From a virus: a stretch of DNA of 64,000 nt. Below, one piece after another: positions 1-64,000 of this stretch. Both the position numbers and the translations under genes were made by a program. Below the pieces are notes generated by a model. It searched no databases and was not told the origin of the DNA. It saw only the letters and a program-made list of their open reading frames with translations. Position 1 is the first letter of the stretch. Every line of letters starts with the position of its first letter. The stretch lies in IMG/VR virus record IMGVR_UViG_3300017962_003867, positions 1 to 64,000 of that record, one strand, 5' to 3'.

Positions 1-3000
1 GCCGGAGCGTTCGCGTATCCCGACGACGGGTCAACGAACACAGACGTCTTTTTCCACGTGTCTGGTTCACGAGGAGTTAAGGGAACGGATGATCGTGGTC
101 TCGCTCTTTTCGATGGTGATGTCTTTATTTCTGGTAACTTTGAGCTGTCTCCAGAGTCTGCTTTCTCACTGGCGGGGGACTTCACAATTGGTGGTGACCT
201 AACCGTTGGTGGAAATGACATTCTCGGGTCCGCTGGTAATGCTCTGAGCTTCGGAGCCGTAGATCCTGATGTCACCATTACCAGAGGACTTAAAATAGGA
301 AACGACGCCCTTACAGGGTCTGATGGTACGGTTTTTCTTGTTCACACTGGAGCGGGAAATACCGGAATATACGGTATGCTGCAAGTAGCTGGTAACGAAA
401 TCAAGAACTCTCAATGGGACACGGTCTTGAGGTTCTCAGAATATAGTGGAACTCCAGGTACTATATATGGTCAAGGGGTGGGAGGAAAGCCAGGGCCCTT
501 ATTGGGAGAAGTGTATATAACCGGTTCAGGAGTAGGGTATGGCGCCGCAGAGCTCTTCATTGATGGTGATCGAAAGCAGGGCGTTTTAAATCTTTCGAAT
601 ATCAACGCTGGTATTTCAAGCGAGGACCCACTCGGAGTAATCAAGTTTGGCTCCAATAATGGAGGCTCAGGTCGTTCCGATGCAGCTTACATAGGTGCAC
701 GAGCAAAATCAACCTGGAGTACTGTACCAGATTTTAACACAGCGATTGAATTCTGGACAAGAGGAACTTCTGACAGCGGATTTGGACCCCCTAAGCTAAG
801 AGCAACTATAGAAAACAACCCCAACGTCTCAGACAGGATTCAGCTCACGATTAGCGGAAACCTTAAGCTAGCTGACGGCCTCTCCCCTGGCGGTGGGAGT
901 AGTTTTGGATCTAGTGTTCTTAGTGCTGATGATGTTGTTTCGTTCAGCGTTTTAGACAACGGAACAGTCCGCTTTTTTGAGGACGCTATTATAGATAGTG
1001 ATGTTTACATCGGCGGAAATCTAGACGTTAACGGTACGTTGACAACGATAGATACTGTAAACCTGCAAGTTAAGGATGCCCTAATCGAGCTAGCTAGCGC
1101 TGGCGGAGGCGGTTCAAATAACACAAATGGCGGTATTGCAATTGCCAGTGGTTCTAGTATAAATGATGTATCTCTGGTGTTCGGGCGAGGTAGCGCAAAT
1201 GATACGTGGCGCGCTGGTATAAAAGATACCGTTGAAGGAACTATAACTGATGTATCCGATTCTGAACCTGTTAGGGTAGAAATGGCTGGCGTCAGTATCC
1301 CAGCGACTGCACCCGGAGTTGGTTACCTGCTAATAACAGGTTCTGACAATGCTCTCGGTACCGTAACTCACTTAACAGCGTCGACAGGAAACGGACTAGG
1401 TAGAGGCGGTATTCTGTTTAATCCAGGACCTAGCTATGGTACAACATTCAAAAATCAGATCAACTTAGACCCGGGTAATCAAATCAATGCCGGTGACAAT
1501 CCATTGATGGTTACCTCTGATGGAAATGATTTAAGCTTCTACGCTCCAGCCGGTTCATTCCAGGTACGGAATGTTCAGAGTCAACTTGCGGGAGCAACTC
1601 CCGCTGATGATGACACTGATCTCCAGATTGGTATTCCCACAACTAAATTGAGGTCTGAGAGACTTGGATCTACATGGTTCTATGGTTCACAGCTTTTCGT
1701 TTCCGGTACTCATATTAACATAATAGCAGACAGACCAGCCGACGGCGGCGGGGGAAGTTACTTGAATAATATACCGGCACAAAGCATCGTTCTTAGTGCG
1801 TCTTCAGATGAGCAAGCCGGTGGAGCAGTTATAATTCTTAGCTCCAGTCAAGAATATGCTGGTGGACCGGGTAGCGGATTCGAAGGATTCATATCTATCG
1901 GTGGGAACCAAGCAGACGTCGATCGTGACTTTACCATGCTTCGACATCGGGACGTAAGGACACTATTGAGTGGAGCTGTTGGTACAACCAACTCTAACAC
2001 AAGAGGGGTTACCTTAGTCGGAGGTGACTTGGTTGTCTCTGGTAACACTGATTTTAAAGGCGCTGTTGCTATTGGTTCAATCTCTTCAGATAACTTGACA
2101 CTCGCATCCGTGAGCTCAAATGAACCATATCTCAGATTTAGAGACAGTACTGTACAAATCAATAGAAGAACCGGAGATGACGCTTTAGTGTTTCTTGATG
2201 GTGACTTAGGTATATCTAAATCTCTTAGAGATCTGGCTTCCTTATCTGTCACTGACAATACTGACGTCTTTACAATCAGTGGTGGTGAACCATCGTACAT
2301 AAAGACGACTGGCTCGTTCTCATTCGATTCAGATGATCAGTATACGACCGCTGTGAATGGCGGTAACTCAGATACATATTTCTACGTTAGTGGATCAATA
2401 GGTTCTGCCGTCAAATCCTACCGACCAGCCAGCAACTTGGATAGAGGAACAGCAGTGTTCGGTGGTGATGTACACATATCTGGTTCAATATTCACTGACA
2501 ATCCTCAATTCTATATGACACTCCACACTGCATATAATACGCCTGGCTATGGTTATCCGGTACCGTTTTCCGGGCTCATGGCAGGTGCTGGTGCAGTAAT
2601 TGATACGGACGGATCAGGAATTCCAGTTCAGGTGAGAGGTGCAAATGCAGGTAATGAACACCTGTTAGCTCTCACAGGAAGTATGGCATTTGCGTATCCG
2701 GGTAGCGGTGATAATGTCAAGATAGAGATGAAGACAGACAACCGGCTCGAATTTCACAACAGCGCCGGCGAAGTTTTCAGGATGACAGGCGCGAGTGGCG
2801 GACAAGCTGTCTGGTTTACGGGTAACAACAGAATCTATTTTGAGGATACATCTAGATATGTTTATGGCGTCACGCAAGACTCAGTCAAGAAGTTGAAACT
2901 TGAAAACACTGATTCAGGCGGAACAGTCGCTGTCTCCACAAATTCAGGACGAATGGAAGTCACCGGGAGTCTTTACCCGGGTGCAGACAACACCTACGAT

Positions 3001-3168
3001 CTTGGGTCCAATGATTACAGGTGGGCAAACATCTATACAGGCGACTTACACCTGCAAAATGAACGTGGCGATTGGACTGTGATCGAGGAAGAAGACTTTC
3101 TCACTTTGCGAAACAATAAGAACGGCAAGAGATACAAGCTCTTGATGGAACTTATGGACGAGGAATAA
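1..3168 (+). CDS. Tail-fibre-like virion protein, 5' end missing
   Basis: The frame is open from base 1, and the residues before the first possible GTG (base 58) read AYPDDGSTNTDVFFHVSGS, which resembles an internal stretch near base 2690 (AYPGSGDNV). The true start therefore lies upstream of the window. The 1055 visible residues are rich in Gly, Ser, Thr, Asp and Asn and contain recurrent GDLTVGGNDIL- and GDLVVSGN-like units, as expected for beta-structured fibre shafts. A segment at about bases 1020-1090 (NGTLTTIDTVNLQVKDALIEL) is of a kind I associate with marine phage fibres. The C-terminus has the module YDLGSNDYRWANIYTGDLH followed by an acidic, then basic tail, also familiar from phage structural proteins. 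No enzymatic domain or membrane segment is seen. Likely role: fibre or appendage subunit. Exact position on the virion is unknown. Confidence 0.85.
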   Translation, partial: AGAFAYPDDGSTNTDVFFHVSGSRGVKGTDDRGLALFDGDVFISGNFELSPESAFSLAGDFTIGGDLTVGGNDILGSAGNALSFGAVDPDVTITRGLKIGNDALTGSDGTVFLVHTGAGNTGIYGMLQVAGNEIKNSQWDTVLRFSEYSGTPGTIYGQGVGGKPGPLLGEVYITGSGVGYGAAELFIDGDRKQGVLNLSNINAGISSEDPLGVIKFGSNNGGSGRSDAAYIGARAKSTWSTVPDFNTAIEFWTRGTSDSGFGPPKLRATIENNPNVSDRIQLTISGNLKLADGLSPGGGSSFGSSVLSADDVVSFSVLDNGTVRFFEDAIIDSDVYIGGNLDVNGTLTTIDTVNLQVKDALIELASAGGGGSNNTNGGIAIASGSSINDVSLVFGRGSANDTWRAGIKDTVEGTITDVSDSEPVRVEMAGVSIPATAPGVGYLLITGSDNALGTVTHLTASTGNGLGRGGILFNPGPSYGTTFKNQINLDPGNQINAGDNPLMVTSDGNDLSFYAPAGSFQVRNVQSQLAGATPADDDTDLQIGIPTTKLRSERLGSTWFYGSQLFVSGTHINIIADRPADGGGGSYLNNIPAQSIVLSASSDEQAGGAVIILSSSQEYAGGPGSGFEGFISIGGNQADVDRDFTMLRHRDVRTLLSGAVGTTNSNTRGVTLVGGDLVVSGNTDFKGAVAIGSISSDNLTLASVSSNEPYLRFRDSTVQINRRTGDDALVFLDGDLGISKSLRDLASLSVTDNTDVFTISGGEPSYIKTTGSFSFDSDDQYTTAVNGGNSDTYFYVSGSIGSAVKSYRPASNLDRGTAVFGGDVHISGSIFTDNPQFYMTLHTAYNTPGYGYPVPFSGLMAGAGAVIDTDGSGIPVQVRGANAGNEHLLALTGSMAFAYPGSGDNVKIEMKTDNRLEFHNSAGEVFRMTGASGGQAVWFTGNNRIYFEDTSRYVYGVTQDSVKKLKLENTDSGGTVAVSTNSGRMEVTGSLYPGADNTYDLGSNDYRWANIYTGDLHLQNERGDWTVIEEEDFLTLRNNKNGKRYKLLMELMDEE

Positions 3169-3172
3169 GAAT

Positions 3173-5857
3173 ATGTCAATTTGGGTAACAGGATCTTTAG
3201 AAGTCAGAAACACATCAGGTGACCTCGTTTTCCAAGTAGGGGACAGCGCCGTTGCTAATCCAGATCCCACTCCTATGAACTTTAGATCCTCTATTGTCGA
3301 AGGGTCTTTTGAGGTTATTGGTGATCAGAATGTCAGCCATAAAATCCTTACAGCATCTTATGCTGGTGGCACTAACGGTGCCCGGGTTGGAGTAGGTGTA
3401 AGCGCAGAAACAAACGTAGCTTTCGCGGTAGGTGGAGACTTAGGATTAAGCGATACTTCTAGTGATCGCAGGATTGTAGTAGAGTCAGCTAGCGCTTTAG
3501 GAGATGCTTATATAAACGCTGGGTATGATAACAGTAACCGTCTTTTCATAATGTGGGAAGGTCAAGAAAAACGCATACGGATGGGTACCAGGGAAAGTGG
3601 TAGTACGTACTTCAGCTCTTTTATTATTAAATCTGGAAGCGCTGATTTACAAAACACTTTTACGGCCGGCGGAGATATAAAGGCTGGTGGTTCATTACAA
3701 GTCGGCGGTAATGTTATTCAAGCTTCAGACGGTGGAAACACCATCATCATGGATACGGATGATAACGTTACAATACGTGGTGACTTAACAGTCAATGGTG
3801 GAGACATTCTTGGACCCACTGCCGGCCAATTAGCAATCAAGTCAGATGGTAATGCTATCATACAGGTTGATGCAGATAGCACCGGTGGAACCCCTGTTTT
3901 TGCTGTTTGGGATGAGTCTCAAAATCCCCAGTTTAGAGTACAGCTAAATGCTGCTGACGGCGGCACTAATAGCGTGACAACCACATATGGGCACGCCCAT
4001 GTGGGAGAGAACTTAAACGTTACCGGATCTTTTGAGATGGGTAGTAGCGCAGTAGCCAACTTCGGCGCGGGTTCGACCCTAAACTTTGGAGCGAACTCTT
4101 CTATTGATTGTGCTGCTTTCACTATTGACTCCACGTCAAACATAACGCTAGATTCTGACTTAAGTCAAATATACATCAAGGATAACGGTGCTGATCGTTT
4201 CTCTTTCACCGCTGCTAACTTAAAAATACATAATGAGAGCAATACTTCAGACTATTTTGCTATTGATGTTGGAGCAAATGGGGCGACTACGCTGTCTACT
4301 GTCGATGATGGTGTCACTGCTACTGGTCACCTTTATGTAAATCCAGACGGTATCATACAACTACAACCGATCGGTGGAGTCAGGATCGTTGGAACCAACC
4401 CTTACTTGAGAATTGGTGATGGTGGGGCAGAAGACGTTAAGGTTGAGTTTTATTATCAAGCAGCTGGTACTCTTTACTACCATGCCGGTGTGGATAATAC
4501 TGACAGTATCTTCAAGATTGGACATGGGAATGTTCTTGGTACAGATTCAGCTATAGAGGTTGACACAACAACATCTGTTAACGTGAATCTTCCCATGACA
4601 GTTAATGACACGATCACTCTAGAGAATGGCGCAACAATAGGTAATGGAGTCTCAGGACGGATTGATCTTGCCGCCGCCACGACACGCTTGAGTGGTGACT
4701 TACAAATTGCAGGAAACGACATCTTGAACAGCGGTGGTACCGCTGTGATGTCTATTAGCACTGGTAATGTCGTTGCCACCGCGGATGTTGAGGCCCAGAA
4801 CGTTCTAGCTGGAGGCTTGACTAGTACTAATTTGACTAGGGATAGAGTTGTGATTGCTGGGACTGGTGGTTTGCTAGATGATAGTGCTAACCTAACTTAT
4901 ACTACTAACAGACTAGCCATGGAGGGTGGCGGAACTCCATCAGTAGTGCTCATGTCAGATAGTACAAGTATGAATAATGGCGCCGGTTTGTACCTAAAGA
5001 GATATGTACCAAGTTCTACGACGCCTGCAGCAGGATATAACGTTGGTGAGCTAAACTTCCAAGCCTCCACCGATGATATTACATATCATGACGTCGCAAA
5101 CGTTATAGTAGAGTTTTCTGAAACCTTCCAGCCAGCTACGGCGGAAGGAACTAGAATTGTTTTCAACTCCACGGCCAACGGAGCGACGTCGACCACTCAA
5201 CACTTACAGGTCGGAGGTATGGATAATGCTCATGTTGCTGTTGGGTCTAATCCCCTAACAAATGGTGGTGGAAACGCAGGACTTTTAATTGGTGTTGGTT
5301 CCGGTAATGAAGCTAGATTAGACTTGATTGAGAACACTATTTCTACAACAGAAGGCTTTGGAACCGTTGGAGCTTACGGCTTCAGGGTGATGTACGATGG
5401 GACTGCTAATGACCTTATAATACAAAGCGGAGAGGCGACGAGCGTCGTCAATCGGATCATAGTTGATCGAGCCAGTGGGCTATTACAGGTACCGTCGGTG
5501 TACACTTTATCCACCGCCTCCTCCGCGAATGTCAATGTCGATGTCGCCGGACAGATTAGAAGATCTACTTCCGACCGTAGAGTAAAGAAAGATATATCTG
5601 ATTTGTCTGCTAGTCTCGATCAGGTGACAAGTCTTTTACCACGTCTGTTCTATGACATATCCGATGATACCAATAGTGTACATATACCTGGGTTTGTAGC
5701 TGACGAAGTTGTTGATATTTTTCCAGAACTAGTCCCAGAAAGAAATGAGCCTGTAGAGATCACGAGGTCAGTATCTTATGACAGAGTGACAGCTTACATA
5801 GTTTCAGCGCTAAAAGAAGTAAAAGATAGATTAGAGGCTTTAGAAAGCTCTAACTAA
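3173..5857 (+). CDS. Tail fibre with C-terminal S74 intramolecular chaperone
   Basis: This 894-residue protein starts at an ATG preceded by GAGG at 3160-3163, four bases after the previous gene. Most of it is low-complexity fibre sequence with DLTVNGGDIL and DLQIAGNDIL units that resemble the upstream fibre. The last roughly 95 residues begin SDRRVKKDI at about Ser800 and run into GFVADEV and a final helical stretch (VSALKEVKDRLEALE). This is the signature of the Peptidase_S74 / endosialidase chaperone domain, which helps fibre trimers fold and then cuts itself off just before the conserved Ser, with a Ser-Lys dyad (here Ser800 with Lys805 or Lys806 as candidates). The mature fibre would end near residue 799. 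Host-recognition role is inferred from family and context. Confidence 0.92.
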   Translation: MSIWVTGSLEVRNTSGDLVFQVGDSAVANPDPTPMNFRSSIVEGSFEVIGDQNVSHKILTASYAGGTNGARVGVGVSAETNVAFAVGGDLGLSDTSSDRRIVVESASALGDAYINAGYDNSNRLFIMWEGQEKRIRMGTRESGSTYFSSFIIKSGSADLQNTFTAGGDIKAGGSLQVGGNVIQASDGGNTIIMDTDDNVTIRGDLTVNGGDILGPTAGQLAIKSDGNAIIQVDADSTGGTPVFAVWDESQNPQFRVQLNAADGGTNSVTTTYGHAHVGENLNVTGSFEMGSSAVANFGAGSTLNFGANSSIDCAAFTIDSTSNITLDSDLSQIYIKDNGADRFSFTAANLKIHNESNTSDYFAIDVGANGATTLSTVDDGVTATGHLYVNPDGIIQLQPIGGVRIVGTNPYLRIGDGGAEDVKVEFYYQAAGTLYYHAGVDNTDSIFKIGHGNVLGTDSAIEVDTTTSVNVNLPMTVNDTITLENGATIGNGVSGRIDLAAATTRLSGDLQIAGNDILNSGGTAVMSISTGNVVATADVEAQNVLAGGLTSTNLTRDRVVIAGTGGLLDDSANLTYTTNRLAMEGGGTPSVVLMSDSTSMNNGAGLYLKRYVPSSTTPAAGYNVGELNFQASTDDITYHDVANVIVEFSETFQPATAEGTRIVFNSTANGATSTTQHLQVGGMDNAHVAVGSNPLTNGGGNAGLLIGVGSGNEARLDLIENTISTTEGFGTVGAYGFRVMYDGTANDLIIQSGEATSVVNRIIVDRASGLLQVPSVYTLSTASSANVNVDVAGQIRRSTSDRRVKKDISDLSASLDQVTSLLPRLFYDISDDTNSVHIPGFVADEVVDIFPELVPERNEPVEITRSVSYDRVTAYIVSALKEVKDRLEALESSN

Positions 5858-6054
5858 GAATTAACTTATATAATATATAGATTAATAGTATTTAATAAGT
5901 AATAAGATTCAGTAATACAGTAGTTCAGTTATTCAGTTACAGAAATATATTAGCAGTCTTTCCAGAATTTGTACAAGCACTTTTCGAAAAAAACTTGACG
6001 TATACAACCTCAGACCCCTCTCTATTATTGATGGAGTAAGGTTAGAGGTCGTAT
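5858..6054. other. Intergenic region between fibre and glycan island
   Basis: This is the longest gap in the window (197 bases) and is very A/T-rich. It contains a TATAAT at 5869-5874 without a matching -35 box, and a TTGACG at 5995-6000 whose nearest TATTAT (6023-6028) is 22 bases away, too far for a standard promoter. Partial direct repeats around CAGTAATACAG and CAGTTATTCAGTT occur at 5910-5942. No tRNA, terminator or exact late promoter element is seen. A promoter for the glycan island here is plausible but not shown. Confidence 0.4.
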
Positions 6055-8004
6055 ATGTCAGTATTCAAAAGTCCATTTGAGCAACAGCAGCCTTCTGTCA
6101 ATTTGATCGATGACAGTACAGATGTGGTTGTAGTTGCAGATTTATTTGTAGAAGATTATGTCGGTGGTGCTGAGCTAACAACCGAAGCTCTAATTCAAGC
6201 CGCAAGTGATGTCAAGGTACAGAAGGTTTATGCTAGAGATGTAAGCATGGCAATGCTAAAGTCCGGGCATGGGAAGCATTGGGTTTTTTGTAACTCGACT
6301 TCTATGAATCCATCTCTTATTCCGACCATCATCGCTAACATGGAATATTCAATAATCGAATATGACTACAAGTTCTGTAAATTCAGAAGCATAGAGAAGC
6401 ATGAGTTAGAGACTGGTACTCAATGCGACTGTCATGAAGATCTTCACGGTAAGATGATATCAGCTTTCTTCCATGGCGCAAAGAGCCTATGGTGGATGAG
6501 TGAAGATCAAGAAGCAAGATACTTAGCACGTTTTCCTTTCCTAAGAGAAAATGATTCAGTTGTGCTTAGCAGCGTTTTCGATGATAGCTTCTTTGCATAT
6601 GTCAACTCCGTGAAGTATGAAAATGAGAATCAAGACCGTCAGGGGTGGATTGTTCTCGGCTCAAATTCTTGGATCAAGGGGTTTGAAGATGCCGAGCAGC
6701 ACTGTAAAGATAACGACTTGGAATACGAAGTCGTGTGGGGAGTTCCTCATGAAGAACTGCTTCAAAAGCTTTCTGCTGCTGAGGGTTTTGTGTATCTGCC
6801 TAAGGGAGGAGACACATGTCCAAGAATGGTTATCGAAGCCAAGGCTTTAGGATGCGAACTGGTCTTAAATGAGAACGTTCAGCACGCTAATGAGGAGTGG
6901 TTCACTGGATCTGATATCGACATGCTGTCATATCTCTATGCAGCCCGCGAAAGATTTTGGAACGCAATCAAGTCTATCATGAATTATACTCCTACACTTT
7001 CTGGCTATACCACTGTTAGGAACGCAAATCGTATGAAGTACCCTTGGCAGGCGACTGTAAGGTCCATGCTTGGCTTCTGTGATGAGGTAGTTGTTGTCGA
7101 TGGTGGTTCCGATGACGATACATGGGAAGAACTACAGACCATGGCTCAGGGTCAGGAAGACGGACGTCTTAAAGTATACCAGCATTCTGTTCCGAATGAT
7201 CACCCCTCATTTGCGTATGAGACAGACGGTAAGCTAAAAGCTACAGCTAGAAGCTATTGTACAGGTGATTTCTGCTGGCAGATGGATGCCGATGAGATAG
7301 TCCACGAAAATGACTATCAAAAAGCTAGAAATGTCATGAAGGCTTTCCCACCACAGTTTGACATCATGTCGTTACCAGTTATCGAGTACTGGGGCGGTGA
7401 CGAAAAAGTTCGTATGGATATCAATCCATGGAAGTGGCGGATAAGCAGAAACAAACCATATGTTACGCAAGGTATCCCGAGTGAACTTCGAAGATGGGAT
7501 GAAGAAGGTAACATATATGCTGCTTTAGGGACAGACACATGTGATTACATACACTCTGAGACAGGTGAAAGAATACCCCACGTCGGCTTCTACACTGAGG
7601 ATGCGCATAGGGTTAGGCTAGCTGCTTTGATGGGTAATGATGAAGCGATGTCCGCATATCAAAACTGGTTCCAGCAGGTTGTAGATCAGATTCCATCAGT
7701 TCACCACTATTCATGGTATGATATTTCTAAGAAGATTAAGCAGTACAAGCTTCATTGGGCATCATTCTGGAAAAGCCAGTATCGTCATGATGCAGAGGAT
7801 ACCACAGAGAACAATGTCATGTTTGATAAGCCGTGGAGCGAAGTAACTGATGAAGACATCGAAGCTTTAAGCAAAAGGTTGGCTTCTGAGTTAGGGGGGT
7901 GGATATTCCACACTAAAGTTGACTTCTCTGCGAATGTTCCTCATGTAACTCTTAATACAACTCATCCTGTAGAGTTCTTAAATTTACGAGAGAAAAATGA
8001 ATAG
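6055..8004 (+). CDS. Two-domain glycosyltransferase (GT4-like plus GT2)
   Basis: This 649-residue protein appears to fuse two transferases. Residues about 20-310 look like a GT-B enzyme of family GT4: an N-terminal VGGAEL segment, then a Rossmann-like second half (WIVLGSNSWIKGFEDAEQ) and a donor-site region EGFVYLPKGGDTCPRMVIEA. From about residue 320 a GT-A family GT2 domain follows, with EVVVVDGGSDDDTWEEL and a metal-binding DxD-type motif MDADEI near residue 411. The ATG has AGAGG at 6044-6048. The next gene starts inside its 3' end (8-base overlap), so translation is probably coupled. It opens a run of sugar genes and probably builds a glycan in the cytoplasm. Acceptor and donor sugars are unknown. 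The N-terminal domain is more diverged than the C-terminal one. Confidence 0.85.
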   Translation: MSVFKSPFEQQQPSVNLIDDSTDVVVVADLFVEDYVGGAELTTEALIQAASDVKVQKVYARDVSMAMLKSGHGKHWVFCNSTSMNPSLIPTIIANMEYSIIEYDYKFCKFRSIEKHELETGTQCDCHEDLHGKMISAFFHGAKSLWWMSEDQEARYLARFPFLRENDSVVLSSVFDDSFFAYVNSVKYENENQDRQGWIVLGSNSWIKGFEDAEQHCKDNDLEYEVVWGVPHEELLQKLSAAEGFVYLPKGGDTCPRMVIEAKALGCELVLNENVQHANEEWFTGSDIDMLSYLYAARERFWNAIKSIMNYTPTLSGYTTVRNANRMKYPWQATVRSMLGFCDEVVVVDGGSDDDTWEELQTMAQGQEDGRLKVYQHSVPNDHPSFAYETDGKLKATARSYCTGDFCWQMDADEIVHENDYQKARNVMKAFPPQFDIMSLPVIEYWGGDEKVRMDINPWKWRISRNKPYVTQGIPSELRRWDEEGNIYAALGTDTCDYIHSETGERIPHVGFYTEDAHRVRLAALMGNDEAMSAYQNWFQQVVDQIPSVHHYSWYDISKKIKQYKLHWASFWKSQYRHDAEDTTENNVMFDKPWSEVTDEDIEALSKRLASELGGWIFHTKVDFSANVPHVTLNTTHPVEFLNLREKNE

Positions 8005-8779
8005 AGTTTCCGTATTGATACCCTTATACAACTGCGAATCGACAGTTCGTAGAGCATTAGTATCAGTAAAAAATCAGACCTACAAAGACTTTGAAGTCAT
8101 CGCCGTCGACAATAACTGTACAGATAGCACTATCGAAATAGTCGAAGAATTTATTGACGATATGGACATAAAGATAGTGAGCTGTAAAGAGCCGGGTATT
8201 GTTCCTGCCCTCAATGCAGGTCTTAAACATTGCCATCTTGAGTTTGTGGCGCGCCAGGACGGAGATGATTACTGGTATCCTGAAAAGCTAGAAAAGCAAG
8301 TTGCTTTTATGGACGAAAATCCTGAAGTGTCAGTCTTGGGAACGCAGATACAGTTACTTGACGAAGAAGGTAACTTACAAGAAATGGGTACGATGGGAAG
8401 AAAAGTTGATTACCCAACTGATGACAATACAATTAAGGCGTTTTTTCTTTATGGTCAAAATTCAATATGTCACCCATCTGTGCTGATAAGAAACAAAATG
8501 TTTGGTATAGTCGGAGGCTATGAGCAGCTTTTTCCAAAAGCTGAAGACTTACATCTCTGGCTTAAGCTTTTACCACATACAGATTTTGCTAACTTAGAAG
8601 ATGTTCTTGTTGATTATACTCAAAGAAAAGACCCTGACTATGACGCTAGAATACCGATTTTTATGAGCGATACATACTACACGATGTATAAGACAGCAGG
8701 TATTGTTCATGGAGAAAGAGAGAAAAAGATTTATGATTGGCAACTCGATCCTACTGCACATGGTAACAAGAGGGTGTGA
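7997..8779 (+). CDS. GT2 family glycosyltransferase
   Basis: A 260-residue single-domain GT-A enzyme. The N-terminus VSVLIPLYNCESTVRRAL and the stretch EVIAVDNNCTDSTIEIV are the nucleotide-sugar-binding half of family GT2. RQDGDDYWYPEKLEKQ carries the DGDD metal site, and the length matches the family. It overlaps the preceding transferase by 8 bases and is followed almost immediately by another GT2 gene, so the three are almost certainly co-translated. There is no membrane segment, so it should act on soluble or membrane-face intermediates in the cytoplasm. Sugar specificity cannot be read from the sequence. Confidence 0.92.
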   Translation: MNRVSVLIPLYNCESTVRRALVSVKNQTYKDFEVIAVDNNCTDSTIEIVEEFIDDMDIKIVSCKEPGIVPALNAGLKHCHLEFVARQDGDDYWYPEKLEKQVAFMDENPEVSVLGTQIQLLDEEGNLQEMGTMGRKVDYPTDDNTIKAFFLYGQNSICHPSVLIRNKMFGIVGGYEQLFPKAEDLHLWLKLLPHTDFANLEDVLVDYTQRKDPDYDARIPIFMSDTYYTMYKTAGIVHGEREKKIYDWQLDPTAHGNKRV

Positions 8780-8781
8780 CT

Positions 8782-9534
8782 ATGCAAAAAATGAAGATAG
8801 TGGTTCCCACCTACAATACAGAGAACTGGATAGAGCGTTGTCTTAAGTCTATTTCTACTCAGACTTTTGTGAATTGGGAGTGTGTCATAATAAACGATGC
8901 TAGCACTGACAAGACAGGAGAAGTTATCGATAGCCTTCCCTTTGTGAAAGATGACAAAAGGTTTAAAGTCGTTCACAACCAAGAGAATGTTAAAGCGCTT
9001 AAGAATATAGTCGACGGTTTTAATATACTGAAGTGCCATGAAGATCCGGATAACATCATGATGGTAATCGATGGAGACGATTTTCTGTATTCAGATTCTA
9101 GCCTGTCTATAATAGAAGCAGTGTATACGCAAAACCCTTCTTTCTTGTTGACTTACGGTGACTGGATTGGCCACCCCTATGGTGATCGTAGCAATTGCAG
9201 ACCCTATGCAAGAGAAGTGGTTATTGGAAATGACTATAGAAACGTCCCTTTTTGCGCTTCGCACTTAAGAACATTCAAGAGCCGATTGTGGTACTCGATT
9301 AAAGATGAAGATCTACGTGACAACAGTGGAAAGTACTTTTCGGCTGGCTGGGATGTTGCATTCATGGTACCAATGTTAGAAATGGCTCAAGAGCGTCATG
9401 CGTTCTTACCGTATGTTATGTATTGCTATAATAAGGAAAACCCTTTGTCGGATTATAAGGTAAACTCCAAAGAGCAAAATGATGCAGTCACGCTAACGAA
9501 AAGTCGTAAAAAGTACGAAAGACTTTCTTGGTAA
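8782..9534 (+). CDS. GT2 family glycosyltransferase
   Basis: A second GT2 enzyme of about 250 residues. It begins KIVVPTYNTENWIERCLKSI, followed by CVIINDASTDKTGEVID and the metal site MMVIDGDDF. A GTG at 8776 overlaps the previous stop, but AAGAGGG at 8768-8774 is correctly spaced only for the ATG at 8782, which I chose. The C-terminal half (SAGWDVAFMVPMLEMAQ) is acceptor-side sequence with no recognisable specificity motif. It is a divergent neighbour of the gene before it, and may represent an old duplication or separate acquisitions for successive sugars of one chain. Confidence 0.9.
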   Translation: MQKMKIVVPTYNTENWIERCLKSISTQTFVNWECVIINDASTDKTGEVIDSLPFVKDDKRFKVVHNQENVKALKNIVDGFNILKCHEDPDNIMMVIDGDDFLYSDSSLSIIEAVYTQNPSFLLTYGDWIGHPYGDRSNCRPYAREVVIGNDYRNVPFCASHLRTFKSRLWYSIKDEDLRDNSGKYFSAGWDVAFMVPMLEMAQERHAFLPYVMYCYNKENPLSDYKVNSKEQNDAVTLTKSRKKYERLSW

Positions 9535-9557
9535 AAAAAGAATAACGGAAGAAGAAT

Positions 9558-10760
9558 ATGGAAGATAATCAACTACTGCAACTATATAGAAGATCTTTGG
9601 TGCATCTATCAACTTCAAATATTAATTCTACTAGGGTCCACACTCTCAAATCACTTGAAAAAGACAAATTTCGATTGTATGAAGAAGATCAAAGCTGCGA
9701 GTTGCTAATAATAGTGCCTGTCCATAAAAGAGGTAACCACTTAAAAGCAACAGTTAGATGTCTAAAGTCTCAAATAAATAATTTGGAAGATCCAACCGCT
9801 GTTGGGTTGATAGTGTCCGAGATGGATGATGAGCCCTTACATAACATTTTCTGTACAGAGGAGAAAACAAGCTATCACTTTATGAGAAAAGTGAAGGGTG
9901 AATTTAATAAATCTGTTACGATGAACGCCGCAGTAAATCACTTTATTGGAGACACTAGTCATATCCCTTCCTACATTTTGTTTCATGATGTAGACATTGT
10001 TACAGACGATGGGTGGGTTAAAAGTTGCTTGGACAATGCTAGAAATTTTCAAGCATCACTACCTGCTGGTGAAGGATGGATATGCCAAACTATAAAAGAC
10101 AGAAAGCTAGAATACGTTTCAAAAGAAAATACAGAAAAATACTTTTCGAATGAATTGAGTACCAAAGACTTGAGTCAGATATCACATAACATAAGCAGCA
10201 GGTGGTATGAACAAGTGTATCCACCTGGTGGTAGTATAATGGTGAACGCTCTCCTTCTATATGCTAGTGGTGGTTATGATGAAGCTTTGTTCTGGGGTTA
10301 CAGTCCAGAAGATAAGCACTTTTTAGATATATGTCAAATCTTGGCCCCCAACTGTTTTTTTACGTTTGAAAGTGAGAAGAGGTCTTATCATTTGCACCAT
10401 GAAAACCTAGAGCTCACCAACAATAGTTTGGAACACATGGTCGCGATAAGTGGCATGATAAAAGCAGATATATCTGTATTTTGCTATCACCAAGCTATGA
10501 AATTAGCCGCGCACATTATTTTTCCCAAAATCAACCACATCGCTTTCTATAGTTTGCTAGACACATCTGGAAAGGATGGGTACCTAGATTTCTATAAAAA
10601 CGCTTTTTCTGATATCGATGGCGAGACTTTTGTTCTTGTTCACCGTGCGAACAGGCCTCTTGCTAGGTTTATATTAACTTACTTGGCTCAAATTATACCA
10701 GACCATAAGTTGGTCCAACAATTTAACACAAGCGCCGGCCCAAAGCCCGGTGTTCAGTGA
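9558..10760 (+). CDS. GT-A glycosyltransferase, GT2/GT7-like
   Basis: This 400-residue protein has a GT-A start (LLIIVPVHKRGNHLKATVRC) and the metal motif FHDVDIVTDD. Further on, GGYDEALFWGYSPEDKHF resembles the GGxxE-FWGW-ED block of the galactosyltransferase-like GT7 C-terminal domain and of chondroitin-polymerase-type bacterial enzymes. About 110 C-terminal residues after that have no family I recognise. The ATG follows GGAAGAAGAAT. The gene sits in the run of transferases, and its stop overlaps the GTG of the next gene. Likely role: adding a hexose or N-acetylhexosamine. The exact sugar is unknown. Confidence 0.82.
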   Translation: MEDNQLLQLYRRSLVHLSTSNINSTRVHTLKSLEKDKFRLYEEDQSCELLIIVPVHKRGNHLKATVRCLKSQINNLEDPTAVGLIVSEMDDEPLHNIFCTEEKTSYHFMRKVKGEFNKSVTMNAAVNHFIGDTSHIPSYILFHDVDIVTDDGWVKSCLDNARNFQASLPAGEGWICQTIKDRKLEYVSKENTEKYFSNELSTKDLSQISHNISSRWYEQVYPPGGSIMVNALLLYASGGYDEALFWGYSPEDKHFLDICQILAPNCFFTFESEKRSYHLHHENLELTNNSLEHMVAISGMIKADISVFCYHQAMKLAAHIIFPKINHIAFYSLLDTSGKDGYLDFYKNAFSDIDGETFVLVHRANRPLARFILTYLAQIIPDHKLVQQFNTSAGPKPGVQ

Positions 10761-11443
10761 GGACGATTTTGCAACACAAGATTAAATACAACAGTGAAAA
10801 ATACAATTTTGTAGGCCTTATATCAGATCTGTTTGAAGCTGAAGATTTGCAGGTCTTGCATAATCACCTTGAAGAGATTTATGTAGCCCCAGATGGAAAT
10901 ACTGGTTTGGGAAATGATACACACAGTAAATACCACAAACTGTTTTATGATAAATTGAGATCTGGATGGGACGAGTTTTTGAGTTCTTACAAATCATTCA
11001 TAAAAGATGAAGTTGCTTCTAAGTTTAAAGACGAGAAAAGAATCATATATCAAACATTACCGTCATTTCGAATACAGTATCCCACAGGAAAAGCCGTTAC
11101 TACCTGGCATTGTGACAATGATGAAAGACACAAGCATCCGCTGGGTGAATTGAACATATTATTACCTTTGACACAGATGAGAGATGAAAGTGCTGTCTGG
11201 GCTGAGTCGTTACCAGGATTAGGTGATTTTTCTCCGATGAACTGTGAGTATGGCGAGTTTATAATCTGGAATGGAAACAGGTGCCGCCACGGAAATAAGC
11301 CAAACACTACTGGGCTAACTCGCGTTAGTCTTGATTTTCGTGTGCTTCCTGAAATGTACTACAACGAAGATTATGACTTATCAACTGCCACTACAAATAT
11401 GAAGTTTAAAATTGGTGAATACTATTCCGCCTTAGGAGTTTGA
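10757..11443 (+). CDS. StrG-like 2-oxoglutarate/Fe(II) oxygenase
   Basis: A 228-residue protein with the jelly-roll oxygenase iron triad: His118-x-Asp120 in TWHCDND, and a distal His178 in CRHGNKPNTTG followed by Arg189 (TRVSLDF), the usual 2-oxoglutarate contact. The pattern is closest to the StrG-type proteins of aminoglycoside clusters and to similar proteins in surface-sugar clusters. It would hydroxylate or otherwise oxidise a small molecule or sugar; the substrate is not apparent. The start is a GTG that overlaps the previous stop (GTGA) with only a weak ribosome site; an in-frame TTG at 10769 is an alternative. It lies between a transferase and a sugar aminotransferase, which supports a role in making an unusual sugar. 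Confidence 0.7.
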   Translation: MRTILQHKIKYNSEKYNFVGLISDLFEAEDLQVLHNHLEEIYVAPDGNTGLGNDTHSKYHKLFYDKLRSGWDEFLSSYKSFIKDEVASKFKDEKRIIYQTLPSFRIQYPTGKAVTTWHCDNDERHKHPLGELNILLPLTQMRDESAVWAESLPGLGDFSPMNCEYGEFIIWNGNRCRHGNKPNTTGLTRVSLDFRVLPEMYYNEDYDLSTATTNMKFKIGEYYSALGV

Positions 11444-11444
11444 G

Positions 11445-12110
11445 ATGTTTGTTTCTTTAGAAGATGTGATACCGTACCTGAAGAAAAAAGGGTTTACTAT
11501 CAATGATCCATGGGACGTTGTTGATGCCTTCGAAAAAATGGTAGCAGAATACGCAGGAAGTAAATTTGCAGTATCAGTAGATAACTGCACAGATGCTATG
11601 TTTCTTTGTCTAAAGTATCTCGACGCAAAAGGTACCATTACTGTTCCGTCTAAGACTTACGTTTCCGTCCCACAGACTATTATACATGCTGGGTGTAGGG
11701 TAAAGTTTGAAGATGTTGAGTGGTCTGGTGCATACCAACTTCACCCGTATCCAGTAATTGATGGTGCAACAAGGTTTACTAAAGGAATGTATGTTCCAGG
11801 GACATATCAGTGTTTGTCATTTCATATAAAGAAAATCCTGAATATTGGTAAAGGTGGTATGATTCTAACAGATGATCCAGAAGCAGCAAGGTGGTTCAAG
11901 GTTGCGCGTTACGAAGGCCGTCACATAGACGTACCGTATGACAAAGATGAGATAGAGATGCTAGGTTGGAATATGTACATGCCACCTGAGCAAGCTGCAA
12001 GAGGAATTCAAATCTTTAAAGACTTACCAGAAGAAAATAAAGACTGTGGTGGCTCATGGAAGTATCATGATGTCTCTAACTTGAGCGTATTCAAGGGGTT
12101 CGTAGACTAG
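11445..12110 (+). CDS. Short DegT/DnrJ/EryC1/StrS-type aminotransferase
   Basis: At 221 residues this is barely 60 percent of the usual 360-400 for PLP-dependent sugar aminotransferases. It keeps the large-domain landmarks: DNCTDAMFLCLKYL for phosphate binding, VIDGATRF with Asp106 in the position that contacts the PLP ring nitrogen, and SFHIKK with Lys130 aligned to the Schiff-base lysine, followed by GKGGMILTDD. The C-terminal small domain is missing, and the roughly 25 bases after the stop do not obviously continue it. The ATG follows AGGAG at 11434-11438. It may be a minimal active enzyme, a non-catalytic partner, or a decayed gene. The intact active-site residues argue against simple decay. 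Confidence 0.78.
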   Translation: MFVSLEDVIPYLKKKGFTINDPWDVVDAFEKMVAEYAGSKFAVSVDNCTDAMFLCLKYLDAKGTITVPSKTYVSVPQTIIHAGCRVKFEDVEWSGAYQLHPYPVIDGATRFTKGMYVPGTYQCLSFHIKKILNIGKGGMILTDDPEAARWFKVARYEGRHIDVPYDKDEIEMLGWNMYMPPEQAARGIQIFKDLPEENKDCGGSWKYHDVSNLSVFKGFVD

Positions 12111-12136
12111 AATGAGTCTAATGAAAGTGGTTTAAT

Positions 12137-12733
12137 ATGAATGATAGCGAAAGAAAGTTCTATAACGAAGACTATTGGTTTAAGAACACTCATCTTCATG
12201 GAGAAGTTAACGGATACGGCTTAGAATATTATGTCTGTAAGATCTACAGAGATGTCATATTCAAGATTAATGACATTCCCGATAACGGATACATAGTGGT
12301 TCTTGGAAGCAATAATTGCGTTTCTTTTAACTTGCTTTGTGAAAGATATGGTAAAGAAAGATGCATCGGGTATGACATAGCTAATCCGACCAACCACGAA
12401 AAAGTGATAGTCAAGAATGTCTTAGATTTCAATTCTAGTGATGACATACCCATAGCTTTTGTTCATAACGATATTGGCTCTTTTCCGACCACGCCGATAG
12501 CAAAGTTCGCAGCGCAAGACTGGGCAGCCAGAAATGTCGTAGAAGGAGGTTATTTTTTAAGCAGAAATAATTTTAACGCAGCGAAATATCCACTTGAGCA
12601 GCACTTAGAGAGGCATGGCTTCATAAACACTCACTTTCTAGGTTTACAACCCTTCATGGACTTGAGCTCTTTGGACTCTGCTTGCGTAGAGGGTCATATG
12701 ATATCAAAGAAGAATCGGCCGAAACTAAGATAG
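12137..12733 (+). CDS. Possible SAM methyltransferase-like protein
   Basis: A 198-residue soluble protein that I cannot assign firmly. The segment YIVVLGSNNCVSFNLL, then CIGYDIANP and IAFVHNDIGSFP, has the order of a Rossmann nucleotide-binding fold as in class I methyltransferases (glycine-poor motif I, acidic residue ending strand 2, acidic motif at strand 4). The first motif lacks the classic GxGxG. It sits between the short aminotransferase and the GT10 gene with short spacers, so a role in modifying a sugar or glycan is an inference from position only. Confidence 0.5.
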   Translation: MNDSERKFYNEDYWFKNTHLHGEVNGYGLEYYVCKIYRDVIFKINDIPDNGYIVVLGSNNCVSFNLLCERYGKERCIGYDIANPTNHEKVIVKNVLDFNSSDDIPIAFVHNDIGSFPTTPIAKFAAQDWAARNVVEGGYFLSRNNFNAAKYPLEQHLERHGFINTHFLGLQPFMDLSSLDSACVEGHMISKKNRPKLR

Positions 12734-12743
12734 AGGATACAAC

Positions 12744-13616
12744 ATGGGTTCTAATAAAGATAATGATGTGCTTGAAGTCAACTTGTTTGACTATAATATT
12801 GCCCACGCTACTAGCTATGACGACTCTTTAGAGAAGGGAAGGATAGAGCCCGGTATCAAATACATTAGAGATTATGACCCTCAAAGAGTAAGCGTATTTA
12901 CCGATAATATGCTGAGTCAAGTTGATAACAAACCGGGAATTATTAACGTAGCTTGGATAATGGAACCCATAGACTTCGCTCCAACTTCTTATAAGTACCT
13001 TTCGCAAAATTACAAGAAGTTTGATTTAATCTTAACCCATAACCTAGATGTTATTGATAAACACTTATCAGAAGTTGACTGTCGATACGTAACAGCAGAT
13101 GGTATTTTTTTAGACACTCCTGCTCTTGATAAAGCAAACCACAATAAAAGCCGACTTTGCTCACATATTTTCTCTAGCAAAAGGTCTCTTCCTGGGCATA
13201 GGTTAAGACACGACATCGCCACGATGTTACCTAATTCTTTTGATATGTTCGGATCAGGAACAGGAAAATGGCTAGAAAAAAAGTCGGATGCTCTAAGAGA
13301 TTACTATTTTTCTGTTTCAATAGAAAACAGCAGGTCTAGAGGCTACTTTACAGAGAAGATTATGGATTGTTTTGCAACAAGGACGGTGCCTATCTATTGG
13401 GGAGATGCTCATGTGTGGGAGTATTTCAATAAAGATGGAGCAATCAGGTTTGATACCCTAGAGCAGCTAAAAGACATAATCAATGGTATCAATAAAGAGA
13501 TGTATGATGAGATGCTACCGGCTATTGAGCAGAACTACGAGCTATGTATTAAGTCGTGTTATAGCGTAGACCGTCAAGTAAAGCAACACATACAAGAATT
13601 TATTAAGTCTAGATAA
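12744..13616 (+). CDS. GT10 family alpha-1,3-fucosyltransferase-like enzyme
   Basis: This 290-residue protein carries the hallmark of family GT10 at about residues 187-210: YYFSVSIENSRSRGYFTEKI, then FATRTVPIYWGD. In characterised GT10 enzymes this block binds the guanine nucleotide of GDP-fucose, and the Glu-Asn and Thr-Glu-Lys residues are conserved. The N-terminal half is divergent, as is usual for the acceptor domain, and there is no membrane anchor. The ATG is preceded by AGAGGAT. The same island encodes GDP-mannose dehydratase and GDP-fucose synthase-like enzymes, so the donor could be made from phage genes. A dideoxy analogue such as GDP-colitose is possible. Confidence 0.85.
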   Translation: MGSNKDNDVLEVNLFDYNIAHATSYDDSLEKGRIEPGIKYIRDYDPQRVSVFTDNMLSQVDNKPGIINVAWIMEPIDFAPTSYKYLSQNYKKFDLILTHNLDVIDKHLSEVDCRYVTADGIFLDTPALDKANHNKSRLCSHIFSSKRSLPGHRLRHDIATMLPNSFDMFGSGTGKWLEKKSDALRDYYFSVSIENSRSRGYFTEKIMDCFATRTVPIYWGDAHVWEYFNKDGAIRFDTLEQLKDIINGINKEMYDEMLPAIEQNYELCIKSCYSVDRQVKQHIQEFIKSR

Positions 13617-13631
13617 ACAAAGGAAAATAGC

Positions 13632-14345
13632 ATGTATGACATAACGCAACAGTTAGAGGATAGAAACATATTCGATGATATGTCTTTTCCAAGATTGGTT
13701 TCCTACCCAAGAACAGGCTCACACTGGCTAAGGATGATGCTGGAGGTCCACCTGGGCATGCCTTCTTACGTTCAAAGTTTTTTTGATCCGAATCCCGTTA
13801 AATGCTGGGGATTTCATATCCATAATAGGTTGATAAAAGAACCACACCATACAGAGGGTCCTGTTATAGGACTAAAGAATGTGTTATACCTTTACAGGGA
13901 TCCAATAGACACGATATTCTCACAACTTAGGTACGAAAAAAATCTACTACCTTCCTGGGACGGCAAGACTAATGAACGTTTAGACCAGGACGTTGAAAAG
14001 ATATCACAAGAATACTACGCTCATCTTAAGCGTTGGTTATCCAATAACAGTGATGTCAAGAATTTTATGTCATTGACGTACGAGGATTTGAAAGACGATC
14101 CTGTTGGAAAGCTGATGGCAATATCTACTTTTTTGGGAATGGGCGGTACTGTTGATACGGCTAGCGAGGCAGTGAGAAGATGTGATAAGTCTTTGACAAA
14201 AAAACTTACACCACATGACAATAGCGCTTTGAACGACCAGTCTTTAAATCGTCCAGATCAATATGCTGACCAAAAACGGCTCTTTGCGTCCAGATATGGA
14301 AGCGCAATAACTGAGAAGTTCAAGGGTGTATATTATGTCAAGTAA
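13632..14345 (+). CDS. Sulfotransferase (PAPS-dependent)
   Basis: A 237-residue protein with both PAPS-binding signatures of the cytosolic-type sulfotransferase fold. The 5'-phosphosulfate loop is SYPRTGSHWL at residues 24-33, and the 3'-phosphate region is YRDPIDTIFSQ beginning near residue 88. MSLTYEDLKDDP is also a familiar segment of the family. It would transfer sulfate from PAPS to a hydroxyl or amine. Sitting among glycosyltransferases, its likely acceptor is a sugar. AAAGGAAAA precedes the ATG. The next gene, another sulfotransferase of a different subfamily, begins inside its 3' end. Confidence 0.85.
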   Translation: MYDITQQLEDRNIFDDMSFPRLVSYPRTGSHWLRMMLEVHLGMPSYVQSFFDPNPVKCWGFHIHNRLIKEPHHTEGPVIGLKNVLYLYRDPIDTIFSQLRYEKNLLPSWDGKTNERLDQDVEKISQEYYAHLKRWLSNNSDVKNFMSLTYEDLKDDPVGKLMAISTFLGMGGTVDTASEAVRRCDKSLTKKLTPHDNSALNDQSLNRPDQYADQKRLFASRYGSAITEKFKGVYYVK

Positions 14346-15003
14346 ACTAGAGCATAATGAACACTGGAATTTAGAGCAAGGTATATCGGAAAGTAATAGC
14401 TTATTTTTTGTAGGTGTGCCGAAAACAGGTAGTCAGACTTTCGCTTCTATCCTCGGCGCAGGAGGACCTAACAAGATAAATTCCGGTAACTTTACGTTAG
14501 AAGACTTTTGCTTAATGCACGGAATAGAAAAAGTAAGAAGGTTTAAGAAGGTAGCCTCGATCAGAAATCCGTATGATAGAATATATTCGTGTTGGACATA
14601 CGCCGCAAAACCGAGAGGCATTAGCTTCAAAGAATTCACCAACCTCTTGAAATCACACTCTAATAGAATAAAGAATTTAGACGAGCTTTCGTCTATATCT
14701 TCTCTAGACTTGATAAGAGAGAACTTTCCTTTTGGGAACTGGACGATGCATGGGTTGGCTTCAATGCACAACTTTATTAAGCATCCTGAGATTGGCATAG
14801 ATCTAATCGTTTCGATTGACGATATGGATCATTCTATAGAGGGAATAAAGGGCTTACTAAAAAAAGACGTCAGCCCTATACATGTTAATAAGAGTAGTAA
14901 ACCAGTAGACTCTAGCTCTATGAAACGCGACCCTGAATTTATTTCAATAGTGAACGAAATATATGAGAGAGATTTTGCAGAGTTTGGTTATGAAATGCTG
15001 TGA
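14335..15003 (+). CDS. Second sulfotransferase, carbohydrate-type
   Basis: A protein of about 222 residues with VGVPKTGSQTF (residues 26-36), the 5'-phosphosulfate loop, and ASIRNPYDRIYSCW (74-87), the 3'-phosphate site. The PKTGSQT form resembles the Golgi-type carbohydrate sulfotransferases (HS2ST and Gal-3-O types) more than the preceding gene does, so the two probably have different acceptors. A GTG at 14326 is in frame, but AAGGG at 14322-14326 fits the ATG at 14335 (spacing 8), which overlaps the upstream gene by 11 bases. This is the last gene before a short gap containing a late promoter. Confidence 0.82.
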   Translation: MSSKLEHNEHWNLEQGISESNSLFFVGVPKTGSQTFASILGAGGPNKINSGNFTLEDFCLMHGIEKVRRFKKVASIRNPYDRIYSCWTYAAKPRGISFKEFTNLLKSHSNRIKNLDELSSISSLDLIRENFPFGNWTMHGLASMHNFIKHPEIGIDLIVSIDDMDHSIEGIKGLLKKDVSPIHVNKSSKPVDSSSMKRDPEFISIVNEIYERDFAEFGYEML

Positions 15004-15070
15004 GTAGCTATACAGACAGCTTTACAACTATCTAGAGTGTTGTATTTCACTATTCCTTCGTTTTTCTTAA

Positions 15071-15078
15071 TATAAATA
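15071..15078 (+). promoter_or_regulatory. T4-type late promoter element
   Basis: TATAAATA is an exact match to the T4 late promoter core that gp55-type sigma factors recognise. It lies in the 130-base gap between the second sulfotransferase and the epimerase gene, 56 bases before the ATG at 15134. A gp55-like gene is present at 23321, so the recognising factor is encoded nearby. It probably starts a late transcript for the epimerase, GT11, ColD-like and Gmd genes. Confidence 0.72.
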
Positions 15079-15133
15079 GAAGTAGTACGTAGCGTAATGT
15101 GTAAACATGTCGTTCCGCAAATAAGGTTTATCT

Positions 15134-16063
15134 ATGAAGATACTAGTTACAGGTGGGCATGGGATGGTTGGATCTGCATTTAACCGTGTAGACACCACTC
15201 ACACAATCATCACTATAGGCCGCCAAGATGCGGATTTAGCAAATCGGTCCGAAGTATTATCAGTGATTGATAAAGTGGAGCCTGATGCCGTTATACATCT
15301 TGCTGCAAAGGTGGGTGGTGTCAAGGGTAACACTGATTTCGTCGCAGACTTTTATACCGAGAATACCTTGATGAATACCAATATCCTTGACTGTTGTCAC
15401 GAGGCTGGTGTAACAAAAGTGCTATCGCTACTTTCTACGTGTATATATCCAGATGACGCAGTTTACCCATTAACTGAAGATCAAATTCATCTTGGTCCAC
15501 CTCATGTAAGCAACTTTGGATATGCGTATGCAAAGAGGATGCTAGATGTACACTCTAGAGCACTTCGAAGACAATATGATAGAAACTACATCTGCGCCGT
15601 GCCAAACAATCTGTATGGCCCTTATGACAACTTTGATCTTGAGAATAGTCATGTGATTCCAGCCATCATAAGAAAGATATGGGAAGCGAAAATTAATAAT
15701 AGCACACCAATTTTCTGGGGAGACGGTAGTCCCTTAAGAGAGTTTACTTTCTCTGACGATATAGCTAAGTGTTTGATTTTTTTACTTGAAAAGTATGAAG
15801 ATGCCGACCCTGTGAACGTAGGAAACATAGGGGAGGTTAGTATCAAACAAATCGTGGAAAAGACATGCGATATTTTAGATTACAAGGGTAGTATAGAGTG
15901 GGATCCAACAAAGCCTGCTGGACAGTTTAGAAAGCCAAGCGACAACTCTAAATTCATAGGTTTAGGCTGGTCTAACGATATGTATACAGACTTCGATACA
16001 GGACTGAAGGTAACAATCGATTGGTTTAAGAAAAACTACCCAAATATAAGGGGAGTTAGATGA
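15134..16063 (+). CDS. GDP-L-fucose (or GDP-colitose) synthase
   Basis: A 309-residue extended short-chain dehydrogenase. The NADP-binding GGHGMVG is at residues 7-13. HLAAKVGG at about 55-62 is a signature of the GDP-fucose synthase group. The catalytic triad is Ser (STCIYP, about 101), Tyr130 and Lys134 (YAYAKR). Such enzymes epimerise C3 and C5 and reduce C4 of GDP-4-keto-6-deoxy-mannose to give GDP-L-fucose. The related ColC acts on the 3-deoxy version and gives GDP-L-colitose. Because a ColD-like gene lies two genes downstream, both products are possible, and sequence inspection does not separate Fcl from ColC. The stop overlaps the ATG of the GT11 gene (ATGA). Confidence 0.88.
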   Translation: MKILVTGGHGMVGSAFNRVDTTHTIITIGRQDADLANRSEVLSVIDKVEPDAVIHLAAKVGGVKGNTDFVADFYTENTLMNTNILDCCHEAGVTKVLSLLSTCIYPDDAVYPLTEDQIHLGPPHVSNFGYAYAKRMLDVHSRALRRQYDRNYICAVPNNLYGPYDNFDLENSHVIPAIIRKIWEAKINNSTPIFWGDGSPLREFTFSDDIAKCLIFLLEKYEDADPVNVGNIGEVSIKQIVEKTCDILDYKGSIEWDPTKPAGQFRKPSDNSKFIGLGWSNDMYTDFDTGLKVTIDWFKKNYPNIRGVR

Positions 16064-16836
16064 TCACATGTAATCTAAAGGGAAGGCTGGGAAACCAGTT
16101 GTTTCAGATCGCAACAGCACACGCTCTCGCTCTAGATAATGGTGACAGATGCATATTCCCACTTGGCATTGAGGGTGCTACACCCAATATCTATGAAAGA
16201 ACCTTTTACGCAAATACTGTATTAAGAAACATTGTGTATGGATATGACTTTTCGTGGATAAAAAGTATCTATAGAGAACCTGGATTCCATTACAGCAAGA
16301 TAGGCTATCAAGACGGACTACTATTAGACGGGTACTTTCAAAGTGAAAAGTATTTTGTACACCAGAGGGATAGAATACTGGAGCTTTTTTCGCCCTCTGA
16401 ATATATCACTGAAAGAGTGGAAAGATATACTGAAGTTATTAACTTTGGTGAGTGTGTAGCGGTTCACGTAAGAAGAGGTGATTATGTGAAGTTGTCTGAT
16501 GTCCACACAAATCTTGCTGAAAACTCACCGTACTACACAGATGCATTAAGTAAATTTTCTAATAAGAAAAAAGTGTTCTTTAGCGACGATATACAGTGGT
16601 GCAAGCAGAAGTTCGGAGACCAACACACATATGTTGCTAATGAAAACGATGTAGTTGAGTTGTTTCTATTTTCGAAGATGTCGAGTAAGATAATCGCAAA
16701 TTCATCGTTCAGCTGGTGGGGAGCATGGCTAGGAAGTTTTGACGATGAAGTTATAGCTCCAAAGCAGTGGTTTGGTCAAAATAATTCTCACTTAAACACT
16801 GAAGATGTGATACCGCAAAGATGGAAAAGAATATGA
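16060..16836 (+). CDS. GT11 family alpha-1,2-fucosyltransferase-like enzyme
   Basis: A 258-residue enzyme with the standard GT11 motifs: GRLGNQLFQIATAHALA at the N-terminus (residues 8-24), the GDP-binding HVRRGDYV at 136-143, and IIANSSFSWWGAW at about 211-223. Length and spacing are normal for bacterial alpha-1,2-fucosyltransferases. Some GT11 enzymes from colitose-containing O-antigens are thought to handle colitose. The gene lies directly between the GDP-fucose/colitose synthase and the ColD-like gene with overlaps on both sides, so donor synthesis and transfer are probably expressed together. Confidence 0.92.
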   Translation: MITCNLKGRLGNQLFQIATAHALALDNGDRCIFPLGIEGATPNIYERTFYANTVLRNIVYGYDFSWIKSIYREPGFHYSKIGYQDGLLLDGYFQSEKYFVHQRDRILELFSPSEYITERVERYTEVINFGECVAVHVRRGDYVKLSDVHTNLAENSPYYTDALSKFSNKKKVFFSDDIQWCKQKFGDQHTYVANENDVVELFLFSKMSSKIIANSSFSWWGAWLGSFDDEVIAPKQWFGQNNSHLNTEDVIPQRWKRI

Positions 16837-17999
16837 GCATTAGATATCCTCTGGTGAAAGATACCATTGATAATTCCGACATCGATGAGCTAATCGAGTG
16901 GTTGAAGACGTATCCTAGACTAACAAAGGGACCTTTGACCAAAGAATTCGAATCAAGGTGGGCTTCTTGGCTTGGGTCAAAAAGAGCAATTTATGTAAAT
17001 TCAGGAAGCTCAGCGAATCTTCTTATGTTGTATTCCTTGATAGTCGATGGAAAAATAAACCACGGCGATTCGATTATCGTTCCGGCAATATCATGGGCTA
17101 CAGACTTATCTCCCGTAATGCAGTTTGGATTGAGACCGATCCTTTGCGATTGTAACATGGAAGACCTGTCTGTGGATCTAGAACACCTTGAGCAATTAAT
17201 TAAGGATAAAAAACCGAAAGCTCTTATGCTAGTCTCTGTACTTGGACTTGTTCCAGATATGGATAAGCTCATGAAGCTCTGCGATGATAATAACGTGATT
17301 GTCTTAGAAGACACATGCGAATCATTAGGTTCTATGTTCAGCGGCCGGAAGCTTGGTACATTCGGAACGATGTCGAGTTTCTCTCTTTATTTTGGTCACC
17401 ACATATCTACCATAGAGGGTGGTATGATATGCACAGATGATGATAATTTAGCAGATATATTGTTAAGTATAAGGAACCACGGTTGGGATCGCGACTGGAG
17501 CGAAGACAGAAAAGAAAGATACAGGAAAGAGTACAACGTTAAAGAGTTTGACGCTCTTTACAAATTTTATTATCCTGGATTCAATGTAAGAGCCACAGAT
17601 CTTCAAGCAAAGTTGGGCTTTCGACAACTAGAAAAATTAGACGAAGTTTGCAAAATTAGAGAAAGAAATTTTCAACTGTACATGTCAAACTTAAGTGAAT
17701 CAGGGATTTGGTTGCCTAAAAACAGTCCAGAGAATTTCACATCTAATTTTTGCTTCCCCATCATCCATGAAAATAGAGATAAGATTGCAGGTTCTTTGAT
17801 ATCTGCGGGAGTTGAGTGTCGGCCACTTATCGCTGGTTCAATGGGCACTCAACCCATGTACACTCGTAAGTATGGCGTTTTGCATCTCAAGAATGCAAGT
17901 GTGGTGGACAACAGCGGAATGTATGTTCCAAACAATCAATCTTTCAAAGAAGAAGACATAGACAGAATTTGTGAAATCATCATTGGTTCTGTAAACTAG
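16833..17999 (+). CDS. ColD-like GDP-4-keto-6-deoxymannose 3-dehydratase
   Basis: A 388-residue DegT/StrS-fold PLP enzyme of full length. NSGSSANLLMLYS binds the cofactor phosphate and LEDTCESLG supplies the acidic residue for the PLP ring. Where aminotransferases have the Schiff-base Lys, this protein reads SLYFGHHISTIEGG (two His at about 189-190). That Lys-to-His change is the known signature of ColD, which uses PLP and glutamate to remove the C3 hydroxyl of GDP-4-keto-6-deoxy-mannose. CDP-linked E1 has a similar His, but it also needs an iron-sulfur cluster, and its cysteine set is not evident here. An ATG at 16821 is also in frame; 16833 is preferred for its ATGA overlap and the upstream GGAAAAG. 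Confidence 0.83.
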   Translation: MSIRYPLVKDTIDNSDIDELIEWLKTYPRLTKGPLTKEFESRWASWLGSKRAIYVNSGSSANLLMLYSLIVDGKINHGDSIIVPAISWATDLSPVMQFGLRPILCDCNMEDLSVDLEHLEQLIKDKKPKALMLVSVLGLVPDMDKLMKLCDDNNVIVLEDTCESLGSMFSGRKLGTFGTMSSFSLYFGHHISTIEGGMICTDDDNLADILLSIRNHGWDRDWSEDRKERYRKEYNVKEFDALYKFYYPGFNVRATDLQAKLGFRQLEKLDEVCKIRERNFQLYMSNLSESGIWLPKNSPENFTSNFCFPIIHENRDKIAGSLISAGVECRPLIAGSMGTQPMYTRKYGVLHLKNASVVDNSGMYVPNNQSFKEEDIDRICEIIIGSVN

Positions 18000-18037
18000 A
18001 CTTTGAAAAACTAAATTTATTATTTAGGGAGTACTTT

Positions 18038-19018
18038 ATGAAGACAGCGATGGTAACTGGTATAACAGGACAGGATGGCTCTTACTTAGCAGAACTGTTA
18101 CTAAACAAAGGTTACAGAGTGGTTGGTCTCAAGAGAAGAACAAGTATCCTGTCGACTGATAGAATAGACCACTTGTTCGATAACCCGATGTTATCACTGG
18201 AATATTATTCTCTTCACGACGCCACAACGTTATACAGGCTGATTGAGAAATATAAACCACAAGAGTTTTACAACTTAGCTGCTCAATCGCACGTTAAGGT
18301 TTCATTTGATGTACCTGTCGAGACCGTTGATACTATCGTGATGGGTACTTTAAAGATTCTAGAAGCAGTTAGACACGTCGATCCAACAATAAAGGTTTAC
18401 CAAGCAAGTTCTTCAGAGATGTTTGGAGACAATCCGACTGTGCCGCAGTCAGAGACAACAGCTCTGCAACCAGCAAGCCCATACGCATGTGCAAAAGTAT
18501 TTGCCCACAATCTCTGTAGGAACTATAGAGAGTCTTACGGAATGCATATATCTAGCGGTATCTTGTTTAATCATGAAAGCCCTCGACGTGGCGAAACATT
18601 TGTCACGAGAAAAATTACGCTGGCTGCTGCGAGAATAAAGCTCGGGCTCCAAGACAAGCTTTATCTTGGAAATCTAGACGCAAAAAGAGACTGGGGTTTT
18701 GCTGGTGATTATGTGGAGGCAATGTGGAGAATGCTGCAGCAGGAATCGCCAGATGACTATGTAATTGCTACAGGCGAAACGTCGACAGTCAAGGAGTTTC
18801 TGCACAAAGTCTTTGAGATAGCAGGTCTTGATGTAGAAAAATATGTAGAAATAGACTCTCGTCTGTTCAGACCTCATGAGGTTCCTCTTCTTTTGGGAGA
18901 CGCTACAAAGGCAACAGAAAGGCTTGGGTGGAAAGCAACAGTTGATTTAGACGGACTAGCTAGGATGATGTATGAGTCAGACCTAAAGATGTTAAGCAAA
19001 GAACAAGGAAGACAATAA
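18038..19018 (+). CDS. gmd: GDP-mannose 4,6-dehydratase
   Basis: This 326-residue protein is a clear GDP-mannose 4,6-dehydratase. It has the NADP loop GITGQDGSYLAE (G8, G11, G14), NLAAQSHVKVSF at about 79-90, SSSEMFG at 124-130, and the catalytic pair Tyr149 and Lys153 in YACAKVF. FNHESPRRGETFVTRKI is diagnostic for the GMD group. It converts GDP-D-mannose to GDP-4-keto-6-deoxy-D-mannose, the common precursor of fucose, colitose, rhamnose and perosamine. It should supply both the epimerase at 15134 and the ColD-like enzyme. GDP-mannose itself must come from the host or from genes outside the window. GGGAG precedes the ATG. Confidence 0.96.
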   Translation: MKTAMVTGITGQDGSYLAELLLNKGYRVVGLKRRTSILSTDRIDHLFDNPMLSLEYYSLHDATTLYRLIEKYKPQEFYNLAAQSHVKVSFDVPVETVDTIVMGTLKILEAVRHVDPTIKVYQASSSEMFGDNPTVPQSETTALQPASPYACAKVFAHNLCRNYRESYGMHISSGILFNHESPRRGETFVTRKITLAAARIKLGLQDKLYLGNLDAKRDWGFAGDYVEAMWRMLQQESPDDYVIATGETSTVKEFLHKVFEIAGLDVEKYVEIDSRLFRPHEVPLLLGDATKATERLGWKATVDLDGLARMMYESDLKMLSKEQGRQ

Positions 19019-19581
19019 TGGCAATACCTGAGCAACTTTTAAAAGAAGTAAAGGAAAAACACAACTGTACTGTCTTTTTTGAGACTGGATTATATCATGG
19101 GTATTCTGCGAGGATTGCTCTCGACATGGGTTTTGAAAAAGTGGTGTCTATTGAGCTGTTGCAAAGATTCGTAGACAGGGGAAAAGACACGTTTAAAAAA
19201 GAGATTGCTGAAAATAGATACTTTGTGATACCTGATGACAGTGCGAATTTAGGCAACCACTTAAGCTCTATATTGGATGACAAGGTTGTTTTTTGGCTGG
19301 ATGCCCACATAGACAATCCACTAAATGGAGCTGTTTGTCAACCACTCGAGACGTGTCCAGTTGTGCAAGAGATTAACTCCCTTAGCGTGATGAGGCAAAA
19401 GCCAGTGATCTTGGTTGATGACATAAGCATAATAGAAGGTTCAGCACCGTGGGGTGATAGATCACCTGATGCCATAAATCTTGAAAAAATAATCTCAGCA
19501 ATAAACAACTTACCGTTTGACTATAGCATATCCTATTGGCCATCTGTTTCTTCTGAGAAAGATATATTGGTGGCTGTGTAA
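19018..19581 (+). CDS. Class I methyltransferase-like protein
   Basis: A 187-residue protein whose ATG shares one base with the Gmd stop (TAATG), so the two are coupled. FFETGLYHGYSARIALDMG with VVSIEL after it looks like SAM-binding motif I and the acidic end of strand 2. VVFWLDAHID is the motif IV region, and VILVDDISII a later strand. Similar proteins of this size occur in bacterial polysaccharide clusters. It could O-methylate a sugar, but no substrate can be inferred. It is the last gene of the glycan island proper. Confidence 0.65.
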   Translation: MAIPEQLLKEVKEKHNCTVFFETGLYHGYSARIALDMGFEKVVSIELLQRFVDRGKDTFKKEIAENRYFVIPDDSANLGNHLSSILDDKVVFWLDAHIDNPLNGAVCQPLETCPVVQEINSLSVMRQKPVILVDDISIIEGSAPWGDRSPDAINLEKIISAINNLPFDYSISYWPSVSSEKDILVAV

Positions 19582-19609
19582 AGTCACAAAATAAAGTATA
19601 ATATTCTTT

Positions 19610-20488
19610 ATGAGTGATGAATTAGATAACAGAGTTGCCTTAGTGCAATTTCCGACTAGTAAACCCCACGTTTCATACTCTGAGATTCGTACATGGAAAG
19701 AGTGTCCGTATAGACACAAACTTACTTACATAGACAAGATCTCTGTTGATGAGCCAAGTCCGTATCTTTCTTATGGTACAGCGGTCCATGCTGCGCTAGA
19801 GGATTTTTTAAAGACCCGCTCTATGGACGTTTCTATAGCTCTTGATCAGATTAAAGCAGAGTGGGAAAAGCACGGCTTCGATTCTGATGTATGGATAAAG
19901 GCTCAAGCCGACTATCGCTCTTCACAAGGGTGGAAGCCTAAGCCGCACAATTATTTAAGTGAATGGCTTGAGTGGGCTGAAAACTGTCTTAATGAAATCC
20001 CACAATTTCTAGATTCTGAATTTGATGAGTGGGAAACAGTATCAGCAGAAGAAGAACTCTATGAGTTTGTGGAAGGTTATGACATTTTCTTCAAGGGCTT
20101 TATCGATGCTCTTCTTAAGGTAAAGATTAAGGGGAAAGAATTCTATTATGTTCTTGACTGGAAGACCGCCGGTGATAAAGGGTGGTACGCGTCCAAGAGA
20201 AGAGACATACTAACATGGGCTCAAATTGCTTTATACAAGTCATTCTGGATGAGAAAGAATGATTTAGATACAAAGCAAGTTAAATGCGGGTTTGTACTTC
20301 TCAAACGAGGTGCCAAGAAAGGCAACACTTGTGAGCTAGTAAAAGTGTCTGTTGGTCCTAAAGCGGAAGAGAATGCTCTATCGATTATGAGAAGTATGGT
20401 AAAGACAGTCCGCCGCGGCATTTTTCTGAAGAATAGAGACTCATGCTTGTTCTGTGAGTTCAAGGGGACAACGAACTGTCCAGGATAG
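19610..20488 (+). CDS. PD-(D/E)XK nuclease with Cas4-like cysteines
   Basis: A 292-residue RecB/Cas4-type nuclease. SYSEIRTWKECPYRHKLTYI opens the fold, with Cys32. YGTAVHAALEDFL holds the motif I His60. Asp166 (FIDALL) and Asp183-x-Lys185 (VLDWKT) form the metal site, and QIALYK is the QxxxY-like end motif. Cys279, Cys282 (CLFC) and Cys290 at the C-terminus join Cys32 in the spacing seen in the iron-sulfur nucleases Cas4 and AddB. It probably resects or trims DNA in phage recombination, replication or packaging; no other cas gene and no CRISPR array is in the window. Starting ATG is at 19610, eight bases after a TATAAT that is too close to serve it. Confidence 0.85.
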   Translation: MSDELDNRVALVQFPTSKPHVSYSEIRTWKECPYRHKLTYIDKISVDEPSPYLSYGTAVHAALEDFLKTRSMDVSIALDQIKAEWEKHGFDSDVWIKAQADYRSSQGWKPKPHNYLSEWLEWAENCLNEIPQFLDSEFDEWETVSAEEELYEFVEGYDIFFKGFIDALLKVKIKGKEFYYVLDWKTAGDKGWYASKRRDILTWAQIALYKSFWMRKNDLDTKQVKCGFVLLKRGAKKGNTCELVKVSVGPKAEENALSIMRSMVKTVRRGIFLKNRDSCLFCEFKGTTNCPG

Positions 20489-20496
20489 TCTCATTA

Positions 20497-20504
20497 GATA
20501 AATA
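20497..20504 (+). promoter_or_regulatory. Late-promoter-like element GATAAATA
   Basis: GATAAATA in the 79-base gap before the GT4 gene at 20568 differs from the T4 late core at one position, and matches the relaxed NATAAATA form reported for T4-like marine phages. It lies 64 bases upstream of the ATG. A TGATATGAT (20522-20530) close by resembles an extended -10 box for host-type sigma factors, so the gap could hold early and late start sites. Confidence 0.45.
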
Positions 20505-20567
20505 TACTTCTGAAATCGTTTTGATATGATTACTCACAAGGTACCCAACATTTAGACAGGGCTTACA

Positions 20568-21833
20568 ATGAGTGAAAATCAAAACAAAAAATTAAAAATA
20601 CTTCTAATATCAGACCACGCCTTGAGCACATCTGGTGTAGGTTGTCAGTCACGATTCTTGATGAATGGACTGATAGAAAAGGGAAATTGGACAGTCAGGC
20701 AGCTAGGTGCCGCAATGAAGCACAGCAGTTATGACGTCCAAGCACCGCACCCAGAGTTTATCATAAAGCCCATTGACGGGTTCGGTAACCCAGATATGAT
20801 ACGAGTTCTTCTTGCAACAGAGAAGCCAGATGTACTCATGATCTTTACCGACCCGCGCTTTTATACTTGGCTGTGGGCAATGGAAGACGAAATCCACCAA
20901 GTTTGTCCTATCGCTTATTGGCACGTTTGGGACAACTATCCGTCTCCTGATTTTAATGACGACTTTTATGCATCAACAGACTTAATAAATTGTCACTCGT
21001 ACCTGACTTATGGAATAGTCAAAGAAAAGTTTCCTGATAGAACAAACTTCATACCTCATGCTCTACCAGATGAATTGTTCTTTAAGCTCCCTGAGAATCA
21101 AAAAAAGAGCTTTAGGCAACAACTGCTTGGTCCAAATTCTGAAGACAAGTTTGTTCTTTTTTGGGTCAACAGGAATGCTAAGAGAAAAAGACCAAATGAC
21201 GTACTATGGTCTTGGAAGTTGTTTCTAGATAAGCTAGATGGGGAACAGCGCAAGAACGTGATGTTACTGATGCACACTGACCCTCATGATCAAGAAGGAC
21301 CGAATTTGATGGCTACTTCTCAAAAGCTGGGTATCTTGGATACTGTGAAATTTTCAAGAGAGCGTGTTGGATTTGAACAGATGAATGTTCTTCACAACAT
21401 ATCAGATGCATGTATTAATATAGCTTTTGCAGAAGGTTTTGGTCTTGCAACTTTAGAGGCAATGAAGGTCGGGAATCCAATTATCGCTTGTAAGACGGGT
21501 GGATTGACAAGACAAGTTGTTGATCATCGTGACGGGTCTGAAAATGGTGTGGCTCTTGACATTGTAACAAAGACTCTCGTGGGGTCTCAAAATGTTCCGT
21601 ACATATACGAAGACTATTGCTCTGTCGAAGATACTGCTGAGGCGATAAATAAGCTGTACTCTATGTCTAAGCAAGAAAGAGAGCAGCTCGGCCAGAAAGC
21701 TATGGAATATGTTCAAGAAGAGTTTGCGATGCAAAAAACTATTGACTTGTGGCATGATTCTCTTCTTAAACTCGTAGAAGACTGGAAAGAAGGAAAGAGG
21801 GTTGTCCCACGTTATGAGATCAAGGAGTTGTAA
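20568..21833 (+). CDS. GT4 family glycosyltransferase
   Basis: A 421-residue GT-B enzyme. The N-terminal domain begins KILLISDHALSTSGVGCQSR, the usual GT4 glycine loop. The C-terminal domain starts near FVLFWVNRNAKRKRPNDV and contains the donor-site motif EGFGLATLEAM, in which the two Glu seven residues apart are characteristic of GT4, followed by IIACKTGGLTRQVVD. Length is typical. AAGGAG lies between it and the next GT4 gene, which starts two bases after its stop. The pair stands apart from the main island, behind its own promoter-like sequence, and might act on another substrate such as phage DNA or host glycan. That is speculation. Confidence 0.88.
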   Translation: MSENQNKKLKILLISDHALSTSGVGCQSRFLMNGLIEKGNWTVRQLGAAMKHSSYDVQAPHPEFIIKPIDGFGNPDMIRVLLATEKPDVLMIFTDPRFYTWLWAMEDEIHQVCPIAYWHVWDNYPSPDFNDDFYASTDLINCHSYLTYGIVKEKFPDRTNFIPHALPDELFFKLPENQKKSFRQQLLGPNSEDKFVLFWVNRNAKRKRPNDVLWSWKLFLDKLDGEQRKNVMLLMHTDPHDQEGPNLMATSQKLGILDTVKFSRERVGFEQMNVLHNISDACINIAFAEGFGLATLEAMKVGNPIIACKTGGLTRQVVDHRDGSENGVALDIVTKTLVGSQNVPYIYEDYCSVEDTAEAINKLYSMSKQEREQLGQKAMEYVQEEFAMQKTIDLWHDSLLKLVEDWKEGKRVVPRYEIKEL

Positions 21834-21835
21834 GG

Positions 21836-23011
21836 ATGATTGTTTTAATTAGAGGTCCATTGCTCAGCGTAACTGGATATGGATGCCATACTAGGCAGAT
21901 ATGGAAGTGGGCGAGATCGAAACCCGGTTGGCAAGTGTATGCCAACATCGTCCCTTGGGGAACGTGCACTTATTACGTAGATCCTGAAGCTGAGGATGGG
22001 GTCATCGGCGATGTGATGGCAAATTCCAGTCCACCCACTACGAAACCAGATTTAACGATTCAAGTGCAGCTGCCAGATGAGTGGGACCCTACCTTGGGCA
22101 AGGTTAATATCGGTGTAACAGCAGGAATAGAGGCAGACAAGTGTAGCATGAAGTGGATTTCTGCTTGCGAAAAAATGGACAGGGTAGTCGTTCCGAGTGA
22201 GTACTCAAAAGTGGCTTTGCTTAACGGCGGACTAGCGAAGGACAAACTTGTAAATATTCCAGAGGCTACTACATGTGGATTTGAACAGACACCCGGTTCC
22301 ATTGAGGTTACTAAAAGGCTCGACAAAATTAGCACTGATTTTAATTTTCTGATGTTCGGTCAGATAACAGCACATAATGCGGAAACAGACAGAAAAAACA
22401 CTTTTAATTGTCTAAAGTGGTTGTGCGAAGAATTTGAGGGAAGAGAAGACGTGGGGATTATCATAAAGACTAACCTGGGAAGAATGACTGTCCAGGATCG
22501 GTCATATGCAACATCTACAATCACTCAAGTTCTATCTATGGTCCGAAAAGGTGAGTACCCTCGCATTCATATTGTCCATGGGCTCATGGATCCTAACGAA
22601 ATCGGTGCTGTATACAGGCATGATAAGGTAAAGGCGCTTGTAGCTCCCACTAGAGGAGAAGGATGGGGACTTCCAATTCTTGATGCCGCCGCCAATGGTT
22701 TACCTGTTATTGCAACAGGACACTCTGGTCATCTAGATTTCCTAAAACACACGAAGTTCTTAGATATTAAATTTTCCTTAAGGGAAATACCGGAAGCCAT
22801 GCAAGACGGAAGAATATGGGTAAAAGGCGCAAGATGGGCTGAGCCTAGCGAAAAGCACTTTAAGAGTCGTGTGAGAAAATTTAAAGACTCTCATCGACCA
22901 CCCACGGAATGGGCAAGCAATAGCGCAAGCAAGATTAGAGAACTTTTTTCTATTGAGTCTGTGTTTACGAAATATGATGAAGCGCTAGGTGACTTAATTG
23001 ACTTATCTTGA
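21836..23011 (+). CDS. GT4 family glycosyltransferase
   Basis: A 391-residue GT-B enzyme adjacent to the previous one. The start LIRGPLLSVTGYGCHTRQIW has the G-rich acceptor loop. RVVVPSEYSKVALLNGG is a standard GT4 linker motif. FLMFGQITAHNAETDRKN opens the second Rossmann domain, and APTRGEGWGLPILDAAANGLPVIA (in two parts, GEGWGLPILDA then GLPVIATG) is the donor site, with Asp in place of the second Glu. AAGGAG at 21823-21828 serves its ATG. Overlap of its 3' end with the next small gene indicates one transcript. The two GT4 proteins are not close copies. Confidence 0.88.
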   Translation: MIVLIRGPLLSVTGYGCHTRQIWKWARSKPGWQVYANIVPWGTCTYYVDPEAEDGVIGDVMANSSPPTTKPDLTIQVQLPDEWDPTLGKVNIGVTAGIEADKCSMKWISACEKMDRVVVPSEYSKVALLNGGLAKDKLVNIPEATTCGFEQTPGSIEVTKRLDKISTDFNFLMFGQITAHNAETDRKNTFNCLKWLCEEFEGREDVGIIIKTNLGRMTVQDRSYATSTITQVLSMVRKGEYPRIHIVHGLMDPNEIGAVYRHDKVKALVAPTRGEGWGLPILDAAANGLPVIATGHSGHLDFLKHTKFLDIKFSLREIPEAMQDGRIWVKGARWAEPSEKHFKSRVRKFKDSHRPPTEWASNSASKIRELFSIESVFTKYDEALGDLIDLS

Positions 23012-23324
23012 GATAATACTTCTTTTTGTTCTGGCTATCCTCTTATGTTTATTAGGATGGATGGGATTTAAACTGTACACCCTGGGTGTAACGATACTTA
23101 ACGTACAGGACACTCTGGAAGACAGTATAGAAGTACTTGATAGCAAGGTCGAGTCAATGGAGAGAATTCTCGCAATTCCTTTATTTTCTGACAGTCCAGA
23201 GATAAAGTCGCTACAAAGGGACATGATAGCGTGTAGGGACGCAACACTGGACATTGCGTATTCGCTTTCAAATTCTCTGAAAAGAGAAATTGCTGAAGAA
23301 GAAGTCGTTGGAGAACAACAGTGA
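22998..23324 (+). CDS. Small membrane-anchored protein, unknown function
   Basis: A 108-residue protein with one hydrophobic segment right at the N-terminus (LEIILLFVLAILLCLLGWM), then a helical, partly charged region and an acidic end. The start is TTG: AGGTG at 22987-22991 is well placed for it, and starting at the first in-frame ATG (23061) would remove the membrane helix. It overlaps the GT4 gene by 14 bases and the sigma factor gene by 4. The shape resembles small inner-membrane proteins common in T4-like phages, whose function is not known to me. Topology would be a short outside end and a cytoplasmic helical domain. Confidence 0.7.
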   Translation: MTYLEIILLFVLAILLCLLGWMGFKLYTLGVTILNVQDTLEDSIEVLDSKVESMERILAIPLFSDSPEIKSLQRDMIACRDATLDIAYSLSNSLKREIAEEEVVGEQQ

Positions 23325-24055
23325 CAATAAAGAAGAAGAAGATTATAAGAAGAAAACCTGGTCAAAAAAGAAATATGTATTTCACCAAAGACACTCAGGT
23401 TTCAATAGAGTCATACCAGCAAGAGGAAGATAAAGACGCCAGAGAAGTCATCTACAAAAAAGAGATAGCTCCCGCGTTTGAGCAGCTTGCTGAGAGTCTT
23501 ATATACGTATACGGGTTTAATTCTCCATATGAGACTGTTGCTTCGATGAAAGATGATTGCGTGGCTTTCCTTTACGAGACAATACATAAGTGGGATCCAG
23601 AAAGAGGAACGAAAGCATTTTCTTATTTTAATGTAGTAGCCAAAAACTGGCTAATCATAAGATGTAGAAATGCTAAAAAGAATTTCCACCGTCACGTTTC
23701 AATGTCAGATATGTCAGTATTGAACTCAAACGATAAGCACACTATTGCTAGCCATCAAGTTGTACCCTCACCTGAAGATATATTAGAACAAGCAAATTAC
23801 AAGAATGAGCTATTTAGTGTAATCACAGAAATAGAAAACAGAGTTAAAAAGCAGAATGAGGTCACATGTGTAAAAGCAATCCGAACAGTCTTTGAGAATA
23901 TAGACAATCTGGATTTCTTAAATAAACGTGCAATATACGTTTATATCCGAGAGATATCTGGCTTAAATTCAAAACAACTATCTGTTGCGATGTCTAGGAT
24001 TCGAAAGCACTACAAGGACATAGTGAAAGACGAAAGATTGGTAGATTTATTCTGA
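23321..24055 (+). CDS. gp55-like late-transcription sigma factor
   Basis: A 244-residue basic protein that fits the T4 gp55 group of minimal sigma factors. The central block KWDPERGTKAFSYFNVVAKNWLI resembles sigma region 2, with the aromatic-rich helix that melts the -10 region; the rest is helical. gp55 binds host RNA polymerase and directs it to TATAAATA promoters with the sliding clamp and its coupling protein. An exact late promoter occurs at 15071 in this window, consistent with an active factor. The gene starts at GTG overlapping the previous stop (GTGA), with GGAGAA at 23310-23315. It is longer than T4 gp55 (185 residues), with the extra sequence at the basic N-terminus and the C-terminus. 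Confidence 0.8.
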   Translation: MTIKKKKIIRRKPGQKRNMYFTKDTQVSIESYQQEEDKDAREVIYKKEIAPAFEQLAESLIYVYGFNSPYETVASMKDDCVAFLYETIHKWDPERGTKAFSYFNVVAKNWLIIRCRNAKKNFHRHVSMSDMSVLNSNDKHTIASHQVVPSPEDILEQANYKNELFSVITEIENRVKKQNEVTCVKAIRTVFENIDNLDFLNKRAIYVYIREISGLNSKQLSVAMSRIRKHYKDIVKDERLVDLF

Positions 24056-24062
24056 GGTACGT

Positions 24063-24431
24063 ATGAGTTTAGATAAAGTTTCAAATGCTCTACAAGATTT
24101 TGATGAGCTAAAAAAGAAGGTCAAAGATTTTTCTGAAGTACTTCAGAAATTAGAGCATGCTGATGCAAAGAAGAAGATTCTCTGGAAAGAGATTTATGAG
24201 AATGCGATAACAGACAGACAAAATGCTCACGTTCTATTTGTAGAGGCATATACAACGATGAGCCAAGGTACAACTGAGCATGCGACGCTGGGATCGACTT
24301 TGAGTAAATACCTGGAAAGAATGAACAAAGCGAACGATCAATTACTTAAGCTAGCGGAAATAATGGCGCGCTCTGAAGATGACTTCAATAAGATTAACGC
24401 TGACGATTTGTTCGATCAAATTCAAGGATAG
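24063..24431 (+). CDS. Helical phage protein, possibly terminase small subunit
   Basis: A 122-residue charged protein that appears wholly helical, with a coiled-coil-like start (DFDELKKKVKDFSEVLQKLE) and a second helical pair (LGSTLSKYLERMNKANDQLLKLAEI). Size, helical content and the final KYLERMNKANDQLLKL segment recall the small terminase subunit (gp16) of T4-like phages, but I see no decisive motif. It lies 7 bases after the sigma gene and 6 before a structural gene. GAGG precedes the ATG. A virion-assembly or transcription-accessory role is equally possible. Confidence 0.5.
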   Translation: MSLDKVSNALQDFDELKKKVKDFSEVLQKLEHADAKKKILWKEIYENAITDRQNAHVLFVEAYTTMSQGTTEHATLGSTLSKYLERMNKANDQLLKLAEIMARSEDDFNKINADDLFDQIQG

Positions 24432-24437
24432 TTTTAG

Positions 24438-26279
24438 ATGGCTAGCAACGTAGGAAAAGATGCGGTATCGGAATCGTTAGAGACAAGATCTAGCGTAGCT
24501 GACGTCGTCCAACAGCAGGCCACGGCCAGTCCTACACAGACCTTACTTCGAGCTGTAGTGGTGGAAGTACTTTACGATTTAGCTGCCATACCAGATGAGG
24601 ACATAGAGGAGCTCAAATCGCTAGTTAATGTTCCTGACTTGGTCGCCTCAGCACCACGAAATTCAATCATTGCGAGAGTTACCACTGCCGGCGCTGACAA
24701 GAAAGCAGAAGTCGCGAGAGAACAAGTCACAGAGGAAGAACAGCAAAAAGCTGACGAAAACAAAGAGCCGGTTGAGGAAAAAGACGCGATAGGGAAGGTA
24801 GGTATACTGGCTTATCCGTTCTTTCCACCTCATCTCTGCATGCCTCTCAAACCTGGAGAGCAAGTCTGGCTGGTCACTGAGTCTCCTGATACACCTTCTA
24901 AGATAATGTACTGGATGTGCAGAGTTACAGAGCCAGATCATATAGACGACATTAACTACACTCACTCAGACAGAAAATTTTCTGGATCACTCGCTCCAAA
25001 AACATCAAAGGAAAAAGCTGACGCAGCAACTGGTTCATCTGAAAAAACGGACACTTCACCATCAAGCTCTACAGGACAAGCTGAGGGAAAAAAAGAAACA
25101 TTCGATAAGAATGAAGACGGAATAGATGATCGTATTTTTGGCTTTCCCAATGGAACCGGCGAGGCTGATGGTTACACTTTAGCAGAAGAGTTTGCTTACG
25201 AAGAGATTGTCAACTTGGCTTCCGCCTATAATCAGTTTCGTACTCAAGATGTGCCAAGATATACGAAACGTCCTGGTGACCTAGTGCTGCAAGGTTCAAA
25301 CAATACTCTTATATGCTTAGGCGAAGAAAGAGGATGGCGCCACGATGACAGTCCGGCAGATAGCGAGACCTCAAACGCGACAGAGACAGAAGATCAGCTT
25401 ACTGAGAAAAAAGATCACGTATGGGGAGCAATCGATATTGTTGCCGGACGTGGCAGGTACAACTGGAGAATGCTGGGTGAAGAAGTCGAAACTTCAACAA
25501 GCTCAGAGCCTCTAAGTCCATCCGCTCGCGTCATACTGAACTCTCCAGATGCAGACCAAGGCCGTGAAGCGTGGGTTGAAGTAAACAAGAATCCTCAAGA
25601 GTCTGATAACGCAGAGGAGAACAGAAAGGATAACCCGACTGAAGGCGACCCGGATTTCTTTAGCGACGCTGCAAGAATAATAATTTCTCATGGCTCTAAG
25701 ACGGACGAAAACTTTAATATTGCGGAGATCGGTGCAACTCTTCCGACTCCTATCGGCGAATCGTTCGGTCAATACGATTTGGTGAACAAGGAAGGGGAGT
25801 ATCCTTCTGCGATCACAACAAAGGCTGATGAGATAAGAGTCATAGCTCGTAAGCTTGAAGCAGGTTCACCTGTAGAAGGAGCACCAGAAATTAATGGTTC
25901 TATACGGCTGGTTAAAGAGGGGACACCAGATGGTGATCTCGCCACCATCATGTTACTTCCTGACGGTACTGTACAGATAACTGGCTCTAGAATAGTACTA
26001 GGTCGGCATCCTGATGATGGTGGACTGGGTGCCGATAACAAGGGTCCAGGAGAGGGTAATTCTCAACCTTATGTGAAGTACCAGCAGCTAGAAGACTTGT
26101 TAACTGCGATGATGAAAGACGTGCAAACATTTTGTGATACAGTGTTGACTCACACAACACCTGGGTATGGTGCTCCATCAGTTCAATTGAATTCAGCTGC
26201 AAACGCATTAAAGGCTGCAATGTCTTCCCGTATAGGCGAAATACCAGACTTACAGTCTGAAAGAATATTCGGAGAATAG
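24438..26279 (+). CDS. Baseplate-region virion protein with Ca-loop-like motif
   Basis: A 613-residue acidic protein. Residues about 120-165 (GKVGILAYPFFPPHLCMPL, then KPGEQVWLV) look like a small OB-type beta barrel as found in hub and spike proteins. A low-complexity Ser/Thr/Glu linker (about 180-220) is followed by DKNEDGIDD at 223-231, which matches a DxNxDGxxD calcium loop of dockerin or thrombospondin type 3 repeats. The C-terminal part has beta sequence (MLLPDGTVQITGSRIVLG) and then a helical end. Position just before gp25- and gp6-like genes suggests a hub or spike component equivalent in place to gp5, but there is no lysozyme motif. Assignment is by context. Confidence 0.6.
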   Translation: MASNVGKDAVSESLETRSSVADVVQQQATASPTQTLLRAVVVEVLYDLAAIPDEDIEELKSLVNVPDLVASAPRNSIIARVTTAGADKKAEVAREQVTEEEQQKADENKEPVEEKDAIGKVGILAYPFFPPHLCMPLKPGEQVWLVTESPDTPSKIMYWMCRVTEPDHIDDINYTHSDRKFSGSLAPKTSKEKADAATGSSEKTDTSPSSSTGQAEGKKETFDKNEDGIDDRIFGFPNGTGEADGYTLAEEFAYEEIVNLASAYNQFRTQDVPRYTKRPGDLVLQGSNNTLICLGEERGWRHDDSPADSETSNATETEDQLTEKKDHVWGAIDIVAGRGRYNWRMLGEEVETSTSSEPLSPSARVILNSPDADQGREAWVEVNKNPQESDNAEENRKDNPTEGDPDFFSDAARIIISHGSKTDENFNIAEIGATLPTPIGESFGQYDLVNKEGEYPSAITTKADEIRVIARKLEAGSPVEGAPEINGSIRLVKEGTPDGDLATIMLLPDGTVQITGSRIVLGRHPDDGGLGADNKGPGEGNSQPYVKYQQLEDLLTAMMKDVQTFCDTVLTHTTPGYGAPSVQLNSAANALKAAMSSRIGEIPDLQSERIFGE

Positions 26280-26288
26280 GAGAGAGAA

Positions 26289-26558
26289 ATGCCATTATCA
26301 GTTGCAAAAGTACCGTTAGAGACTCAAATAGCCGCCGCTTTCAAGAGAGTTAGGAATGCTGGCAAAGAAGACGGTGCCAACCCCGACGCTATTATAGACC
26401 AGTTGGCTAACGATCTTGCTACAGCTATTAATGCTTATGTTACTCAAGCTGTCGTACAAGTTACACTAGTTAATACAGCTGTAGTCGGAGTAGGCGGTGG
26501 TGTTCCAGGACCTGTGGTAGGAACAGGCGTCGGAATAGGTTCTGGGATATTGATATGA
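26289..26558 (+). CDS. Small baseplate-region protein, glycine-rich C-terminus
   Basis: An 89-residue protein with an N-terminal helical part and a C-terminal stretch of alternating Gly, Val and Pro (VVGVGGGVPGPVVGTGVG). AGGAGAGAG precedes the ATG. The glycine-rich end recalls similar small proteins next to gene 25 in T4-like marine phages and could be a tip or plug element, but no PAAR metal motif is visible. It ends in ATGA, where a tiny further reading frame begins (see findings). Confidence 0.6.
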   Translation: MPLSVAKVPLETQIAAAFKRVRNAGKEDGANPDAIIDQLANDLATAINAYVTQAVVQVTLVNTAVVGVGGGVPGPVVGTGVGIGSGILI

Positions 26559-26566
26559 CAAAACAT

Positions 26567-26604
26567 CACCACTATTTTTGAGCAATGGATATTTATGAGT
26601 GGTG
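26567..26604 (+). other. Inverted repeat in leader of gp25-like gene
   Basis: CACCACT at 26567-26573 and AGTGGTG at 26598-26604 are perfect complements separated by 24 bases. The right arm ends just before the likely ribosome site and ATG of the gp25-like gene (26617). It could form a hairpin that tunes translation, but the loop is long and the stem short. Confidence 0.35.
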
Positions 26605-26616
26605 GTGGAACAAGTT

Positions 26617-27114
26617 ATGTCAATTGAACGAAGAGTAAATACAAAAACTTACAGTTTCAAATCTGTAGGGAATACAGCCGAGCTAAAGAAGAAGCTCGCG
26701 AACTCCGACCTACAGCGTCCACCTGTGGGTATAAAGACTCCCGTTGCTTTGTCTGAAAAGGGCGGAGCTTTTCTGGAAATGCATGATAATTTTCCAGATC
26801 AGATACATGACAACTTATTGAACTTGATACTTTGTAACCATGGAGAAAGATTGGGACTACCTGACTTTGGAGCTAACCTGATGGAACTGACGTTCGAACT
26901 ACAGGAATCAGATACTCAATCTGAAGCGATGTCTAGAATCAACTCTGCTGTTTCAAAGTACATGCCCTACGTTTCTTTAGAGACGTTTACACCGATTATT
27001 GATCTGTTTGACAACAAAGAAGTCGCAAAGATCGGAGTCAATTTAGGCTACACCATACCTAAGCTTCGTACCGACCTTCGTCAAATTGAGGTAATTTTGT
27101 ATAGTGCAGGATGA
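26617..27114 (+). CDS. gp25-like baseplate wedge protein
   Basis: A protein of about 165 residues of the GPW/gp25 family. DNLLNLILCNHGERLGLPDFGANLMELTFE (in parts: NLILCNHGERLGLPDFG, ANLMELTFE) is the conserved core, with the family's E-R-x-x-x-P-x-x-G pattern and the later Pro-Tyr-Val region (YMPYVSLETFTP). In T4, gp25 with gp6 and gp53 forms the inner baseplate wedge and starts sheath polymerisation. A GTG at 26599 is in frame, but the ATG at 26617 has GTGGAA upstream and yields the expected N-terminus. The gp6-like gene follows 4 bases later, the same order as in other contractile tails. Confidence 0.9.
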   Translation: MSIERRVNTKTYSFKSVGNTAELKKKLANSDLQRPPVGIKTPVALSEKGGAFLEMHDNFPDQIHDNLLNLILCNHGERLGLPDFGANLMELTFELQESDTQSEAMSRINSAVSKYMPYVSLETFTPIIDLFDNKEVAKIGVNLGYTIPKLRTDLRQIEVILYSAG

Positions 27115-27118
27115 TTGA

Positions 27119-28963
27119 ATGGCTATTGACGCAAAAAAACAATTAAAGAACGCGACGAAAAGAAATTATCTTGCAAGAGATTTTCAATCTTTTAGAAACG
27201 AGCTGTATTCACACGCAAAGCTTTTTTTCTCTGACAAGATACAGGACTTTACAGAGCCCGGGTTAGGGGGACTCTTACTAGACATGGCTGCATATGTCGG
27301 CGACACCATGTCATTCTATCTAGATCATCAGTTCAACGAGTTAAACTGGTCAACAGCTATAGAGAATAGAAACATCAAGAGACATCTTAGAAACGCAGGT
27401 GTTAAGGCTCGTGGCGCAAACCCAGCTGTCGCGATGATAAAGCTTTATTTTGAAGTGCCAGCAGAGACCGTCGACGACGAAATAATACCTAAGAGAAATC
27501 TGCTTCCGATAGTCCAAGCGGCGACAACTTTCGTCTCTAAGGATGGTGTACCGTTTTCCCTAACTGCGGATGTTGATTTTTCTGAAAAAGATTCTGCTGG
27601 TAATTACCTGTATGACTCTATCGTTGTTGAAACAGATGATGACTCCAATCCTACTTCATTTGTGGTCGTAAGAAATGGTCTGGTGTTGTCTGGAATAAGA
27701 AAAGAGGAGCAATTTGCGATCTCTAACGTTTCTAAACCTTTTAGAAAGATTATCCTTCCTGATGAGAACATAACATCTATAATAAGCGTGAAAGATAGTG
27801 ATGATAATCAATATTATGAAGTTGAATCGCTATCACAAGACACGGTATTTAAAAGAGTAGAAAACGTGTCTGTAGACCGAGACGACGTTTCTCATAATTT
27901 AGAAGTCATACCAGCTCCCAGGAGATTTGTTTCATATTATGATTATGACACTAAGTTGACATCTTTACAATTCGGCTCCGGAGACGCAACCACAACAGAT
28001 AATGACTTGCTACCTGACCCATCTGAGTTAGCATTACCTCTTTACGGGAAGACTACTTTCACAAGATTTTCTTTAGATCCTAACAAGCTAATGCAAACGC
28101 AGACCTTGGGAATATCACCGAGAAACACGACACTAACTGTAGCCTATAGAGCTGGTGGCGGATTAAAGCACAATGTAGCGGCAGACATGATAAAGACTGT
28201 CACTAAGCTCTTCATAAAGTTTCCACAAAACGCAAGTGCCAGTGACTCCGCTCTTGTTAGGGCAAGTATAGATGTTACTAACCCTCTCCCGGCGATGGAC
28301 GGAGATAGAGCGCCAACGCTTGAGGATTTGCGGTCGCAAATACCAGCTGCTAGAAACAGTCAGTCAAGAATCATTACAAAGCCTGATTTAATAGCGAGGA
28401 TCTACACACTCCCCAATGAGTTTGGAAGAGTGTTTAGGGTCGGCATAAGACCCAACCCTATAAATTCTCTAGCCAGCCAGATCTTCGTGATTTCTAGATC
28501 AAGATCTGGAACTTTAAAAATGTCATCTGACACTTTGAAGAAAAACTTACGTACTTACTTAAACGAATTCCGAGCCGTTAGCGATGCTTACGATATACTA
28601 GATGCTAGAATAATCAATTTTGGAGTACACATCGACGTAGTTGCCCATCCTGACTCAAACAAAGGTCAGGTTGCGCAAGGGATTATATCAAACCTCACTA
28701 ACCTTCTGGCACTGAAGAATATGCAAATAGATCAACCGATCGCATCTGCAGATATAATGAACTCAATATTAAACAGTGCCGGTGTGATATCGCTAATAGA
28801 CTTTAGGGTGGTAAATCTTTCTGGCACGATAGAAGACAGAACTTATAGCGATGTCTCATTCAACGTCGACGCGAATACAATGCAACGAATGGTGGTAGGT
28901 CAACCTGGATCGATATTTGAGCTGAAGTATCCAGCAAATGATATCGTGGTAACAGTGAGGTAA
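27119..28963 (+). CDS. gp6-like baseplate wedge protein
   Basis: A 614-residue protein of the baseplate J/gp6 group. The start (NYLARDFQSFRNEL, then GLGGLLLDMAAYVGDTMSFYLDHQ) is typical of T4-like gp6, which dimerises to make the inner baseplate ring. The C-terminal part (KKNLRTYLNEFRAVSDAYDI, INFGVHIDVVAHPD, and later ISLIDFRVVNLSG) matches the baseplate J C-terminal domains. Length is close to T4 gp6 (660). It lies 4 bases downstream of the gp25-like gene. Confidence in the family is high; exact equivalence to T4 gp6 is inferred from both sequence pattern and order. Confidence 0.9.
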   Translation: MAIDAKKQLKNATKRNYLARDFQSFRNELYSHAKLFFSDKIQDFTEPGLGGLLLDMAAYVGDTMSFYLDHQFNELNWSTAIENRNIKRHLRNAGVKARGANPAVAMIKLYFEVPAETVDDEIIPKRNLLPIVQAATTFVSKDGVPFSLTADVDFSEKDSAGNYLYDSIVVETDDDSNPTSFVVVRNGLVLSGIRKEEQFAISNVSKPFRKIILPDENITSIISVKDSDDNQYYEVESLSQDTVFKRVENVSVDRDDVSHNLEVIPAPRRFVSYYDYDTKLTSLQFGSGDATTTDNDLLPDPSELALPLYGKTTFTRFSLDPNKLMQTQTLGISPRNTTLTVAYRAGGGLKHNVAADMIKTVTKLFIKFPQNASASDSALVRASIDVTNPLPAMDGDRAPTLEDLRSQIPAARNSQSRIITKPDLIARIYTLPNEFGRVFRVGIRPNPINSLASQIFVISRSRSGTLKMSSDTLKKNLRTYLNEFRAVSDAYDILDARIINFGVHIDVVAHPDSNKGQVAQGIISNLTNLLALKNMQIDQPIASADIMNSILNSAGVISLIDFRVVNLSGTIEDRTYSDVSFNVDANTMQRMVVGQPGSIFELKYPANDIVVTVR

Positions 28964-28970
28964 ATAAAAC

Positions 28971-30524
28971 ATGTTCTATATCATTACAGCTAGCTCTGAT
29001 ACATACATCACTGACAAAATCTTACAAAATAAATTTAGAGCCACCGACGCAAACGTAGGTAGGGCTGGCACTCTGGATCTGTTTAAGTTATATGATGAGT
29101 CGATATTCACGCAGAATGGAACCATAGTGACTAGTTCTGTCAGTGAGTTATCGAGAATACTGATTAAGTTTGATTATGAAAACTTAGTCTCTCTTACTTC
29201 AAGCAGTCTAGATCTGAATAGCGATACTTTTAAAGCCGAACTTCAATTAACAGAAGTTAATTCAGGTGTGCCGGTCCCTAGAGATTTTTCCGTCATTGCC
29301 AATCCTCTAGCGGTGAAGTTTGATGAAGGTTCTGGAAAGAGTACTTCACAGTTTTCTGATGTCGATGTTGCAAACTTTATAACTGCTTCCGTAACTGCTG
29401 GAACACCTTCTCTATGGAATGTGACGGGCTCAGGCCAGGGTGGATATCTTAATTCTTCTGGTATCGACTATATCACTAGTGGCTCAATAGGCTCGGCGGA
29501 GATTGACTTTGGAGCTTCCAAGACTTTTGTTGAAGGACCCGGTAATCTGGTGTTAGACGTGACCAAGCAGGTCTCTTCATCATTAGCGAATGATATGGTC
29601 AATCACGGCTTCAGAATAGCTTTTAGCGGCTCCTACGAAAGCGACACTAAAACACGATTTGTGAAGAGGTTTGCTTCTAGACATTCAAGAAATAGACTTC
29701 TTGTTCCAAGACTACTTTTGACCTGGGACAACTCAATCCAAGATCGGCATTTAGACCTACAGTTTAATGTGTCATCATCTTTGTTTTTAAAGAACTTCAT
29801 TTCAGGACGTCCTGCAAATCTCGTCAGTGGGTCAGCGCTGACTGAACTAACAGGACAGAACTGTTTGAACCTGAGGTTCGTATCAGGATCAGGTACGATT
29901 ACAGAGACGACGTTCAACGTATCTGTGTCTCAACATACTGGGTCGACAGACGGTTCTGGTATGGTAGGCGTATATTCTGGAACTTTTAACTTAGATGAGT
30001 TTAACACAACCTTCTTCGGTAATTCTACGAAATACGTCGATGAGATAGAGCTAAAAGAAATTTGGTCCTCTAATGATTTGACTGTTTCATTCTTTAGCGG
30101 TTCTGTGAAGATCAGAAAGGGTTCTAGAAGCACAGCGGGATTTTCTAATAGAAGATTACATGTTTCTGTTGTGAATGCACAGACGGCATACAGGGAAGGT
30201 GATGAAGCGAGTTTTAGACTATTCGTAGAGGACCTCGACAAGACACTAAATGAGAAAGCCTATAAGCTTCCTAGAAGAAGAACAAGCGAGGTATTTGATG
30301 TTGCTCATTATAGACTTGTAGACAAAGAAACAGGCACAATCATCGTTCCATTCGACAAGATAAGAAATTCAACTCGCGTTTCAACAGACGCGGATGGAAT
30401 GTATATTTCGTTCTTGACAGCTGGTCTTCCAAAGGGCCGGACGTACACTATACATCTTTTAGTAAATGACCGAGGTATCGAGAGGTTGTTCAGTCTAGAT
30501 GATATATCTTTCACGGTGGTATAA
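28971..30524 (+). CDS. Baseplate-region protein with DNRLRE-like domain
   Basis: A 517-residue protein that I place among virion proteins by context. The N-terminus (ITASSDTYITDKI, then DANVGRAGTLDLFKLYDES and SRILIKFDYENL) resembles DNRLRE/TGF-propeptide-like beta domains, which start with a D-x-Y-I and an N-x-G pattern and occur on surface proteins. The middle is Ser-rich beta sequence, and the end (LPKGRTYTIHLLVNDRG) looks like another beta domain. No enzyme motif or signal peptide is present. It could be a wedge connector in the place of T4 gp7 or gp8, but I cannot align it with either. Confidence 0.6.
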   Translation: MFYIITASSDTYITDKILQNKFRATDANVGRAGTLDLFKLYDESIFTQNGTIVTSSVSELSRILIKFDYENLVSLTSSSLDLNSDTFKAELQLTEVNSGVPVPRDFSVIANPLAVKFDEGSGKSTSQFSDVDVANFITASVTAGTPSLWNVTGSGQGGYLNSSGIDYITSGSIGSAEIDFGASKTFVEGPGNLVLDVTKQVSSSLANDMVNHGFRIAFSGSYESDTKTRFVKRFASRHSRNRLLVPRLLLTWDNSIQDRHLDLQFNVSSSLFLKNFISGRPANLVSGSALTELTGQNCLNLRFVSGSGTITETTFNVSVSQHTGSTDGSGMVGVYSGTFNLDEFNTTFFGNSTKYVDEIELKEIWSSNDLTVSFFSGSVKIRKGSRSTAGFSNRRLHVSVVNAQTAYREGDEASFRLFVEDLDKTLNEKAYKLPRRRTSEVFDVAHYRLVDKETGTIIVPFDKIRNSTRVSTDADGMYISFLTAGLPKGRTYTIHLLVNDRGIERLFSLDDISFTVV

Positions 30525-30526
30525 GA

Positions 30527-33500
30527 ATGTCAAGAAAAAAGAACGTTTTCTCAAACCAAAAGTTGTTTACACCAGCTGTTGTAAGAAAATATACAAAATC
30601 GTCTGGAGTCTTAAAAGAACAGACATTGGGCTCTGTCTCTGGATCAAAGGAGGTTAATGATACTCCGTCTGGGTCATTCCGTTATGATCCTCCAGGGTCT
30701 CCCCTTAAGTCATCGCAACAGCTTCCTTTAGATTTTTCGAAGTTTGAAAATCACACGTTCTTTTCTTCTGCTGAGGTAAACGTTAATTTAGCGTACGAAA
30801 AAATTATTAACAAGTTTCCGTTTGACGGAACAAAGAAAGAGTACGAAGACTGGCTTGATGACCTATCAGGATTTGAGAAGTACATTTTAGATATATACCC
30901 ATCATATACCGGCTATCTGACCTTTCATGGTAACAATGAGTATGTGGAAGTCATAGATAAAGCAGGTGTTATATTTCCTTCTATCTCTAAGAAGGTATCT
31001 GCCAAGACTGTCTTGAACCCCCGCTCAAATCCAATTTTTATTGAGCTAGACTTGGCAATACCTAGCGAAGCATCTAATGACCAATACATCTTATATCATA
31101 ATTCGAATAATGATGTTGGGTATGCTGCATTCACAAGAGCATCAACATCGAGCTCTAAAGCTGATCTAACATTCACAGTCTTTAGTGGGTCGACTACTGC
31201 ATCTGCAACAACTGAGATTGAAAAGGGTAGCTTTACCCACGTCTGTCTCTCTTATGATAACTCTATACAGGAGAAGAGAGCAAAGATATTGTCTGGAAGT
31301 GTTGTTGTCGCAACCTCGGATAGGGTATCTTTTGATTCAATTAGTACTGCGGGAAATTCGTTACTGATCGGATCAGGCTCAACTTTAGCAATCAGTAGCT
31401 TTACGCCAACTCAAACGTTTTCAGGGTCAATCAATAACTTTAGAGTATACCATAAGACAAGAACATCATCTGAAATTGACCGCTATATAAAAAGGACTCT
31501 TTTTGCCGACAGTAACAGCATGAACGTCTTAAACTTAAGGTTTAATGAGGCAACGGGAAGCTATCAAAACAATTCAGTTGTTTTAGATTCTTCTGGTGAG
31601 AGTTTACACTCCAGGATTGTCAACTACGACGCCGGAATACGCTCTGAAAAGCCTTACGACAGTTTATGCTTATTTGAAAGTTCTGTATATCATCCTACGC
31701 TGTTTCCAAGTCATCCTGACGTCATTTCTTTAAACGAGCAGTTGTTGGTTAGCGCTTCTAACTATGATGCCAATAACCCTAACTTGATAACAAAGCTTAT
31801 TCCTGATCATTACTTTGAAGTTGCAAAAGCCTCAACTGGACAAAGCGATTATGGCACAACCTTGAACGGTATAGAACAATCACCTGACGCATATTCTGTT
31901 CCTGGCGCAGCCAAGATGGGACAACCACAGATCATATCAGCTCTGTTGTTTATGTGGGCCAGAATGTTCGACGAATTAAAGCAAATGATCGATCATGCAT
32001 CTGAACTAGTTCATATAGACTATGAATCAGAGGAATCGATAGCGAACCAGCTTTTACCAATGTTATCTGAGTATTACGGTTTTGAGCTTTCTAGCATGTT
32101 TAGGAACGCAAGTTATGACCAATTCTTTGACGGTGAATCTATAGTTGCTGGGAAAGTACCGGGCCTTCTGGCACTACAGAACGAAATATGGCGTAGAATA
32201 TTAATTAATCTACCTGAGATTGTACGATCGAAAGGGACACTGCATAGTATAAAATCCCTATTTAGATCCGCCGGTATCGATCCGGATAGGATGTTTCGAT
32301 TCGTTGAGTACGGGAGTGAAAACCAACTTCGGCTCGGCCGGTCAAGAAAAAAGATAACAGAAATATCGACGTTACTAGATTTTTCGGGAAGTATCTCCTA
32401 CACTCCCTCTGCTACAACAGACGTACAGGGATACAACAGCAACAAGCCAAACCTAATATCTTCTTTCTTGACTGGGTCTAGGATAGAAGTCGGTTATCCT
32501 GACATTTCTGGAGTAATGATACAACAGGAAGAGTATTCTCCACACGGCATATCCAACTCTGAAAATGACGGCTTGTTCACATCCGGAAGCTGGTCGATAG
32601 AAAGTAGATTTAAGTTTCCTACAACTAGAAATTTTTATGATCCACAAAGTCTTTTACGACTACACACAACTGGATCGTCTGTATCGCACAACGTGATTGT
32701 GAACTTGGTAGCAGACCCCAATATTGACGAAGATGCCGAGAATGGAATAGTGACGCTGTATTGCCGACCCGGCTTTGAAACCTCAGATGATCTATTAACT
32801 CTCTCTATTAATGATGTCAACATCTTCGACGGAAATAAATGGTACGTATCCGCGGGAAGAAAGAGAAATGATGAGATAGACAGCTATGTGTCATCAAGCT
32901 ACTTTCTGACTCTTGCCAGACAAGAGAATGGCGAGATACTGGAATATTACACAACATCGTCTTTGTTCTTGGACTCAAATGTCGTTGGAGAAAATGCGTT
33001 CCAAAAGAAAGATTATCTTGGCACGACGCTGAACGCATCAGGCTCTTTCATAGTGGTTGGAAGCCAGACACTAGACGACTCTATTTCTCGCCACTTAAAT
33101 GATAGCACAATAGTTGAAAAAGCTAGAACAACAAACTTTTCTGGGCTAATGGGTCACACAAGGTTTTGGTCGAAAGCCTTGACACAAGAAGAAATGAAAG
33201 AACACACGAGGAACTTTACTTCTTTGGGTGTAGAAGACCCTCTAAAGAACTTCGGTTTTTCTCATGAGATCACTGGTTCATTCGAGAAACTGAGACTAGA
33301 TATCTCGACAGACCAACCTGTTACCACAACAGATGTCAGCGGTGTAATAGACCCCTTGATAGATTTTTCGCAACAGTTTGCGTCTAGCTCTAACCCAGGA
33401 GGGTTCAGCACTCTTAGGGGCTTTGAGGCATCGACTCAAGTCATAAAGCCTGAAAGATTCGACTATAGCGCGATATCATATCTTTTTGACGAGCCATCGA

Positions 33501-34036
33501 CATCTAATAAGGTGAGGATATTGGGTATGACAGAAGGCGAGAACATTGCAGAGTATGACACGCTACCAGCTCCGATATATGAGATTCCAAGAGCCACTGA
33601 GCCTGTAGACGATGTAAGATTCTCAATAGAGTTCTCAGTATCTCAAGCTCTTAACGAAGACATTATGAAAATCTTTGCCACACTAAACGCCCTTGACACC
33701 GCTCTTGGTTCACCAAACACTATGTTTTCAGAAGAGTATTTCGACCTCCGTCAGATGAGAGAGATATACTTCAACCGCTTGGTCGGGGAAGTTAACTACA
33801 CTAGCTTTTTTGAGTTTTTTAGATGGATAGACCAGTCCTTCGATTCGATGGTAACTAACCTAATACCCAAGAAGACTAACTACAAGGGATTCAACATGAT
33901 TGTTGAAGGTCACGCCCTAGAAAGAAGTAGGGTTCCATACAACACCGGTGACATATACCTCGGCGAGAATGATAGAAGAAATCTCAAGGGAACCATACTA
34001 TTAAGACAGCTGGTCGGTAACATAAGGAAGATTTGA
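30527..34036 (+). CDS. Large baseplate protein with two LamG-like domains
   Basis: A 1169-residue protein beginning 3 bases after its neighbour. Residues about 130-325 form a concanavalin/LamG-like jelly roll (YLTFHGNNEYVEV, KGSFTHVCLSYDNS, FSGSINNFRVYHKTRTSSEI). About 470-600 is helical and tail-like (LLFMWARMFDELKQMIDHA, then RRILINLPEIVRSKGTLHSI), which resembles baseplate proteins with a KGT-x-x-S-I-K segment. A second LamG-like domain lies at about 680-900, ending GHTRFWSKALTQEEMKEHT. The C-terminal 200 residues contain no domain I know. It may combine a wedge role with glycan binding. The 3' end overlaps the next gene. Confidence 0.65.
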   Translation: MSRKKNVFSNQKLFTPAVVRKYTKSSGVLKEQTLGSVSGSKEVNDTPSGSFRYDPPGSPLKSSQQLPLDFSKFENHTFFSSAEVNVNLAYEKIINKFPFDGTKKEYEDWLDDLSGFEKYILDIYPSYTGYLTFHGNNEYVEVIDKAGVIFPSISKKVSAKTVLNPRSNPIFIELDLAIPSEASNDQYILYHNSNNDVGYAAFTRASTSSSKADLTFTVFSGSTTASATTEIEKGSFTHVCLSYDNSIQEKRAKILSGSVVVATSDRVSFDSISTAGNSLLIGSGSTLAISSFTPTQTFSGSINNFRVYHKTRTSSEIDRYIKRTLFADSNSMNVLNLRFNEATGSYQNNSVVLDSSGESLHSRIVNYDAGIRSEKPYDSLCLFESSVYHPTLFPSHPDVISLNEQLLVSASNYDANNPNLITKLIPDHYFEVAKASTGQSDYGTTLNGIEQSPDAYSVPGAAKMGQPQIISALLFMWARMFDELKQMIDHASELVHIDYESEESIANQLLPMLSEYYGFELSSMFRNASYDQFFDGESIVAGKVPGLLALQNEIWRRILINLPEIVRSKGTLHSIKSLFRSAGIDPDRMFRFVEYGSENQLRLGRSRKKITEISTLLDFSGSISYTPSATTDVQGYNSNKPNLISSFLTGSRIEVGYPDISGVMIQQEEYSPHGISNSENDGLFTSGSWSIESRFKFPTTRNFYDPQSLLRLHTTGSSVSHNVIVNLVADPNIDEDAENGIVTLYCRPGFETSDDLLTLSINDVNIFDGNKWYVSAGRKRNDEIDSYVSSSYFLTLARQENGEILEYYTTSSLFLDSNVVGENAFQKKDYLGTTLNASGSFIVVGSQTLDDSISRHLNDSTIVEKARTTNFSGLMGHTRFWSKALTQEEMKEHTRNFTSLGVEDPLKNFGFSHEITGSFEKLRLDISTDQPVTTTDVSGVIDPLIDFSQQFASSSNPGGFSTLRGFEASTQVIKPERFDYSAISYLFDEPSTSNKVRILGMTEGENIAEYDTLPAPIYEIPRATEPVDDVRFSIEFSVSQALNEDIMKIFATLNALDTALGSPNTMFSEEYFDLRQMREIYFNRLVGEVNYTSFFEFFRWIDQSFDSMVTNLIPKKTNYKGFNMIVEGHALERSRVPYNTGDIYLGENDRRNLKGTILLRQLVGNIRKI

Positions 34037-34965
34037 TGACATCACAAAGAGTTTTAAGTGGCAGCAAATCAAAAGGTTCTACTGCTACGCTAACAGGATC
34101 AGTGCAATATTTCTATCAAGGAACTAGCGTAAGAACGTTCTCTTCTTTTGTGGGTAGTCTACTCCCAAGGATGGGTTCAGGTGACCGTATCGAAATGTAC
34201 AAGGACGGCTCCCCGATTGATACATTTGATGGGTTTGATGACTCTATAATCATAAATAACAACTCTGCTGATATGGGCGGAGAAAATGATGGAAAAAGAA
34301 TAGAAGAAAGAGTCAGTCATGACTACGAGAACCGTGGGTTTGGTCAACCCACACTTACACTGAAGGGCGAGCCTTACGCTGATACTATTAAGTTTGATCC
34401 TGTCATCTATATAAAAGACTCTCAAGAAGTCATGTGGCCAGTTAACATGTGGAATGCTGGGTCATTGGACGATCACGAGTTCGATGGTGTTATTGAGCCT
34501 TTAGATATCCGACGAGAAGTGTTTGGAGAGATAATCACAAAGTATGAGGGTCGTTCTATAAGGGGTGCACTGGTCGGAGCAGCATCGGAACAACCCTGGG
34601 GTAGCAAGCAGATAGAAAGCGCTTGGTACATAAGTGACAACAGCTGCCGTCCATTTCTAGATGCGCCAACAGTCTTTTCTCTTGATGATAGTGAGACGCC
34701 GATAGCAAGTCAGGCATACCAAGACATAGAACAATCAGCAGATTCTGCCTTTTTAGAGAAAGATACTTATCATGACAGAGTTTATTTTTCTTTGCTAACT
34801 CACAATAATAGTGATATGAGAACAGCCTTACGTCAATTAAACAGTTCTTCTTGTGATAGTTTGACTGACCCTTTTGAGAAAAGGGCTAATAGAGGTCTTA
34901 CTGAAGGTCAGAATGTCGGTTCATTGGCGTTTAGTAATCTGCTTGTAGTTGGGGAGCAGTCGTGA
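34036..34965 (+). CDS. Virion-region protein, unknown function
   Basis: A protein of 309 residues without a family I recognise. A TTG at 34033 is in frame, but the adjacent ATG at 34036, sharing a base with the upstream stop, is the more natural start. It has a Ser/Gly-rich N-terminus, a mixed middle containing VMWPVNMWNAGSLDDHEFDG, and no membrane segment or coiled coil. Its tight packing between two very large structural genes suggests an accessory or linker protein of the baseplate. Confidence 0.5.
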   Translation: MTSQRVLSGSKSKGSTATLTGSVQYFYQGTSVRTFSSFVGSLLPRMGSGDRIEMYKDGSPIDTFDGFDDSIIINNNSADMGGENDGKRIEERVSHDYENRGFGQPTLTLKGEPYADTIKFDPVIYIKDSQEVMWPVNMWNAGSLDDHEFDGVIEPLDIRREVFGEIITKYEGRSIRGALVGAASEQPWGSKQIESAWYISDNSCRPFLDAPTVFSLDDSETPIASQAYQDIEQSADSAFLEKDTYHDRVYFSLLTHNNSDMRTALRQLNSSSCDSLTDPFEKRANRGLTEGQNVGSLAFSNLLVVGEQS

Positions 34966-37900
34966 AAGATACAAAGAACTCACCATTTATACACGATATA
35001 TCTAAATCTCTTGTCATTACAGGGTCTGCCGTTCCGGCGGCTGTCTCGTATGTGCGGTTTAATCACTTCCAAGATTCCGATACTGAGACCGGGACGTACA
35101 TAACTGATTACGGAAACCCTACACAGCCATATAAGGTAGTGCAAGGAGACCGCGGTAATAACACGGGGAATTTTTGGGCGACGACAGGATCACTAGACCA
35201 GCTAGACATATACGGAGAGAAGGTATACACGGATGAGGTTGTCCAGCCAGGTCTTAAAGTAAGAACTCTAATGAGCCAAAGGGGACTGTCTCTACCGTTA
35301 AGCTCAGATCCTGTGTTTATATCAAAAGATATGAAAGACCTGTATTCGGATACAGATTGCGCATTGACTTTTATGGTCAAGCTGAAGTTGACCAGTGAAT
35401 TAGAGTCGGATAAAGCTGTCATTATACTTGCTGACCATCCGCCCCCGGGTCCAGTCGTCGCAGCAACAGACGTTTTCTCTATTGCTCTGGATCATACGGA
35501 AGTAAAATGTGATTTCCAAAGTGTGTTCACGGGTGTACCACCGTTCCAGCTAAGTCTTTCAACAACTGGTCTCGCAACTTCTACGTTCATAACAGTGTTT
35601 GGATCTTTTTCTGTTTCGTCTAGTGGGCTCATGACGGCTGAAAGATTCGCTGTCTACAGCACAGAGACGGGAGAAGAGCTGCACTATGCATCAACTCTCC
35701 CCGCCGTCCTTAACAACGCTCCAACCCTTAATAATCCCGTGCTTTACGTTGGTTATGGAACAAAGAGCGTTAGCGGAGGGGTAAATAACGAATTTCTTGA
35801 AGCAGATTTTGTAGAAGTAGATTTAGCTGAGATCGCAATATTCGATTCTGTCCTAACTCAAGAGCAGATGCAGACAATAGCTCGGTCGCATCTAGCAGAA
35901 AATCAATACAAGTCTGGATTCAACAACCGCTCACCAAGAAGAACGCAGCAGCTTTTAGATGCCAGAACTGTCTATCCGGCTTCTTCTAACCCAAGCTCTC
36001 CCGTAACTTCTGCTCCTGTCTTTAATGATCAGTTCACCAAGGTGTATGGAATCCAGCCCCAGTCAGGATCGGTTTCAGGAATTATGTATCCCGAGATGTT
36101 ACCAGCTTATATGTTTTCTGGAAGTGATGATTCTCGAGGTGCGGAAGGAAACGTAAAGCCGTTCTACAGAGACTTACATCAGACTGAGTATGACAAAAGG
36201 TTGGTCGGCCCTGGTGTAATGAGACAGGGTCTGTCGCATAAAGAAACAGAGATACTTAATGTAGGTACTAGAAATTCTCCAATTGTGATCGGTGAGGACT
36301 CTGACGCTCTTGGCGGTACTATAGAGCCGTTTAATGATAACCATCCATTAGCTGATAAAAATGAGCAAGTCGCAGTAAGTGAAGATGTGATACCGGGCTT
36401 GAATCAGCGCCTTGGTGATCATGTCGCTATCATAATTGACCTGAATCCAGTTGATGATACTACAATCGGTGTCGAAAGAACAGGCGGTGCGAAGTCTTGG
36501 CTTGGAGAGACCACAGGTCGTGTAACTTCGATGGCTTACTTTAACTTCGCCACTAGAAAGTGGGAAACAGCAGGCAAGAATAACGACTTCGTGATACCGG
36601 GTGCTATCACGGTAAGCACTGGATCTGCTGTTGGTACAGGCACGATAGCTGATAAACTCGTCGATATATACACAAATGGATTTCAAGAGCTTGTCAACAG
36701 CTCTTCTATCGGGTTTGCTGGTACATCTGGATTCACGATTTACGAAGATAAAGGAAGTAGCGCATTTGCACCTCTAGCCTCTAGAGGCGCTCCAGTCACT
36801 TCTTATGGTTTTCCGTTACACCAGAAATACGAAGCAAAAGACGAACAGCTCATAGACATGTCTGATTATATCGACGCTCCGTTCGTTGTTGAAAGAGTTG
36901 CGTTTGAGGTTGGCGTAGCAGTAGAGGACTCTGGACCCCATTCGCTGGGCTACAAGTTAGAGACAAATCAAGACAATTCCAACCCGGGCGATAATTCGCA
37001 AATGCCGAACTTAAAATTCACGGCTGATGTCGATACTCCGATGGCAGCATTTCATGAGCATAATGAGTACGCGAAGCTTGTAGACCATATGAGGGTGGAG
37101 GTTTCGAGAGGAAGCTTTATTAATGGCTCGTGGTGCATTGACGTCAATGACTTTAGCGCAGGAAGAGGGACTACGGTTGCAAGGTGGAACCGCCCGAGAG
37201 ATTACCCTTACATGGCGTATTGGGACGCTAACACACTAAAAAATCGTTGTATAGCTTCAATATTTCTAGGTTATCAAAACCATCCACGCCAAGAGATACC
37301 AAACGCAGATTATAATCAACCCTACAGAGGCCTTAGTTTTCCTGTCCTTCCTGATAGACAAGCAAACCCGGGTTTTAGGTTTGTGATGGGAGCAGGCAGT
37401 CTATGGTCATACGCTGATTATTTCGGTCTTAATCCCGGCAACTACCCGGCAAGGATGATGCTACCAGTCGTTCCCGGCCCAAGGACGGCTTCTGACCCCG
37501 GACACTCTCCCTCTTTACAAGGGTGGAATGATGGTGCCGCGTTACCTCCATCCAGAGACGAAAATGAGCCCGTTGCTGACTGGGCATTCGCTGATGTTAA
37601 CGTTTCTTACATACCTCTGCTAGCAGCAGGTGTGAATGGACTAGTCACTGGATCAAACGACCCAACTGGTATCCGGAGACCTACCCAGCATCCCATATCG
37701 TTCGTTGAGAAGCGTACTTATAAAACTCAGAACTGGGAGGACGTTAGCGCAGCTAGTATTAATGACTGGGGTCTTTTTGAAGAGCCTGGTGTTCCTTTCT
37801 GGAGAGCTGACACGTTCTTTTTGCTGAGACAGACAAAGTCAGATGAGAAACTAAAAGTGCAGTTTTCATTTGAGTTTACGTCGGATAGCTCTAAGGTGTT

Positions 37901-40900
37901 TTTCCCGTTGTGCCCGTGGGCAACCGGGCAGCAGCCTCAGAAGATTTACGGTATGCGGTTCGACTCCGGTGGCATAAAATTTAGAAGAACAACCAACCGA
38001 GAAATGGAGCAAATGCATGGTTACAGGTGTGTAACATCTCGCGCGTGGTATGGCGACTTCTCTGGTTATCCTCCTGTTGACCCGACAAACGGTGTCTTGC
38101 TCGCCAACGGAGCTGAACTTAAGACATTATATTCTATAGGGAAGAGTGACCTTAAGGTCGGGTGGGAAACTGAGACAGACACGATCAGAGAGCTAGTCAC
38201 ATTCGGCCAGGTCACACATTACGGGTACTGCGCTGCTCAAGACGGCTATGTCGACAAGATAGTAAACACCGCCAACATAGACCGTGGACTCGGATTAACA
38301 TCAGGATCATGGGATGGCGACTTTCGGACAGCTGTCGTCGACACACGTCAAGCGCTATTTGGACAAGCTATGAAGCTCAGCAGGATGCAGACCGCTGGGA
38401 ACTCTGTAATACCTGCCGACCCTTTCACTGTTAATGCCACGTACGCAACACAATATTCTCAATTTTCTGACGCACCAAATTCTTTCCAGGGTTCGTGGTC
38501 TTTTTCTCCCGGGGAATCCCATCTTGATGGCTTTAGAAACTGGTTACCGTCTTTTACATGGGCTGATAGCGAGACCAACCCCGCCTCCCCCAATTCCTCC
38601 ACACCTACTACGGGTATCAATATAAGCGGCCAGGGTCGTTATAAAACTATGACGTTCGACGGTGCTTCATACAGTGAACAACTTCTTTCGTTCCCTCGGT
38701 GGACCGGTACTTCGTATCATGCGGGTGGCGCCGATGTTTCTCATACTCTGGATAATTGGCAACCGTTGTTACTTGTGCAGAAGTCGCAGGTCCGAACCTT
38801 GTCTGGATCTTGTCTTTGGGATTTATGGGACGCCGTTGATAACCAGATGCAAGAATATGCCGGTACCGGCACCTCTGAAAGAGAGATTGAACCATTAATC
38901 CCGGGCGGTTCTGGATTTTCAATAATATCTACTCCGGCGTGGCCAATTGGGTCGACAGATGCAGTTGATCGTGAAATTAATAGTGAAGGTGTTATCAGAT
39001 ATACATCAGCAGGTGATCAACCGTACTTATTTGGCCGTATCACCGCAGGTATTGAAGCGGATGGTTTTCCCGGTACGAACGTAGGTAATCCACCCGTCTA
39101 CCAAAGATATGCCGATTTTAAGTGGTGGGGTGGTTTCGACACTCCCCCACTTTCAAGACCATCTCAAATAACGGATTTTCTTGGCGAGCGCCCGTTAACT
39201 GGCTGGTTACAGGCTGGGCTAGGCAAGGAAAAGAATATCTACATTGGTCAAGGCGCAAAGCACGGAGGTACCAATATAGATTATGATGACAACTGGTCTG
39301 GCTTTACGTTAATGACGGCATCCACAGTGTATCGTCCTTGGGGGATCCCTGGAAGCGAAAATGCCACTCTTCCACTGCACGCTAATGTGTATAAGAGACA
39401 GTGGTTAAACTATGAAGAAAACTTAACATTTGAAGTGCCAATAAAAACCGTGACGCCGACAACAGCTCATGATTCTGGATACTGGGTTGTGACAGCAGAA
39501 GATGTGTGGGGCCCACAGCTGAGTGATGTCGAAGGAACGCCGGGTGTAATATTTGTGCCATTTTCACCCACAGGCGCGGCCAGCAAGCAGGCTATACCTT
39601 GGATAAACAGAACTGCCTCTAACTTCGCTATGCATGCGAAGAGGTACCACAGAAGGTACACGATGTCACCATCTCGAGGCGGATATAACGTTGGTCCTCT
39701 GGCTGATGGATTTAACTCTGGCCGTGTTTTCTTTAGAAACGTCGCTGCTGCGACCCAGTCTGGTGCGCAGTTTCAGAGAAAATTCACACCAAGCATCTTA
39801 CATGGCAACGGCCGGATAGAGAATGAAGGTACCATCGACCCAACCCTCGAAGCCCAACAAATATATTACGAGGATAGGTATAACTCTCAAGATCAGGCTT
39901 TAGTGACAGGAAGCATCGCGACAGAGCAGGCGCAGCAGTCTCTCTATGTGTTAAAGCCGTCTGATAAGCTTATTTTAGGTGTGCAACCTTCTTTACCCGG
40001 GTGGAATGCCGGCTCTGGACTACCGAACAACAGGTGGTCAAATAAATGGGGTACGTGGGATTATAAAGAATCAAATGCTACAGAGCGTGTAAGAAGCCTA
40101 GACGCCGATGTTGACGGAACGCACAAAGACTGCTTGATGAACCTAGAAGATCCCTATGAGCCTTGTCACGGCCTGACGATGCTCAAAGGTCCCAGCCGGA
40201 TTGTTCTGTACGGTTCATTCTTACGTGATAACAAACATTACTCTCCAAGCTCTAAGCAACAGCTTCGCTCTGCTGCTGTGCACGAAGCACTTCACTATGA
40301 CAACCCTGTACTTGATCAGTTCTTAACTGATAACGCATATGAGTACACAGGTAATACCCTGGCTCAACACATCACTGGTAGCATGTTGGATGGTGATAGA
40401 GGCGTTGCGGGTACACTGGCAGCGGGTAACTTAACATTCAGTGGAAGCTTCCAAAGGTTCACCAGAGCGACTGAAGATAGTCAAGTGTTTTATGACACGC
40501 TTTTGCATGATCCTTTTGATATATGCGAAATAGACGGGGTCGTTCGAAAAGGAATACAAGCAGGAGGCTACGCTGTCATTAACATGTTTATGCCTAATGA
40601 CTGGTTAATTCCGACGACTGCAGAGTATATTGACACCGCCACCATCAACCTCGTCACAGACTACGCTTTTTCTAGTGCATGGCCGCATTCTTTTCCTTTT
40701 GAAGAAAAGTATTCTAACGTAAAAAGATTGGTTTCACGAGATCTATCGTTCGTCCCTAGAAGATTAGGTTTTGGCTCTCTCCTCGAACCAAATTCCCTCT
40801 ACTTTGGGCTGTCAAGCGCCATGTATCAGTATCCCCTAGGGTCATCTCCCCTGCAACTTAATAACGAAGACGCAAGTGACCCATCACTCGTTAGGTTTCT

Positions 40901-41591
40901 CACTGGATCATCTGGCGACATAATACCTTATGATCACTGGAAGTGGGTCGAAGAAAATTACCCCACTTCGCCTAGCGACCCGGCTTGGAGCGTGGGTCAA
41001 CATGTCTCCGCGGTAACTAATATGGCGAATACTACGGTACCAGATTTCGATAATGCATCAAGTCTCTCCGACTTCTACGGGCCCATGTACAGTACACGAA
41101 CGATAACGGCATACAGGAAGGTAACTGCCGCGATGTTGGGTTATGGTCGACAGAACAGGAAGCAATTAGACTTTAATCCCTTCTCGTTCTATTTCAATTT
41201 TGTCGAAGAGGATATAAATGGTGTGGTGGCTGGTAACTCCGGAAATGCAACGAGATTTCATCCCGCAGGCTTCAAGTATGGCTACATGAACTGTGATCAC
41301 TTATATCCGTCTACAGTCCATAGAGCAGATCATTATGGTCAATTCCGAGATATGCTAGAACAGCGTCTGTACGGCAAAGTGTACAGCTTCGGAGATGAAT
41401 ACAACAAGCGCGGGGAAAGCGAAGCTGCTGTGACATGTATCTTTGTAGACGCTGATGGAGCGCCTATTGACGATGCAACAAAGACGCAGTGCTTGAATCT
41501 CTCTACTTCTGCAGCGTCAACAAAACCATTTATTGAGGGTGAGGTCCTTCGCGAGATAATAATTAATTCTGAGTCTGTAACTATTGAATGA
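34962..41591 (+). CDS. Giant virion protein (2209 aa) with LamG-like domain
   Basis: This starts at GTG overlapping the previous stop (GTGA), with GGGGAG upstream. Residues about 115-310 look like a LamG/concanavalin jelly roll (CALTFMVKLKLTSELESD; AEIAIFDSVLTQEQMQ). The other 1900 residues are rich in aromatic residues, Gly, Pro and Asn and lack recognisable repeats, which is unlike a simple fibre shaft. A short HEALH sequence at residues 1774-1778 matches the HExxH zinc-metalloprotease pattern (AAVHEALHYDNP). There is no signal peptide or membrane segment. Likely a large baseplate or appendage protein, given its neighbours. No homologue is recognised apart from the N-terminal domain. Confidence 0.6.
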   Translation: MKDTKNSPFIHDISKSLVITGSAVPAAVSYVRFNHFQDSDTETGTYITDYGNPTQPYKVVQGDRGNNTGNFWATTGSLDQLDIYGEKVYTDEVVQPGLKVRTLMSQRGLSLPLSSDPVFISKDMKDLYSDTDCALTFMVKLKLTSELESDKAVIILADHPPPGPVVAATDVFSIALDHTEVKCDFQSVFTGVPPFQLSLSTTGLATSTFITVFGSFSVSSSGLMTAERFAVYSTETGEELHYASTLPAVLNNAPTLNNPVLYVGYGTKSVSGGVNNEFLEADFVEVDLAEIAIFDSVLTQEQMQTIARSHLAENQYKSGFNNRSPRRTQQLLDARTVYPASSNPSSPVTSAPVFNDQFTKVYGIQPQSGSVSGIMYPEMLPAYMFSGSDDSRGAEGNVKPFYRDLHQTEYDKRLVGPGVMRQGLSHKETEILNVGTRNSPIVIGEDSDALGGTIEPFNDNHPLADKNEQVAVSEDVIPGLNQRLGDHVAIIIDLNPVDDTTIGVERTGGAKSWLGETTGRVTSMAYFNFATRKWETAGKNNDFVIPGAITVSTGSAVGTGTIADKLVDIYTNGFQELVNSSSIGFAGTSGFTIYEDKGSSAFAPLASRGAPVTSYGFPLHQKYEAKDEQLIDMSDYIDAPFVVERVAFEVGVAVEDSGPHSLGYKLETNQDNSNPGDNSQMPNLKFTADVDTPMAAFHEHNEYAKLVDHMRVEVSRGSFINGSWCIDVNDFSAGRGTTVARWNRPRDYPYMAYWDANTLKNRCIASIFLGYQNHPRQEIPNADYNQPYRGLSFPVLPDRQANPGFRFVMGAGSLWSYADYFGLNPGNYPARMMLPVVPGPRTASDPGHSPSLQGWNDGAALPPSRDENEPVADWAFADVNVSYIPLLAAGVNGLVTGSNDPTGIRRPTQHPISFVEKRTYKTQNWEDVSAASINDWGLFEEPGVPFWRADTFFLLRQTKSDEKLKVQFSFEFTSDSSKVFFPLCPWATGQQPQKIYGMRFDSGGIKFRRTTNREMEQMHGYRCVTSRAWYGDFSGYPPVDPTNGVLLANGAELKTLYSIGKSDLKVGWETETDTIRELVTFGQVTHYGYCAAQDGYVDKIVNTANIDRGLGLTSGSWDGDFRTAVVDTRQALFGQAMKLSRMQTAGNSVIPADPFTVNATYATQYSQFSDAPNSFQGSWSFSPGESHLDGFRNWLPSFTWADSETNPASPNSSTPTTGINISGQGRYKTMTFDGASYSEQLLSFPRWTGTSYHAGGADVSHTLDNWQPLLLVQKSQVRTLSGSCLWDLWDAVDNQMQEYAGTGTSEREIEPLIPGGSGFSIISTPAWPIGSTDAVDREINSEGVIRYTSAGDQPYLFGRITAGIEADGFPGTNVGNPPVYQRYADFKWWGGFDTPPLSRPSQITDFLGERPLTGWLQAGLGKEKNIYIGQGAKHGGTNIDYDDNWSGFTLMTASTVYRPWGIPGSENATLPLHANVYKRQWLNYEENLTFEVPIKTVTPTTAHDSGYWVVTAEDVWGPQLSDVEGTPGVIFVPFSPTGAASKQAIPWINRTASNFAMHAKRYHRRYTMSPSRGGYNVGPLADGFNSGRVFFRNVAAATQSGAQFQRKFTPSILHGNGRIENEGTIDPTLEAQQIYYEDRYNSQDQALVTGSIATEQAQQSLYVLKPSDKLILGVQPSLPGWNAGSGLPNNRWSNKWGTWDYKESNATERVRSLDADVDGTHKDCLMNLEDPYEPCHGLTMLKGPSRIVLYGSFLRDNKHYSPSSKQQLRSAAVHEALHYDNPVLDQFLTDNAYEYTGNTLAQHITGSMLDGDRGVAGTLAAGNLTFSGSFQRFTRATEDSQVFYDTLLHDPFDICEIDGVVRKGIQAGGYAVINMFMPNDWLIPTTAEYIDTATINLVTDYAFSSAWPHSFPFEEKYSNVKRLVSRDLSFVPRRLGFGSLLEPNSLYFGLSSAMYQYPLGSSPLQLNNEDASDPSLVRFLTGSSGDIIPYDHWKWVEENYPTSPSDPAWSVGQHVSAVTNMANTTVPDFDNASSLSDFYGPMYSTRTITAYRKVTAAMLGYGRQNRKQLDFNPFSFYFNFVEEDINGVVAGNSGNATRFHPAGFKYGYMNCDHLYPSTVHRADHYGQFRDMLEQRLYGKVYSFGDEYNKRGESEAAVTCIFVDADGAPIDDATKTQCLNLSTSAASTKPFIEGEVLREIIINSESVTIE

Positions 41592-41615
41592 TCCAGACTT
41601 AAACGGATCGGTTGA

Positions 41616-44600
41616 ATGAGTCAGAAAAACAGGACAGAACTGAGGAAAAAAGACTTTCTGGTCGTCAGACAGACGAAAAACCAGAACATCGCAAAAGTCA
41701 TAACCCCTCAGACATTCCAGGTCGGCCTTGATGATGCAGAGTTCAAGAATACTCTCATTGTAAAGGGTAACGCTCAAGTTGAGGGTCGCTTAACTGACTC
41801 TGCTGGAAACGCGTTCATAAAAGGCTCTGGAAACGTCACTGTCACGGAAGACAGTTCTGGCGGCGTCACCATCACCGCAGCACTTTCAGCAGGTGGCGCG
41901 CTCACCGGTGGCACATCTGGCGGAATCACTAATTTTTCGTATGACGGTTCAGGAACTGCGACTGTTGCCCTTGATCTTTTTACGAACACAGGACTTGAGA
42001 TCCATCCTTCTTATGGACTGGCTATCAACCCAACACAAGCTACAGAATTATCAGCTATTCCCGCCTCAAATGACTATCTGTTAATTCATGATACTAGCGA
42101 CACCACTAATATAAGAGACGTTAAAAAAATATCTGTCGCAAATCTGCTTGCTGCCGCCCCCGCACATTCGGCATTAACTTTTTCTGTTTCTCCACGAGAC
42201 GGATTGAGCGGCGCTTCATTCGACAATCAAGCCGATGCCAACTTTGATGTTAATGCTGGAACAGGTCTTGCGATAGTCGGAGGTACCAGCTCTGGCGGTG
42301 CGGTGTTTGTAGATCCAAGTAATGCATCATCCGCCGCAATAGCAGCCGGCGACTCCGTGTTATTTTACGATGCCACTGCTTCTGGAACAAGAAAGACGAC
42401 TATACAAGATATAGCGAATTTTGCTTCTAGTTATAGCGTGTCTGTTGGCACGGGTCTGACCGGTACTGCTTATGACGGCTCTGGAAATTCAACGTTTGCG
42501 ATAGACACCGGTGTTATACCCACACTCGCGTCCTCGAACACTTTTTCTGGAACGAATACGTTTTCTAGCACGATTAATGCAAACGCCGGAATACAAATCG
42601 CACCCGGCACGCCGCTTTTAGTTGCAGGAACCAACGTTTCACTGTCAACAGCACCAAGCGGGCAGGTCACGATATCTTCTACTTTCGCTCCTGGTGGTAG
42701 TCTAACTGCTGGCGACGGTATTAAGTCGTTTACGTATGATGGTAGCTCAAACACGACAGTCGCGGTAACAGCAGATGGTCTGTCTTCTGTCGGTACACCT
42801 GATCGTCTAGATTACGTTATCATAGCTGACAGTGCTAACCCAGACTCTTTGACTCGCTCCACGGTCGGTTCGATAGCCGATAGTGTGAACCGAACGTCTA
42901 TTGTTAACGCAGGTCAAGCCATAAACATCAATTATGCAAACCCGATATCTGATCCTGCAACTTTTTCTGTTAAGTTTGACAACTCTACAATTACGCTAAA
43001 CAGCGCCGGACAACTACAAGCGTCTGGGGTCACGACAGGACCTGTTGGAGACCCGCAAGCTACTTACTTGGTTTTGTCTACTACGTCTTCTCTAGACAAT
43101 GAGAGAGTATTGACTGCGGGCACGGGATTACAGTCTACGGACGCCGGTGCCAATGCTGCATTCACGATGGCAATTGATGACTCCGTTGTCGCGACTCTTA
43201 CAGGTTCTCAGTTTTCTGGAAACGTAGGTATAACGGGTTCATTAGGCGTCGAAGGAAACGCTCTGTTCGCAACAGGACTTTCTGGATCTCTACAGACGCT
43301 CGCTGACGGTTCGTCATACCTCCGTGAAGGTAATAACATCACGATCGTAACAGGTTCTGACGGCTCTATTACGATATCGTCAACCGCATCTGGTGGCGGT
43401 GGCGGCGATAGTGCTGCCGAGTATCTTGTTTTATCTACTACCTCATCACTAGACAATGAGAGAGTACTAACGGCAGGTACAGGTATCCAGACTTTGGACG
43501 CCGGCGCCGGCTCAACCTTTACAATAGGTATTGACAATTCGGTTGTAGCAACCTTGACAGGCTCGGTTTTTAGCGGCGATGTCGTGTTCCAGTCAGGACT
43601 AAGTGGGTCACTGCAGACTCTGACGGATGGCACAGCTTATCTAACAGGTGCAGGCGGGATAGAGGTCACCACTGCATCTAATGGCCAGATAACAATCAGC
43701 GGTAGCGAAGGAAGAATCTATACAGCTGGTACAGGACTTGACTTAACGGCTAACGAGTTCTCTGTAGACAATTCGGTTGTCGCAACCTTAACGGGATCTG
43801 TTTTTAGTGGAGATGCCGTATTTGAGGCCGGTCTATCTGGATCTCTGCAAACTTTAACAGACGGTACTGCATACATTACCACGATCGGTGGAATATCTAT
43901 AACAACTGCCTCATCGGGGCAATTGATCCTGTCGTCCGCGATTGGTGATATCACCAGCGTTACAGCTGGTAACGGGTTACTAGGAGGTGGGACGGATTCT
44001 GATGTCACACTTGAAGTAGATAATTCCGTCATCGCTACCTTAACTGGCTCCGTGTTCACGGGTGATGTTATCTTTCAGTCTGGATTATCTGGTTCACTAC
44101 AAACTCTAGCGGATGGTACAGCTTACCTAACTGGAGCTGGCGGAATAGAGATTTCTACTTCTTCTAACGGTCAAATTACGATCAGCGGCAGTGAGGGAAG
44201 GATCTATACAGCTGGTACAGGGCTTGATTTAACAGCTAACGAGTTTTCAGTCGACAATTCTGTCGTGGCTACTCTGACAGGTTCAGTATTTACTGGAGAT
44301 GCCGTCTTTCAGTCCGGTCTCTCTGGTTCGCTACAAACATTGTCTGACGGAACGACTGCTTACATTACAACAATCGGTGGCATTTCCATAACAACCGCGT
44401 CGTCAGGACAGCTCATCCTTTCGTCGGCTATCGGCGATATCACCAGCGTAAACGCAGGTAATGGGTTGTTGGGTGGCGGCACAGACTCCGACGTTACTCT
44501 ACAGATCGATGATTCGATAGTCGCTGCCCTGACCGGTGCTGTATTCTCCGGAGATGTCATCTTTCAGTCTGGATTGTCTGGCTCACTACAAACTTTATCA

Positions 44601-47600
44601 GACGGGACAGCCTACCTGACTGGAGCGGGTGGGATAGAAATTACCACCGCCTCCAATGGCCAAATAACAATTAGTGGCAGCGAAGGTCGTATTTACACTG
44701 CTGGTACAGGACTCGACTTAACAGTTAATGAATTTTCAATCGATAATTCGATAGTGGCCACGCTAACTGGGTCAGTGTTTAGTGGAGATGTTGTTTTCCA
44801 GTCGGGCCTTTCTGGATCTTTACAGACTTTAGCAGACGGAACGACAGCTTACCTAACTGGAGCAGGAGGCATAGAAATAACAACTGCCTCTAATGGTCAA
44901 ATCACGATCAGCGGTAGTGAAGGCAGAGTATACACTGCTGGTACGGGTCTGTTGTTATCTGGTGAAGAGTTCTCTATTGACAACTCTGTTGTCGCTACCC
45001 TAACCGGGTCTGTATTCACCGGTGATGCTATCTTTCAGGCAGGATTATCCGGATCTTTGCAGACGCTTAGCGATGGTATAACTCCCTATATCGTCGGGAC
45101 CGGAAGTATCAGCGTAACGACCTCATCATCGGGCCAGCTCGTTATATCATCTTCTGCTTCTGGTGGAGGTGGTTCAGGTGTAGATACTGTTTCACAAGCA
45201 GGCGGAATTACTGTAAACAATGTGACGACGATGGTGTTTACCAGTAGTTGTTTAACTGACAATGGTGGCGGTCAAGTTACAGTTCAGCCTGTTATTGGTG
45301 CAGCAGAAGACGGCACATACACAGACGGTCTGTTCACAGACCTTGAGTACTGCACTCCGATCGGTACAGCAGTTGATAGATTTAATGAGATATTACTGCA
45401 ATTAGCACCATCACCAGCTCCAACTCTTACAACCGTAGATTGTAATGATAACGGCACAACGGCTTACCTATCATTTGGAGCTAGCTCTTCAACATCAGGA
45501 TTTACGAACGTGGGTTCCTCTGCGGGTCTTGGCACCGCCGCGGACGTTAATGATCAGTACGGTGTGACAACTTCATCTGGCAATTTTAGAAAAGGTATTT
45601 TTACAGCCGGAAGAACTTTCGATGGCACCCTCAATTATCACGTCACAGCCGCCGATTACGGGAATGGCAACGTAAATTATCCGGCTTACTCTTTTGGAGA
45701 TGCTAACAAAGGTGAAATAGCTTTAGAAGTCAATGGTGTAATCATTCACACGGCTTCATTAACAGACACAACCGTGGGTTCAGGTGATCCAGGCTCAGGA
45801 ACTTATACCACTGTTAACTCGAATGGGTCGGGTTTTACACAACTGTCGCAGACTGGTTCAGCCAAATTTAGTGACGGCTCGACGTTTACGTACTTTCAAC
45901 ACAGGACCGGAGAGTGGACGGTTGTTGACGGCGACCAGAGAGATGGGTGGAATTACGCTCGCGTCGTACAGATTGTCAATAACATAACATCTTCTTTGAC
46001 AAATTACGTCGAGTGGGTGAGAGACTCTAACACTGATCCTTTAACAGCCACGAATAATCAGATAACAGCCGTAGATGTCGGCGGATTGAAAGAGTTATCA
46101 GGTGTTAAATACTTCAAATCTGGCAGTGTGGAATACAGGGTAGATGTAGAGAACGCGTATAGAACTGTGTATGACTTGAATGCGATAACATTTAACACTA
46201 CCAACCTGTCCATCAGCAGTCAAGCAAAGCCGACGATAGACACCTTATCAGGGGAGGACTCTTCAAAAGTACTCTCCATAACAGGAAGCTCAGTAATAAC
46301 TGATCAGACTTTATTGAACGGCTCTGTCGCCGCCTCAATCAACGTTACTCATCCGTTAAAGTCAAATCTGTCTGCTGGCGGCGCAACAACAGCGTCTGGC
46401 TTCTTGTTGTATAATGTTACTGATAACTCCACAGCGACATCTGAGACCTTCCGAGGGGAGAGCTATAGGGTTCAATCGGCATCGTATGATCTACAATCAG
46501 ATGTGACTGGTGGCTCTTTCGATTGGGATTCTTCCCTACATATGTCAGGCACTAACGCTGGTCATACTGACGGATTATTGTTCTATGACGATGAGCTTGT
46601 GGCTCCAACAAACTCTTTGTTGAGCGGTGATTTTAGAAATAGTGTCGACCTGGGCTCCCTTGATTTTGCGCCGTCTGGAAATCCGGACTATACGGGCATA
46701 ACTACTGGTACACGAACATTCTACAGAAAATATCAGAATACATCAGGTGGCACCGCCAATTCGTATGCACTAACTTTCTATGGATCAGGTACGTCCATAG
46801 TCGGTGATTCAGGGACTTTAAACTCTTCTAACGTGAAAGTCTATGTTAAGCTTCCCGACAACAGTTCTGGTAATACAACTGGGTGGCTGGACCTGGCAAC
46901 ACTTTTCACATCTGGTACTTACACTGACGGGTCAGGTGCTCGGGTCTACAACTCTCCCGGGTCATTCACGACGACTGTGAGAGGTACGTTTGGCACACAT
47001 GACATCGCGAACAACGATTTTATCGTCGCCAAAGTCTTAGCCGATGCTTCCTGGACAGGTAATATAAGCCAATTAGACATCTCGTTTGCGAACTCTAACG
47101 CAACACCAGCTTCCAATCTGGTTGACATATCTTCAGCAGATGACGGGATAGACGCGAAGTTAAGCTTTGGAACAACGAAGCCCGTAACAGATTTTACCAA
47201 TGTAGGATCCTCCGCCGGCGTTGGCAGCGCGGCAAACACTAACGACGACTACCTAGACGGGACGCCGAATGCGAGGAGGCTTGGTATATTTGATCTTACT
47301 TCTGATATTGATGGTCCCATAAACACAGACTCTTCATCAGGAGGGTTCGCAGATGGTCACACAGGCATTCTTAAGTTAGAAGTTAATGGTTCGGAAATAC
47401 CAGCTGCTCAAATAGATCTAGCTGCCTTTGCGGGCTCTGGATACCCTGGTTCTGGAGCGTCATCATCTGTTAATGGTAATGGTACCGGGTTCACTAACGT
47501 CTCAACAGCACAACCACGTACAGGGTCAAACAATTATCCAGATTTTGACGAATGGTTTAGGACGGCCCGGTTTAATGTTGACGCAGCCGATCAAAGAAAT

Positions 47601-48869
47601 GGCTGGAACTATGTCAGAGCAATTCACTCTGTAGGCGGCTCAGACAGAACGACGACATACGTTGAATGGGTGAACGACTTCTATACAACTAATATGTCAT
47701 TCACCAATATCGGGTTTGATGACTTCGGTGGAGACACGGTCTTTTATCTATCTGGCGTTAAGTACTTCGATAATATAGCAGGGGACGTCTCAGGTAGCTT
47801 GAAGGCTGAAGTTAGTGGGTCTCACTCCAATATCTACTCTAGAGCATCTAACGCTTTCTCAAGTTTAAGCTTAACGAACCTTACAATAAACAGCATAGAG
47901 TTCGGCGGAATAGGGTATGTAAACACAACAGTGTCTAGCGATTCTACTGTGGCTCTTCCCGCTTTGGACACCGCGATATCAGATGCACAATCACGTGATA
48001 TGCATGTCACTGCTTCTTACAACTGTACGCTGACTAACTCTCTACCTGAAGATGCTGATTCTGTATCAACATTCTTTAGAGTACTTCATCCTCAAAAGTC
48101 TACTTTAAATTCTCCTGTGCAAAGCAAGAGCACTTTCTTGATCTTCTCTGCTAGCGACTCCTCGACTGTAGATGACACAGAGAACTTTTCTGGAGAGTAC
48201 TACCGGCTGATATCTGGTTCATATGACCTGAAGGCAGACATTACAGATGTAGCAAACGTATGGGATTCGACAGCTAACATGAACTCCGTCGCAGGACATG
48301 ACAACGGTCTTTTAATATATGACGGAAAACTATATTCTCCGAAGGCTAAAGGAAATTCTGGTGATTTTGCCAATGTTGCAGAGGGCGGTTTGTATCAGGG
48401 TCCAGATGATAATGTTGACTATTCGACACTTTCTAACGGAAGAAGAGCATATTATAGAGCATTCAGAAATGATACTGCTTCGGATCTGCCAGAGATGTTT
48501 GTGGAGATGACTGGAGATGCAGAGGTAATTCCAAGAAGCGGAGCCTTCGCCACAGGTTCGCTGGGTGCCAACAAGTATATCCACGTCGATGTAAAGATAC
48601 CCGGACAAACAGAGTGGCTTGACCTCGCAAAACCAGGTGATACGTCAAATGATGAAGACGGTGATGGTTGTCTCAAGGGAACGCTAGACCAAGTTATAGA
48701 TTCCGGCGGAAATAGAAATAATTGTTCGTTCCAAGGAGCAACAGCTAATGGTACCGAAGGAAGTACACCTCCGGTGTCGAGACAGGATTACGTGATAATT
48801 AGAATTGTCGCGGATGAAGACTGGACAGGAAACATAGACTCTCTTAGTATAGACTGGAGCACTGCATAA
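41616..48869 (+). CDS. Giant repeat fibre protein (2417 aa)
   Basis: This gene encodes a modular appendage. Residues 1-480 are Gly/Ser/Thr-rich beta sequence with repeated AGGALTGGTSGGI- and FSYDGSGT-like units. Residues about 480-1190 hold eight copies of a core around SVVATLTGSVFSGD and SGSLQTLTDGTAY, about 70-85 residues apart (bases roughly 43057-45172). The remainder is a tandem pair of domains of about 570 residues each, starting near residues 1269 and 1831; both contain FTNVGSSAG, LEVNG, RDGWNY or RNGWNY, YVEWV, LSGVKYF and a closing DWTGNI-type segment. No S74 domain is present. Likely a long tail fibre whose C-terminal domains could bind host glycan; that role is inferred. Confidence 0.75.
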   Translation: MSQKNRTELRKKDFLVVRQTKNQNIAKVITPQTFQVGLDDAEFKNTLIVKGNAQVEGRLTDSAGNAFIKGSGNVTVTEDSSGGVTITAALSAGGALTGGTSGGITNFSYDGSGTATVALDLFTNTGLEIHPSYGLAINPTQATELSAIPASNDYLLIHDTSDTTNIRDVKKISVANLLAAAPAHSALTFSVSPRDGLSGASFDNQADANFDVNAGTGLAIVGGTSSGGAVFVDPSNASSAAIAAGDSVLFYDATASGTRKTTIQDIANFASSYSVSVGTGLTGTAYDGSGNSTFAIDTGVIPTLASSNTFSGTNTFSSTINANAGIQIAPGTPLLVAGTNVSLSTAPSGQVTISSTFAPGGSLTAGDGIKSFTYDGSSNTTVAVTADGLSSVGTPDRLDYVIIADSANPDSLTRSTVGSIADSVNRTSIVNAGQAININYANPISDPATFSVKFDNSTITLNSAGQLQASGVTTGPVGDPQATYLVLSTTSSLDNERVLTAGTGLQSTDAGANAAFTMAIDDSVVATLTGSQFSGNVGITGSLGVEGNALFATGLSGSLQTLADGSSYLREGNNITIVTGSDGSITISSTASGGGGGDSAAEYLVLSTTSSLDNERVLTAGTGIQTLDAGAGSTFTIGIDNSVVATLTGSVFSGDVVFQSGLSGSLQTLTDGTAYLTGAGGIEVTTASNGQITISGSEGRIYTAGTGLDLTANEFSVDNSVVATLTGSVFSGDAVFEAGLSGSLQTLTDGTAYITTIGGISITTASSGQLILSSAIGDITSVTAGNGLLGGGTDSDVTLEVDNSVIATLTGSVFTGDVIFQSGLSGSLQTLADGTAYLTGAGGIEISTSSNGQITISGSEGRIYTAGTGLDLTANEFSVDNSVVATLTGSVFTGDAVFQSGLSGSLQTLSDGTTAYITTIGGISITTASSGQLILSSAIGDITSVNAGNGLLGGGTDSDVTLQIDDSIVAALTGAVFSGDVIFQSGLSGSLQTLSDGTAYLTGAGGIEITTASNGQITISGSEGRIYTAGTGLDLTVNEFSIDNSIVATLTGSVFSGDVVFQSGLSGSLQTLADGTTAYLTGAGGIEITTASNGQITISGSEGRVYTAGTGLLLSGEEFSIDNSVVATLTGSVFTGDAIFQAGLSGSLQTLSDGITPYIVGTGSISVTTSSSGQLVISSSASGGGGSGVDTVSQAGGITVNNVTTMVFTSSCLTDNGGGQVTVQPVIGAAEDGTYTDGLFTDLEYCTPIGTAVDRFNEILLQLAPSPAPTLTTVDCNDNGTTAYLSFGASSSTSGFTNVGSSAGLGTAADVNDQYGVTTSSGNFRKGIFTAGRTFDGTLNYHVTAADYGNGNVNYPAYSFGDANKGEIALEVNGVIIHTASLTDTTVGSGDPGSGTYTTVNSNGSGFTQLSQTGSAKFSDGSTFTYFQHRTGEWTVVDGDQRDGWNYARVVQIVNNITSSLTNYVEWVRDSNTDPLTATNNQITAVDVGGLKELSGVKYFKSGSVEYRVDVENAYRTVYDLNAITFNTTNLSISSQAKPTIDTLSGEDSSKVLSITGSSVITDQTLLNGSVAASINVTHPLKSNLSAGGATTASGFLLYNVTDNSTATSETFRGESYRVQSASYDLQSDVTGGSFDWDSSLHMSGTNAGHTDGLLFYDDELVAPTNSLLSGDFRNSVDLGSLDFAPSGNPDYTGITTGTRTFYRKYQNTSGGTANSYALTFYGSGTSIVGDSGTLNSSNVKVYVKLPDNSSGNTTGWLDLATLFTSGTYTDGSGARVYNSPGSFTTTVRGTFGTHDIANNDFIVAKVLADASWTGNISQLDISFANSNATPASNLVDISSADDGIDAKLSFGTTKPVTDFTNVGSSAGVGSAANTNDDYLDGTPNARRLGIFDLTSDIDGPINTDSSSGGFADGHTGILKLEVNGSEIPAAQIDLAAFAGSGYPGSGASSSVNGNGTGFTNVSTAQPRTGSNNYPDFDEWFRTARFNVDAADQRNGWNYVRAIHSVGGSDRTTTYVEWVNDFYTTNMSFTNIGFDDFGGDTVFYLSGVKYFDNIAGDVSGSLKAEVSGSHSNIYSRASNAFSSLSLTNLTINSIEFGGIGYVNTTVSSDSTVALPALDTAISDAQSRDMHVTASYNCTLTNSLPEDADSVSTFFRVLHPQKSTLNSPVQSKSTFLIFSASDSSTVDDTENFSGEYYRLISGSYDLKADITDVANVWDSTANMNSVAGHDNGLLIYDGKLYSPKAKGNSGDFANVAEGGLYQGPDDNVDYSTLSNGRRAYYRAFRNDTASDLPEMFVEMTGDAEVIPRSGAFATGSLGANKYIHVDVKIPGQTEWLDLAKPGDTSNDEDGDGCLKGTLDQVIDSGGNRNNCSFQGATANGTEGSTPPVSRQDYVIIRIVADEDWTGNIDSLSIDWSTA
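43057..45172 (+). repeat. Eight-copy protein-level tandem repeat in fibre gene
   Basis: Eight units share DNSVVATLTGSVFSGD and SGLSGSLQTL-type cores. Two link types are seen: one with AYLTGAGGIE and SEGRIYTAGTGLDL, the other with AYITTIGGIS and SAIGDITSV. From the second copy they run first type, second, first, second, first, first, then a terminal unit. At DNA level the copies differ at many third codon positions, so the repeat is conserved as protein rather than as DNA. Confidence 0.85.
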
Positions 48870-50485
48870 TGGCGGGAAAGAGTAATACTACTGCTACGCT
48901 GTTTGCTCAGAAGAAACTTCTGAACAAAGCGCATACTAGTATTCTTAAGTCGGATGCTCAAGAGACGATCACGACCAATATTCAACCTGCCGCCCAAACC
49001 ACGTTTGGTCAGGAGATTCCGTCAGAGCCCGAAAAGACGCTGTATTTGATACAGAGTGCTAGCGCGGGCTTGCCCGGAACAATCGAATATGTCCAATTTG
49101 ATATAACCAGTATAAGCGGTACATCTTATGATGCTGACTCTATAGACTCTGGTGCTGGACCTTCGCCGTCTAATAACGGCCCTCACGGTTATGCTTTATC
49201 CCTACCTTCAAATTACGAGGCTCTTAGTTCTAATCCGAAGAAGGGATTAGGGGTTTTTGATAATGGTGCGGTCTTGACTGGATCTCTGGGTCGGGTACAA
49301 ATTGTACCACCAGTATTCTCTGTTGATCGTCCTAATCCGTATGCAGTAACCCTATACAAAGGTACGCCTGGTCCTAATCCAGCTACTGATCCAAACATCA
49401 TCCCTCTTGAAGCAGAGATTGATTATCAGCTAGACACATTCAACGGCGTCCTATTTGTACAGGATTACGATGCTTCTACTGTTCCTCTATATGCTCGGGC
49501 CTTCATCTATGTCGGCGACATGATAACCGAGGTGATAGAAGATATTAACGTATCTGGAGGAGGATCAGGTGACGCTAATGCAGAGTACATGGTCACTAGC
49601 CTAACAGGCTCGTTACCCAATGCTAAGTTGATAGAAGCTGGACCCGGTATTTCTATTACAACCGGTTCCAATTCAATAACGATATCTTCAACAACAGCGG
49701 CTGGCGGAATTGATGGTCGTAGTAAGAGGCGATATCTCCTCACTTCATCGCACCCTGCAAAAACAGAATTTATAACAGACTTAACGGACTTCTCAGAGGT
49801 CTCGTATAATCCTGACTTGATTGATGTTTTTCTTAATGGCACGCTGATGCATTCAGGTACTCAAGCTGAGGTCACAGCAGAGACTATTGACTATACTATC
49901 ATGACTTCTGGGTCTATAAGTTTTGCGTTTGCGCTTTTCCAAGATGATTATGTTGACACTATTATATCTAGGGTCTCATCTGGGTCATCGGGATCAGGAG
50001 GTGGAGATTCCAATGCTGAATATCTAGTTCTTTCGACCACTGGCTCACTGACAAGTGAACGTGCATTCGTAGCTGGGACCGGTCTCAACTCTACCGACGC
50101 TGGAGCTGGAGGAAACTTTACTATTGATATTGACGACTCTGTTGTCGCGACCCTTACCGGCTCAGTGTTTACGGGCCCCGTAGAGTTCCAGGGAGCAGTA
50201 ACTGGATCCTTTCCAGTAGACAGAAGCAAAGGCATCTATTTTTTGTCCTCTAGTATACCAGCTGGAACGAGCTTTTCTACCCCGTCCACCGACTTCTCAG
50301 AAGCGCAATACGATCAAGATAAAATCGACGTTTTTGTGAATGGGATGTTATTACACAGTGGGTCGCAGACACAAATAAATGCCTCCGAGCGTGATTACTA
50401 CATAGATAGTGCTAGCAGTCTTAAGTTTTCTTTTGATATGAAAGTTGACGATGTTGTCGATATCGTTGTCTTCAAAGTCACTTAG
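48869..50485 (+). CDS. Fibre-like virion protein with duplicated end module
   Basis: A 538-residue protein whose ATG shares a base with the stop of the giant fibre gene (TAATG). The N-terminal 230 residues are unique beta sequence. Then come units shared with that gene (NAEYLVLSTTGSL, then DDSVVATLTGSVFTG), and two copies of a roughly 90-residue module at about 281-375 and 450-538. Each copy reads RSK-x-x-Y, FSE, DVFLNGTLMHSG or DVFVNGMLLHSG, and D-Y with an acidic end. The same module closes the protein at 50908. Likely a fibre partner or tip protein; the function of the module is unknown to me. Confidence 0.7.
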   Translation: MAGKSNTTATLFAQKKLLNKAHTSILKSDAQETITTNIQPAAQTTFGQEIPSEPEKTLYLIQSASAGLPGTIEYVQFDITSISGTSYDADSIDSGAGPSPSNNGPHGYALSLPSNYEALSSNPKKGLGVFDNGAVLTGSLGRVQIVPPVFSVDRPNPYAVTLYKGTPGPNPATDPNIIPLEAEIDYQLDTFNGVLFVQDYDASTVPLYARAFIYVGDMITEVIEDINVSGGGSGDANAEYMVTSLTGSLPNAKLIEAGPGISITTGSNSITISSTTAAGGIDGRSKRRYLLTSSHPAKTEFITDLTDFSEVSYNPDLIDVFLNGTLMHSGTQAEVTAETIDYTIMTSGSISFAFALFQDDYVDTIISRVSSGSSGSGGGDSNAEYLVLSTTGSLTSERAFVAGTGLNSTDAGAGGNFTIDIDDSVVATLTGSVFTGPVEFQGAVTGSFPVDRSKGIYFLSSSIPAGTSFSTPSTDFSEAQYDQDKIDVFVNGMLLHSGSQTQINASERDYYIDSASSLKFSFDMKVDDVVDIVVFKVT

Positions 50486-50552
50486 ATAATAGTTAATAAA
50501 GAATCCACAAGCGTCAAGATTCTGGTAATCGGAAAGTTTTTAGGAGAGCGTA

Positions 50553-50777
50553 ATGCAGGAAAAAGAATCCAATATTTTTGAGACAGCAGACTTAGGCCTT
50601 GCTGCTTTTCTTTTAGTCAAGGGGTGTCCTCTTTTAGTCGCTGGTCGCGAAAAAAGTAGATTTTCTTTTGTTTTCGAGGGTAAGTCTGAATGCGAGTCTC
50701 TATCAATAAAGTATGTGAATAGCGATTTTGCAAAATTTGATGCATCTCTAAAAAATTTAAAAAATCTTGTTAAATAG
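50553..50777 (+). CDS. Small DUF5659-like protein
   Basis: A 74-residue protein: IFETADLGLAAFLLVKGCPL, then SRFSFVFEG, and a basic C-terminus NLKNLVK. This fits the short DUF5659 family, whose members begin F-x-T-x-D-L-x-L-A-A-x-L and are often found in phages; no function is established. AGGAGAG is correctly spaced from its ATG. It sits alone between two fibre genes, with 67 bases before and 130 after. Confidence 0.72.
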   Translation: MQEKESNIFETADLGLAAFLLVKGCPLLVAGREKSRFSFVFEGKSECESLSIKYVNSDFAKFDASLKNLKNLVK

Positions 50778-50799
50778 ATTTCTTCTGTATATTTAAAAT

Positions 50800-50816
50800 C
50801 GTGAGGTCTCCTCACG
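50800..50816 (+). terminator. Hairpin after DUF5659-like gene
   Basis: CGTGAGG TCT CCTCACG makes a perfect 7-bp stem with a 3-base loop, 22 bases after the stop. The sequence after it (TCGTTAGTTTG) has few consecutive T, so it is a weak intrinsic terminator or an RNA-processing or stabilising hairpin. Confidence 0.42.
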
Positions 50817-50841
50817 TCGTTAGTTTGTATAGTTTCGTTCC

Positions 50842-50857
50842 TTAGTTAGTTAGTTAG
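50842..50857 (+). repeat. TTAG tetranucleotide repeat in leader
   Basis: Four consecutive TTAG units lie about 50 bases before the ATG of the codon-biased fibre gene. A similar but shorter CTAGTTAGTTA occurs just after that gene's stop (52325-52335). Function unknown; they may be the ends of a mobile cassette or chance. Confidence 0.6.
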
Positions 50858-50879
50858 TGAGTTTGTCTAAACATAACTA

Positions 50880-50894
50880 AGCGCTTTAAGCGCT
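50880..50894 (+). promoter_or_regulatory. Leader hairpin before fibre gene at 50908
   Basis: AGCGCT TTA AGCGCT is a perfect 6-bp stem with a 3-base loop, ending just upstream of the ribosome site (AAAGGAAAAACT then ATG). Such hairpins just ahead of a ribosome site can stabilise phage mRNAs, which fits a highly expressed gene. No exact late promoter was found in this leader. Confidence 0.5.
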
Positions 50895-50907
50895 CAAAGG
50901 AAAAACT

Positions 50908-52314
50908 ATGTCTAGTACACAAATTAGATTACAACAACTTACCGGTTCACTTGCTTCTATTAAGTCCGGAGTGACCGGTGTTTCTACACAGGGTGCAGCA
51001 GCAGCATTCAATGCTGATGACCTTGAGGGTATCCTGAAGTACTACGCTCAGGCTCTTACCAACCTTCACGGTGCCGCTGAGTTCGGTAACCAGACAATCG
51101 GTAAGATTGCTCACGCTACCAACGACATCGTTCTTGAGTCACAAGGTAGCAGCCAGAAGATCTACCTTGACTCAAACTACCAAGTTCACCTTGCTGCTGC
51201 AGGTAGTGCTTCTGATTCGATGAAGATTGATTCTGAGCAGGGTGGTGTTGATATTGACGCCCTCTTGGGTGTTAACATTACTGCTGATTCTGTAGACTCC
51301 GACGCTATCCGTCTCAACGCCACTGCTGGTGGTATTGATATAGATTCTGCTGGAACCTTCTCACTCGTTTCTGCTAACACAACTGGTGGTAGCTCATCCG
51401 TCATCGACGGTGGTGCTTGGCTTGACCTTGAAGCTGATTACTCTGGTGGTGGTCGCATTAACATTGCTGCTAAGCAGTCGGGTGCTAGTGTTCACCTTAG
51501 CGTTAACTCACAAACCCACGCTCAATTCGACGAGAGCTTCTCGACCTTCGCTGTGGTTCCTGTAAAGGTCACAGACTCCTCAGCTGCTGCTGAATCCGAT
51601 CAGGGTGCTCTTAGAGTTTCTGGCGGTGCTGGTATCGCCGGTGACCTCCACGTTGGATCAAGCCTCGTTGTTACCGGTTCAGCTATGGAGATGGTCAACA
51701 GCGCTGCACAACTTCAGTTCGCTGAGGACATCGCGAGAGTCAAGATTGACGGTACCACAATGATTGTAGAGTCTGATGCGGCTCTCTTCTTGACTGGTAC
51801 TGGTGGTGCTTCTGTTGTATCTGACCACGCTTCTATGGGTGTTGAGCTCAAGGCTACGCAGGCTGGCTTGTACCTCACCGGTGCATCTGGTCTTCATGTC
51901 GAGACTGACAGCGGTGCTCACGGTGGTTACAACGGTGCTCTTGCGTTTGCAGCAGGAACCGACGGTGCTACTTTCGAGAGCAACTTCCCTGGCTCGTCGC
52001 TCCTCGGCGCTATCAACGCTCTTAACGTTAGCTTGACAGGCACTCAGCCTACTCTCATGGAGAACAAGCTCAGTGCTGACGTTTCTGAGAGCGCTGGTTC
52101 TTGGCCAGTTGTCGTTGCTTACGTTGAGGGTGATAACACCACTCTTAGCGGTTGGAACTCGCTCAAGAAGAACGAGCTTGACGTTTACGTCAACGGTCAA
52201 CTTCTGCGTTCTGGTTCTAGCGACGACTATGTTCTTAACACAACTACTGGTCAGATTGACTTCAAGTTCGCGATTCTCGCGGACGACTTGGTTGTTGCAA
52301 TCGAGCGTAAGTAA
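50908..52314 (+). CDS. Probably abundant fibre-like virion protein
   Basis: A 468-residue protein. The N-terminus (QIRLQQLTGSLASIKSG, then LEGILKYYAQALTNLHG) is helical; the rest is beta-rich with SGGAGIAGDLHVGSSLVVTG, a common phage fibre unit. It ends with the LDVYVNGQLLRSGS module seen twice in the gene at 48869. Its codon use differs sharply from all neighbours: mostly GGT, GCT, CTT, AAC, AAG and ATC with few AGA codons, the pattern of highly expressed genes. It is a free-standing cistron with leader hairpins and a strong terminator. I infer a major structural component such as a fibre or decoration protein, not a capsid protein. Confidence 0.75.
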   Translation: MSSTQIRLQQLTGSLASIKSGVTGVSTQGAAAAFNADDLEGILKYYAQALTNLHGAAEFGNQTIGKIAHATNDIVLESQGSSQKIYLDSNYQVHLAAAGSASDSMKIDSEQGGVDIDALLGVNITADSVDSDAIRLNATAGGIDIDSAGTFSLVSANTTGGSSSVIDGGAWLDLEADYSGGGRINIAAKQSGASVHLSVNSQTHAQFDESFSTFAVVPVKVTDSSAAAESDQGALRVSGGAGIAGDLHVGSSLVVTGSAMEMVNSAAQLQFAEDIARVKIDGTTMIVESDAALFLTGTGGASVVSDHASMGVELKATQAGLYLTGASGLHVETDSGAHGGYNGALAFAAGTDGATFESNFPGSSLLGAINALNVSLTGTQPTLMENKLSADVSESAGSWPVVVAYVEGDNTTLSGWNSLKKNELDVYVNGQLLRSGSSDDYVLNTTTGQIDFKFAILADDLVVAIERK

Positions 52315-52350
52315 TAGCTTACAGCTAGTTAGTTAAAAACTTCGGTTTTT

Positions 52351-52384
52351 CGGGTGGGAGCTTGTCTCCCACCCGTTTTTTTTT
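52351..52384 (+). terminator. Strong intrinsic terminator
   Basis: CGGGTGGGAG (52351-52360) and CTCCCACCCG (52366-52375) form a perfect 10-bp GC-rich stem with a 5-base loop, followed by nine T (52376-52384). It lies 37 bases after the stop of the codon-biased fibre gene and is the only classical terminator I see in the window. Confidence 0.93.
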
Positions 52385-52449
52385 GCTTTTTATACTGTTC
52401 TAAAAGATAGTTATAATTCAACGTGTAATCTATCTAGATGGAGTTATGT

Positions 52450-52968
52450 ATGGATTTTACAGATGTGATTGATGAAAAGTTGGCGACTTTAAGAGCTAGT
52501 CGGGAGACACTGGAAAAAAATGCTTCTGATTTTATGTTCCACGTACACCGAGTTAACGAGCAACTGTTAGGCGCTATAGAACAGATTAATGACCTTGAAG
52601 ACGATCCAGCGCTGATTAAAGCTGAGTTTGCGTCAGTGATGAAGCAGGTTGCTCCCGTCCTTGTGAGTTCTTGGAACACTGCTCACGGTGATCTCGGCGC
52701 TCTTGATCAAGAAATAAAACGTTTCGAAGAAATGAGGTCTATGTATGTAGATTGGTCGTTACAAACAGCAGAGCCTGAACAAGAGAGCGACCTTCTTCCG
52801 CAATCTGATATCGTGCAATATGAACCTGATATCGTACAAGGTGTTCTTGACGGAACAATTCCTGAGCCAAGTAAAAACTCCGCGATCCGGAGAAAGCCAG
52901 GAACACGTCCACCCCTAACCCTCAAGCAATATAGGCAAATACAGGGTGGTGAAGATTCTAGTGAGTAA
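52450..52968 (+). CDS. Coiled-coil protein of virion region, unknown
   Basis: A protein of about 172 residues. The first 115 are strongly helical and heptad-like (IDEKLATLRASRETLEKNAS through LDQEIKRFEEMRSM); the end is acidic, then basic and Pro-rich (RRKPGTRPPLTLKQYRQ). An ATG at 52438 is in frame, but GGAG at 52440-52443 fits only the ATG at 52450. It is the first gene after the strong terminator, so a promoter should lie between 52385 and 52449. It may be an assembly chaperone or virion linker; no family is recognised. Confidence 0.62.
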   Translation: MDFTDVIDEKLATLRASRETLEKNASDFMFHVHRVNEQLLGAIEQINDLEDDPALIKAEFASVMKQVAPVLVSSWNTAHGDLGALDQEIKRFEEMRSMYVDWSLQTAEPEQESDLLPQSDIVQYEPDIVQGVLDGTIPEPSKNSAIRRKPGTRPPLTLKQYRQIQGGEDSSE

Positions 52969-52979
52969 TACTTAAGGGT

Positions 52980-53918
52980 ATGGCTGGAATACTAGACAAA
53001 AAGACAAGGTTTGTTGATACGTTCTTAACTGATCGTGGCAGGCAAGAGCTAGCGAAAGGTGAGCTTCGTTTTTCGTTTGCTACTTTCTCTGACTATGGCA
53101 CGTTTTATGATACAGACATATCCAACCCCAGGGTTGCTAGCGAGGTAACTTCTAGAATTCAATTTGAAGCAGCAAACCGCCACCAAGACTTGGTGATACC
53201 TGAGTATGATGCGGACGGAGGAATGTTATATCCGACTGACGGATTTGACTTGGTCAATGGTCAATTATCTATATTAACTGGATCTGATACGCTTCTAAAG
53301 GGATCATCGCTAGTCGCTTCTGCGTCTGTTGCTATATCTGATTCGATGCAATCTTTTAGTGACATTCGCCCATTACGCTCTGAAGAAGCTATACAGAGAA
53401 CAACTGGATTTGAGCTAAGTCTTGAATCTAACGTCTTTGAGGTAAATTCTACGTTTCCCTTGTCTCAAGCTGCACCAAAAGAAATCTTGCTTGAGAACGC
53501 TGAAAGTCTGTGGCAGGATAAGAAACTGACTCATGTTAGAAACTTTCAATTCTTGCCACCTGTGAATAAAGTGTCTGGGAAGGTACTTAAAGACTTTCCG
53601 AGACTACAGCAGCCAGCTCCGCTTTCTTATGAAGATCTTAGAATAGAGCTTGAAGGGCTTAGTAGCAATGAGTGGTCAGGTGTTGGTCCCCCTGCTGAAG
53701 TTGTTTTTGAAAACACAAGCCCTCAAAATAATTTAGTTTGCCAAGTATGGGAAATAACGAGTTCTAGCGTGGAAAAGCTTCGAATGATAGATTTTGGTGA
53801 ATTTGCCGATGCCGACCCATTCTCTCCTGGAAAACATGTTTTCTTCGTCGGCAAGCTGATGGATGATTCCACTGGCGATAAGACTTTCTTAAACCTATTT
53901 ACGGTGGTGTTTGATTAA
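52980..53918 (+). CDS. Virion protein, TDxGR N-terminal family
   Basis: A 312-residue protein starting MAGILDKKTRFVDTFLTDRG, with RQELAKGELRFSFATFSDYG next. This N-terminus is clearly related to that of the gene at 61875 (IVDAVLTDYGRELLAR, then SFSIVKFAFGDDE). Such short N-terminal modules occur in structural proteins of many marine myoviruses, but I know no established function. The remaining 230 residues are mixed beta sequence. It shares a base with the next ATG (TAATG). Likely a baseplate or tail accessory protein. Confidence 0.65.
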   Translation: MAGILDKKTRFVDTFLTDRGRQELAKGELRFSFATFSDYGTFYDTDISNPRVASEVTSRIQFEAANRHQDLVIPEYDADGGMLYPTDGFDLVNGQLSILTGSDTLLKGSSLVASASVAISDSMQSFSDIRPLRSEEAIQRTTGFELSLESNVFEVNSTFPLSQAAPKEILLENAESLWQDKKLTHVRNFQFLPPVNKVSGKVLKDFPRLQQPAPLSYEDLRIELEGLSSNEWSGVGPPAEVVFENTSPQNNLVCQVWEITSSSVEKLRMIDFGEFADADPFSPGKHVFFVGKLMDDSTGDKTFLNLFTVVFD

Positions 53919-56455
53919 TGTTACTAAGAGCCCCAGTTCTAGAAGAGGATATTATCACTCTGCCTTCTCATCCTGCTGAGATCAGAAATATCATATTTCG
54001 TGAAGATTCTGATATCATTTTTTATCGTGTGACTGTAATGCTTGACGTAGACGCCGTCATACAGAATGATTCTTATAACCTTAATGCATTTGTGTATAAG
54101 AAAAAGCCTGATGAGAATCTTGCTGAAAGAAAAGTTACTTCTCCACGCCGCTGGAAAAGAAAGACTAAAAGGTTAGAGAAAAAAGTTCGCCGCAATGCAA
54201 AAAAACGCCGTGAGCAAATCATAGCCAGAACCCGTGTTGATGTGTCAAAATACATCAGCAATGACCTCGCAAACGCAAAACTAGCAAGCTTGACCAGGCA
54301 ACAGCTAAATAGCATTTCTGCTTTATCAACTGTGGTGAAACCACTAGATCCATTTACGCAAAACGTCAAGGCTTCTATCGTCACATCGACTCCTGGCATT
54401 AACCCATTTAAGAAGAAGGCTTCTAAGAGTGCTAAAAAAAGTAATTTAAGCACAACAGTGAATCAAACACCAAACGCTAAAGTACCAAGCTCCCCCAAAT
54501 TTTCAAAAAGCATTTTAAAGTCAAAAAAAGATCCTGCGTCTATAAATTCGTCGTCTTTAGTTTCTCTTAAGACTCTGTCTAAGCCGTTACAATCGCTAGC
54601 TTCAAGTTTTGTCTTTACACCACCAACAGCTCTTCAAGCTCTTCCTATTGTTCGTGTTTCTCCACGACAGAAAAAAGTAGATTTTGTTTTAAGGATCTCG
54701 AGAAATAGACTTGTAGATGCTTCATCATTCTTCTTGAAGCTTGAACTTGAGAATAAAAAAGGAATCAAAGTAGATGAAGCGTCATGTGTTATTCCCCATG
54801 CAAGGATACTGAATACGTTTATTACTCCCAATGCTGCTCCTAAGCTTGAGGCCGAATATATCAAACCTGGCGCAATTTCTGTGAGAATCACCCCGCCCCG
54901 TGATAGGATGGCCAAAACCCTGAAAGTATTTCGACGACTTACTGCGCCTGTAGAGGGAGGTACTGATTCTGGATCTGCGTGGAGTATTGTTTATAATTCT
55001 TCTATAGAGGGTAGCGCTGAGGTAGCTTTTAAGGATGAGATAAGTACCTCCAGGCCAGTGCTCTATAGAGCTGTAGCATACGGAGAAAATTCTAAGCCTT
55101 CCGAGAAGTTCGCCTCTACAGTCGTTTTGCCTTTAAAACAGTTTGCAGTAAAGCAGACGGGAGCTTTGACAGCTGTTCCACGAATGACGACCAGCGGCTC
55201 AAACACATTCGTCAAAGTCATGGTAAAAGATATACCAGATGACGTTGTTACAGTGATGTTGAGAAGGTACGATTTGACGACCGCATCTGACGCTAAGAGA
55301 AAGGCATCAACCGGCTCCGGATTTGTATACGTCGGAAGTACACCAGATCTACAAACACTTGGTGTTGAACAGCTCGGTCCAAATTCGTCTGTGTCTTTCA
55401 CAGATTTGGCAACCAAAACAGGAAGAACCTACAGCTTCGTACCTGTAGGTGTAACCAAGGCAGGTCGTGAAATCGTGGGTTCTTCTGCAATTCTTGAGAT
55501 CCCTATCTCTCCCTCAAGAGAAAAAGTCAGAATGTCTGTCACTGCTCCAAAGATAGTGTCCGCCGAACCGGCTTCTGCCGAGCTGTCATTCGAGCTGTCT
55601 GCCACATTCACTGAATTCGGCTTCTCTGAAGTCAGAAATACGCTGGAGTCAGGAGGTCAGAAATCGTTATTCGATAATAATTTGATCCAAGATCGTGATA
55701 AGTTCGAGTCGTTAATAAGTTTCTTAGTCGAACGCCGAAATTCTAAGACAGGAGAGGAAGAGAGCTTTGGCGTAGTCCAAGCTGGTGAGTTTTTCGATAA
55801 TCCTGAAAAAAGAGAAGAAAAAAATGTGAAGCCACCAGAGCCTGGAACAGAATACACGTACATTTTTACGGCTCTTATTGCCTCTGCCGAGTCTTTGTTT
55901 CCGACTCTGACAAGAAGTGATGTTGATATAAGGACGCTACAATCCTTTTCAAGGAAGGTTTCAAAGTTCCAGAACCCGCTATCGTTAAGTAGAGCTACAC
56001 TACAGTCCACACAGCGGCAGCAGGACAAGACACGGCCTTCTCGTCTTGAACCGTCCGACCCAGTGGTCGCTGGTCGTACAGATGTCCAAGTGGTTCATGA
56101 AATAAGATTTCCGCTGTCTTCTAGAGACGACAATACACTTAGGATAGAAAACTACAAGAGCTTTAATCGTTTAGTCTGGAAAACGTCTCAAGCAAACACG
56201 ATCGACCATTTCAAGATATACGTTATCTCTTCCGGTGGTAGAGTATTAATAGATACTGTACATTGTGATGATTCAACTTCTGAGTTTTATTATAGACATT
56301 ACAGCAAAGATTATGCCGTGAACTATAAATACGTAATACAACCAATAAACTTGGCCTATGAAGAGCTCTCTCCTATCTATAGTCGATCAATCAAAGCTTT
56401 TAGCGCCTTGAAGACCTTGTCATTGTCGAGCTTCACTAAGATTAAGAGGCTGTAA
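53918..56455 (+). CDS. Large virion protein with FN3-like domains
   Basis: An 845-residue protein. Residues about 65-115 form a very basic helical segment (KRKTKRLEKKVRRNAKKRRE). A Ser/Lys-rich linker precedes several beta-sandwich units with fibronectin type III character: LEAEYIKPGAISVRITPPRD to RPVLYRAVAYGENSKPSE, and the final KIYVISSGGRVLIDTV to KYVIQPINLAYEELSP. FN3-like domains are common on phage surface proteins and may stick to surface carbohydrates. The basic part could contact nucleic acid or acidic proteins. Starts and ends share single bases with neighbours, which points to a coordinated block. Confidence 0.6.
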   Translation: MLLRAPVLEEDIITLPSHPAEIRNIIFREDSDIIFYRVTVMLDVDAVIQNDSYNLNAFVYKKKPDENLAERKVTSPRRWKRKTKRLEKKVRRNAKKRREQIIARTRVDVSKYISNDLANAKLASLTRQQLNSISALSTVVKPLDPFTQNVKASIVTSTPGINPFKKKASKSAKKSNLSTTVNQTPNAKVPSSPKFSKSILKSKKDPASINSSSLVSLKTLSKPLQSLASSFVFTPPTALQALPIVRVSPRQKKVDFVLRISRNRLVDASSFFLKLELENKKGIKVDEASCVIPHARILNTFITPNAAPKLEAEYIKPGAISVRITPPRDRMAKTLKVFRRLTAPVEGGTDSGSAWSIVYNSSIEGSAEVAFKDEISTSRPVLYRAVAYGENSKPSEKFASTVVLPLKQFAVKQTGALTAVPRMTTSGSNTFVKVMVKDIPDDVVTVMLRRYDLTTASDAKRKASTGSGFVYVGSTPDLQTLGVEQLGPNSSVSFTDLATKTGRTYSFVPVGVTKAGREIVGSSAILEIPISPSREKVRMSVTAPKIVSAEPASAELSFELSATFTEFGFSEVRNTLESGGQKSLFDNNLIQDRDKFESLISFLVERRNSKTGEEESFGVVQAGEFFDNPEKREEKNVKPPEPGTEYTYIFTALIASAESLFPTLTRSDVDIRTLQSFSRKVSKFQNPLSLSRATLQSTQRQQDKTRPSRLEPSDPVVAGRTDVQVVHEIRFPLSSRDDNTLRIENYKSFNRLVWKTSQANTIDHFKIYVISSGGRVLIDTVHCDDSTSEFYYRHYSKDYAVNYKYVIQPINLAYEELSPIYSRSIKAFSALKTLSLSSFTKIKRL

Positions 56456-59400
56456 TGTCTGATTTATTAAAAGATCTAAAAACTAAAGACAATCCTGCGA
56501 AAGGCTCTACTGCTCCTGTGACCTTAGAAGAGCTGTTGCTGAATGAAAATCAGGTCATTCAAGACGTAGCAGAAGTGTCGACAGAACAAGACCAAGAAGA
56601 GACTGTCGCTAAGTCACGCCGTGAACGCCGAAAGAAGCTTAAGACAAATCGGGTTGTTGATAGAGCAAAGTCCAGTCAAAGTTCTAGAGTACAAGATAGA
56701 GCTAACTTAAGAAGACAAGAGAAGAATGTCTCTAATCTTCTAGACAGACAGAAGGCTTCATCACCAAAGAAAGAGGTTCAAAAGCTAGAGTTCGTGGGTT
56801 CACCGAGAGGACAAATGAAGAAAGCTTTTAACACCACAAACAAAAGTGATGTTAAGATAGTACGACCCGTACTTCTTGGTGCTTTTGATTTTGAGCCTAT
56901 CCGCGATGGCTCTGGATGGACTCCTGCTGGTAATCTTCTACGCCTTAAGAGGGCAGTCAGACAACTAAAGGTAGACAAACAGGTAAGCATCTCTATTAAC
57001 GATACTAGTTTTTCTGAAGTCCCGTTAGTCGCCGCGCTAGAAGAATATTCCAAGTCAAGCGAGTTGTTTAGATCAAACTTAAATCCGTCAAATATCTCTC
57101 TATATGAAGAAGCGCTAACTGCCTTTGGACTGACAGTAGAAGACGGTGCAAGCTATACCGAAATCTTGTACACACTGATGATAGAGTATAATAGGGCTTT
57201 AAAGGCAGGATCGGCTCGTCTAGATGAAAGTTCAGACCGTGCTATAGAGCAAGGAACATCGCTTGTTTCTTCTAAGGATGAAAAAATAGAATCGTATGTT
57301 GCCGCGCTTAAGGGTTCTGACAGTCAGTGTTATGATTTATTCGTGGATGCCGATGATGATGATATAGAAATATCTCTTAAGTGCATGCTTTCTTTGTTAT
57401 CGAAAGAGGCACTTCTTTCATATAACACTCTGAAATACAACAGTGACGATGCTACAACAAACAATATAGAAGTCACGAGCTTGTGGGCGAGAAATCTTCT
57501 AATGACAAAAGAAGATAAAAACGCTATCAAGAAACCTTCTCGTGTTACAGCGAACGGAAACTTTACACGAAAGACTGCACACGGAATATGCTTTTCTGGT
57601 AAAGACCCGGAAACGAATAGAAAGACGTACAATTATCCTTTTGAACCGTCTCAAATAATAACAGCAGATGGTACGAAAACACTCACGAGTTTTGATTTCG
57701 CTGAAAGAGCCTCCAATACTTCTGGAGTGGTTTATTATGGTGTTAATGAGAACGGCGAAATAGCAGAATATGAAACCCCATATGAAGCCACGTCTGATGG
57801 CTTGAGCCGTGTGAGTTCACAAATCACTTCGCTGTTCGACACTTCCAGTATAGGAACCGGCGATTCTTATGCCGTTAGTTTCTTGACTGGTATCCTTGGT
57901 TGGATGAGTCTGTCTGCGGCCGTTGCTCCTAATTTTACGAAGTTCATGGTAGGTCTCCAAGCAATGGTTGAAGCAGCCGAAAGTAAAGACATACTTGATG
58001 AATTCATGATGTACTTGGCGTTTCGTCAGGAGAAAATTCAAGACTACGACGGTGTAGGTGATCCGTTACCGGGTCCAGCAACAGTGTTGCGTCGTTCAAA
58101 AAGGCTAAGAAAAAAGCTTGCAAGCGCCGGTTCCGGAAGGAAAAAAACTACATTAACGTCAAACCCAAGAAAAGTGTCTGTTTCCCCTCCACCTGGAGAG
58201 TCTTCCGGTACCAAGACGTTTGTATCACCAGAAAAAAGATCACAGATAACAACCCAAGACAGAGTTTCTAGCTCCGACTCCGGTACCCTAGAGTCAATCT
58301 ACGATCTGACGTTTGAGGAAGTAGCAGCTAGACTTGCTAAAAAACTTTCAAGAAGATTTTCCTATAACAGTGTAAGGTTTTCTGTTGATCCATCGAAGAC
58401 GTTATCCATAGACGAAGATATTGTAAAGTCTGCTCTGACAGATTTGACGAATGCTATATTTGAGTCAATGATGAACTATAGCCAGATTGTAACGCAGGGT
58501 ATGTCTAAGATAGATGACGAAGACCCGAAAGTCTTTGTGGAGTCTAAATCAATACTCAATAGGTACAACGAAAGCGCCTTTAGCGTCTTTTTCATCTCGA
58601 TATGTTGTAAGCTTGCTAAGCTGATTGTTGGTCCTCGTGCCTCAATCACCACCGGGTCTTCGATGTATGCAAGAATCAAAGCTCCCGGGGTGAGTAAGTC
58701 CTCGACTTCTTCTGGTGAAAGAACTAAAGTGAAAGTATCATCTTCTTACTCTACCGACTTGAGAGAATTAAGCGAGTTTTTGAGCTCTGACGAGCGTGAT
58801 ACATCTGACATAATAGACACATATCCGACGTTGGCTTCGATTATATCATCGCTAGCCGAAGAAGAAGAGTTTTTGCGTACGTTTGCATCATCTTTAGCTA
58901 CATTCTTTTCAAATGTAAATAATAGTTTTGGTTCATTGAGAGATGCTCTTAGCGCAGAGATAGACGGAAAGAAGTTATCAGAATATCTCGGTTCAGTGAC
59001 TCCTTCTTCTGACCTCACCAAGCTTATGAAAACGTATCCCTATTTTCTGAACGCTAGTGACATGATGTATAATAACGTCAAAGTGAAAAATAAGACCACA
59101 AGTAAAGATGGTTTTCGCTCTTTATTATCTATAGAGCAAAAGAAACAAAGAGTCTTATGTATTGGTATACCTGCGGGTCTGATAGAAAAGACCAGATACG
59201 AGCCAGCTGAAATAGAAGATGTTTCATCATCTGCTGCTCAAAATGTAGATGACAGTGTCTTCTCTATTCTGATAGAGAAAGTCGACCTGACAGATCCTGA
59301 TATTAAATACAAGGATAAGGAGTTTGAGTTTTCAAGAAACTTATTCTGTATAGGAGCTGATCCTTACCTGGCGTTCCTGAATGTAGATAACAATTTCTCG

Positions 59401-60018
59401 TGCGCGAAAATTTGGAGATATCATGCACAAAGAATGTACGGTGATGATATCGTGAAAAATCATTTAACTGACTTTGCTCTTAAACAGTACGCAGAACTAC
59501 AACTTGACGCTAATTTTTTTGAGAGTTCTTTTACAGCTGGAGAGAGAAGTCAGAGTAATAAAATAGACGTGCCAGCGCTGAGATATGTTGATACCACAAC
59601 AGTCGAGTTTTTGTCTGCTTCAAATCTTGCTTTCGATCCACTTTCAAGAAGTGTGTCAGATATGGCCTTTTATTCCGAAGGCTCAATAGACATTGATAAG
59701 GTGAGAATGGAAGACCATTATGAATACTCTGCTTTCGAGTTTTTGAATTCTTACGGTGTAAGATTTATTCCAGAGTTCGAGCAAACCAGACTTAACAAGG
59801 GTGTACTGTTTGAGAAAGTTATCTGCGTTCCTATTGATGACTCTACCTTCGAACTAGACTTAGACGACGATGTCGATGATGAGCAATCATCTCAAGAATC
59901 CGCTGCAATACAAGCAAGGCTGACATCACAAGATGAGGTTGGGATAGGTCTAGAGACGTCTCAAGGCGTTGATATGTATACTTACAGAGTGTCACTAAAA
60001 GTAGGAAGAGAGGTGTAG
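56455..60018 (+). CDS. Large virion-region protein, unknown
   Basis: A 1187-residue protein with a basic N-terminal region (SRRERRKKLKTNRVVDRA at about 54-71) similar in kind to that of the previous protein. The rest is mostly helical mixed with Ser/Thr-rich linkers at about 540-610. The acidic segment LDLDDDVDDEQSSQES is near the C-terminus. I recognise no domain, and no membrane segment, repeat or enzyme motif is obvious. The ATG overlaps the upstream stop. Given its place among structural genes it is probably a tail or head-to-tail component, perhaps an assembly scaffold. Confidence 0.5.
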   Translation: MSDLLKDLKTKDNPAKGSTAPVTLEELLLNENQVIQDVAEVSTEQDQEETVAKSRRERRKKLKTNRVVDRAKSSQSSRVQDRANLRRQEKNVSNLLDRQKASSPKKEVQKLEFVGSPRGQMKKAFNTTNKSDVKIVRPVLLGAFDFEPIRDGSGWTPAGNLLRLKRAVRQLKVDKQVSISINDTSFSEVPLVAALEEYSKSSELFRSNLNPSNISLYEEALTAFGLTVEDGASYTEILYTLMIEYNRALKAGSARLDESSDRAIEQGTSLVSSKDEKIESYVAALKGSDSQCYDLFVDADDDDIEISLKCMLSLLSKEALLSYNTLKYNSDDATTNNIEVTSLWARNLLMTKEDKNAIKKPSRVTANGNFTRKTAHGICFSGKDPETNRKTYNYPFEPSQIITADGTKTLTSFDFAERASNTSGVVYYGVNENGEIAEYETPYEATSDGLSRVSSQITSLFDTSSIGTGDSYAVSFLTGILGWMSLSAAVAPNFTKFMVGLQAMVEAAESKDILDEFMMYLAFRQEKIQDYDGVGDPLPGPATVLRRSKRLRKKLASAGSGRKKTTLTSNPRKVSVSPPPGESSGTKTFVSPEKRSQITTQDRVSSSDSGTLESIYDLTFEEVAARLAKKLSRRFSYNSVRFSVDPSKTLSIDEDIVKSALTDLTNAIFESMMNYSQIVTQGMSKIDDEDPKVFVESKSILNRYNESAFSVFFISICCKLAKLIVGPRASITTGSSMYARIKAPGVSKSSTSSGERTKVKVSSSYSTDLRELSEFLSSDERDTSDIIDTYPTLASIISSLAEEEEFLRTFASSLATFFSNVNNSFGSLRDALSAEIDGKKLSEYLGSVTPSSDLTKLMKTYPYFLNASDMMYNNVKVKNKTTSKDGFRSLLSIEQKKQRVLCIGIPAGLIEKTRYEPAEIEDVSSSAAQNVDDSVFSILIEKVDLTDPDIKYKDKEFEFSRNLFCIGADPYLAFLNVDNNFSCAKIWRYHAQRMYGDDIVKNHLTDFALKQYAELQLDANFFESSFTAGERSQSNKIDVPALRYVDTTTVEFLSASNLAFDPLSRSVSDMAFYSEGSIDIDKVRMEDHYEYSAFEFLNSYGVRFIPEFEQTRLNKGVLFEKVICVPIDDSTFELDLDDDVDDEQSSQESAAIQARLTSQDEVGIGLETSQGVDMYTYRVSLKVGREV

Positions 60019-60019
60019 T

Positions 60020-61822
60020 TTGAGTTTCGAATCAATACCAAGTAAGCCGCTTAACCTTTTTGATGTGCCAGAAGTTAATTCGTTATCTATAACTTTTTCT
60101 TACAATTTTTTTACGCCTGACGAGAAAGTCGATGAGTCTGGTAACGAGGCTATAAATGGAAATCTTTCTGAGAGGTTCCTACGAAAAGGAACCGCCGACA
60201 AGACAAACTTGAACGCTCGTGTCCCGCGTTATGTTGAACTAAAATTTTCGGTATCTGATAGTAAGAAAAAAATGATGGGCCGCCAGAGTCGATCTTCTTC
60301 CCTTAAGTCAACCAGAGAGGAAGTGCTAGAAGCTCTTAATAATGGTCTTATTATTACAGAGGAAGATGTGTCCGCTCAACGTCTTAAGTCTTCTGTCATC
60401 GGCAACCAGTCGCTAGACTCCGCGCTCGAAAGTTTCATGAGACTAGCTTTAAATAGATATTCAGCAGCTGTTGAAGAGTCGAGTGTGCAGGATGCTGTAA
60501 GGCTTCTTGCTGCAAAGACTAAAGTCAACTCAAGCTATCTATCTTCGAACATGGTTCCTCCTTCTCTGAACGAAAGACCTGATAACAAACAGTTTGTCAA
60601 ATTTGTCACTAAGGAAAAGAAGGTCAAGTCCGCATTAGCTCTAAACACAGGGTATGCTACGATGGCTATTAAGCCGGCTTTAGAACAAGGAGCGTCACTA
60701 TACAACGACGCGCTGATAAGTAGATATTCCGAGTATTCACAATCTATGACCCACCCTACCGACTTTTTTGTAACAGAAGATGAGGGAGTATTTGATGTCC
60801 CATCTGCTGATATAACAAAAAGTGACGAAGAGTCATTCGTACCTGAAGCTTCTGTCATAGGCGTCATGTTTGAAAAATATAGAGTGTACAAGGGAAAACG
60901 GTATCCAATGCCTGTGGTGCTAGCAATGGGAAACAGTCCATCCGCTGCTTATGATTCCCAAGTTGCATATGGGCAGACATACGAGTATATAGCGACAACT
61001 TTGGCAAAAGTAAAAATACCGGTGACTTCTGATGATGGTCGTACGTACATACAAACTATGTTCATTGCCTCAAAGCCTTCATCTCCCGTACGAGCAAAAA
61101 TCACAGAGGCCCGCGCCCCAGAGCCGCCGCAAGACATCAACTATCACTTCGACTACAGCTCTGAAGATCTTTATGTTACTTGGGCGCCTCCAGTAAACCC
61201 ACAGCGCGATGTGAAATATATTCAAATATATCGAAGAAGCAGCGTTGATGAAGCATTCGAGCTAATAGCAAACCTCGATTTTGATGATTCGATCATAAGG
61301 AACAAGCCGATAGAGAGTATTGATGAAAGTTTAACTTCTGCATATTCGTCAATGCCTACATATTTTATAGATACCGAGTTTGGAAGAGAGAGCTCTTACA
61401 TTTACGCGTTAGTCGCAGTGGACGCCAGATTAATCAGCTCGCCGTACTCTACACAAGTTAAAGTGACATTTGATAGTCAAAAGAATAAAGTCAAGAAAGA
61501 GTTAGTCAGTTATGCCGGCGCGCCAAAGCAGTACCCAAACTGGATGATTAAAGAAAACTTTTTCGTTGACTCTATGAAGGACTCTTCTCATGAGAAAGTT
61601 AATATTTACTTTAACCCTGAAGCATATACCGTTGTAAAGGGAAATGGAGAATCTTTCCCGGCGTTTTATTCGACGACCATTGATCCTCTTTCAAAGTATG
61701 TGTTTCAATTTATGAATACAGATAGACTTTTAGAAAAGAAACTGGAAGTAACAATAAACGATGAAGTGTACCAATCAGTCGTGGCTGCGTCGGAAGTAGC
61801 TGGAGAAGATGATGACGAATAG
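60020..61822 (+). CDS. Virion protein with FN3-like domain
   Basis: A 600-residue protein with a TTG start; GAGAGG at 60008-60013 is well placed for it. No ATG near the N-terminus serves instead (the first in-frame one lies well downstream). Residues about 370-480 make an FN3-like domain (EPPQDINYHFDYSSEDLYVTW through FGRESSYIYALVAVDARL). The end is acidic (EVAGEDDDE). The first 250 residues are helical and charged with Ser-rich patches. It begins two bases after the previous stop. Likely a tail or baseplate accessory protein with surface-exposed sandwich domains. Confidence 0.6.
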   Translation: MSFESIPSKPLNLFDVPEVNSLSITFSYNFFTPDEKVDESGNEAINGNLSERFLRKGTADKTNLNARVPRYVELKFSVSDSKKKMMGRQSRSSSLKSTREEVLEALNNGLIITEEDVSAQRLKSSVIGNQSLDSALESFMRLALNRYSAAVEESSVQDAVRLLAAKTKVNSSYLSSNMVPPSLNERPDNKQFVKFVTKEKKVKSALALNTGYATMAIKPALEQGASLYNDALISRYSEYSQSMTHPTDFFVTEDEGVFDVPSADITKSDEESFVPEASVIGVMFEKYRVYKGKRYPMPVVLAMGNSPSAAYDSQVAYGQTYEYIATTLAKVKIPVTSDDGRTYIQTMFIASKPSSPVRAKITEARAPEPPQDINYHFDYSSEDLYVTWAPPVNPQRDVKYIQIYRRSSVDEAFELIANLDFDDSIIRNKPIESIDESLTSAYSSMPTYFIDTEFGRESSYIYALVAVDARLISSPYSTQVKVTFDSQKNKVKKELVSYAGAPKQYPNWMIKENFFVDSMKDSSHEKVNIYFNPEAYTVVKGNGESFPAFYSTTIDPLSKYVFQFMNTDRLLEKKLEVTINDEVYQSVVAASEVAGEDDDE

Positions 61823-61874
61823 TTTATGTTGTTTTCCGGGCGATATATTTAACAATGGTTCAGGAGGAAATTAG

Positions 61875-62582
61875 ATGGGTTTTTTGGATAACAGTACTAA
61901 CAACATAATCGTTGATGCAGTGCTAACAGACTATGGAAGAGAGCTCTTAGCCAGAAATGACGGCAGCTTTTCGATTGTGAAGTTCGCTTTTGGTGATGAT
62001 GAAGTTGATTATACACTCATAGAAAAGTTTGGTCGGACTGTCGGTAAACAAAAGATAGAATTAAACACACCAGTGTTTGAGGCACAGACGAACCAAAACT
62101 TTGCGCTTAAGCACAAACTTATAAGTTTGTCTAATCCAACTCTTTACAAGCTACCGACCGTTACCTACACTTCTTCTGGATTGACCGGGACGAATCTTGC
62201 GTTTAAGAGATCTGGAGCTAATGCTACTCAAACGATTGTGTTCACCCAAGCTCTCGCTGATGAGAATACCATTGAACCAGAATTGAGAGATCAAACATTC
62301 CTCGTTAAGCTGCCCTATCGATTTCTGGAGCTCGGCGGGGGTGAGACACCTGACTCTATCGATTCAGAAGAAATTGCAACGTATATCGTTACCCGTGACT
62401 CGGCGACAACAGCCGCCGGCGGCTCTACATTGACATTAGAAATTAAGACGCGCTCTATATCAGATAGTGTGTTTACCTATTATGGTGATGCTGATAACAA
62501 AAATCAAATTTCCACTACATTTTCAGCAACAGGTGTACAGTCTGGCGTCGTAGTCCAATTGACGGCTACAATAGAGAAGTGA
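61875..62582 (+). CDS. Virion protein, TDxGR N-terminal family
   Basis: A 235-residue protein with a near-perfect ribosome site (AGGAGG at 61862-61867). The start GFLDNSTNNIIVDAVLTDYG and RELLARNDGSFSIVKFAFGD is a familiar N-terminus among T4-like marine phage structural proteins and is paralogous with the gene at 52980. The C-terminal part is beta-rich (TYIVTRDSATTAAGG, TLTLEIKTRS). No function is established for the family as far as I know. It is probably a baseplate-associated structural protein. Confidence 0.68.
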   Translation: MGFLDNSTNNIIVDAVLTDYGRELLARNDGSFSIVKFAFGDDEVDYTLIEKFGRTVGKQKIELNTPVFEAQTNQNFALKHKLISLSNPTLYKLPTVTYTSSGLTGTNLAFKRSGANATQTIVFTQALADENTIEPELRDQTFLVKLPYRFLELGGGETPDSIDSEEIATYIVTRDSATTAAGGSTLTLEIKTRSISDSVFTYYGDADNKNQISTTFSATGVQSGVVVQLTATIEK

Positions 62583-62589
62583 GGAAAAA

Positions 62590-63870
62590 GTGGCAACGTT
62601 TAAAGAAATATCAGCAGCGGACGTAAAGACATCACGTTCTGTCCTGAACCAACTGGTCGATGTTATTCAAGAAGATATATCAGGTTCTGCGACAAGGAAG
62701 TCATACCAACAGTTCGTGACAGGTGGCGTTGGTCCTGGTGTAACATCATCTTTGTACCAAACAGTATATGATCAAGATTTTACCTTACAGACAGCAAATC
62801 CGCTTTTTGACATGACGGTTGGTGTCTACGAATCTGGGGCTACAGTTCTCAGTTCTTCAACAGGTACTGACTCAAATGGTAAACTTCTTTTCCCGTCTCA
62901 GTCTTTGATGATGAGAGAAAAGGTTGATGTATATCGACAGTATGCCGCCAATCTGCTAGGCGATTCTTCTCTATCATTCTCTACGCCTTACGGATCCACG
63001 AACACCGATGACCAGGTAGACAACGCCGCGTTTATATCTTTCAAACGCCTGTTTACAAGAGACAAGATCAAGCGAGAAACGTTCGCAATGAAGATGTATC
63101 AATTCGCGAATGGAGCTGATGAAACGAACAGGAGTTATGCAGTCACCGGTGAGCAAAATCTATTTCAAACAGCGACCGGGTCTGCCAGTATCTTTACAGA
63201 TTTCGGATCATCGACTAACAGACGCCGAACTTTCGGCGGGGAGGTTGGTAACCTTGTCGATTCCACCGACTCATCTAAGCACGTAGGGCTTGTTTTTTAC
63301 GATGCCGGAACAGTCGTTCTCAACCTTGGTGGTCGAGGAAGCGCTGCCTCACAATTAAGAGCAGTTGCAGGAGACCAGTATCTCTCAGGCGCGATCTCTG
63401 CCATGGTTGCAGCTTCTAGCGCGGACAATCTAGATGTGCCGTATGGCAAGGAAATAATGGGACTATCTTCGTTCAGCGCCGGCGTTGGCGCGACCAAGTT
63501 GGTTCCTGACTTAATGACATCTGCTAGCATTGATGATATTGTTGATCACCTTAGTATGACTAGATTTTCGTCAGGTTCATTGACAGCTGCGACGTTCCAA
63601 AACAATACAAACATCAATTCTACTCTTATCTTCTGCAGAGCGACAGCAGACGAATTCAACTATTCTTCTAACCCAACATACACCGATTCTGATAACAGGA
63701 TCAGAGTGATTGAAGAAGGACAAGAAGACGTGCAACGCTCATTCACGTACATTACGACTGTTGGTCTATACGATGTGAATGACAATCTACTAGCCGTCGC
63801 AAAGCTTTCTCGCCCTATTGAGAAGAATGATGAGAAGGATTTGACTGTTCGAGTGCGACTCGATTTCTAG
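62590..63870 (+). CDS. Virion structural protein, unknown position
   Basis: A 426-residue protein with a GTG start preceded by GAGGAA, 7 bases after its neighbour. It is Ser/Thr-rich with mixed helix and strand, and ends AVAKLSRPIEKNDEKDLTVR, a C-terminus I associate with structural proteins of marine T4-like phages. No enzyme or membrane motif is visible. It lies between the TDxGR protein and another long structural gene, so it is likely part of the tail or baseplate. Confidence 0.62.
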   Translation: MATFKEISAADVKTSRSVLNQLVDVIQEDISGSATRKSYQQFVTGGVGPGVTSSLYQTVYDQDFTLQTANPLFDMTVGVYESGATVLSSSTGTDSNGKLLFPSQSLMMREKVDVYRQYAANLLGDSSLSFSTPYGSTNTDDQVDNAAFISFKRLFTRDKIKRETFAMKMYQFANGADETNRSYAVTGEQNLFQTATGSASIFTDFGSSTNRRRTFGGEVGNLVDSTDSSKHVGLVFYDAGTVVLNLGGRGSAASQLRAVAGDQYLSGAISAMVAASSADNLDVPYGKEIMGLSSFSAGVGATKLVPDLMTSASIDDIVDHLSMTRFSSGSLTAATFQNNTNINSTLIFCRATADEFNYSSNPTYTDSDNRIRVIEEGQEDVQRSFTYITTVGLYDVNDNLLAVAKLSRPIEKNDEKDLTVRVRLDF

Positions 63871-63882
63871 TAGGGGGTCCGA

Positions 63883-64000
63883 GTGTCCCTTTTCAAGCTG
63901 GACAAAAGCTATTTCGATTCTTTCAAGGTCTTAGCGAAACCTAAGAGAACCTTTTCATCATCCAGTAGTGGTGTCACGGGATCGATACCTGTGTATCCCG
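63883..64000 (+). CDS. Structural gene, 5' end only
   Basis: A GTG at 63883 has AGGGGG at 63872-63877 and opens a frame that runs to the window end without a stop. The visible 39 residues begin MSLFKLDKSYFDSFKVLAKP and go on to SSSSGVTGSIPVYP. N-termini of this kind head large structural proteins in marine myoviruses as far as I recall, which suggests a further big virion gene. Too short for domain analysis. Confidence 0.65.
   Translation, partial: MSLFKLDKSYFDSFKVLAKPKRTFSSSSSGVTGSIPVYP

Follow-up and report, generated by a model that had tools for sequence, protein, structure and literature searches.

Bacteria convert GDP-mannose to colitose, a rare dideoxy sugar, or to fucose with enzymes like those that appear to be encoded side by side in a 64,000-nt stretch of viral DNA (IMGVR_UViG_3300017962_003867, positions 1 to 64,000; hereafter the window). 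Which of the two sugars would this phage make, and where would it place it?

The sugar gene block and its surroundings

The initial annotation had recognised Gmd, a ColD-type dehydratase, an Fcl/ColC homologue and a GT11 transferase as one block. Indeed, the open reading frames were recovered in place, and their family matches agree. The block spans 15134-19018 on the plus strand (genes are named below by their start positions):

15134..16063, + strand: C5(C3)-epimerase / 4-ketoreductase of the Fcl/ColC family (extended SDR), human-GFS-like phage clade, 309 aa
16060..16836, + strand: GT11 glycosyltransferase (alpha-1,2-fucosyl/colitosyltransferase type), 258 aa
16821..17999, + strand: ColD-type PMP/PLP-dependent 3-dehydratase, predicted catalytic His193, 392 aa
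17397..17422, + strand: active-site motif HHISTIEGG, His replacing the aminotransferase Lys (alignment, DNA pattern search)
18038..19018, + strand: Gmd (GDP-mannose 4,6-dehydratase), 326 aa, TIGR01472

The four genes are closely packed and free of internal stops; 16833, the ColD start of the initial annotation, is an in-frame ATG at the fifth codon of ORF 16821-17999. Two further contigs (94,239 and 280,913 bp, the latter the longest of this phage) share with the window an identical 17,176-bp stretch around the block, and this speaks against an artefact of assembly. The block is flanked by a tail fibre on one side and baseplate-type genes on the other, and its neighbours include the following:

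3173..5857, + strand: tail fibre with an S74-type chaperone domain, upstream of the block (PF13884, 28.8 bits; phrog_1699)
6055..10760, + strand: four ORFs; the three scanned (all but 8776) match GT2 glycosyltransferases, 9558 below cut-offs
12744..13616, + strand: candidate GT10 (fucosyltransferase family) protein (PF00852, 35 bits, cut-off 23.9)
13632..14345, + strand: sulfotransferase (PF00685, 59.7 bits)
14326..15003, + strand: second sulfotransferase (PF03567, 30.7 bits, cut-off 22)
20568..23011, + strand: two Glycos_transf_1-type glycosyltransferases, downstream of the block (profile matches)

The 18038 protein exceeded the cut-off of the Gmd equivalog TIGR01472 (449.8 bits, cut-off 415), and its best solved relative was 1n7g (388 bits). 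The 16060 protein matched PF01531 Glyco_transf_11 (95.3 bits, cut-off 23.9, E=5e-27) as well as phrog_2644, and its alignment revealed HVRRGDY, which fits the GT11 motif HxRRxD. In the GT11 tree it paired with the GT11 of a diverged phage locus (L302); this tree cannot separate colitosyl from fucosyl types because 87 of its 111 proteins were drawn from phage ColD loci. We take WbgN to be a GT11 member. This alpha-1,2-colitosyltransferase of E. coli O55 is described, in a passage of PMC12723683, as accepting GDP-fucose too.

The dehydratase and its partner reductase

The 16821 protein matched DegT_DnrJ_EryC1 (Pfam, 249.6 bits), and ColD was its best solved relative (245.8 bits, versus 147 for E1 and 143.7 for Per). 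The initial annotation had read it as ColD-like, with His where aminotransferases have Lys, and the alignment bears this out: the first His of its SLYFGHHISTIEGG motif, His193, falls on the E. coli ColD His that replaces Lys, and the same column holds Lys in three Lys-type relatives and in Per. A degenerate DNA pattern for this motif gave a single hit in the window (17397-17422) and none in 100 shuffles. Furthermore, 16821 keeps all six ColD-diagnostic residues (W92, E167, W222, E332, P335, and N371), by which bacterial ColD-clade proteins are told from E1 and the Lys-types. ColD lacks the [2Fe-2S] cysteines, unlike E1 and SpnQ, according to a statement in PMC8987622. At the E1 CxC columns, 16821 has R and W, so the cysteine pair is absent, and the R at the first column is present in 79/79 virus sequences (L008, L009, L162, and L164 set aside).

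In the phylogeny against ColD, Per, and E1 proposed by the initial annotation, the split between ColD and E1 (support 0.97) left 16821 with ColD, inside a virus-only clade of 80 (support 0.956). It did not fall among aminotransferases with a different active site, the placement that the initial annotation had named as refuting its reading. The predicted model has a mean pLDDT of 94.3, and its 12 best Foldseek PDB matches are all ColD chains (TM on the query 0.87-0.89). E1 (CDP-4-keto-6-deoxyglucose 3-dehydrase) shares the His-type DegT fold and C3 deoxygenation, the latter being a prediction for 16821. Nevertheless, the E1 reading, which is the label given in phage S-CAM7, is ruled out by the tree position inside the ColD clade, the missing CxC pair and the ColD-closest fold; the score on the E1/RfbH profile NF011936 was 230.9 bits, under the cut-off of 423. 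The His alignment and the tree likewise rule out a plain aminotransferase. Taken together, sequence, tree, and predicted fold argue strongly for a ColD-type dehydratase.

In known phages, the ColD-type protein is sometimes labelled a plain aminotransferase. By sequence, such a phage "aminotransferase" is a dehydratase, and a recurrent colitose cassette would correct the label.

Within the ColD side, 16821 is not a member of the 30-member subclade of E. coli ColD. Of 144 columns with a conservation of 90% or more in that subclade, it keeps 79, and it is 36% identical to the E. coli O111 ColD-type protein, and we counted both values against colitose as its product. We also counted against it that close ColD relatives in Campylobacter use GDP-heptoses as substrates, as described in part of PMC10440746.

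The partner reductase, 15134, has an Epimerase / GDP-fucose-synthase-like family match and human GFS as its best solved relative (270.8 bits) and is 43% identical to it, 36% to K-12 Fcl, and 35% to O111 ColC. It keeps S101, C103, Y130, K134, H173, and R202, which we take to be the catalytic residues of the epimerase/reductase family; the set S101, C103, Y130, K134, and H173 is common to ColC and Fcl, hence not discriminating. The tree suggested by the initial annotation left the Fcl/ColC homology standing but not membership of the ColC clade: 15134 lies in a 46-member clade with human GFS (support 0.999), E. coli O111 ColC belongs to a 30-member clade (support 0.998) that does not include it, and the phage relatives of 15134 are mostly linked to Gmd alone. 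At the 11 columns that tell ColC from Fcl, it has the ColC residue at 1, the Fcl residue at 3, and neither at 7. Thus, the ColC label is not upheld by clade or by residues. In bacteria, 25 of 54 ColD-adjacent Fcl-like proteins also fall outside the ColC clade, so membership is not needed there.

The score on NF047922 (GDP-fucose synthase equivalog) was tried as a discriminator between Fcl and ColC. The value for 15134 was 269.7 bits, under the cut-off of 500. In 23 ColD-bearing genomes, 16/22 matches scored 256-348 bits, and 34/150 genomes of a proteobacterial sample exceeded the cut-off. The score was dropped because five cyanobacterial genomes that gave no ColD-profile match (E <= 1e-50) have homologues of only 289-295 bits; for the same reason, the cut-off does not exclude 15134 as Fcl. 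The Fcl-type profile search of the 280,913-bp contig gave one match at E <= 1e-10, thus no second phage-coded reductase of that type was found there for the ColD product. By sequence, the synthase that accompanies ColD in this phage is of the fucose type.

Recurrence of the cassette in phages

We then considered 80 phage loci seeded with ColD and centred on the highest-scoring His-type gene (an E1-like paralogue in L162 and L164). Within 8 kb, Fcl was present in 59, Gmd in 53, both in 44, and GT11 in 39; Fcl or Gmd lay at most 100 bp from ColD in 54/80. Gmd was missing within 8 kb in 27/80 loci, and all of Gmd, Fcl, and GT11 in 10/80, with contig ends partly responsible in both cases. The diverged locus L302 has the same Fcl-GT11-ColD-Gmd order, with 58.8, 49.8, 44.9, and 66.6% identity to the window, respectively. 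Synechococcus phages S-CAM7 and ACG-2014f also carry gmd, fcl, a ColD-type gene (with His) and GT11 contiguously, with a tail fibre some kilobases on. Unlike the window genes, however, their ColD and Fcl sit in other tree branches, which suggests that their cassette was gained separately. The ColD-bearing cassette therefore recurs in phages, since it is present in further contigs of IMG/VR as well as in these two Synechococcus phages.

The initial annotation had held such a pathway to be no standard phage trait, which was too strong: in addition to this recurrence, the portions of PMC9602691 and PMC10665884 that deal with T4-like cyanophages report GDP-fucose genes. S-SCSM1 and others, as described there (PMC9602691), share with the window phage a phage-borne Gmd, a GDP-fucose synthase, and an alpha-1,2-fucosyltransferase; in comparison, the window phage adds the C3-deoxygenating ColD step, and its 280,913-bp contig gave no psbA match, which leaves a cyanobacterial host without support from that search. 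Searches by title and abstract opening, with preprints and most subscription papers outside their range, turned up no account of colitose synthesis encoded by a phage. If the reading is true, this recurrent cassette would let viruses encode the synthesis of a 3,6-dideoxyhexose, and phage glycan chemistry would become testable in isolated phages, e.g., S-CAM7.

Product and acceptor of the sugar

The data on which we build are the gene content, the conserved active-site residues, the ColD-side phylogeny and fold, and the recurrence of the cassette; from these we infer the enzyme activities and the product. With fair confidence, we read the block as a phage GDP-deoxyhexose cassette that could turn host GDP-mannose into GDP-L-colitose, possibly mixed with fucose, for transfer by GT11, with the virion as first-guess acceptor. 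Gmd would start from host GDP-mannose and make GDP-4-keto-6-deoxy-mannose, from which the ColD-type enzyme, PMP-charged by transamination from glutamate, would strip the C3 hydroxyl. The single Fcl-type enzyme would invert C5 and reduce C4 to give GDP-L-colitose. A mixture is possible because the same enzyme, if the ColD step is skipped, would give GDP-L-fucose. Judging from the genes, GDP-L-colitose is the most likely product, perhaps together with GDP-L-fucose. GT11, for which we likewise infer the donor choice, would move the sugar onto a glycan, perhaps helped by the GT10 candidate at 12744, a second possible user of a GDP-6-deoxy sugar.

The bacterial colitose pathway (Gmd, ColD, and ColC; E. 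coli O111/O55, Yersinia) has the same Gmd and ColD-type enzymes with the catalytic His, no E1 CxC cysteines, an Fcl-family epimerase/reductase, and a GT11-type transferase. The window set differs in being phage-borne, in its divergent ColD-type protein, in its reductase outside the ColC clade, and in that no ManC-type nucleotidyltransferase was found in the 280,913-bp contig. In that contig, no NTP-transferase that could supply GDP-mannose was matched, and GMP_PMI gave a weak partial match only (43.6 bits, cut-off 372.95).

GDP-L-fucose could instead be the main product, made by Gmd and 15134, with ColD as a side branch whose product is finished by the host or little used; we consider this unlikely, although the phage relatives of 15134 speak for it. 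In the window-type (human-GFS-like) Fcl clade, Gmd-Fcl pairs without a nearby ColD are the rule, with Gmd in 77/80 loci and ColD within 6 kb in 8/80, two of which are this phage (ColD and E1 were scored by clade HMMs, and L346 was not counted as ColD). Whole contigs of these relatives had ColD in 5/50, plus four matches of E1 length. In the phage-Fcl tree, 15134 belongs to a subtree of 73, of which 63 are labelled ColD-less, in a tree biased that way since window-type Fcl was the seed of the scan that supplied all 63. The GDP-fucose genes of T4-like cyanophages are in line with this alternative as well. Against it, ColD is intact and lies within the same overlapping gene run, the gene order is kept in L302, and the substrate of ColD is the very one that Fcl would use. 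In two other phage Fcl-like clades, ColD was present in 75/79 and 47/80 loci.

Amination of the ColD product by a Lys-type DegT enzyme, giving GDP-3-deoxyperosamine, is suggested by relatives with such a gene directly or closely upstream of ColD (L003, L004, L094, L098, L103, and L128; these proteins fall in a clade nearest to Per, the L004 protein has GDP-perosamine synthase as its closest solved chain, and Per was solved with bound GDP-3-deoxyperosamine, as in the title of 3dr7), but it is highly improbable here, where an Fcl-type reductase is present instead and the only Lys-type DegT found between positions 8 and 28 kb of the window, 11445, is a short protein (221 aa) encoded 4.7 kb away from ColD.

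Returning to colitose, a broader version of the proposal, namely a complete phage route from GDP-mannose to GDP-L-colitose with its transferase, the sugar on virions and Fcl-like clades specialised independently of ColC, seems doubtful to us. For the acceptor, virion decoration is our first guess, since the block lies between the tail fibre and baseplate-type genes, and host-surface remodelling the second. Late-protein homologues (late-sigma in each case) occurred in only 21/80 ColD-seeded phage loci and a homologue of the window tail fibre in 0/80, which we counted against the virion. As a separate question from the product, the sugar could go to the host envelope rather than the virion, with an O-antigen change blocking other phages. 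We rate this tentatively as possible; the scarcity of late-protein homologues near ColD favours it, one cyanophage paper interprets phage LPS genes as a host-envelope change in the part concerned (PMC9602691), and colitose is presented as an O-antigen sugar in a passage of PMC8987622. Against the host envelope stands, besides the position of the window block, the tail-fibre gene about 4 kb (S-CAM7) and about 7 kb (ACG-2014f) downstream of the cassette.

The gene block and its phage

The four genes lie where the initial annotation had placed them, as intact ORFs on one strand (families from Pfam/NCBIfam):

15134-16063, same strand as the other three: Fcl-type ORF, intact, Epimerase / GDP-fucose-synthase-like
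16060-16836, same strand as the other three: GT11 ORF, intact, Glyco_transf_11
16821-17999, same strand as the other three: ColD-type ORF, intact, DegT
18038-19018, same strand as the other three: Gmd ORF, intact, Gmd, above the curated cut-off

The first three ORFs overlap successively, 38 bases separate the third from Gmd, and a further ORF (19018-19581) starts on Gmd's last base. The virus record containing the window is 69,402 bp long, and the 17,176 bp surrounding the block occur as an identical stretch in two other IMG/VR contigs (94,239 and 280,913 bp). The phage is a putative T4-like myovirus, judged by matches to a late sigma factor, an S74 tail fibre and a gp25-type baseplate wedge, which are weak but agree with one another. 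The PHROG search of 10 late proteins of the window returned no match for 8.

Two other genes were observed nearby. At 10757-11443, within the sugar block, a weak match (19 bits against a cut-off of 150) marks a possible 2OG-Fe(II) oxygenase of the 'sporadic carbohydrate cluster' type. The ORF at 11445-12110 encodes a DegT-family protein that has Lys at the catalytic position and, with 221 aa, falls far short of the roughly 370-390 aa of full-length relatives.

The ColD-type enzyme and the proposed pathway

The best four solved relatives of 16821 were all ColD (GDP-4-keto-6-deoxymannose 3-dehydratase), with 245.8 bits for 2gms versus 147 for E1 (CDP-4-keto-6-deoxyglucose 3-dehydrase) and 143.7 for Per (GDP-perosamine synthase). 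Alignment with ColD and Lys-type proteins bore out the earlier reading of a ColD-like protein with His in place of the aminotransferase Lys: the first His of FGHH occupies ColD's His-for-Lys column, which holds Lys in Lys-type relatives. At E1's CxC columns, 16821 has R and W.

In a DegT tree of 199 proteins (FastTree, SH-like supports), His-type proteins formed a single clade (0.95), splitting into E1 (n=9, 0.975) and ColD (n=165, 0.97). The initial annotation had proposed placing the protein against ColD, Per and E1; it fell in the ColD clade, separate from E1, within an 80-member virus-only clade (0.956) that adjoins 13 bacterial proteins with weak support (0.60), and outside the subclade of 30 that contains E. 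coli ColD. It retains 79 of the 144 columns conserved in that subclade, and all six ColD-diagnostic residues (W92, E167, W222, E332, P335 and N371; each conserved to 90% or more across bacterial members of the ColD clade, below 25% in E1 and in Lys-types). Among PDB matches of its AlphaFold2 model (mean pLDDT 94.3, 21 sequences), ColD chains took ranks 1-12, Per rank 14 and E1 rank 23. As an HH-motif pattern was one of the two used in the scan yielding the 80 virus relatives, their His conservation is partly due to selection; in an earlier scan with other patterns, which found 4 loci (this phage accounting for two), the ColD relative of every locus carries His.

Every step of the proposed pathway is known chemistry. 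As described in PMC8987622, ColD forms a Schiff base of PMP and substrate, the C3 hydroxyl is lost, driven by His, and hydrolysis frees ammonium before glutamate recharges the enzyme. The predicted ColD-type 16821 would likewise remove the C3 hydroxyl via PMP and His, with glutamate recharge, and a C5-epimerase/4-reductase would then give GDP-L-colitose. The substrate of Campylobacter ColD relatives is reported as GDP-heptose (PMC10440746); the window's Gmd scored 388 bits with hexose Gmd versus 122.7 with the heptose enzyme 7us5. Since WbgN of E. coli O55 is described as accepting both GDP-colitose and GDP-fucose (PMC12723683), the window's GT11 could, by analogy, use either. Two sulfotransferases (13632, 14326) and a GT10 homologue neighbour the block, which suggests a sulfated glycan with multiple decorations. 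GDP-fucose genes of cyanophages are already published (PMC9602691), and none of the papers listed by our literature searches was about a phage colitose pathway.

The predicted epimerase/reductase

The initial annotation had labelled 15134 a fucose/colitose synthase. A placement with ColC was not upheld when 176 Fcl and ColC proteins were set in a tree: 15134 lies outside the 30-member clade (0.998) of E. coli O111 ColC, whose other members are ColD-adjacent, bar one taken from a ColD-bearing genome. It is inside a 46-member clade (0.999), together with human GDP-fucose synthase, a single bacterial protein and 43 further phage proteins. All residues that we take to be catalytic are kept. At 11 columns discriminating ColC from Fcl, it shares the ColC residue at 1 and the Fcl residue at 3, and has neither at 7. 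ColD is often partnered by other Fcl-family reductases, since 25 of 54 ColD-adjacent proteins (bacterial ones and O111 ColC) fall outside the ColC clade. In the 280,913-bp contig, the longest of this phage, one Fcl-type enzyme was found (profile match at E <= 1e-10).

Fcl-seeded scans (best 79-80 loci kept per seed set, ColD scored within 6 kb) compared window-type Fcl with A8 and A9, two other phage clades picked as seeds for their adjoining ColD.

Table. ColD and GT11 in Fcl-seeded loci
Seeds; loci with ColD; GT11 with ColD; GT11 without ColD
Window-type; 8/80 (two are this phage); 3/8; 5/72
A8; 75/79; 39/75; 3/4
A9; 47/80 (37/40 among the top 40); 38/47; 4/33

Gmd accompanied 77 of the 80 window-type loci, and a whole-contig search of the 50 best-ranked window-type contigs, many of them fragments, gave 5 ColD-type matches plus 4 of E1 length. 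Phages thus hold Fcl-like clades that co-travel with ColD, but 15134 is of the kind usually found with Gmd alone. Judging from contig names, 9 of the 79 A8 loci were also found by the ColD-seeded scan; the A8 set showed no GT11 contrast between loci with and without ColD.

The cassette in other phages

Within 8 kb of ColD, the 80 phage loci of the ColD-seeded scan had Fcl in 59, Gmd in 53, both in 44, GT11 in 39 and none of the three in 10; the figures for 80 bacterial loci were 58, 49, 45, 10 and 18. The most frequent phage orders were Fcl-ColD-Gmd (11), GT11-Fcl-ColD-Gmd (11) and ColD-Fcl-Gmd (9), and ColD was the sole member of its cluster in 15. A diverged 288,697-bp contig (L302) repeats the window's order Fcl-GT11-ColD-Gmd (identities 58.8, 49.8, 44.9 and 66.6%), which argues for its maintenance. 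Homologues of the window's late proteins occurred in 21/80 phage loci, always the late-sigma one, and of its tail fibre in 0/80, which argues against a general virion link.

Relatives of 16821 (E <= 1e-5) were found in 87 of 50,697 phage records; 58 span 80% or more of the protein, and all are below 60% identity. The four inspected (S-CAM7, ACG-2014f, LR756502 and RN05-S) all have His at the catalytic column. Like the window, S-CAM7 and ACG-2014f carry contiguous gmd, fcl, ColD-type and GT11 genes, the ColD-type one labelled 'putative CDP-4-keto-6-deoxy-D-glucose-3-dehydrase' or 'aminotransferase'. The ColD and Fcl proteins of these two phages sit on different branches from the window's, which suggests entry into phages on more than one occasion. 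In S-CAM7, an adenylylsulfate kinase (L006:11714-12283) adjoins the ColD cassette, fitting sulfated glycans (compare the window's sulfotransferases).

The RN05-S protein and a second LR756502 gene are E1-like. E1-like 3-dehydrases that carry the CxC pair were also observed in phages at L009:5869-7164, L008:15553-16854, L162:4615 and L164:3421, two further E1 cysteines being unaligned; they would give phages another type of C3-deoxygenating enzyme alongside the ColD type. In six loci (L003:6860-9146, L004:6886-9158, L094, L098, L103 and L128) the His-type ColD gene has a Lys-type, Per-like DegT gene immediately or a short way upstream, which suggests a GDP-3-deoxyperosamine-type product there. 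Finally, genomes catalogued as Prochlorococcus (L020, AG-402-K14) and SAR11 (L018 and L019, Pelagibacteraceae) contain ColD-type genes, which are possibly host-side sources, or phage contigs within the assemblies.
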